A DNA stretch of 27,142 bases. Source: a virus. The notes beneath the pieces were generated by a model. That model was given only the letters and a program-made list of their open reading frames with translations, did no database searches and was not told the DNA's origin. Location of the stretch: positions 1 to 27,142 of the IMG/VR virus record IMGVR_UViG_3300027793_000246; one strand, given 5' to 3'. Numbering within the stretch: the stretch's first letter is position 1; each line of letters begins with the position of its first letter. Shown in pieces: positions 1 to 27,142 of this stretch. Made by a program: the position numbers and the translations under genes.

Positions 1-2
1 AC

Positions 3-980
3 TCTAAAGCGTTATTCAAAGAATCAACTAAAGACCTTATCACCGCCATACTATTCTCCAACAGAATCGAAACATACAACCCGCTGCATGAGTTCTTTGA
101 GTCAGATGTTAAGCCAGTTGACAACCGTCCAAACTTATCCAAGCTGCTCGGTAGTATTAAAACAGATACACCGAATGCCGATAAGTTCATCATTAAGTGG
201 CTTGTTTCAGTTGTCGCTTCCGCTTATGGTTTCCATTCACCATTGGTGCTTATCTTCTCAGGAGAGAAGCAGGGCACTGGCAAGACGCATTGGTTTAGGT
301 ATCTATTACCCAAAGAGCTGCGCTTCCTATTTGCCGAGAGCAAGATGGATGCTGGTAAAGACGATGAAATACTAATGACAAAGAAGCTACTAATACTTGA
401 TGATGAATACGGCGGCAAATCCAAAAAGGAGGAGAAGCGGCTTAAGGAGTTGACCTCTAAAGAGTTCATCAACGTGCGCGAGCCATACGGCAGGGTATCT
501 GTTGACCTTCGCAGGCTCGCAGTATTTTGCGGAACATCAAACGAAACACAGATACTATCCGATCCAACTGGCAACCGCAGGCAAATACCAATCCATATAT
601 TGGACATTGACCATGAGCTTTATAACCAATGCGATAAGGCAGAGCTATGGCGCGAGCTGTACGCGATGTATTTAGCTGGCGAATCATATACAGTCCTTAA
701 AGAGGAGATAGCGCTCTTAAATCAATCAACTGATTCATTTAAGCACTCAACACCGGAGGAGGACTTAATCCATAAGAAGCTTGACATTGGAGATAGAGCC
801 TTTGGAGAATGGATGTCGCTTACCGATATTCAGCAATACTTGATGGTGGAAACTAAGTTTAATTACCTCAACACTCAGCGTATTGGTTCAATACTTACAT
901 CTTTAGGATACCAACAAGAGCGTAAAATGAGAGGTAATTCCAAAGTAAGGATGTACTTTGTCTCCAAACTTACTATGTAG
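3..980 (+). CDS. VapE-like P-loop ATPase/replicative helicase, 5' end outside window
   Basis: The frame is open from the window edge, so the N-terminus is missing; 325 codons are visible. Seen: a Walker A motif GEKQGTGKT near visible residues 87-95, a Walker B-like stretch LLILDDEYGG near 129-138, and GTSNE followed by DPTGNRRQIPIHI near 177-199. This order is the signature of the virulence-associated E (VapE, PF05272) family, hexameric helicase-like ATPases that in phages and satellites often follow a primase domain. The last 55 residues (WMSLTDIQQYL to the end) look like a winged helix. It probably unwinds phage DNA during replication. A primase domain could lie in the missing part. The gene ends right at the first copy of the 9-base repeat cluster, which supports a replication role for this end of the window. 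Confidence 0.85.
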   Translation, partial: SKALFKESTKDLITAILFSNRIETYNPLHEFFESDVKPVDNRPNLSKLLGSIKTDTPNADKFIIKWLVSVVASAYGFHSPLVLIFSGEKQGTGKTHWFRYLLPKELRFLFAESKMDAGKDDEILMTKKLLILDDEYGGKSKKEEKRLKELTSKEFINVREPYGRVSVDLRRLAVFCGTSNETQILSDPTGNRRQIPIHILDIDHELYNQCDKAELWRELYAMYLAGESYTVLKEEIALLNQSTDSFKHSTPEEDLIHKKLDIGDRAFGEWMSLTDIQQYLMVETKFNYLNTQRIGSILTSLGYQQERKMRGNSKVRMYFVSKLTM

Positions 981-1188
981 TGGACCACTATGGACCACTT
1001 ACTATTTATGAAGTGGTCCATTGGAAACCATTGTGTCAGTAAGACCGCAGCGATTTTGGACCACTTACCACTTACTTTTTACTAAACCCTTATAAATATA
1101 TATATGCACACACACACACACACACACACATCACATATGCTACTTTGGGAAGTGCTAAAACAAGTGGTCCAAGTGGTCCAAGTGGTCC
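979..1188. repeat. Cluster of seven AAGTGGTCC repeats (iteron-like), candidate origin or operator
   Basis: The 9-mer AAGTGGTCC, or its reverse complement, occurs at 981-989 (one mismatch at the outer base), 991-1000, 1011-1020, 1057-1066, and as three perfect tandem copies at 1162-1170, 1171-1179 and 1180-1188; a half copy CCACTTAC lies at 1069-1076. Copies in the left half are mainly inverted relative to the tandem right half. Between them lie an AT-only run near 1091-1105 and (CA)12. No gene covers 981-1192. Repeats plus an AT-rich stretch beside a helicase gene resemble an iteron-type replication origin; a repressor operator for the nuclease gene is the main alternative. Confidence 0.6.
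1107..1130. repeat. (CA)12 dinucleotide repeat
   Basis: Twelve uninterrupted CA units follow directly after an AT run (TATAAATATATATATG). Such a pure alternating purine-pyrimidine tract is unusual in a compact phage genome and could melt or adopt a left-handed form. It lies in the only sizeable non-coding stretch of the replication end. Confidence 0.95.
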
Positions 1189-1192
1189 AATT

Positions 1193-1528
1193 ATGAGCGA
1201 AGCAACCCTCCAATCTAAGGCATTTCAGAACCTATGGAACAGCCGCCCAGACCTACGTGGGCGCGTGTTTGCTATAAATAACAACAGCCAAAACGGAATT
1301 AAAGGAGCACTTAATAAAGCTATGGGTGTTGTCGCAGGCGTAGCCGATATGTGTTATTTGAAACCCGAAGGGAAGACAGTTTGGATTGAATGGAAGACCG
1401 AAAGCGGAAGGCAATCGCCTGAGCAAGTTAAGTTCCAGCAGCTATGCCTCTCGCTTGGGCACGAATATCACATCGTTAGAAGTGAAGAGGAATTTCTTGC
1501 GGTAATATTGCATAATCAAATAAAATAG
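1193..1528 (+). CDS. VRR-NUC domain nuclease
   Basis: A 111-residue protein covering a whole VRR-NUC (PD-(D/E)XK superfamily) domain. Seen: an N-terminal glutamate in MSEATLQSKAF, then GVADMCYL with the conserved Asp, the catalytic IEWKTESG (ExK), and RQSPEQVKFQ, whose Q is typical of the family, followed by a G-H-E-Y-H-I-V strand. The family acts on branched or nicked DNA; in phages it usually sits in replication or recombination modules. I chose ATG 1193. A TTG at 1145 would add 16 residues, but these would be encoded by the three tandem DNA repeats (SGP SGP SGP), which look regulatory. No Shine-Dalgarno sequence is visible, as is usual in Bacteroidota. Confidence 0.85.
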   Translation: MSEATLQSKAFQNLWNSRPDLRGRVFAINNNSQNGIKGALNKAMGVVAGVADMCYLKPEGKTVWIEWKTESGRQSPEQVKFQQLCLSLGHEYHIVRSEEEFLAVILHNQIK

Positions 1529-1537
1529 TTACCTTTG
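1508..1537 (+). promoter_or_regulatory. Bacteroidota-type promoter for the 1543 gene
   Basis: TTG at 1508-1510, a spacer of 19 bases, then TACCTTTG at 1530-1537, a full match to the TAnnTTTG -7 element with its -33 TTG. The ATG lies only 5 bases past the element, so the transcript would be leaderless or nearly so. Confidence 0.7.
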
Positions 1538-1542
1538 CAAAT

Positions 1543-1818
1543 ATGAAAGATGAAGTTAGAATTGTTTCAGAAGAATTTGTAAGTCATAATATCATTAAAG
1601 TTACTTTAACAGATAAAGGAAATAAAAATGATAATTATCACAATGTTTCTGTTACTGTAAAGTTTGAAGATTTAGCATCAACAAGTTTATATTTAAATGG
1701 AGAGTATTGTGATTCATTTGAATTTACTTTTGAAGGTCACGCAGAAAGATATACATTTCTTGAAGCATTTAAAATGATTGTAAGGGAGCTATCAGATGGA
1801 ACAGAAGATAGAACGTAG
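1543..1818 (+). CDS. Hypothetical protein, 91 aa
   Basis: I do not recognise this family. The protein is acidic and rich in alternating hydrophobic and polar residues (VRIVSEEFVSHNIIKVTLTD, then VSVTVKFEDLASTSLYLNG), suggesting a small beta-sheet domain followed by a C-terminal helix (TFLEAFKMIVREL). Its DNA is visibly more AT-rich than the flanking genes, and it has its own promoter just upstream, which hints that it was acquired separately and is expressed independently. Its end overlaps the next small gene by 23 bases. No signal peptide or membrane segment is visible. Confidence 0.7.
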   Translation: MKDEVRIVSEEFVSHNIIKVTLTDKGNKNDNYHNVSVTVKFEDLASTSLYLNGEYCDSFEFTFEGHAERYTFLEAFKMIVRELSDGTEDRT

Positions 1819-1969
1819 AGGCGGAGTGCGCGAAGGTGCAGGACCGCCATTTGCATACGGCGAAGCAACTTGCAACCTCACTGTGAGGATTCCTGCTTCC
1901 CGAAAGGATGAGATACGCGAAATGATTAAACAATACTTACTTCAATATCGTGTCAATGCAAAGAAATAG
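1796..1969 (+). CDS. Small basic protein with RRGGVREGAG motif, 57 aa
   Basis: ATG 1796 to TAG 1969. The N-terminus carries ERRGGVREGAGPP, a form of the GG-x-REGAGRP motif common at the start of small phage and plasmid proteins, followed by a strand NLTVRIP and a helix RKDEIREMIKQYLLQ. The layout (basic tail, then a short strand-helix unit) resembles small ribbon-helix-helix-like DNA-binding proteins, but that function is inferred. It overlaps the preceding gene by 23 bases and the next by 14, the tight packing of a phage early operon. No other start codon is plausible in this frame. Confidence 0.65.
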   Translation: MEQKIERRGGVREGAGPPFAYGEATCNLTVRIPASRKDEIREMIKQYLLQYRVNAKK

Positions 1970-2270
1970 ATGGCGCAGCGGTTACTTCAATATTGAAGAT
2001 GAACACTTCATTGGCTACCTCACACCAACGGGAGGGGCTCAGGATGTGCTTGTAAGATTTGGATTGAAAAGTATGCAGGAGATAATGGAGGCATCAGAAG
2101 ATATACAGATGCAAGTGCCGAATGAATACCTTATAGGCTCGCTAAGGCAAGATGACAAGGGCTATCTTACTGCCGATGTGATAATGTACAACAAGGTTGT
2201 AAGATTGAAGCTCACACAAGAGCAGATTGATAGAGCAAAAAACATATCTTTGTATAATAAAAGTAAGTGA
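1956..2270 (+). CDS. Hypothetical protein, 104 aa
   Basis: Chosen start is ATG 1956; a GTG two codons upstream is possible. The product has an N-terminal beta-rich part (YFNIEDEHFIGYLTPTGGAQDVLVRFG), a short helix, and a second sheet-forming part (EYLIGSLRQDDKGYLTADVIMYNKVVRLKLT) ending in a basic helix. No family is recognised; no membrane or metal motif is seen. It starts inside the preceding gene and is followed after 4 bases by another small gene, so it is probably co-transcribed with them. Confidence 0.65.
   Translation: MQRNRWRSGYFNIEDEHFIGYLTPTGGAQDVLVRFGLKSMQEIMEASEDIQMQVPNEYLIGSLRQDDKGYLTADVIMYNKVVRLKLTQEQIDRAKNISLYNKSK
2227..2252 (+). promoter_or_regulatory. Possible promoter ahead of the terminase genes
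   Basis: TATCTTTG at 2245-2252 matches TAnnTTTG; the nearest TTG (2227-2229) is 15 bases upstream, shorter than the usual 17-19. It lies inside the end of the 1956 gene, 22 bases before the next ATG. If active it would drive the small gene and the terminase pair. Confidence 0.35.
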
Positions 2271-2274
2271 TTCG

Positions 2275-2412
2275 ATGCCACTATTTCAGGGAGACACCCA
2301 AGCGATAATTACAATGAACATCCGCAAGCTAATTAGCGAAGGGTATTCAGCTCAACAAGCTGTGGCAATCGCCAACGCTGAGGCTGCTAAAAGTAGAAAG
2401 CGAGGTAAGTAA
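2275..2412 (+). CDS. Small conserved phage protein (NIRxLI...QAVAIANA motif), 45 aa
   Basis: From ATG 2275. The residues INTIRK-like segment MNIRKLISEGYSAQQAVAIA and a basic tail SRKRGK match a small family often met in phage genomes, where a short peptide of the form NIR-x-LI-x-EG-x-x-x-QAVAIA is encoded in or beside packaging and structural genes. Its function is unknown to me. An upstream TTG at 2227 in the same frame would overlap the preceding gene and a promoter-like element, so ATG is preferred. The gene lies 19 bases ahead of the small-terminase candidate. Confidence 0.65.
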   Translation: MPLFQGDTQAIITMNIRKLISEGYSAQQAVAIANAEAAKSRKRGK

Positions 2413-2431
2413 TACAACGAAAAAACAACGT

Positions 2432-2746
2432 ATGGCAGGAGGTAAAGGTAAAATAGAACCACGTTGGAAAAAGGGAGAGAGTGGAAATCCAGGAGGTCGT
2501 CCCAAGAAGCTACCTGAGCTGAGCAAGCTAATGGCTGATATACTTGGCGATGAGAAGAACGGGCTGACGACTGCGGAGCGCATCCTTAAGGCGATTGAAG
2601 CTAAAGCATTACGTGGAGACATTAAGGCGGCAGAGATGCTGCTTGATAGAGGCTATGGCAAGCCGAAGCAAACGCAAGAGACCAACATTACCAGTAGCGA
2701 TCCTTTGGTGATTATAAGAACAATAGAGGGTAAGTCAGAGCAATGA
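2432..2746 (+). CDS. DUF5681-like protein, candidate terminase small subunit
   Basis: 104 residues. The N-terminus has RWKKGESGNPGGRPKKLPE, the hallmark of the DUF5681 family, followed by helices (ELSKLMADILGD; TTAERILKAIEAKALRGDIKAAEMLLDRGYGKPKQ). In many phages a protein of this type sits immediately ahead of the terminase large subunit and is taken to be the small, DNA-recognising subunit. Here its TGA overlaps the ATG of the large subunit (ATGA), strong evidence for coupled translation. The role is inferred from position and family. Confidence 0.75.
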   Translation: MAGGKGKIEPRWKKGESGNPGGRPKKLPELSKLMADILGDEKNGLTTAERILKAIEAKALRGDIKAAEMLLDRGYGKPKQTQETNITSSDPLVIIRTIEGKSEQ

Positions 2747-4061
2747 GCTTCACATTAACCAAGACACAAACATCAGCCTTCGATATGGCAACCAGCGGAA
2801 ACAAGCGAGTAATTGTTTTCGGGGGTGCTATACGATGGGCTCCCCTTGCAGAAATGTAAGGGGGAAAGATTAACGAGGTGGAAAAACCTACTGGCTATTA
2901 TTAACTATCACACACCTCGCGCTAACCTATGGCGGCAGTCGTTGGGTAATCATCCGCAAGTCGCTGCCCGACTTAAAGCGCACCACGTTTCCATCATTCA
3001 CTGGACTGCTTGGCGATGGGCTAAATGCACATATCAGAAGTTGGAACAGAGATACTAATGTTGTAACATTCAACAACGGCAGCGAGCTTATCTTTATGGC
3101 AGAGAGTTTCGATGAGGATAAAGACCTCAACCGCTTTAGAGGATTGGAAGTTAACGGCGCAGGGCTTGATGAAGTCAACGAGCTGCAAGAGCCAACTTTC
3201 TACAAGGTGCAGGAGCGCATCGGAAGTTGGAACAAGGCGCATGGCAAGCCGCCGATTGTTTGCTTGGCGACTTGCAACCCTGCTAACAATTGGGTGAAGA
3301 CTGTGATATACGACCGATACCGGGATGGCAGCTTGCCTGAGCGTTGGAGCTACATACCATCAAAGATAACCGACAACCCTCACATCCCTGCCGAGTACCT
3401 TGAGTCATTGAAGGAACTACCGCCAGTGCAGTATCAGCGTTTCGTTGAAGGCGACTGGGATATCTTAGACGATGTTGCTAACCCATTCCTTTACGAGTGG
3501 CAGGATGAGAAGCACATTGATGATAGCATCGCGCTCAATCGCAATATACCGATATTCATAAGTGTCGATTTCAACATCAACCCACTATGCGCACTGGTGA
3601 TCCAACAACTGCCGCGAGGCTGCGTGGTAGTCGATGAGATAAAGATTGATAAGGGCAGCGTTGATGCGTTCTGCGATTACATCGAGCGAATGAGCATACC
3701 AATGGGCTTGCTGCGGATCACTGGCGATGCGATGGGTAAGGGCGGCACAGTGCAGCAGCGCGATAACTCAAGCGCATACACGCAAATCAAACGCCGATTA
3801 CACCTGAGCGATTCGCAGATAATAATACCAGCCAACCCGACGCACTACAACAGCCGCATTGATTGCAATGCTGCGCTAAGGAAGCTCGACATCAGAGCCA
3901 ACTCGGTAAAGTGCAAGGGCTTCGTGTTCGATGCAAAGCAAGTGCAGTGCGATAGCAACGGCAGCATCATCAAGAGCAATAGAAGAATTTTAAGTGAGCG
4001 TGCCGATTTCTTAGATTGTTTTCGTTACTTTGTGAACGCAATTTTAAAACGATACTTATGA
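2743..4061 (+). CDS. terL: Terminase large subunit, interrupted in its Walker A motif by a 41-base insert
   Basis: This is the DNA-packaging motor: an N-terminal ATPase and a C-terminal nuclease. Reading starts at ATG 2743, reaches VIVFGGAIR, then stops at TAA 2857. The matching second half begins in another frame at 2877 with GGKTYWLLL. Without 2836-2876 the protein is continuous for 425 residues: Walker A GGAIRGGKT at 27-35, Walker B GLDE with D129/E130, a motif LATCNP near 160, and nuclease acidic residues D262 (SVDFN), D315 (TGDAM) and D408/D411 near the end. The downstream frame has no ATG, GTG or TTG between TAA 2871-2873 and ATG 3096, so reinitiation cannot supply the P-loop. All other conserved motifs are intact, so the gene seems under selection. 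Translational bypassing, removal of the insert, or a dead gene are the options. Confidence 0.9.
2836..2876 (+). other. 41-base hairpin insert within terL, candidate translational bypass element
   Basis: Seen: the insert sits between CGA (2833-2835, last in-frame Arg codon) and GGT (2877), and itself ends in CGA (2874-2876), giving a 4-base direct repeat ACGA at both edges. Arms CCCCTTGCA (2842-2850) and TGTAAGGGG (2855-2863) pair over nine positions with one G-T wobble around a GAAA tetraloop. The upstream frame meets TAA at 2857-2859 inside the 3' arm; the downstream frame has TAA at 2871-2873 just before the landing CGA. Length 41 is not a multiple of three. Known parallels are phage T4 gene 60 (50-base gap, identical take-off and landing codons, stop codon and hairpin) and the bypass elements of yeast mitochondria. 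That this one is bypassed is inference. Confidence 0.7.
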
Positions 4062-4372
4062 GCGTATGCACACCTTGTTACAATGCAGGCGATTACATTG
4101 ATGCCTGCTTAGGTAGTTTCACCTTCGGAGCTGTTGAAGCCGATACCGAATACTTCGTTTGGGTGCAGCACAACGCTACTGGCAATGTGATGCTCATTGA
4201 AGCTGAGAGCGATGGCGAAGGCAACATAACTATTGAAGGGCTATCCCTTGACCCGATGCAAGGCTACACGATATGGGTAACACTAACCGCAACAGAGCAA
4301 AGCCATCAAGATATCACAGTCGATGGCGATATTTACAAGTGTTTATCATTCTCAGCTGCATTGATACAATGA
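4058..4372 (+). CDS. Hypothetical structural-type protein, 104 aa
   Basis: ATG 4058 overlaps the terL stop codon (ATGA). The N-terminus is MSVCTPCYNAGDYIDACLG, with three cysteines, followed by beta-rich segments (EYFVWVQHNATGNVMLIEAE; GNITIEGLSLDPMQGYTIWV). The Cys-rich start followed by strands recalls the start of the 10381 tail protein (CEGCGTPYQQ, then FQVETTPCEG). This suggests a beta-sandwich virion protein, but I recognise no named family. Position between terminase and tail chaperones fits a structural role. Confidence 0.7.
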   Translation: MSVCTPCYNAGDYIDACLGSFTFGAVEADTEYFVWVQHNATGNVMLIEAESDGEGNITIEGLSLDPMQGYTIWVTLTATEQSHQDITVDGDIYKCLSFSAALIQ

Positions 4373-4575
4373 GCAGGATAATGGCAATCATAGAAGGTTG
4401 GTTTTATTATATAACCAGCAATAGAGACGCAAGAGCAAGGAGCAAGCCTCGCACTGCGATATGTAACTTATGCCAGCATAAGAACAAGAAGCTAAACAGT
4501 TGCAATGAGTGCGGATGCTTCTTGCCTGCAAAGACGCGAGTAGAAGATGCGGAGTGCCCATTTGGTTATTGGTAG
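4369..4575 (+). CDS. Small zinc-ribbon protein, 68 aa
   Basis: ATG 4369 overlaps the preceding stop (ATGA); ATG 4381 is the alternative. Seen: CNLCQHKN, then CNECGCFLPAKT and AECPFGYW, i.e. CxxC, CxxCxC and a final CP, arranged like a treble-clef or zinc-ribbon fold with a terminal CP-x-x-x-W. An amphipathic segment (IMAIIEGWFYYITS) precedes it. Small proteins ending in CGCF-x-x-x-K ... CP-x-x-x-W recur beside tail genes of Bacteroidota phages as far as I recall; their role is unknown. Metal binding is a prediction from the cysteines. Confidence 0.65.
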   Translation: MSRIMAIIEGWFYYITSNRDARARSKPRTAICNLCQHKNKKLNSCNECGCFLPAKTRVEDAECPFGYW

Positions 4576-4577
4576 CT

Positions 4578-4835
4578 ATGGCAGCGTTTATCCACGTTCA
4601 TACTAAGCTAATTCAGTTTATGGACACTGAGGATGAGAAGTTGCAAGAGTTAACAACTGAGGAGCTTGGATACACCGATATAATTGTTAACTTAAATGAG
4701 ATAATGTACATATTCCACGATGGCAGAAGTACAATAGTAAAGATGTCAAACGCTAATGAATTACAAATAAAAGAATCTATAAATGAAGTTCACCAAGCAA
4801 TTAAAAGAGCGAGCGCGCTCTATCTTCCGCAGTAA
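4578..4835 (+). CDS. Hypothetical protein, 85 aa, small beta domain
   Basis: ATG 4578 follows the previous stop by two bases. The core DIIVNLNEIMYIFHDGRSTIVKMSNANEL then ESINEVHQAIKRA reads as a strand-turn-strand unit followed by a helix, the pattern of FlbD-like or LytTR-like small sheet domains. This is a resemblance only. The last 53 bases overlap the start of the next gene in another frame, so its C-terminus and the neighbour's start are encoded by the same DNA. Confidence 0.6.
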   Translation: MAAFIHVHTKLIQFMDTEDEKLQELTTEELGYTDIIVNLNEIMYIFHDGRSTIVKMSNANELQIKESINEVHQAIKRASALYLPQ

Positions 4836-5412
4836 GCAGAAAAGCGAATACAACTTAGTAAAAGTATTCGAGCACGAAGGGCATACATACTACCGCTTCC
4901 CGAAGGAGCTCAACCTACCATTGGAGCGCTTCAGTATGTCAATGGGCTTACTTGAGAGATTAAGCTGCGGACTGAGCGGCACGGAGATGGAGCTGATACT
5001 TGAAGGAATGGAGAAGGCGCTAAGTGCAGGGCTGAGCAATGCAAAGAACGCTGCGCTTGTTGCTGCGTATATCCACATCATACGCGAGCGGCAGGACACA
5101 GTTATTCACCGCGACATCTTGCTTAACATTGCAGCTACTTGGATAGTGCGCGATGACGAGAATCCTGCGGCGATAAACATTGACACCCACGAGCAGAAGT
5201 TGCAAGTATTTGAGAAGCTGAGCAAGGGAGGTGCGAAGGATTTTTTTTACAGCTTGGGTATCGACCCGCTGATGCCCTTGTTCACTATGTCAGCCGCCGA
5301 CTTTCAGACGCTATGGGAGTACAACCTAATAGCTCAAAGAAAGTTGAAAGAGAGCATCTTCCGATTAAATACTCACCGCGATACCGAGCGGCGCAAGCAG
5401 CAGACCACCTAA
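4783..5412 (+). CDS. Tail assembly chaperone, G-like product (209 aa)
   Basis: The gene ends 116 bases ahead of the tape measure gene, the place where tailed phages encode the G and G-T chaperones. The product is largely helical and charged (LLERLSCGLSGTEMELILEGM; NAALVAAYIHIIRER), with TMSAADFQTLWEYNLIAQRKL near the C-terminus. The helical, unremarkable sequence fits a chaperone that coats the tape measure before tail tube assembly. A T8 run at 5241-5248 lets ribosomes slip into the -1 frame, which is open up to 5528. Assignment rests on position, overlap and the slippery site, not on a recognised family. Start ATG 4783 overlaps the previous gene; no later start gives a better fit. Confidence 0.65.
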   Translation: MKFTKQLKERARSIFRSKQKSEYNLVKVFEHEGHTYYRFPKELNLPLERFSMSMGLLERLSCGLSGTEMELILEGMEKALSAGLSNAKNAALVAAYIHIIRERQDTVIHRDILLNIAATWIVRDDENPAAINIDTHEQKLQVFEKLSKGGAKDFFYSLGIDPLMPLFTMSAADFQTLWEYNLIAQRKLKESIFRLNTHRDTERRKQQTT

Positions 5413-5528
5413 AGGGGCAATGCCTGATATTGAGTGGTGGCAGCACTATTGAGTATAATGAATTGATGCGTGGTGATATTGATTTATATTTGCGTAAATT
5501 TGAAGCGCACATTAAAGCTCAAAAGTAA
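5214..5528 (+). CDS. T-like extension of the tail chaperone, read by -1 frameshift
   Basis: The -1 frame opens after TGA 5211-5213 and runs to TAA 5526-5528, directly abutting the tape measure ATG. A slip at 5241-5247 would join 155 residues of the first product to 93 from this frame (LQLGYRPADALVHYV onward), a 248-residue G-T type fusion. An ATG at 5313 could instead make a 71-residue separate protein, but it would start deep inside the overlap and would waste 99 open bases upstream. The end of the frame (GGSTIEYNELMRGDIDLYLR, KFEAHIKAQK) lies beyond the first gene's stop and is clearly coding. In the lambda family the T domain recruits tail tube subunits to the chaperone-tape measure complex. 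Confidence 0.6.
   Translation, partial: EAEQGRCEGFFLQLGYRPADALVHYVSRRLSDAMGVQPNSSKKVEREHLPIKYSPRYRAAQAADHLKGQCLILSGGSTIEYNELMRGDIDLYLRKFEAHIKAQK
5241..5271 (+). promoter_or_regulatory. Candidate -1 programmed frameshift site with downstream hairpin
   Basis: In the chaperone frame the codons are GAT TTT TTT TAC, giving the slippery heptamer T TTT TTT at 5241-5247. Just after it CAGC (5250-5253) can pair with GCTG (5268-5271) and GGGT (5256-5259) with ACCC (5264-5267), leaving a TT bulge and an ATCG loop. The spacer is only two bases, shorter than the usual five to nine. The -1 frame is open from 5214 to 5528, spanning the site. Confidence 0.65.
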
Positions 5529-8366
5529 ATGGCAACAGCAACGATTCAGATAGCCTATGAAGCGGAAACCACATCGCTAAAGGGAACGGTTAACGAGATT
5601 AATAAAATCAATGACCAAGTTGTTGAGAGCGCGAAGGAGTCGGCTACTAAGGCGAAGAAGGAGTATGTCGGCATTGCCAATGCGTTTGGAGCTGCCTTTA
5701 GTGGCGGTCAGGCAAAGAAGGCATTGGACAATCAGGCTAAGGCGATTGACAACTTAGGTAAGTCGGGCAAGAGTTTGACTGGGCAGCTACGAGGATTAAA
5801 AGGCGAGCTTGCTGCGCTGGAAATTGCAGGGCAAGAAGGCACTGCGGCATTTAACCAGTTGCTTATTGCAGCGGCAAAGCTCGAAGACCAGATTGGAGAT
5901 ACAAGGGCGCGAGTAAAGATACTTGCGAGTGATACATTTAAGTTTGATGTTGCTGTTGGTGCAACGCAGGCGCTCGCATCAGGCTTCGAAGTTGCGCAAG
6001 GTGCGGCGGCATTGTTCGGCAGCGAGTCTGAAGATTTGCAGAAAGTAATTGCAAAAGTAACAGCAGCCACTGCGGTAGCGAATGGAGTTAATCAGTTAGC
6101 CGCATTAATTAAAGAGGAAAACGCACTTAAGACTGGAATACAAACAGCAGCTGAAAATGCTTATGCTCTTGCAGTAGGTAAATCAACTGGAGCTTTGAAG
6201 GTGCTAAGATTAGCACTTGCAGCAACTGGCGTCGGAGCTTTGATAGTTGGCTTAGTTGCTTTGATTGAGAACTTTGATAAGATTAAGGATGCCATCAACG
6301 GAACATCAGATACAACAAGAGCACTGGCAGCTACATTGGATGAAACTAAGACTGCATTAGGCTCAGCATCAGAACAGACAATAAAGGTAGGCACTGCTTT
6401 CGAGTTGGCTAAGAAGGGAGTAATATCTAAGGAGGAGGCATTGCTAACTTACAATGAAACGCTTGGAGCTACCTTTGGTAAGACTGATGATTTGAATGTT
6501 GCTGAGGCTAACTACATCAAGAAGAAGGATGCTTACATAGCGGCAACAGTTGCAAGGGCGCAAGCTCAAGCATTGTTTGCTCAATCGGCAGTATTATCAG
6601 CTGAGGCGGCAACTGCATCTCAAGAAGATGTAAGAGGAGTGGGAGAAAAGATATTAGCTTTTACAACAAGGGCAACTGCTCAGTTTATTAAAACTAATAC
6701 AGCAGGCTTTATTGACTTAACAGATGAAGCGAAAAACTTTAATAACAACAGAGCAAAGCTGGCTCAAGAAGAAGTTAAAACATTAAAGAATGCGCAAGCG
6801 GAGAACGTGCTTAACTTAGGAAAGTCAAAGTTAGAAGAAGCGGAGATAATTGAAAACAGCGCAGGAATATTAAGCGAGGCTGAGCAAAAGATTGAAGAGC
6901 AAAGAGCAGAGAAAAGAAAGGCGGCAGCGGAGAAAGCACTTGAGGCGGCAAAGAAAGCGGCAGAAGACCAAGCGAAAGCAAGGGAGTCATTAGCGGCAAA
7001 AGAATTACAGTTGTTTGAATCGCAGCTAAGTGCTGAGGATAAAATAAGAAGCGACAGCAACAATGAAGTGATTGAACTTGAGAAGCAGTTTGCTGCGGCA
7101 AAGTTTAAAGCAGGCAGCGATGAGGAGCTTGCTGCTACACAGAAGTTGACTGATGCGATTGCGGTTATCAGGACAAATGCTAACAAGCAAATTGAGGTAC
7201 TTGACAAGGCAACGCAAGATAAGATATTAGCTGAAAGGTTGGAAGCGGCGAAGGCAGCGGAGGGCGCGACATTGCAGCAGCAGCTCGAAGCACTGGAGAA
7301 TCAGCAAAAGATTGAACTTGAAAATGTCAACTTGACTGAAGCTGAAAGGTTAAAGATAATTCAGAAGTATGGACCGCTAATTGGCAAGGCAAGAGCTGAC
7401 ATCGCAGACCAAACGCTCAACGATGAAATAAATAAACTTAAGACATTAGAGATAACTGAGGGTAGCAGCTTAGAACGCAGGGAGGCATTGATTAGAGCCG
7501 AAGGTGCAAAGCGAGTTAAAGCAGCAGGAGATGATGCAGAAGCGATTAAGTTAATTAATGCGGAGACTGATGCGGCTATTACAGAGGAGAATAAAAAAGA
7601 AATCGACAAGCGGATTGATTTAGCTTTTCAATATGCTGATGCGGTGGTTGGTATATTAAATACTTTAAACGAGCTAAGCAAGCAACAGACCGAGAACAGA
7701 ATTGCAGATATAACAACACAGAGCGAAGCCGAACTAAACGCAATTAACTCAAGTAATGATTTAGAGAGAGACAAAGCAAGACAGCGTGCTGCATTAGAGG
7801 TAAGAACTCAAAGGGCTATTGCTAACGAAAAAACTAAACAAGCAAAAAGAGATAAGAACTTAGCGTTGTTTAACATTGCAATTGCTACGGCAGAGGCAGT
7901 AATTAGGGCAATTGCTGCATCTCCTGAAACACTTGGGCTTCCTTTTTCTGCATTCGCAGCGGCAGCAGGTTTGGCTCAAGCGGCAGTTGTTGCAGCTAAG
8001 CCATTACCAAAGTTTGAGAAGGGCGGTGTTGTTGGCGGCAGGTTACACAGCAGCGGTGGCACGATGGTAGAAGCGGAGCGCGATGAATACATTGTCAATA
8101 GACGGCAAAGCATTAACCACCGCAGGGAGCTTGACGCGATAAACAGCTCAAGTGATGCTTTCAGGAAGTTAATCGAGCAACGCTATGTAAGACCAGCGTT
8201 AATGAACTTTGCGGCATCTAACCGCAATAAGCAGGGCGTAACAGTTAACGCATCGCTAAATAGTAAGAGTATGGAGAAGGAGATAAGAGGAATGCGCAAG
8301 GACTTAAAGAGCCGCAATGTAGTGATAAACATAAACCAACAAGATTCAAGATACCTATGGCAGTAG
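5529..8366 (+). CDS. Tail tape measure protein, 945 aa
   Basis: This is the length-setting scaffold of the tail, ejected ahead of the DNA. Seen: great length, Ala/Lys/Glu/Gln-rich coiled-coil stretches (about residues 430-640), a hydrophobic segment near 226-247 (LALAATGVGALIVGLVALI), and a second apolar region near 778-825 (IAIATAEAVIRAIAAS onward). The C-terminus FEKGGVVGG...SGGTMVEAERDEYIVNRR is a sequence type typical of the ends of tape measure proteins. ATG follows the chaperone stop with no gap. At roughly 1.5 angstrom per residue, the family rule, the tail would be about 140 nm long. There is no lysozyme or peptidase motif that I can see. Confidence 0.9.
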   Translation: MATATIQIAYEAETTSLKGTVNEINKINDQVVESAKESATKAKKEYVGIANAFGAAFSGGQAKKALDNQAKAIDNLGKSGKSLTGQLRGLKGELAALEIAGQEGTAAFNQLLIAAAKLEDQIGDTRARVKILASDTFKFDVAVGATQALASGFEVAQGAAALFGSESEDLQKVIAKVTAATAVANGVNQLAALIKEENALKTGIQTAAENAYALAVGKSTGALKVLRLALAATGVGALIVGLVALIENFDKIKDAINGTSDTTRALAATLDETKTALGSASEQTIKVGTAFELAKKGVISKEEALLTYNETLGATFGKTDDLNVAEANYIKKKDAYIAATVARAQAQALFAQSAVLSAEAATASQEDVRGVGEKILAFTTRATAQFIKTNTAGFIDLTDEAKNFNNNRAKLAQEEVKTLKNAQAENVLNLGKSKLEEAEIIENSAGILSEAEQKIEEQRAEKRKAAAEKALEAAKKAAEDQAKARESLAAKELQLFESQLSAEDKIRSDSNNEVIELEKQFAAAKFKAGSDEELAATQKLTDAIAVIRTNANKQIEVLDKATQDKILAERLEAAKAAEGATLQQQLEALENQQKIELENVNLTEAERLKIIQKYGPLIGKARADIADQTLNDEINKLKTLEITEGSSLERREALIRAEGAKRVKAAGDDAEAIKLINAETDAAITEENKKEIDKRIDLAFQYADAVVGILNTLNELSKQQTENRIADITTQSEAELNAINSSNDLERDKARQRAALEVRTQRAIANEKTKQAKRDKNLALFNIAIATAEAVIRAIAASPETLGLPFSAFAAAAGLAQAAVVAAKPLPKFEKGGVVGGRLHSSGGTMVEAERDEYIVNRRQSINHRRELDAINSSSDAFRKLIEQRYVRPALMNFAASNRNKQGVTVNASLNSKSMEKEIRGMRKDLKSRNVVININQQDSRYLWQ

Positions 8367-10384
8367 ATGTTAAGTTTATAATTGACGGAGCAGACAGAGG
8401 TCAACCAACCAATCTTGAAGATTTTGGCGTATCGGTTAAATTAGATAACTCGATTAATGCGCGTATTGTTTCATTCGATAATGATTTGATATTTGTTGGC
8501 GGTGTTTATGAGTACCTATTCAACAATCTTATTGAAACGGGTGGATGTTCATTGGTAAGTGTTGAGGTTCAATACCAATGCGCTGGGCTTTACAAGCGGT
8601 TGACAAACGGTTACATAATTGTAAGTGAATGCAGATTTGAATTAGACAAATGTCAGGTTACAACTAAACTTTATGATGATAGCTTTAGCACCAAGATAAA
8701 CAACAACAAGAGCATACCATTCTATTCAAACTCCAACATTACAAAAAACTTGCAGCCAGTTGTTCCACCAACTATTCACGATGTTGCTTTTTTTAATGTA
8801 ACCAACGGCGTTTATGATACAGTAAATCGCGTTGGCTGTATTAAGGTATATGACGCGCTGAAGTTTCTTGTTGCTTGTATGAGTGATAACTTCGTGGATT
8901 TTGAAAGCGACTATTTTAGAACTCAAGTAAATTCGCAAGGTTTTGGCAAAACATTGATGGTAACGAATGGCTTAGCTATTAGAAGCCCAAATCAAGCTCC
9001 AACTCAACTGGTATTTGATAAGCTATTTCAGGCACTCCATAAAAAGATAAGGCTCGGAATGGTTATTGAACGGCAAGCTAATGGCAGACCATTATTAAGA
9101 ATTGAAGATTATACCTACTTCGAACAGCTTGGTGCTGATGTTAATTTATACGACCAGCCAAATATAAGATTAGAGTTTGACAAAGAGCAGCAGTACCAAG
9201 CGGTGAACTTTGGCTCTGAGCCGTTCTTATATCCATCAGAGTGCAATGGTGGCAGCGGCGGTTGTACCTTTCCTCAGATTGCCTTTAGAGGATTTAAAGA
9301 TGAGACCTTTGGTTTTCTTGGTGAATGTAACACCTCCAATATTTTCGATTTAAAAAGCGGCGAGGTTGTATTTGATACAAATGTTATTGACGATATTTAT
9401 CGTTACAACAATAAAGAGTACGACCTAAGTATGGTGCTTGTTGATAGCAACTGGATTGGTAATATCTTTTTTACTCCAATCTTTGCAGATGACCAAGACC
9501 CTTTAGGAATAGGTGGGCACGTTTATAATAGTGAATATAGAAATGAAAATGTATCGGCTAACTGGCTCGGTGGTTTTCCCAATAGCTTGTTTCAATATTT
9601 GTCGGTTGGATTTAATCCAATAGAGACTATTGTATTTGCTAAATCAAACTACTCAGGTACGTTTCCCTTTTGGCAAATTGACTTTGGTGGTGATTTAGAT
9701 TATAGCACTTACAACGGCAGCTATATACAATTCAATGACCAAATATCAGATATTTATAATTTATTTGACGGAGAAACATATACCGTTCCTTTTACCGGAC
9801 TTTACACCGTGCTTGGAAGCATAGCACTTGAAAGGATATTGCTCGGTGCTGCTGACAATACCGGAAGGAATTTTAGAGTTTTAGTGCGCAGGTTTGATGC
9901 TTCAGCAACTTTGCTGCAAACTGTTGTCGGAGAGTTGTCGGAGGTTACTCTCGGAAAGTTTGATACTTATGCGGATTATAGTGTTCAGGTAGCTTGCGAT
10001 GCAACTGACCTTATTAGAGTTGATATACTTGGAAACTTTACTTCCAATATAGGTGCAACATTAGGGCAGGGATTACTTAACACGGCAACTTACAATGGAG
10101 TAACAAGAGAAACAAATGTTTATATCATTGGTTCTCCATTTGAGCCAACTGCATTAGCGCAGGTTGACCCGAACTCCGTACGCAGGTTAAATTACTTTTT
10201 CGACCGCCCACTACGCATGGAGGAGATTGAGGATATACTTGACAACACGAGCAAGCCAATTAAGTTTGGCAGGTGGGATGACCCGCTGCGAGTAATTGAA
10301 GGATATATCAAGAATGTTAATATTAAGAGCATCATTAAGCAAGATGCCTCTATTGAATTAAAATCAAACAAGATACTACGATGA
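8357..10384 (+). CDS. Putative distal tail/tail-tip protein, 675 aa
   Basis: The start overlaps the tape measure stop by 10 bases. The protein begins VDVKFIIDGADRGQPTNLEDFGVSV and is made mostly of predicted strands; a C-terminal unit (RPLRMEEIEDILDN, GRWDDPLRVIEGYIKNVNIK) resembles a hub or adaptor domain. A middle region (about 430-620) with phrases such as LRGS-like turns, FTGLYTVLGSIALERILLG, looks like a jelly-roll module. No enzyme motif is seen. The position directly after the tape measure is that of the distal tail or baseplate hub protein in siphoviruses; that is the reason for the call. The stop overlaps the ATG of the next gene (ATGA). Confidence 0.6.
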   Translation: MAVDVKFIIDGADRGQPTNLEDFGVSVKLDNSINARIVSFDNDLIFVGGVYEYLFNNLIETGGCSLVSVEVQYQCAGLYKRLTNGYIIVSECRFELDKCQVTTKLYDDSFSTKINNNKSIPFYSNSNITKNLQPVVPPTIHDVAFFNVTNGVYDTVNRVGCIKVYDALKFLVACMSDNFVDFESDYFRTQVNSQGFGKTLMVTNGLAIRSPNQAPTQLVFDKLFQALHKKIRLGMVIERQANGRPLLRIEDYTYFEQLGADVNLYDQPNIRLEFDKEQQYQAVNFGSEPFLYPSECNGGSGGCTFPQIAFRGFKDETFGFLGECNTSNIFDLKSGEVVFDTNVIDDIYRYNNKEYDLSMVLVDSNWIGNIFFTPIFADDQDPLGIGGHVYNSEYRNENVSANWLGGFPNSLFQYLSVGFNPIETIVFAKSNYSGTFPFWQIDFGGDLDYSTYNGSYIQFNDQISDIYNLFDGETYTVPFTGLYTVLGSIALERILLGAADNTGRNFRVLVRRFDASATLLQTVVGELSEVTLGKFDTYADYSVQVACDATDLIRVDILGNFTSNIGATLGQGLLNTATYNGVTRETNVYIIGSPFEPTALAQVDPNSVRRLNYFFDRPLRMEEIEDILDNTSKPIKFGRWDDPLRVIEGYIKNVNIKSIIKQDASIELKSNKILR

Positions 10385-12024
10385 GCTTTACTTCCATACC
10401 TAATCAACCGATAATCTTTAACCCAACGAGCGAGGTGCAATGCGAAGGCTGCGGCACTCCTTACCAGCAGCTCATTGACTTCAACGATGAGATATTTTTT
10501 CAAGTGGAGACAACACCCTGCGAAGGCTCGGAGCTTGTTATTGATGAAGTGTTAACCGCAGGATGGGGAGCGGTTGTTGATGGGCTTGCTTGTTCAACTG
10601 CGCTCAATAGCGGCGGCTTTTATCAGCAGGATTTGTATATGAATTACAGCTACGAGCTGTTCCAAGTTACGTTCACTATTCAAACATTGCAGCAGGGCAG
10701 CTTAACAATTCAGTTGCTCGGTTCATCCTCTTATACCTTTACGCTTCCCGGCACTTACACGCTGTACTTCAATGGTCCGACTGTGTCAGCAAGCAGCATT
10801 ACATTACGCTTCACCTCAACGAGTTGGATTGGCTGCTTGGATGTGGAAAGCATCACAGTCAATGGGCTTGCATCGGTGCAGCAGATGATAGTTGGAATAG
10901 TAGATGCCGATACATTGGAGACCGTTGACATCATTGCACCAACGTACACAGTAAAGGATAACAAGATAACTGGCGGCTTTGCTCTTACCGACTTGGAGCT
11001 TGGCGCTGGATGTTACCGACTTGCGCTCGTTGACTTCTGCACCAACACTTGCGGACAAAGCTATGTGTTTAATGGCAACTTAATGGAAGGTCCGTTCGGT
11101 GTTGAAGGTTGGACATTAGGTGGCACTGACTTACCAGTGCTTACGCAGGGCAGCGCAGTGTTTGATATAAACATTATGGATGGTACTTCAGTTATGACAT
11201 CCAATACCGGAGTGCAATTATGCGAGGGGTTAACATACAACATAAGCGTGTTTATTCAAAGCAGAACCGATGTAATCATATACGCTGTGCTCGGATCAAA
11301 CCAAGTTGAAATATCGGGCAGCGGCAGTCAAACAGTTTCATTGGTAGCAGGTGCAGGAACAGACTATTTGCAAATATTTGTAGAGCAAAGCGGCGCTGGC
11401 AATGGTTATGCAGAGCTTACAAGGTCAATAAGAGTTAGCGTTGCACAAGAGGACATCACTTGGAACGCTTACACCGATGTTCTCGCCATCGGCGATTACA
11501 ACGACCCTTGCAAGTATTACAAGATTGAAGGTTGCAACGCTGAGGACCAGTTCAATCTTGCCTTTGGTGGCAGCTCTTTCCTTCCTGCGATAAGGTTGGA
11601 GGGTCGCAAGTTCAGAGCGCAGTATGTTACGGAGGTGAACAACTTCAGATTCTCATCAGGCGGCTGGGCAACAACTTACGTTGACCGCGAGAAGAAGTGG
11701 ACCTTTGCCTTCGGCAGGCTACCTGAGTACGTGCTCGACTTCCTTAGCACCATCTTTTATTATGACAACTGCTATGTTAACGGCGATTTATATTACCCAA
11801 TAGATGGGGAGTTTCCTGATGTGGAGTATAACGATGCCGACGACTTGGGAGCTATAAGCGTTGACCTTGCGCTTAAGAAGTCTAAGGTGCGCAAGATTCT
11901 ATGCAGCAACACGAGCGCTGACTGCTTGCCTTCAATACTTGACAATACAGAGCCGTTTATTCTTACCGAAGATTTGCAAAGAATAACAACAGAAGATTCA
12001 GTTAATTTGTATTACGAAAATTAA
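10381..12024 (+). CDS. Cys-rich tail protein with carbohydrate-binding-like modules, 547 aa
   Basis: Seen: a Cys-rich N-terminus (VQCEGCGTPYQQ), a first beta-sandwich-like region (about 50-160), a linker, and a second (about 220-350) with the NLMEGPFGVEGWTLGG start and YAELTRSIRVSV end that resemble CBM/jelly-roll modules. A C-terminal part (GRKFRAQYVTEVNNFRF to DLALKKSKVRK) is unlike these and may anchor the protein in the tail. The last residues FILTEDLQRITTEDSVNL form an acidic tag that closely resembles the predicted -1 extension of the capsid protein. The gene follows the tail-tip protein with an ATGA overlap, so a tail-tip or receptor-contact role is likely, by inference. Confidence 0.6.
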   Translation: MSFTSIPNQPIIFNPTSEVQCEGCGTPYQQLIDFNDEIFFQVETTPCEGSELVIDEVLTAGWGAVVDGLACSTALNSGGFYQQDLYMNYSYELFQVTFTIQTLQQGSLTIQLLGSSSYTFTLPGTYTLYFNGPTVSASSITLRFTSTSWIGCLDVESITVNGLASVQQMIVGIVDADTLETVDIIAPTYTVKDNKITGGFALTDLELGAGCYRLALVDFCTNTCGQSYVFNGNLMEGPFGVEGWTLGGTDLPVLTQGSAVFDINIMDGTSVMTSNTGVQLCEGLTYNISVFIQSRTDVIIYAVLGSNQVEISGSGSQTVSLVAGAGTDYLQIFVEQSGAGNGYAELTRSIRVSVAQEDITWNAYTDVLAIGDYNDPCKYYKIEGCNAEDQFNLAFGGSSFLPAIRLEGRKFRAQYVTEVNNFRFSSGGWATTYVDREKKWTFAFGRLPEYVLDFLSTIFYYDNCYVNGDLYYPIDGEFPDVEYNDADDLGAISVDLALKKSKVRKILCSNTSADCLPSILDNTEPFILTEDLQRITTEDSVNLYYEN

Positions 12025-12032
12025 TATATTTG
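12007..12032 (+). promoter_or_regulatory. Promoter for the tail tube gene
   Basis: TATATTTG at 12025-12032 fits TAnnTTTG and starts just after the stop codon of the tail gene. The nearest TTG (12007-12009) is 15 bases upstream, slightly short. The leader to ATG 12112 is about 75 bases and contains TAGGT and ACCTA, which can pair. Separate, strong transcription suits an abundant tail tube protein. Confidence 0.55.
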
Positions 12033-12111
12033 CAACACCATAGAGAATAAAGTAGGTGTACTTGACGCGACCTATTCAACAGCGCAACAATTATATTAAT
12101 ACTTTACTAAA

Positions 12112-12651
12112 ATGGCTTGTGTATCTTATTGCGACACATCACTGCTGGAGCACGACTTGGTGCTCTGCAACGAATATAAACTTGGCGGGGTTTCCGCTAT
12201 CATAGTAGGCTCATGTGGAACAGAGCTTGTTGACCCATCAGATAATGTTGAAGTTGAGGCATTGCTTAACGCTGGCACTGCAAGAATGATAAGCGATATT
12301 CGCTTTGCGCTTCCTGCTGGTTCACCGATAACAGTTGATTCACCAATCGGCTGCGGCACTTCAATCAGAATCAATGAAGATAGGACTGCTACATTGTACG
12401 ATGCGAATGTTACCGATGGCAACAGCATCTTCTGGAACGATGTAAATAATCGCCGTATCTCTTGGATTCTTGCGTATATGTGCGACAGCGGAAAAGTGAT
12501 TTACATCACCGCTCCAGTTGGTATCACTACTTCAGCTAACTTCATCTTGCCTGAGCAGAACAACGAGCTCCAAAGATATGAGGTAACTTTCTCTTGGAGA
12601 AACAAGAACATTCCTGCACAATATGACGCACCTGCTGGCATATTCAACTAA
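12112..12651 (+). CDS. Putative major tail tube protein, 179 aa
   Basis: A compact protein with its own promoter and leader. It has a Cys-rich start (CVSYCDTSLLEHDLVLCNEYKLGG), a central region of predicted strands (ARMISDIRFALPAGSPITVDSPIGC), and a C-terminal strand ending in RYEVTFSWRNKNIPAQYDAP. The RYEVTF...W near the C-terminus is the kind of strand seen in tail tube subunits. Size, separate promoter and place among tail genes support the call, but no family is recognised outright. Its end overlaps the start of the glycosyltransferase frame by 29 bases. A head or tail decoration protein is the alternative. Confidence 0.5.
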   Translation: MACVSYCDTSLLEHDLVLCNEYKLGGVSAIIVGSCGTELVDPSDNVEVEALLNAGTARMISDIRFALPAGSPITVDSPIGCGTSIRINEDRTATLYDANVTDGNSIFWNDVNNRRISWILAYMCDSGKVIYITAPVGITTSANFILPEQNNELQRYEVTFSWRNKNIPAQYDAPAGIFN

Positions 12652-13585
12652 TCCTATTCAGAGCATCACTCCATCAACTGGAGTGGTGCTTCTTGCATTC
12701 GGTAAGGTGCAATACTATTGGGCTGCTTATAACCTTGCTTTCAGCATCAAGAAGTTCAATCCATCAATCAGCATTGCGTTAATTGTGGATGACAAAGGCA
12801 AAGCGATAAGCCAGTGCAACGAGCTTGCTGACCTGATTGATGTATTTGCCGACATAGCGCAAGAAGATATTTACACAAACAAAAAGCTTGATCCGGGTAA
12901 GCTAAAGGTCAAGCTATACGACTACCTACCATACGAGCGCAATTTGTATCTTGATGTAGATGCGGTTGCACTTAAAGACATTCAGCCAATGATTGAGGAG
13001 CTTGCTCAATCTGGCAAAGATTATATTAGTCATTGCGTTGGCTATCACACCATCGACAAGGGGCGCGACTTCAAAGAGATGCAGTGGGCTTGGGCTGACA
13101 AGATGTGGAAGCACTTTGAGCTCGATGCCGATACTGTGATGCCTGCCATTAACAGCTCAATGCAGTGGATTGTGAAGGGCAAAAAGGCGAAGGCGATATA
13201 TACAACAGCGCAGGACTTATACCTGAACAATCCGATTGAGCTCAAAGACTTAAGGATGAAGTGGGGCGGCTCACAGCCAGACGAGTTGTATATGAATGTC
13301 GCACTAGCGATTCATAATGTTGACCCTGCACTTAAGCAATACGAGAAGATTAAGACCAGCGAGGGCGGCATGATTCACTTCGCAATGACAAGAGGGCTCA
13401 CCTTTCAGGAGATTACTCAACACTATTACTTGCAAAGCTATTATGGCGGCGCGGGCTTCACACCAAACTTCTACATTGATTGGCTCGATAGGATGCTTAA
13501 AGCAGACCATCAAGCAATTGGCAAAAGACATATATATTTAATTCATAGAATCACACAAAACAAATTCGCAGATGCAAAGAGGTAG
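12623..13585 (+). CDS. GT-A type glycosyltransferase, 320 aa
   Basis: Seen: GVVLLAFGKVQYYWAAYNLAFSIKKF at the start of a Rossmann-like fold, ISIALIVDD, and ERNLYLDVDAVALKD with the DxD metal and sugar-nucleotide site, followed by a typical acceptor half (INSSMQWIVKGKKAKAIY, WGGSQPDELYMNVALAIH). This fits the nucleotide-diphospho-sugar transferase fold, nearest to GT8-like enzymes. It probably transfers a sugar to a virion protein or to host surface glycan. The ATG used starts in the overlap with the preceding gene, and the fold begins about 20 residues in. It forms a pair with the following methyltransferase (14-base overlap). Confidence 0.75.
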   Translation: MTHLLAYSTNPIQSITPSTGVVLLAFGKVQYYWAAYNLAFSIKKFNPSISIALIVDDKGKAISQCNELADLIDVFADIAQEDIYTNKKLDPGKLKVKLYDYLPYERNLYLDVDAVALKDIQPMIEELAQSGKDYISHCVGYHTIDKGRDFKEMQWAWADKMWKHFELDADTVMPAINSSMQWIVKGKKAKAIYTTAQDLYLNNPIELKDLRMKWGGSQPDELYMNVALAIHNVDPALKQYEKIKTSEGGMIHFAMTRGLTFQEITQHYYLQSYYGGAGFTPNFYIDWLDRMLKADHQAIGKRHIYLIHRITQNKFADAKR

Positions 13586-14126
13586 ACCCAAAAAAGTAGT
13601 TACAACAGCAACATTCACAGAGGTTGCGAGGCACGATTGGAACTCAGAAGATGAATGCGGCTTGTTTCTTGCTGCGCTCATAAAGATGGCAAAGTATAGC
13701 ACTGTGCTTGAGATTGGAGTGTTTGAAGGAGAAACCTCGCGGCATCTTATCAGCGCATTGCCGCAGGGTGGTCAGTATGTTGGCATCGACATTAACGACT
13801 ATCGCAACAATGCCACTAAGGCATCAATGACAAGCAAGGGCAAAGCTATTGACTTCATACTTGGCAATTCATTAGAGGAGCTAAGCAAGCTGCCGTCAAA
13901 TCATTTCGATTTGATATTTGTTGATGGAGACCACTCTTGGGAGCACGTAGTTAATGAGTTCAAGTTGGTTGAGAAGGTATTGGCAAGGGGCGGGGTGATA
14001 GCTTACCACGACACTATCCATTTAGAAGGACCGCGCAAATTGGTTGAATACGCTGCGCATTATGGCTATAAAAATATAACGCTGAACACCACAGAAGGTA
14101 GAGGCATTTCAATTTTACACCGATGA
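13572..14126 (+). CDS. Class I SAM-dependent methyltransferase, 184 aa
   Basis: Seen: motif I VLEIGVFEGETS (SAM-binding glycine loop), YVGIDINDY with the acidic residue that holds the ribose, and FDLIFVDGDHSWEHVVNEF, the motif IV region of Methyltransf_24-type enzymes, then GGVIAYHDT. Such enzymes often methylate sugars or small molecules, and are often encoded beside glycosyltransferases. The N-terminus is basic (MQRGRPKK). The overlap with the preceding glycosyltransferase gene suggests a shared task, perhaps capping a glycan. A DNA or protein substrate cannot be excluded, but no NPPY-type DNA methylase motif is seen. Confidence 0.8.
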   Translation: MQRGRPKKVVTTATFTEVARHDWNSEDECGLFLAALIKMAKYSTVLEIGVFEGETSRHLISALPQGGQYVGIDINDYRNNATKASMTSKGKAIDFILGNSLEELSKLPSNHFDLIFVDGDHSWEHVVNEFKLVEKVLARGGVIAYHDTIHLEGPRKLVEYAAHYGYKNITLNTTEGRGISILHR

Positions 14127-14233
14127 AAACAAAACCAAAAGTTATCAAGATGTGCGGCGGCAAGAAGTGCGGCAGCAACTGGGCAGGAGCAACAACCGGC
14201 ACTGCCTTAAATCCAATTAAATTAGCAGCATAA
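14123..14233 (+). CDS. Tiny protein, 36 aa, with CGGKKCG motif
   Basis: ATG 14123 overlaps the methyltransferase stop (ATGA), and TAA 14231 lies 8 bases ahead of the portal ATG. The product is basic at its start (MKTKPKVIK) with CGGKKCGSNWAGAT in the middle. The two cysteines might bind a metal or form a link. The exact fit between two genes is the main argument that it is translated. I do not recognise it. Confidence 0.5.
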   Translation: MKTKPKVIKMCGGKKCGSNWAGATTGTALNPIKLAA

Positions 14234-14241
14234 CATAAGTC

Positions 14242-16101
14242 ATGGAGGACATACAGAAGATTGTCGATAAATTTATTTCCAAGCACAAAGCATGGCATCA
14301 GTACAATTTATCCAATCCAAAGAAAGGCACTAAGTACCCGGAATATTGGAGCGGCTACAATTATGCTGCACGGATGTATGACAGCATCTTACCGCACAGC
14401 CGCTCGGATGTTTACCCTGAGCACTTGCTTTCTGTACGCGCTCCAAATCAAACCGATGCGCAGGCTAACTACATTAAGGAGAACTATAAGGCAACAACGC
14501 TGAGTGTGTTCGAAGATTTCAAGAGCACGATAAGCCGCGCATTTGCCGACCAAAACTGGAGCATAAGGTACAACGGCGAAGTTGACCCGCGATTCGGTGA
14601 GGAGACCTTTCAGCAATATGTTAACAATGAGATTGAGAAGTTCGGCTCATTGGAAATGTTCATCAAGAATATGCTTCCAACTTTGAAGCTCGTAGATGCC
14701 AATGGCATCATTGCGATATTCCCTGAGGATATATACACAGACGAGGAAGGCACTATCACCAACGACCTGATAAAGCCGATGCCTGAATACTACAACTGCA
14801 AGAACATTGTAGGGCAGGACTTTGGCGAGTATTACTTAGTAATCACCGATGACTACTCCAATGTAAAGGTTGGCAGCAAGATGGAAAAGAGCGGAATGAT
14901 TCTTGAGCTATATGGCAAAGAAGCAATCTATCGCATCGAGCAGGTAGGCAAGAAGTCTGACTTCACCTTTAGCGAACCAGTGCTTGTGTTTCAGCATAAC
15001 TTAGGCTATGTTCCTGCAATTAAGTTGATGGGCTCACCGCAGCTTATTGGTGATGAGCTTGCGTTCCAATCGCCATTCATTACAGCAGTGCCACTACTTG
15101 ACCAAGTGATACTTGATGAGAGCTACTTGCAGATGAGCAAGGCTACAAGCGCATTCCCTTTTATGGTTGCGCTTGGCGAGATATGCGAGTTCACCGATAA
15201 GGAAGGCAACCGATGTAATGATGGGCAGATATTCGACCCTATCAACGGCGGCTATCGCACCTGCGGCAGTTGCTCAGGTAGTGGAGTAAAGAGCAGATTC
15301 TCACCAACAGGAATGCTACTCATTAAACCAAAGACATCAATCAGCGAAGGAGACACCGGATTGAGCGGTGAGTATCTTAAGTTCGTGTCTCCACCGATGG
15401 AAACATTGAGCTTCTTGCGCACCGAGATTGAGCAGCAGATGGCAAAGTCAAGAAGGATATTGCACTTGCCATCGAGCGATGAGAGCGGAACTATTGGCGA
15501 GGCATCCACAGCAACGGGCAGCTTGAATAAGTTGCGCAGCTTGTATGCGTTTATTAAGCCAATCTCAGACCAGCTATTTACTATTTATGAGTTCTGCTTA
15601 GTAACAATCGGGCGGATGAGATATGGCGATTTATTCGGCGGCGTTAACTTAGTATATCCGACATCATTCGACATTAGCACTCCGAGCGACTACCTTGCAG
15701 TAATTAGCGAGGGGGTTAAAGCAGGAGTGCCGCCATCAATTACCTTTAGCAATGTGTACAACTACATCAGAGCGATTCACTATACAGACGACGAGACAAG
15801 CGCGATATACGACTTAATTATCAATGCCGATGAATTGCTGCTAATGAGCAATGCGGATGTATTAGCGAGGCTCGCAAGCGGCACAGTTGAGAAGTGGCAG
15901 GATGTATTGCACAACAGCGCACCTCAGCTTATTATGGAGTTGATTAGAGATTACATTCCAACCGAAGGAGCTCCGACATTCCTAAGCCTACCAATGAGCG
16001 ATAAGATAAGACTATTGCAGGAGAAGGCAGCGGAAAAAATCAGAGTACAACTTGACCCAATAGCGCAGGCGCAACAAACATTATTGAATGGCATCGTTTG
16101 A
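14242..16101 (+). CDS. Portal protein with internal zinc-binding motif, 619 aa
   Basis: This forms the dodecameric ring at the capsid vertex through which DNA is packaged. Evidence: length, position directly ahead of the MuF-like gene, alternating helices and strands, and phrases typical of portal proteins of Bacteroidota phages (YWSGYNYAARMYDSIL near the start, VPLLDQVILDESYLQMSK in the middle, LPSSDESGTIGEASTATGSL near 410). Four cysteines at 315, 325, 341 and 344 (EICEFTDKEGNRC, then TCGSCSGSG) form a rubredoxin- or DnaJ-like zinc knuckle in the middle, unusual for a portal. The gene overlaps the next by 14 bases. An analogous DUF-type portal-like protein is possible, but context makes portal the best call. 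Confidence 0.8.
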   Translation: MEDIQKIVDKFISKHKAWHQYNLSNPKKGTKYPEYWSGYNYAARMYDSILPHSRSDVYPEHLLSVRAPNQTDAQANYIKENYKATTLSVFEDFKSTISRAFADQNWSIRYNGEVDPRFGEETFQQYVNNEIEKFGSLEMFIKNMLPTLKLVDANGIIAIFPEDIYTDEEGTITNDLIKPMPEYYNCKNIVGQDFGEYYLVITDDYSNVKVGSKMEKSGMILELYGKEAIYRIEQVGKKSDFTFSEPVLVFQHNLGYVPAIKLMGSPQLIGDELAFQSPFITAVPLLDQVILDESYLQMSKATSAFPFMVALGEICEFTDKEGNRCNDGQIFDPINGGYRTCGSCSGSGVKSRFSPTGMLLIKPKTSISEGDTGLSGEYLKFVSPPMETLSFLRTEIEQQMAKSRRILHLPSSDESGTIGEASTATGSLNKLRSLYAFIKPISDQLFTIYEFCLVTIGRMRYGDLFGGVNLVYPTSFDISTPSDYLAVISEGVKAGVPPSITFSNVYNYIRAIHYTDDETSAIYDLIINADELLLMSNADVLARLASGTVEKWQDVLHNSAPQLIMELIRDYIPTEGAPTFLSLPMSDKIRLLQEKAAEKIRVQLDPIAQAQQTLLNGIV

Positions 16102-16999
16102 GCAGCTCGTTAAAGAGAAGATTAAGCTGCTGGAAAGTGTACCAGAGAGCATTGCAACTGCGGCAATCAAGGCACAGCGCGATGCGTGGCGAAAGATTGA
16201 ACCAATGTTGCAGGAGATGGATGTCGACGCCGATGGAAACATTGCACAGACAGAAGACAACATCCGAAGAATTGGACTAATAACAGACGAGCTAAATAAG
16301 TCGCTGGCAGGGGGTGAGTATCGCGATGCGGTGCAGTCCTTTCTCGGCTCAATAGATGAAGGCGTACAGCTAACAGACGATATTGCAAAGAAGATTGATA
16401 GCTCCTTTAAGCCTGACAACGTGCAGAAACAGCTATTGGCAATATCCAAGCAGAATGCAATCAATGCTTTCTTTGGATCGGGGCTTCGGCAAAATGTTTC
16501 AGTGCCATTCTTAGAGCAGCTAACTGCGAATGTTGCCGCAAGAGCGCCGCTAAACCAAGCTGTTAAGGCGCTCAAAGGAGTTATTGAAGGAACGGAAACA
16601 ACAGACGGCAGGCTGCTTGCTAATGTGCGCACCACCGCAGGAACAGCGCAGGCGATTGCAGACCGAAGCTATTCAGCAGCAGTTAATGAGGAGCTCGGCA
16701 TTGAATACTTCCAATACTTAGGAGGCGAGATTGCAACAACAAGAACTTTCTGCCAGCACCGCGAAGGGCAGATATTTCACCGCAAAGAGATTGAATCATG
16801 GGGCAATGGCGAAAATAGCGCAGGCATTAACGACATACGAGGCGGCACTTGGGATGGTCGCATTGATGGCACTGATAGCAAGACAATCTTTACCTTTGTT
16901 GGCGGTTGGAACTGCCGCCACTACCTTGTGCCAATAATTGCCAATAGAGTGCCTGCCTCAATTAAGGCAAGAGCGAAGGCGGAGGGGTATGTGGAGTGA
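16088..16999 (+). CDS. MuF-like minor head (head morphogenesis) protein, 303 aa
   Basis: Seen near the C-terminus: TRTFCQHREGQIFHRKEIESW, then GGTWDGRIDGT and GGWNCRHYLVPI, the Cys/His-bearing motif set of the phage Mu gpF-like domain. The N-terminal two thirds is helical (FEQLVKEKIKLLESVPESIA). Proteins of this type sit inside the head beside the portal and are needed for correct head assembly; some travel into the host. The overlap with the portal gene supports this. The stop codon TGA (16997-16999) lies inside an 11-base inverted repeat that marks the edge of the minus-strand gene cluster. Confidence 0.85.
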   Translation: MASFEQLVKEKIKLLESVPESIATAAIKAQRDAWRKIEPMLQEMDVDADGNIAQTEDNIRRIGLITDELNKSLAGGEYRDAVQSFLGSIDEGVQLTDDIAKKIDSSFKPDNVQKQLLAISKQNAINAFFGSGLRQNVSVPFLEQLTANVAARAPLNQAVKALKGVIEGTETTDGRLLANVRTTAGTAQAIADRSYSAAVNEELGIEYFQYLGGEIATTRTFCQHREGQIFHRKEIESWGNGENSAGINDIRGGTWDGRIDGTDSKTIFTFVGGWNCRHYLVPIIANRVPASIKARAKAEGYVE

Positions 17000-17306
17000 T
17001 TGCCGAAGTTTTGTTGCGGGTAGCCAGTAGTTAGTTGCCATTTTTTGACAACTCTAACTTTTTCAACTCTATTTCAAGCCTTAACTTTTCTTTTTCAAGT
17101 TCAATCATTTCTTTTTTATACTGAATGTCTTTATTCAGTTCTTTGCCAAATTTATAAGCCCCACCAACTAAAACGAGTAATAAAACGGCAACTAACAGCA
17201 CATTGCCAAAAGTGGGGGTTTCATTTTTCATATCAACATTTTCCATATTATCAAGTTTTGTATTTTAATTAAACATTAGTGGTACAATGCCCCACCTTCG
17301 GCAATC
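16998..17306. repeat. 11-bp inverted repeats flanking the first cassette-like unit
   Basis: GATTGCCGAAG at 16998-17008 and its exact reverse complement CTTCGGCAATC at 17296-17306 bracket a 309-base unit containing one minus-strand gene. The left copy overlaps the MuF stop codon; the right copy is part of the next boundary repeat. This might be the mark of an inserted mobile unit or two halves of a recombination site. Confidence 0.6.
17031..17246 (-). CDS. Small membrane protein with charged C-terminal helix, 71 aa
   Basis: Seen: one membrane segment (VLLVAVLLLVLVGGAYKF) and then a long charged helix made of K, E and L (MIELEKEKLRLEIELKKLELSK), likely to form a coiled coil. TAA is in GGCAACTAAC, close to the boundary motif. 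This is the last gene of the minus-strand cluster. The layout (membrane anchor plus coiled coil) is seen in small prophage and cassette proteins, including spanin-like and exclusion proteins, but nothing identifies its role. Confidence 0.6.
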   Translation of the reverse strand: MENVDMKNETPTFGNVLLVAVLLLVLVGGAYKFGKELNKDIQYKKEMIELEKEKLRLEIELKKLELSKNGN

Positions 17307-17323
17307 TGCGACCCGTTATAGGC
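17276..17323 (-). repeat. Cassette boundary repeat, copy 1
   Basis: On the minus strand TATAACGGGTCGCAG is followed by GAAGGTGGGGCATT and ACCAC, matching copies at 18112-18153 and 18432-18465. The TAA stop of the 17537-17316 gene is the TAA of this motif. Confidence 0.6.
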
Positions 17324-17537
17324 TATTAATAGACCCTTCATAATCTGCCTCGACTGCTTTTAACGAAAGACTTTTTTTGCCTCCTTTAGTTTTAACCCAA
17401 GCGGATAACCTATAAATTTTATCTTCAATTTTGATATATCCTCCATAGTCAGGAGATTTATCAGTTGTTTTCATTGGGAATTGGTTTAGATGTCCTGCAC
17501 CTTCCAGTAGTTCCTCTAAATACTTTTTTTTGTCCAT
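17316..17537 (-). CDS. Hypothetical protein, 73 aa
   Basis: The product begins MDKKKYLEELLEGAGHLNQF and continues with strands (GGYIKIEDKIYRLSAWVKTKGGKKSLSLKA). The second half, IKIEDKIYRLSAWVKTKGGKKSLSL, recalls small single-stranded DNA-binding or DUF-type beta proteins that report on metabolism (x-x-Y-R-L-x-A-W-x-K), but no family is certain. It is a stand-alone gene between two boundary repeats, with its TAA inside one of them. Confidence 0.6.
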   Translation of the reverse strand: MDKKKYLEELLEGAGHLNQFPMKTTDKSPDYGGYIKIEDKIYRLSAWVKTKGGKKSLSLKAVEADYEGSINSL

Positions 17538-17571
17538 TGTTTTATTATTTATGTGATTAAAAATTTAACAG

Positions 17572-17667
17572 CCTATAACAAGGTATTTGCAAAATTGCCC
17601 ATTAACATTTGTGCTTAATTTGAAGTATCTGCAAGGGCAACTTCGCAAATACCCGACCGTTATGCCC
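17572..17667 (-). repeat. attC-like palindromic boundary between two minus-strand genes
   Basis: Outer arms ATAAC (17575-17579) and GTTAT (17659-17663), inner arms GGTATTTGC (17582-17590) and GCAAATACC (17645-17653), then TTGCCC (17595-17600) and GGGCAA (17635-17640), around a 34-base loop that itself has ATTAA/TTAAT. Unpaired, unequal spacers separate the arms on the two sides. Paired outer and inner boxes with a spacer and a terminal loop are the architecture of an integron attC site. The TAA stop of the gene at 18094-17660 is part of the outer arm, as in many integron cassettes. The outer box does not match the GTTRRRY consensus exactly. Confidence 0.6.
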
Positions 17668-18094
17668 CATTATAAACATAGCGTTCCATAGCAAATTTAG
17701 CCGACAACATTTCCTCATCTTTTGGGTATTCTCCAATCTTTGTAAAGTGTTGCAATGTGTTTGGCAAGTTTTTATTCCACGGATAATAGTTTTCGCATCC
17801 GTATTTTAAAGAAACCATATTGTGTTCAGGTTCTTCATAATCTTCAAATGATTTGGCATCGGTTATTGTAATAACGTATGCTTTCATTTTAAAGTCATTA
17901 TCACGCTTAACAATTATTCCAATGCTATCGGCATAATGATATTTATGGTCGCCTCCATCTTCGGAGTAAAACACAATATCGTTTTCTTTAACTTCTGACC
18001 CGTCTTTATAAAAATAACGGGGCATAACAGCACCTACCAAAAAGGCGGGGCTTTCGGCTTCGTTAGAAGCATTTGTGGTTACATTATCATTCAT
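17660..18094 (-). CDS. Hypothetical protein, 144 aa
   Basis: The largest gene of the inverted cluster. Residues 25-75 (MPRYFYKDGSEVKENDIVFYSEDGGDHKYHYADSIGIIVKR) read as a small SH3-like barrel of strands, and the end (LSAKFAMERYVYNG) is helical. Sequences with the pattern D-G-x-E-V-x-x-x-D-I-V are known in small cargo proteins of many bacteria, but I do not assign a function. The gene is bounded by a boundary repeat upstream and the attC-like palindrome downstream; its stop lies in the latter. Confidence 0.65.
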   Translation of the reverse strand: MNDNVTTNASNEAESPAFLVGAVMPRYFYKDGSEVKENDIVFYSEDGGDHKYHYADSIGIIVKRDNDFKMKAYVITITDAKSFEDYEEPEHNMVSLKYGCENYYPWNKNLPNTLQHFTKIGEYPKDEEMLSAKFAMERYVYNGA

Positions 18095-18111
18095 CTTTCT
18101 AAGTTTATTTT

Positions 18112-18153
18112 GTGGTTAAAATCCCGCCCTTCTGGTAGCTGCAAAACGTTAGC
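18112..18153 (-). repeat. Cassette boundary repeat, copy 2
   Basis: On the minus strand GCTAACGTTTTGCAGCT, then GAAGGGCGGGATT and AACCAC. It shares TAACG-n-TTTGCAGCT and GCGGGATT with copy 3 and GAAGG...ACCAC with copy 1. It lies between the stop of the 18398-18162 gene and the start of the 18094-17660 gene. Confidence 0.65.
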
Positions 18154-18161
18154 GGAAATGG

Positions 18162-18398
18162 TCAGACGTTGTATCTAACAGCAGAAACCATTGCTATCAA
18201 CAATAAAATACCTGCTATAATTGCACCATCTGTCCCAAACATTTGTCCAATGCAAAACATTACACCGCCTGATAATATTGTTGATACAAACATATACCAT
18301 CCAGTTCCCTTTTTAACTTTCGATAAACCACTACCGCTAACAGCATTTTTGCTCAATGCGGGGTTCTCGTTTTCTAAGTTTGTTTTTTCTGTATTCAT
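18162..18398 (-). CDS. Small two-pass membrane protein, 78 aa
   Basis: A polar N-terminal half (NTEKTNLENENPALSKNAVSG) is followed by two membrane segments (YMFVSTILSGGVMFCIGQMF and IIAGILLLIAMVSAV). No signal or family is recognised. It starts downstream of boundary copy 3 and stops 9 bases ahead of the TAACG motif of copy 2. Small membrane proteins are frequent among integron cassettes and among phage exclusion genes. Confidence 0.6.
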   Translation of the reverse strand: MNTEKTNLENENPALSKNAVSGSGLSKVKKGTGWYMFVSTILSGGVMFCIGQMFGTDGAIIAGILLLIAMVSAVRYNV

Positions 18399-18431
18399 AA
18401 TTTTCGTTTTTTAAGTAAGTTTATCTTCATC

Positions 18432-18465
18432 AATCCCGCACTAAGCAAAGCTGCAAACCGTTACC
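18432..18465 (-). repeat. Cassette boundary repeat, copy 3
   Basis: On the minus strand GGTAACGGTTTGCAGCT, then GTGCGGGATT. The TAA is the stop codon of the gene at 18670-18461. It matches copy 2 closely in its first 17 and its last 8 bases. Confidence 0.65.
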
Positions 18466-18670
18466 ATTCACTCGGTGCTTCTTCGTATTCTTCGCCGCTG
18501 CCATCGCACTGCTTGCATTCAATAGTATGTTCGCGCCTGCACTCATCGGTGCAATCGGCGCACATTGTTTCAACTGCGCAGTCGTTCACAAAGCAGCGCA
18601 CTGACTGCTCAAGAATATAACCTGCACCCTCGCATCGGGTGCAATCAATTAATCGGAGGCGGTGGATCAT
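18461..18670 (-). CDS. Zinc-finger protein with DnaJ-like CxxCxGxG motifs, 69 aa
   Basis: Seen: CTRCEGAGYI near the start and CKQCDGSGEE near the end, two CxxCxGxG motifs as in the DnaJ zinc-finger, with further cysteines in between (CFVNDC, CADCTDEC). Two zinc sites are likely. Such mini-DnaJ-finger proteins are common in phages, where their task is mostly unknown. ATG overlaps the stop of the upstream gene (TGA at 18669-18667), so the two are translated as a pair. GC content resembles the main phage genes, unlike its AT-rich neighbours. Confidence 0.65.
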   Translation of the reverse strand: MIHRLRLIDCTRCEGAGYILEQSVRCFVNDCAVETMCADCTDECRREHTIECKQCDGSGEEYEEAPSEW

Positions 18671-18915
18671 GCGTTTGCGTAGCTTATTAGTTTATTAAAG
18701 TTTGTAAAAAATCTTCTTTGCATTTCTTGGTTAACATTATCATAGCAAATAGCTCTGCTGAAATCTTCAATTATATTTTTAGAAGTATTGAAACCTGCTG
18801 AGAATTTAAGACCATTAATTGAAAATTCAATATCCATGTTGTATCCGTTTACATCAACTACTGTATATTCTACATTCATTTTTGTAAGTTTAGAAATTAA
18901 GTTTGCTGTTGTCAT
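18667..18915 (-). CDS. Hypothetical protein, 82 aa
   Basis: First gene of the inverted cluster, about 28 bases downstream of its promoter's expected start. Contains an N-terminal helix (ISKLTKMN), strands (VEYTVVDVNGYNMDIEFSINGLKFSAGFN) and a helical C-terminus (QEMQRRFFTNFNKLISYAN). No family is recognised. It is AT-rich, and could be a small regulator or an unrelated cargo gene. Confidence 0.6.
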   Translation of the reverse strand: MTTANLISKLTKMNVEYTVVDVNGYNMDIEFSINGLKFSAGFNTSKNIIEDFSRAICYDNVNQEMQRRFFTNFNKLISYANA

Positions 18916-18947
18916 GTTTTCGATTTTTTGAGTGAATAATTATAGGG

Positions 18948-18977
18948 CAAAGATAATACTTTTTTTTAATTATGCAA
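18948..18977 (-). promoter_or_regulatory. Promoter for the inverted gene cluster
   Basis: On the minus strand TTG (18977-18975), a 19-base spacer, then TATCTTTG (18955-18948): a full Bacteroidota-type promoter. It gives a leader of roughly 28 bases ahead of ATG 18915. Confidence 0.7.
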
Positions 18978-19020
18978 TAGGCAATCAAAATAATTATGTA
19001 TTTTATTTTCAAATAATATT

Positions 19021-19028
19021 TATCTTTG
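19021..19028 (+). promoter_or_regulatory. Promoter -7 element for the scaffold region
   Basis: TATCTTTG four bases before ATG 19033, again pointing to a leaderless transcript. No clear TTG lies 17-19 bases upstream. It faces away from the minus-strand promoter across a 117-base AT-rich region, so plus-strand transcription restarts here after the inverted cluster. Confidence 0.55.
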
Positions 19029-19032
19029 CGGT

Positions 19033-19248
19033 ATGACCTATTATATATTAAGCGATGGCAGCATTAAACAAGCAACAGACGTGCTTGCCAAAGAGCTAAT
19101 AAAAAGAGGCGCAAGAGAATTGAAACTCACACCAATAGAAATAAATTATGAAACAAGAGGAAGCACTGGAGCTGGTCAAGTTCCTGAACTTAGAGGAGGC
19201 AACAGACCTCGAAGCGGCAAAAGAAAAGTTCCAAGAAAATTGGATTAA
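19033..19248 (+). CDS. Small hypothetical protein, 71 aa, overlapping the scaffold gene
   Basis: The first 40 residues (MTYYILSDGSIKQATDVLAK, ELIKRGARELKLTPIEI) look like a normal small domain. The last 30 are Gly/Arg/Lys-rich (RGGNRPRSGKRKVPRK) and come from the 101-base overlap with the next gene in another frame. It starts just after a promoter element. Either it is a short protein with a basic tail, or its natural stop was lost and it now reads into the scaffold gene. Confidence 0.5.
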   Translation: MTYYILSDGSIKQATDVLAKELIKRGARELKLTPIEINYETRGSTGAGQVPELRGGNRPRSGKRKVPRKLD

Positions 19249-19960
19249 ACAAGAGGAGGTAAGCAGTAAAATCGGCAAGCTCACTGGCACTATTGCGAAT
19301 GTAACACGCAAAGCATTTGAGCCGTTCGGCATTGTGCTAACTGATGAAGATTTCAAAGGGCAAAAAGTTGAGGAGGTTATCCGCAACGCATCGGAGAAGG
19401 CAAAGTCAGAATACGAAAAGCAGCGCGAAGATTGGGAAAAGCGAGCATCAGGCAACGGGTCAGAGGCGCTTATCCAAGAGTGGGAGAAAAAGTATAAATC
19501 ACTTGAGCGCAAGAGCAACGAGCTTGATAGCGCTCGCCAAGATGTGATGTCGCAGTTCGAGAATTATAAGCAGCAAGTTGCAACAGAGATGAAGAATAGC
19601 AAGATTAACAATTCATTCGAGAAGGAGCTGGCGAATTTGAAACTTGACCCAACAGTTAACGAGTACACCATTCGCGGCTTTAAGTCTGCCGTTACTGAGA
19701 AGTATGCAATCGACTTAGAGGAGGATGGAGCGTTCATTGTCAAAGATAAAAAGACGGGCGAGCGCCTGAAGTCTAAAGAGAAAGCAGGCTCATTCTTAAG
19801 CGTTTCAGATGTGCTATTGAAAGAGGCAACAGAAGCAGGAATAATCCAAAAGAATCCGCACGCTGGTGCAAAGTTTCCAAAGCAAACGCCGTTCACTCCA
19901 ATACTTGAGCAGCAGAATAGCAAGTTGAAATCTATCAATCCAAGATTTTATACAAAGTAA
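19148..19960 (+). CDS. Capsid scaffold protein, 270 aa
   Basis: Seen: high Glu/Lys content, a long predicted coiled coil (about residues 70-165: SEKAKSEYEKQREDWEKRA, KKYKSLERKSNELDSARQD), and a basic C-terminal end (QQNSKLKSINPRFYTK). This, with the position directly ahead of the major capsid gene, is the pattern of a head scaffold that is removed after prohead assembly; the basic tail could bind the capsid protein. There is no protease motif here or nearby that I can recognise. Confidence 0.75.
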   Translation: MKQEEALELVKFLNLEEATDLEAAKEKFQENWIKQEEVSSKIGKLTGTIANVTRKAFEPFGIVLTDEDFKGQKVEEVIRNASEKAKSEYEKQREDWEKRASGNGSEALIQEWEKKYKSLERKSNELDSARQDVMSQFENYKQQVATEMKNSKINNSFEKELANLKLDPTVNEYTIRGFKSAVTEKYAIDLEEDGAFIVKDKKTGERLKSKEKAGSFLSVSDVLLKEATEAGIIQKNPHAGAKFPKQTPFTPILEQQNSKLKSINPRFYTK

Positions 19961-20014
19961 GTAACCATTTGCAATTGGTAATCGTATAGCGCATCGTGGT
20001 TGATGTTGTTTTTT

Positions 20015-20049
20015 AAGTGCTGGGCTTGTTTTGTTCAGCACTTTTTTTT
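20015..20049 (+). terminator. Rho-independent terminator after the scaffold gene
   Basis: AAGTGCTG (20015-20022) pairs with CAGCACTT (20036-20043) around a 13-base loop and is followed by a run of eight T (20042-20049). Confidence 0.8.
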
Positions 20050-20058
20050 ATACCTTTG
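20031..20058 (+). promoter_or_regulatory. Promoter for the major capsid gene
   Basis: TTG at 20031-20033 (in the terminator loop), 17 bases, then TACCTTTG at 20051-20058. The transcript would carry a leader of about 100 bases before ATG 20166. It allows separate high expression of the capsid protein. Confidence 0.75.
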
Positions 20059-20165
20059 CCATTCTCTATGTGTAGTCGGCAGGACTTTAGCTGCAACCAG
20101 TAGGCATTATCGCATCAGCCTTTAGAATACGATGTACTAATTTGAAAACTACAAACGACTATATC

Positions 20166-21209
20166 ATGTCAATATCAAGAATACTATCCGAATGTCCTAA
20201 CGTACAGATGTGGTTAGGAGAATTATTTATCGAAGTTGGTCAACGCGAGCAACTACCTTTCTTAGAGTTTTTATTGTCTCCTGAGAATGTAAAATTAATC
20301 AGAACCGAAGTTGCACCGGGCGGCGGCAAATTAAAAACCGTACAAGCTCGTTGGATTCAGCGCTTGCCTGAAACAGAAGTTGAAGAAGGTGGCAACATCT
20401 TAACTTGTACTTCTGATAACACTTACGGCGATACAACTACAACTTACACAGTTGATACAACTGACACTTACATTGCTTCTCAATTAATCAATGCTGCTGA
20501 CATCGCTCGCCATTGCCAAGAGAACTCTCGCTATGTGCTTGAGAGCATCATGCGTTTGATGGATGTACTTGACCGCAAAGTAGCTTCTGCTGCTGCTGTT
20601 CAAGCGGTTGCTGCTATCGGTAACTGGGGAACAGATGTTGAAGGTTTCTATACCGTAACTTCTGACTGCTTAGTGATTGATACAATCAACGGCAATGAGC
20701 CTAACCCATTTGCTATTGCTGACATTCAGCAAGCTACAAGAATGGCAAACTATCCATCTGCTCCAGTTGCATTCGGTGGTGCTGCAATGCAGCGTTACGC
20801 AAATGCGATGGCTGCTGGGTGCTGCTCTCAGTACGGCATCAACTTATTGGAAATCACACAGCAAAACGGCTTTGGCTTTGCTTATGATTCAAGATTAGCT
20901 GCTGCGCAAGGATCGCAAACAAAAGCGTTAATCACAACAGCGGGTGCGTTGCAGTGGTTATCATTCAACTTAGCTGAGTGGAACGCTGGCATCACTCCAG
21001 TTGCAGGAAGCAACTATTCAAAAACTTTATTGTTCACTCCTGCTGGCTTACCAGTTGATTTGACAATGAAGGATGATTGCGGTAACTTATCTATTGTATT
21101 AACTACAACTGGTATCTTAGCTGCATTGCCAACTGACATCTACGAGGCAAGCGATAAGTTTGCAGGTGTGAACTATGTAAACTGCGTTTCAATTGTAAAC
21201 CCGTCTTAG
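20166..21209 (+). CDS. Major capsid protein, 347 aa
   Basis: Start at ATG 20166 (MSISRILSECPNVQMWLGEL); a TTG at 20142 is possible but unneeded. The gene follows the scaffold, has its own promoter and long leader, and favours codons such as GCT, ACT, GGT and AAC, unlike its neighbours, as expected for a very abundant protein. The sequence (VEEGGNILTCTSDNTYGDTT, ADIARHCQENSRYVLESIM, YPSAPVAFGGAAMQRYANAM) resembles HK97-fold capsid proteins of Bacteroidota phages in length and composition. A slippery heptamer lies six bases ahead of its stop codon, so a longer minor form may exist. Confidence 0.75.
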   Translation: MSISRILSECPNVQMWLGELFIEVGQREQLPFLEFLLSPENVKLIRTEVAPGGGKLKTVQARWIQRLPETEVEEGGNILTCTSDNTYGDTTTTYTVDTTDTYIASQLINAADIARHCQENSRYVLESIMRLMDVLDRKVASAAAVQAVAAIGNWGTDVEGFYTVTSDCLVIDTINGNEPNPFAIADIQQATRMANYPSAPVAFGGAAMQRYANAMAAGCCSQYGINLLEITQQNGFGFAYDSRLAAAQGSQTKALITTAGALQWLSFNLAEWNAGITPVAGSNYSKTLLFTPAGLPVDLTMKDDCGNLSIVLTTTGILAALPTDIYEASDKFAGVNYVNCVSIVNPS

Positions 21210-21283
21210 GCTCGCAGTTTCTACTAAGTGAAGACTTGGATGAACTGTTGAGCGAGAGCGGAGATAATCTACTAACGCAATAG
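21197..21283 (+). other. Candidate -1 frameshift site and 26-codon extension of the capsid protein
   Basis: In the capsid frame GTA AAC CCG TCT TAG contains A AAC CCG (21197-21203), fitting the X XXY YYZ slippery pattern. The -1 frame is then open for 26 codons (VLGSQ, FLLSEDLDELLSESGDNL, LTQ) to TAG 21281-21283, five bases before the terminator stem. Frame-shifting would give a 372-residue capsid form. The product matches the end of the 10381 protein in pattern. Possible RNA pairing: CTCGC (21211-21215) with GCGAG (21252-21256), enclosing AAGT/ACTT. Y = C slippery sites are less common, which lowers confidence. A separate short gene from TTG 21236 is possible. Confidence 0.55.
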
Positions 21284-21287
21284 AATT

Positions 21288-21316
21288 GGAGAGGTGTATG
21301 CCTCTCCTTTTTTTTT
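21288..21316 (+). terminator. Rho-independent terminator after the capsid gene
   Basis: GGAGAGG (21288-21294) pairs with CCTCTCC (21301-21307) around TGTATG, followed by nine T. Confidence 0.9.
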
Positions 21317-21323
21317 ATATTTG
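21316..21323 (+). promoter_or_regulatory. Promoter -7 element for the 21343 gene
   Basis: TATATTTG begins on the last T of the terminator and lies 19 bases ahead of ATG 21343. Only GTG, not TTG, is found 19 bases upstream, so activity is less sure. Confidence 0.45.
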
Positions 21324-21342
21324 CAAATAAAAATATCAATCA

Positions 21343-22356
21343 ATGTGCTACGATAAACTACTTGGATTGAAGGGGTGCGATAGACCTGAGCCTACAACGG
21401 GGCTATATATAGATGACTTAGGAATAAATCAGACCTTACTTGGTCAGCTAATCACTAACCAATATATGAGCGGTGTTGAGCTATTTGATGCGAAGCTCGC
21501 GTTTGCGTGGCGTAAGATGTCAAGTGATATGCTTTCGCGATTGTCTCCAATGATGAAGGCTGACACTGTAATTGATAGCAAGAGGATTGGACAAGTATTG
21601 ACCAACGCGAGCAATCTTGACTTAGCGCTCGGTGCTGGCAAGTATGCAGGTATAAGAGTAACCATCGACCCAAATCAACTTAGCTTTCTCAACTTCTATT
21701 TATCGAGCCTAAAGATTGACATATATACAATGGCAACGCCAGTGCCGATATTGGTATTTGATATGCAAACGCTTAAGCTCGTTGGTACATTCAACTATCA
21801 ATCAGAGGCGGTTGAGGAGTTTATCGGCAGGACCTACAAGGCGAATCGCAGGAAGTTAGATTTAGCTTTTGTCTATGAGTCGCTTTATGATACAACAAAA
21901 ATGATAACCAAGAAGGGCAGTTGCTACGATTGCGGCGGCGGAGTGAGAGCTGCACACATTTGCCCATTTGTCGATGCTATTGGAATTGAGCTGACAACAG
22001 ACGGCACTGATGTGCTGACTTCTAAGAACAAGAAATACACTCAAGGTATGTCAATGGTTTATAATGTTAACTGCGACCGCGAGGCGTGGCTGTGCAGCAT
22101 TGGTGGATTGATGGCGATGCCGCTTGCTTATGCAACGGCGGTGGAGATATACGATTACTCGCTAACCATTGCACCAACCATTAGAGTGAATACAACGGTG
22201 AGTGTTACAAGGGAAACGATAATTGAAGCAAGAGACATTGCAGCAACAAGATACAATGAGGAGCTTGCAGCGATGTTGCAGAATATGCGCCTACCTGATG
22301 ACAACAACTGCTTTGATTGCCGCAAGAACATGAAGTATGTAACAGCGCTTCCATAA
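21343..22356 (+). CDS. Putative head-tail connector/neck protein, 337 aa
   Basis: It follows the capsid gene and precedes a tail-completion protein, the usual place of head completion proteins. Features: an N-terminal Cys-rich start (MCYDKLLGLKGCDRPEP), a helical part, a sheet-rich middle (MATPVPILVFDMQTLKLVGTF), a metal-like cluster (CYDCGGGVRAAHICP near 195-210) and a C-terminal helix with CFDCRKN. At 337 residues it is longer than a typical connector, so it may be a fused or specialised neck protein; a second capsid-surface protein is possible. No family is recognised. The stop overlaps the next ATG by one base. Confidence 0.5.
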   Translation: MCYDKLLGLKGCDRPEPTTGLYIDDLGINQTLLGQLITNQYMSGVELFDAKLAFAWRKMSSDMLSRLSPMMKADTVIDSKRIGQVLTNASNLDLALGAGKYAGIRVTIDPNQLSFLNFYLSSLKIDIYTMATPVPILVFDMQTLKLVGTFNYQSEAVEEFIGRTYKANRRKLDLAFVYESLYDTTKMITKKGSCYDCGGGVRAAHICPFVDAIGIELTTDGTDVLTSKNKKYTQGMSMVYNVNCDREAWLCSIGGLMAMPLAYATAVEIYDYSLTIAPTIRVNTTVSVTRETIIEARDIAATRYNEELAAMLQNMRLPDDNNCFDCRKNMKYVTALP

Positions 22357-22838
22357 TGGCAACACCCAAACAGATCAGCGAACGAATTGACGCGCTCTTT
22401 GCAGAATGGAGCGGCGGCTTTACTCCGTTATTTTTCGCAGTGCTTGATATGAAGCGATTGATGGATATCAGAATATTTGGAATAGGTACAAGCGGCGGGA
22501 GTAATACCGCAGGACAGAAGCTACCAACTAAGCCATACACTCCTGCGTATGCGCTAATCAAGCAAAAGAATGGCAGACCGCCATTAGAACTAACTGGCTT
22601 TTTAAGAAGGTCGTTTGGAAAAGACAAAGATTCTGTATTTAATCAGGGCTTCGGGTCGGCTATTTTTATAGCAGCAGATGAAGCAGGAAAAGCAGAAGGA
22701 TTACAATATGGAAATGGAAAAGGCTTTAAAGGTTACGGACCAATCTTCCAACCAACAGACGAGGAGCAGAATAAAATGCTTGAACTACACGCAGAATTAT
22801 TAGCGGAACAAATCGCAAACAATCTAAGCAAACCATGA
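22356..22838 (+). CDS. HK97 gp10-like neck/tail-completion protein, 160 aa
   Basis: Start at ATG 22356. The LELTGFLRRSFGKD motif (T-G-x-L-R-x-S) is characteristic of the HK97 gp10 / virion morphogenesis protein family, which sits at the head-tail joint. Before it lie ISERIDALFAEW and a Lys/Pro-rich turn; after it IAADEAGKAEGLQYGNGKG. The size matches the family. The stop overlaps the ATG of the following gene (ATGA). Confidence 0.7.
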   Translation: MATPKQISERIDALFAEWSGGFTPLFFAVLDMKRLMDIRIFGIGTSGGSNTAGQKLPTKPYTPAYALIKQKNGRPPLELTGFLRRSFGKDKDSVFNQGFGSAIFIAADEAGKAEGLQYGNGKGFKGYGPIFQPTDEEQNKMLELHAELLAEQIANNLSKP

Positions 22839-25789
22839 ATCTACTAAAGACCATAATTGAAAGACTTAATCAGCGCATTGAGGTAGCTAATATCTTCGAT
22901 AAGCAGTTCAGCTTATGCGAGCTTAACGCAAACGGCAACGATAAGGCTTGGGTGCATTACATCGGCAACGGGCAGGCTGAGGTTGTTACCAACTTTGATG
23001 CAAAGAACGGAACGCTTTTTTGGGCTAAGCGCAGCAAGGTAACAGTTAACAAGACCGATGCCTACAAGATGAGCGGATGTAAGCAGTTATACATCACGAC
23101 CTTCCCGCTGACGGCTTATGCAATCGTGCGCAAATCGCACCTACCTTGCGATGGTGAAGACGCGCAGGATTGGTTAGCATCAAGAATCTACAAGCTCGCA
23201 TCAGGCACTGACCCGCTATTCAAGCAAAACATAGGGGTTATTAACTATGAGGTAGTACCAACGGGCTACATCAACGAGATTAAGACCTTAACAGCCAACT
23301 ATGAATGGGCTTGCGTTTCTGTTGATATGGATGTGCAGGTTATCACATCGAGCGAAGATGGCTGTTATGACACTTGCGCAACGGGCGATATTCCGCTTCC
23401 TGACTTGCAACCTTGCACACCTTGCTTAACAGAGGTTGCTGTTGATGGCGTTACAATAACTGGAAACGGAACAGAAGCAGATCCATTGGTGGCAATCGGT
23501 GGCGGAGGCGGAACACCTCTTAGAACTCAAGATGAAGGCAGCAACGTAAGCACCAACACAACAACACTTAACTTCACTGGCGATGGAGTAACTGCAACAC
23601 TCACATCACCGGGAGTAGTTGAGGTAAATATTCCATCAGGAGGCGGCGGCGTTGGATCATTGCAAGATGTTACCGATGTTGGCAATAGCACAACCAACGA
23701 CATTGACTTTATAGCAAATGCAGGACTGACCTTTGACAATGGTGCGCTATTCCGCAAAGGTACAACCGATGCAGGCAACGGCGGCGCTAAGGGCACTGCG
23801 CAAATCTGCTCAATAAGCTATGAGCTAAAGTGGGAAGCAGGGCGGCTTTACTATATGGAGCAGGATGGCTTCACGATTCGCGATGTAACGCATAATTTTA
23901 CATTTGTACCTCAGCCAACAGATGATTCAACTAAGGGCTTCGTAGTGGGCTCGCGTTGGAGTTTAGATGATGGTACTGTTTACCTTTGCAGCGATGCTAC
24001 AATCGGTGCAGCAGTTTGGGCGGTGGTAAGCACTGGCGGCGTTACTTCGGTAACTGCAACATCGCCAATATTCTCAAGTGGCGGCACTACTCCCGACATC
24101 TCAATTCAGCCTGCCAACTTATTCGATGATGGTTACCTTACATCAGCGGACTTTGCGAGCTTTGCAGGCAAGTTCGATGTACCAACTGGAACAAGCGCGG
24201 ATTATCTCGATGGCACTGGAACACCGACAATATTCCCGACCATTCCAAGCGGCGGTGTTACATCGGTTAATTCAGGCATCAATATCAATGTTGACAATAC
24301 CAACCCTGCTGCACCAATTATTAACTCCCTTTCTGATAGATATAAGACATCTTCAACAACATCGAACAGCGTAAGCAACGGCTCAAAGAGCTTCACTGTT
24401 GACTTGAATCTTTCTTATATACCATTGCAGGAGATACTTGTTGTGTTTGACCCTGCGCACCATATGCATGGCGAAGTAACATCTTATAACCCTGGAACGG
24501 GAGCGCTTGTTGTTGATATTAAGACTCATACTGGCAGCGGAACTTATTCATCATGGGTAATTAATCTCGATGGTACACCAGTGGATGCACTAACGGGCAG
24601 CGGCACGGCAAACGAGGTTGCATACTTTACAGCATCGAGGGTGTTAGCATCGCTGCCAGTTGCAACCTACCCAAGCCTAACAGAACTGAGCTATGTTAAA
24701 GGAGTAACAAGTGCAATTCAAACGCAGATAAACAGCAAGTTTAACACTCCGGCAGGCACTACATCGCAATATGTAAGAGGCGATGGCTCACTTGCTGCCT
24801 TTCCTAATGTGCCAGCTTTTTTGCCTTATATTACAGAGGTAATGTCGAGCTCTACTGCAACCAATAATTCTATTGAATACGTGGCATCGGTAAATAAAAT
24901 CTATGTAACCAATGGAAGTAATAACGTCAATATATTTAATGCGACAACGGGCGAGCTATTGGCAACTGTTACCTTAACACAAGCACTAAGGGCAAGGTAT
25001 ATAAATAGCATTAATGAAGTATGGGTTACGAGCGTAAATGTGGCAAGTATAACAAGAATAAACCCAACAACAAATGCTGTTATTGGAACTATTACAACAT
25101 CCATTGTAGCCAATGGTTTTGATATTTGTGAAATAAGTTCTACCAAAGTTTATGTGTCGATAAACGGAAGCGGTGGGGCGCAAAGAGTTCAAGTTATAAA
25201 CCCTTCAACTTTAGCTTTTGTTGCTGATATTACAGCTTCTATACCCGGCTTTTGTAGCGGAATGGCTTTTAACAACAATCCTTCATCTGCCCAAAACGGA
25301 GTAGTGATATTAGGTAGTTCAGGTGGTGCTGTTACATTAATTGATTCAGCTACCAACACGGTAACGGTGGCAACAACTAATCCTGGTTCTGCTTTAAGTA
25401 ATGTTTTTGAAATAATGTATTCTGCCGTTGATGATAAATATTATGTAAGTAGTCAAGCAAATAGTAGAGTAGTTTCTTTAAACATAACAGGAGCGACTAC
25501 ATTAACTTTAGACAAGATTAAATATAACGCTATTGCGAATATTAGTTTACAAATTGATGACGCTAACGATTTATTAATTATCAATCAAATAGCAAGCACC
25601 CCAACTCCTAATGTAATGTGCCACTTCATAAGAAAAAGCACATTTGAATCTTTATATAATATTATGACACCTGCACAGGGTGGTGCTAATACAAGGGCAG
25701 GTTTTGTAAGGGCTGATTTAGTAAACAAAAGAGTATTTTTAGCAGGTAGAAGTGCTTCATCAACAGCCGTTTTAACAGTAAAATATTAA
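22835..25789 (+). CDS. Fibre protein: tail-terminator-like N-domain fused to shaft and beta-propeller, 984 aa
   Basis: Residues 1-175 (LLKTIIERLNQRIEVANIF to WACVSVDMDVQVITS) have the size and pattern of a tail terminator or neck ring subunit, which normally follows the gp10-like protein as its own gene. Residues about 195-660 are a fibre: Gly/Ser/Thr-rich beta repeats, TPLRTQDEGSNVSTNTTTLN, LTELSYVKGVTSAIQTQINS and similar phrases typical of phage fibres. From about 670 to the end a series of strands (NKIYVTNGSNNVNIFN, NEVWVTSVNVASITRIN, TKVYVSINGSGGAQRV, DKYYVSSQANSRVVSLN) forms a YVTN-type beta-propeller with about six blades. It is probably the receptor-binding tip. The propeller DNA is more AT-rich than the rest. 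Confidence 0.75.
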   Translation: MNLLKTIIERLNQRIEVANIFDKQFSLCELNANGNDKAWVHYIGNGQAEVVTNFDAKNGTLFWAKRSKVTVNKTDAYKMSGCKQLYITTFPLTAYAIVRKSHLPCDGEDAQDWLASRIYKLASGTDPLFKQNIGVINYEVVPTGYINEIKTLTANYEWACVSVDMDVQVITSSEDGCYDTCATGDIPLPDLQPCTPCLTEVAVDGVTITGNGTEADPLVAIGGGGGTPLRTQDEGSNVSTNTTTLNFTGDGVTATLTSPGVVEVNIPSGGGGVGSLQDVTDVGNSTTNDIDFIANAGLTFDNGALFRKGTTDAGNGGAKGTAQICSISYELKWEAGRLYYMEQDGFTIRDVTHNFTFVPQPTDDSTKGFVVGSRWSLDDGTVYLCSDATIGAAVWAVVSTGGVTSVTATSPIFSSGGTTPDISIQPANLFDDGYLTSADFASFAGKFDVPTGTSADYLDGTGTPTIFPTIPSGGVTSVNSGININVDNTNPAAPIINSLSDRYKTSSTTSNSVSNGSKSFTVDLNLSYIPLQEILVVFDPAHHMHGEVTSYNPGTGALVVDIKTHTGSGTYSSWVINLDGTPVDALTGSGTANEVAYFTASRVLASLPVATYPSLTELSYVKGVTSAIQTQINSKFNTPAGTTSQYVRGDGSLAAFPNVPAFLPYITEVMSSSTATNNSIEYVASVNKIYVTNGSNNVNIFNATTGELLATVTLTQALRARYINSINEVWVTSVNVASITRINPTTNAVIGTITTSIVANGFDICEISSTKVYVSINGSGGAQRVQVINPSTLAFVADITASIPGFCSGMAFNNNPSSAQNGVVILGSSGGAVTLIDSATNTVTVATTNPGSALSNVFEIMYSAVDDKYYVSSQANSRVVSLNITGATTLTLDKIKYNAIANISLQIDDANDLLIINQIASTPTPNVMCHFIRKSTFESLYNIMTPAQGGANTRAGFVRADLVNKRVFLAGRSASSTAVLTVKY

Positions 25790-25792
25790 AAT

Positions 25793-25969
25793 ATGAAAGT
25801 ACAAATTAGAAAAGGTATTGTATTAGCATACGGTAAAGCATTAGAAGGAGATGATGTATATCAAGCTCCCGATGATTATTGCCCTGAAAAGTACACTTAC
25901 ACACCTATTGATATAGATGTGTTCAATCCTGATGGATTTATTGTTAACTTTGAAAACTCAAATAATTAA
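25793..25969 (+). CDS. Small acidic protein, 58 aa
   Basis: ATG 25793 to TAA 25969, with 3 bases to the fibre stop and 2 to the next gene. Product: MKVQIRKGIVLAYGKALEG, then acidic DDVYQAPDDYCPEKYTYTPIDID. Like the propeller it is AT-rich, suggesting it came with it. A fibre chaperone or accessory subunit is a guess from position. Confidence 0.6.
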   Translation: MKVQIRKGIVLAYGKALEGDDVYQAPDDYCPEKYTYTPIDIDVFNPDGFIVNFENSNN

Positions 25970-25971
25970 TT

Positions 25972-26451
25972 ATGGCAGGAATTAGAATAACAGACTTAAC
26001 AGCGCTATCGAGCGCAGCAAATGGCGATTATCTTTGCATCGTTGATGTATCTGACACCTCGCAATCGCCTGAAGGTACGACTAAGAAGATTGAGGTTGGG
26101 AATATGTTTGAAAGCGGAACTTGGACACCGACCTTTAGTGATTTTAGTGGCGCAATAACAGCGGCAACATTAACTTCAGCTACTTATTCAAAGGTTGGCA
26201 ATATTGTAACTTGTCAGATAAACTTAAGTATTACTATGGATTTTACCGCTCCAGTTAGTAGTGGGGAGTTTGAATTTACTTACCCTATCGCTACAACAAC
26301 TGCAAATGGTGGTGGTTCGTTAAGTTCTAGTAACTTGGAAAATCAATTTAATGGTTCAGTAAGAAATAACAATATAGCAATATTTTCAGAAGATACCACT
26401 ATTGACACTAATGCAACTTGCCACGCTCTATTCCAATATGAAATCAATTAG
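25972..26451 (+). CDS. Second, short fibre protein, 159 aa
   Basis: Starts MAGIRITDLTALSSAANGDY and LCIVDVSDTSQSPEGTTKKI, a peptide of the form ITDL-x-A...D...DTSQSP-GTTKKI-V that begins many phage fibre proteins and acts as the attachment domain. The rest is beta-rich (GTWTPTFSDFSGAITAATL onward) and resembles fibre head domains (SATYSKVGNIVTCQINLS). It likely assembles on or beside the long fibre. The end overlaps the endolysin start by 14 bases. Confidence 0.75.
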   Translation: MAGIRITDLTALSSAANGDYLCIVDVSDTSQSPEGTTKKIEVGNMFESGTWTPTFSDFSGAITAATLTSATYSKVGNIVTCQINLSITMDFTAPVSSGEFEFTYPIATTTANGGGSLSSSNLENQFNGSVRNNNIAIFSEDTTIDTNATCHALFQYEIN

Positions 26452-26896
26452 CCCCAAAGGCTTAGAGCTCATTAAATCCTTTGAAGGCTTGCGGCTGAAT
26501 GCCTACCTTTGCGAGGCTAATGTGGCTACAATAGGCTACGGCAGCACCTATTATGCCAACGACCAGAAGGTAAAGATGGGCGATAAAATCACTAAAGAGC
26601 AGGCTGAAATTTTACTGCGTAAAACAGTGCGCGACTTCGAGCAGAATGTTAACGCGCTGCTCAACGGAGTGCAGGTCAACCAAAATCAGTTTGATGCACT
26701 GGTTAGCTTCGCCTTTAATCTTGGAACTGCTGCCCTTGCTAAGTCAACGCTGCTGAAATTAGTAAAAGCGAATCCAAACGACCCAGCAATCTCAAGGGAG
26801 TTCGGCAAATGGGTAAATGCAGGCGGCAAAAAGGTTAATGGCTTGGTAACGCGGCGGCAAAAAGAAGCAGAACTTTATTTTAAGCCCTTCGTATAA
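26438..26896 (+). CDS. Endolysin, T4-type lysozyme (GH24), 152 aa
   Basis: Hydrolyses peptidoglycan at lysis. Start at ATG 26438 (MKSISPKGLELIKSFEG). Seen: catalytic Glu in SFEGLRL, then after 8 residues Cys in YLCEA, then after 5 Thr in ATIGYG: the E-8-C-5-T form of the E-D-T triad. Also GYGST, FDALVSFAFNLGTAALAKST and GLVTRRQKEAELY, all typical of the family. Length is normal. No signal or anchor segment is seen at the N-terminus, so export likely needs the following holin. Confidence 0.9.
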   Translation: MKSISPKGLELIKSFEGLRLNAYLCEANVATIGYGSTYYANDQKVKMGDKITKEQAEILLRKTVRDFEQNVNALLNGVQVNQNQFDALVSFAFNLGTAALAKSTLLKLVKANPNDPAISREFGKWVNAGGKKVNGLVTRRQKEAELYFKPFV

Positions 26897-26903
26897 CTAC
26901 CCT

Positions 26904-27104
26904 ATGCGGCGAAAAATAAGTAAGTCAAGACGGGCGCTCGATATTATCGTTAAATACTGGCGGTCCACAATAGGCTCATTAGTGGTATTAGCCTCCGTCT
27001 TTGCCCTTATTTTCAAGGCTATATCAACAGAAACACTTGCAGCGATTGTGGCAGCTATGATTGCCGCTGGTTATATTCCTAAAGCCAAAGAAGATGATAA
27101 CTGA
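26904..27104 (+). CDS. Holin-like small membrane protein, 66 aa
   Basis: Seen: a very basic N-terminus (MRRKISKSRRALD), two hydrophobic stretches (IGSLVVLASVFALIFKAI and TLAAIVAAMIAAGYI) and a charged C-terminus (KAKEDDN). It follows the endolysin after 7 bases. Size, two membrane segments and position support a holin. No sequence family is recognised. Confidence 0.65.
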   Translation: MRRKISKSRRALDIIVKYWRSTIGSLVVLASVFALIFKAISTETLAAIVAAMIAAGYIPKAKEDDN

Positions 27105-27142
27105 AAGAGCCGATACAATAGTTACTCTTGACACCTCCTGCA
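27094..27142 (+). CDS. Start of a further gene, cut by the window edge
   Basis: ATG 27094 opens inside the end of the holin-like gene (11-base overlap) and stays open to the edge: MITERADTIVTLDTSC. The overlap pattern fits phage operons. A spanin or other lysis gene may follow; only 16 residues are visible. Confidence 0.4.
   Translation, partial: MITERADTIVTLDTSC

Follow-up and report, generated by a model that had tools for sequence, protein, structure and literature searches.

What are six short genes, all on the minus strand, doing in the head module of a phage? The question is raised by a stretch of viral DNA of 27,142 nucleotides (IMG/VR record IMGVR_UViG_3300027793_000246, hereafter the window), a 27-kb fragment of a genome of roughly 35 kb. 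The six open reading frames occupy positions 17,031–18,915, bracketed by plus-strand head genes, and have a GC content of 34–39% compared with 45–50% in the flanks, which bears out the first-pass annotation in describing an AT-rich interruption of the head module. That annotation had further interpreted the genes and their shared boundary repeats as an array of integron cassettes. The repeats (family D1, at 18,432–18,463, 18,120–18,151 and 17,287–17,318, with a mutual identity of 66–75%) are alike beyond chance, and they prove to be the right ends of attC hairpins. The explanation that best accommodates the evidence, to which we assign a probability of about 0.88, is that positions 17,030–18,463 constitute a four-cassette CALIN, a cassette cluster lacking an integrase of its own, in a Bacteroidota phage, with reversed genes and a recombinase acting in trans.

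Conventional searches contributed little, since Rfam returned no match in the window and Pfam and PHROGs gave little information on the cassette genes. The short repeats folded alone showed no structure because each represents only one arm of an attC site. The covariance-model search proposed in the first-pass annotation, by contrast, identified attC sites at four boundaries. As evidence, a first model (R1), which included window sites a, c and d, is superseded by R2, which was built from bacterial chromosomal attC sites only and includes no window sequence. R2 matches all four window sites, all on the plus strand, with E-values from 4e-22 to 1e-4: attC_a (17,189–17,318, E=1.5e-20), attC_b (17,572–17,662, a shorter type, E=1.1e-4), attC_c (18,021–18,151, E=4e-22) and attC_d (18,334–18,463, E=4e-16). 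The R' of attC_a, attC_b and attC_d carries GTTA at 17,315–17,318, 17,659–17,662 and 18,460–18,463, respectively, and the crossover core GTTA of attC_c lies at 18,148–18,151. The hairpins are complete, spanning 90–131 bp, with each short repeat forming the L'-R' end.

Additionally, the R2 alignment contains changes on both sides in 15 of 17 L-stem pairs, and its covariation score was matched by none of 500 shuffles. Unpaired features such as extrahelical bases and unequal spacers set strand choice in attC sites; the attC alignments repeatedly show a spacer of 1 nt between R'' and L'' and one of 5 nt between L' and R', which may be such features. The bottom strand, which is expected to recombine, gives the more stable fold in all four window sites, and attC_b reaches a z-score of -3.15 as DNA and -6.5 as RNA. 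Four sites with an R''-L''-L'-R' hairpin and a GTTRRRY-like core are present, where attC cassettes or a CALIN call for at least two. Every cassette also carries the hallmark complementarity between R'' and its own start: the GTTRRRY start is a perfect reverse complement of the cassette's own R'' over 10, 10, 10 and 8 nt in a, b, c and d, and the R'' of attC_a, GGCAACTAAC, mirrors its own cassette start at 17,030. Scanning for this hallmark is strand-symmetric and noisy, hence useless for orientation, which was therefore taken from the polarity of the model.

The four cassettes, a to d, have a minor head gene on one side and a scaffold-like gene on the other, and all their genes lie on the minus strand. 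Gene a (17,031–17,246) encodes a small membrane-type protein of 71 aa and starts within attC_a, while gene b (17,316–17,537, 73 aa) has its start outside attC_b and shows a weak match to families of phage single-strand DNA binding proteins. Gene c (17,660–18,094) encodes 144 aa, of which residues 1–23 are specified by attC_c, and gene d (18,162–18,398) encodes a membrane-type protein of 78 aa whose N-terminus is specified by attC_d. Genes a, c and d have their start codon in the attC hairpin loop, with a short N-terminal tag specified by the L'' arm. The two remaining minus-strand genes, e (18,461–18,670, 69 aa, CXXC-rich) and f (18,667–18,915, 82 aa), overlap through ATGA and lack attC sites, so the count is four cassettes plus one two-gene operon; e and f form a short operon of their own and are not cassettes, and the proposed cassette array holds for a to d only. 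Relatives of gene e occur in two related loci (L003 and L004), where the attC model finds no site. It had also been observed that four of five stop codons fall within the boundary motifs, and this is exact: the TAA stops of genes a (17,031–17,033), b (17,316–17,318), c (17,660–17,662) and e (18,461–18,463) derive from the TTA of the GTTA core, and gene d ends in TGA about 13 nt into its cassette. As to the notion of a stop inside the attC core, this stop is formed by the first bases of the cassette itself (TTA of GTTA), and attC lies at the start of the gene, opposite to the arrangement in ordinary cassettes.

The window's attC sites read on the plus strand and all four cassette genes on the minus strand, so the genes are reversed relative to their sites. 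A stop codon next to R'' is typical of integron cassettes, although not strictly defining, and the usual direction with such a stop is found in none of the four genes. This opposed direction was counted against the integron-cassette reading.

Reversal is the rule in phages, where 53 of 55 delimited cassettes carry a reversed gene and two a forward one, whereas in chromosomal arrays 30 of 31 cassettes are forward and one is reversed. Of the reversed cassettes, 31 have their start codon within attC. An ordinary phage moron operon, with intergenic hairpins acting as terminators or regulatory RNA, would likewise consist of small, co-directional accessory genes, and RNA folding predicts that the window's hairpins also form in mRNA. 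The same site structure, however, is present in about a third of the sampled Bacteroidota genomes, where the adjoining genes are mostly forward, confirming that the repeats are part of attC sites widely distributed there; the complementarity between R'' and its own start spans whole genes, which would be pointless for a terminator; and presence or absence is exact to the core, with joints at G^TTA in the relatives described below. We consider a moron operon highly improbable.

Comparison of related phages revealed how the cassettes vary, and the different content anticipated at the same place was found. Most relatives have an empty site of 150–166 bp. In a phage 98–99% identical to the window (L258), cassette d is missing and identity ends exactly at G18148 of G^TTA, with a cassette c of 493 bp that is 100% identical to that of the window. 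In a further locus, L002, cassette d and attC_d are retained while the neighbours on both sides differ; gene d is 96% identical there and 79–82% identical in other viral contigs. The left array boundary (17,016–17,033, plus strand, GCGGGTAGCCAGTAGTTA, ending in GTTA) is identical in L002, where it is followed by cassette d in place of a. This boundary resembles an insertion point, either attI-like or a remnant half-site, and among the loci compared only L002 and copies of L002 or the window have it; an attI search with its sequence yielded nothing useful. Two other loci, L098 and L109, carry an insertion of about 1.1 kb exactly at CCG^TTA. Furthermore, the body of gene c is joined to other tags in L259–L263, and one gene body was seen with four different tags. 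A gene order fixed in all relatives, or repeats absent elsewhere, had been named as grounds for rejecting the cassette array; neither was found.

Cultured Flavobacterium phages carry the same type of array. Phage hemulen6-1 has 12 attC sites on the plus strand, and every one of the 18 genes in that stretch is on the minus strand. Between lillamy9-1 and lillamy9-7, a 444-bp cassette has been relocated, 100% identical, to the first array position, and 26 of 33 breakpoints lie no more than 8 nt from a CGTT core, compared with a background of 10%. Gain, loss and movement of cassettes with a crossover at G^TTRRRY are accordingly documented in L258, L098/L109 and the lillamy pair. These joints bear on the idea of a frozen relic, in which cassettes were taken once from a host integron by homologous or illegitimate recombination and have since varied through ordinary recombination between conserved attC arms. 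No integrase was detected in the window or its near relatives, the arms of different cassettes are alike enough to recombine, and off-target homologous recombination has been considered for phage CALINs too (PMC9892861). Against it, the joints fall at the core G rather than being scattered along the shared arm (G18148 in L258, L098/L109 and the 26 breakpoints), a single cassette reached the first position without change, and R'' matches its own start in nearly all cassettes, a match that drift or random joints would erase. We therefore judge a frozen relic to be quite unlikely.

No integrase gene stands beside the array as in a complete integron, and no tyrosine recombinase (PF00589) was detected in the window or in nine near relatives. 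Chromosomal arrays of the window's attC family in Bacteroidota adjoin an IntI-like tyrosine recombinase, as in Schleiferia thermophila (L240), and from this proximity we infer a pairing of integrase and attC. None of 35 genomes exceeded the cut-off for IntI (TIGR02249), and partial matches pointed to array-adjacent recombinases, which score 188–215 bits against a cut-off of 265. These enzymes leave model positions ~180–238 unmatched, and so lack the IntI-specific segment, and their scores lie near the cut-off of NF040815 ('site-specific tyrosine recombinase/integron integrase'). A recombinase encoded by the phage beyond the window, which falls about 8 kb short of a typical genome, or by a co-infecting phage seems unlikely, if somewhat less so than a frozen relic. 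One large viral contig, L269, does have its own IntI-like recombinase adjoining a reversed array, but several of the nine relatives without PF00589 are ~34–36 kb long, and 30 of the 31 other attC-bearing viral contigs, many of them fragments, lack this type. With no recombinase detected in the window or its near relatives, the enzyme is probably the host's, supplied in trans.

The preferred reading of a host-served CALIN suggests the following mechanism. Each cassette begins with TTA and ends in an attC hairpin whose R'' mirrors its own start, and comparison of natural genomes shows that cassettes enter, exit and move through recombination at G^TTA, most likely catalyzed during infection by the host's IntI-like tyrosine recombinase of Bacteroidota arrays. 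A putative leftward promoter of the Bacteroidota TAnnTTTG type (18,948–18,977, minus strand, TTG-N19-TATCTTTG) lies by the scaffold gene, and its -7-like box is also present in L002–L004. A putative rightward -7 box, TATCTTTG (19,021–19,028, plus strand), lies upstream of the scaffold gene's leader ORF, and similar boxes occur in empty-site relatives. Leftward transcription may run through f, e, d, c, b and a, and with the genes reversed every gene would have its attC at the 5' end. Expression would then use the attC-internal starts and N-terminal tags of a, c and d and the core TTA as the stop of a, b and c, and the array would serve as an exchangeable accessory gene set.

Regarding cargo, arrays of the window's type in cultured phages include genes for DNA methyltransferases, a plausible means of countering host restriction; in hemulen the methyltransferase cassette is gp014. 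Nilsson et al. 2020 (PMC7077304) found that methyltransferase presence or absence correlates with plating efficiency in Baltic Flavobacterium 'Muminvirus' phages, whose arrays (the 12 attC sites of hemulen6-1) are of the window's type, though integrons go unmentioned in that paper. These cultured virulent pairs, which share one host and differ by single cassettes, allow the function of integrons in phages to be tested directly; the differing cassettes include a methyltransferase whose presence fits the published plating difference. We think it fairly likely that Bacteroidota phages maintain their own pool of reversed cassettes, with attC in coding sequence and attC/tag swaps at R'', moved in trans by a widespread, little-described Bacteroidota integron lineage whose integrase is without the IntI-specific segment, and shuffling counter-restriction genes, methyltransferases among them.

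It has long been asked how integron cassettes originate and why the direction of their genes relative to attC is nearly fixed. A phage pool of opposite polarity with the start codon in attC provides a natural counter-example open to comparison and testing. Surveys have found Bacteroidota integrons to be almost absent, with In0 elements earlier and one complete integron in Salinibacter ruber (IntegronFinder 2.0, PMC9024848), while attC sites in about a third of the sampled genomes point to a large integron lineage there. The open-access integron literature searched does not describe the Bacteroidota system or reversed phage cassettes, and within it the reversed design, the Bacteroidota pool and start-codon-bearing attC sites appear to be new.

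Cassettes in a phage are not novel as such, contrary to the initial suggestion. Qi et al. 2023 (PMC9892861) report attC clusters carried by phages, namely integrase-less attC cassettes in virulent phages with methyltransferase genes, including the Bacteroidota phage Polaribacter P12002L, and recombination of some sites by IntI1. The typical arrays there have the usual gene direction, with divergent attC directions in P12002L, and the text consulted describes neither reversed genes nor attC-internal start codons and does not mention Flavobacterium; our attC model search of P12002L found no site of the window's family. Sedentary chromosomal integrons of the Vibrio type share the R/L boxes, the R'' complementary to its own start, the better-folding bottom strand, the crossover at G^TTRRRY and near-identical attC sites on different genes. 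They differ in that the Bacteroidota integrase, below the TIGR02249 cut-off, lacks the stretch for ~180–238, the phage genes are reversed and the window has no integrase in cis. Spirochaetota integrons also display an unusual polarity, since their typical IntI is generally in reverse orientation (PMC9668308); there it is the integrase gene that is reversed, whereas in the phage it is the cassette genes relative to attC.

Between the minor head gene (16088-16999, plus strand) and a scaffold-like gene (19148-19960, plus strand) of this 27,142-bp IMG/VR viral contig, whose plus strand carries the head-tail module, lie six minus-strand ORFs. The first-pass annotation read all six as a cassette array, which holds for genes a to d, each with an integron-type recombination site (attC), and fails for the neighbouring genes e and f, which overlap as ATGA and at which a search of the window with the attC covariance model R2 found no site. 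R2 also finds none in L003 and L004, two stretches with relatives of gene e. Genes e and f are a resident leftward operon abutted by the cassettes. Ahead of f, a TTG-N19-TATCTTTG box (18948-18977), with a -7-like box retained in L002-L004, is by its sequence a plausible leftward promoter. Beside it, GAGTGAAT at 18930-18937 matches part of the mirror of the gene e end (GTTACCATTCACTC at 18460) and is perhaps an old cassette end, or perhaps a chance match.

Four plus-strand units each begin with GTTA and carry, near their right end, an R'' box that is the perfect reverse complement of their own start: GTTAGTTGCC/GGCAACTAAC in unit a, GTTATAGGC/GCCTATAAC in b, GTTATGCCCC/GGGGCATAAC in c and GTTAGCGG/CCGCTAAC in d. 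On its 3' side, R'' is followed by L'', then by a loop of at most ~75 nt, L' and finally the next GTTA. This is the anatomy of an integron cassette, and the short boundary repeats noticed at first pass (repeat family D1) are real, being halves of attC sites; its count of stop codons in TAAC was also correct, as a, b, c and e end on a TAA complementary to the TTA of the GTTA core and d ends otherwise. Because the training set of the first model, R1, included three window sites, R2 was built from chromosomal sites only (33 attC, Bacteroidota only); its L-stem has both-side changes in 15 of 17 pairs, and none of 500 shuffles reached its covariation score. R2 finds attC at four boundaries, all on the plus strand: attC_c (18021-18151, E=4e-22), attC_a (17189-17318, E=1.5e-20), attC_d (18334-18463, E=4e-16) and attC_b (17572-17662, E=1.1e-4). 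The R2 search of relatives L003-L010 found none. In single-stranded DNA folds of the four window sites, the bottom strand comes out more stable than the top each time.

Comparison of relatives, 80 of which were retrieved via the minor head protein, reveals different contents at the same place. In most of these 80, an empty site of 150-166 bp separates the two flanking genes. L002 (head protein 90% identical) shares the left boundary with the window, followed by d in L002 and by a in the window; there d keeps its own attC among different neighbours, two other cassettes and then e coming after it. In L258 (scaffold 98%, capsid 99% identity), 493 bp of cassette c are 100% identical up to G18148, the G of the G^TTA crossover core, after which comes e, with d absent. 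L098 and L109 differ by a ~1.1 kb insert, exactly at CCG^TTA. The stretch covering d, e and f recurs unchanged in an independent contig, L083, and the array is therefore no assembly artefact. At the level of sequence comparison, core-exact gain, loss and movement of cassettes are shown, together with attC structure, polarity and start codons within attC. The scaffold/capsid interval is a second place for attC cassettes in other members of this phage clade: L038 3240-3369, L047 7918-8036, L071 8754-8883 (minus strand). In L006 the site that holds the array in the window is occupied by a minus-strand gene of 290 aa (1254-2126) with GTTAGC at its left end and no attC by model search. L003 has, at the border of the insertion (6930-6985), a partial duplication of the sequence encoding the C-terminus of the minor head protein (KARAEAEGYT).

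Used as a DNA query, attC_c found the cultured Flavobacterium phage hemulen6-1, which has 12 attC by R2, all on the plus strand from 2700 to 9935 (with weak minus-strand echoes at two sites), in a stretch of ~18 annotated genes, all on the minus strand; 11 of the 12 show own-start/R'' matches of 7-10 nt. Sister phages that grow on these two hosts have only 40-90% of the region in common despite an identity of 97-100%. Of 33 alignment breakpoints, 26 are no more than 8 nt away from a CGTT core, where the background would be 10%; breakpoints recur in related phages and are not independent. A 444-bp cassette occupies the first array position of lillamy9-7 (2037-2480), with an identical copy at 5637-6080 in lillamy9-1, as would be expected if the cassette had been excised and put back at an attI-like end. 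The hemulen methyltransferase gp014 starts within its own attC (tag MQKTLFENENLIEPLTPAFCIGAVS); among the best matches listed, it occurs at 94-100% identity in hemulen, snork, sniff, tooticki, mumin, mymlan and filifjonk phages, with no entry for lillamy or morran. It is presumably the methyltransferase whose presence was linked with plating efficiency (PMC7077304).

With polarity taken from the model and cassette limits from the start/R'' match, chromosomal arrays hold 30 forward genes and 1 reversed relative to attC, whereas phages hold 2 forward and 53 reversed (nominal Fisher p ~1e-19; related phages are not independent, though the 55 cassettes are spread over 31 loci). The ATG lies within attC in 31 reversed cassettes, mostly 42-70 nt in, where the L'' arm encodes tags such as SPAFLVGAV, NPALSKNAV and KPVLPAV. 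A given tag is found on many different bodies, and the gene c body stands on four different attC/tags (window, L259, L260, L261), with the changeover precisely at the GTT of R''. In 17 of 54 reversed cassettes, the core TTA is itself the stop. In the mRNA sense, a hairpin loop holds the start codons of a, c and d (-36, -41 and -31 kcal/mol, respectively). We infer an attI, transcription and translation from attC, and a benefit of the array. Where perfect inverted R boxes flank a body, recombination between R' and R'' could in principle invert it, which would turn a forward cassette into a reversed one; no clean example of such an inversion was found.

The attC right-arm pattern matched at least 118 stretches in a one-genome-per-species collection, by record title nearly all Bacteroidota with a few Ignavibacteria/Chlorobi or unnamed bacteria, and these have a common ~130-bp element. 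By a simple rule, a plus-strand ORF ends just 5' of R'' in 82 of 110 stretches. R1 detects this element in 64 of 198 genomes sampled across the phylum (E<1e-6), and the sites are arranged in arrays in the genomes examined. One chromosomal array, L246 (G003:C1:2108000-2127500), contains a reversed cassette of short length (MKRSEIKVRVKLGDV..) together with a protein related to one from a viral cassette (MSQIETSQDKEMFG.. / L082), and is possibly a place where the phage and chromosomal pools exchange cassettes.

A tyrosine recombinase (353-476 aa where intact) adjoins several chromosomal arrays in the same direction, and on the Chryseobacterium plasmid L251 (NZ_CP041688.1) at least four attC of the same family come after a 'site-specific tyrosine recombinase/integron integrase'. 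Since no tyrosine recombinase was found in the window or nine relatives, and the array-type recombinase is also missing from 30 of 31 other attC-bearing viral contigs, we infer that the recombination enzyme is supplied by the host. The exception among the 31, the large contig L269 (G075:C1:28000-44000, the same region as L255/L256), has a 267-aa IntI-like recombinase (11638-12441) adjoining a reversed attC array and is possibly a complete phage integron; it also carries lysyl-tRNA-synthetase-like and replication-type genes, and its array includes a relative of cassette gene d.

Among known families, NF040815 ('site-specific tyrosine recombinase/integron integrase', cut-off 220) gives the array-adjacent recombinases 200-234 bits, whereas their scores with TIGR02249 (IntI), 188-215 bits, stay below its cut-off of 265, with a gap at positions ~180-238. 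Their nearest solved structures are XerA-type proteins first, then IntI4 2a3v. Those of L240-L248 have an additional N-terminal ~70-180 aa with W-rich motifs (e.g. GATWSASKKFWHLPDT), beyond tyrosine recombinase models. In the open-access papers searched, neither the Bacteroidota pool nor a consistent reversal of genes in phages nor attC as start-codon donor was found described. The first-pass annotation expected cassettes captured in a phage structural operon, with a promoter reading through them, to be novel; cassettes in phages as a kind are known, because attC clusters in phages have already been published (PMC9892861).
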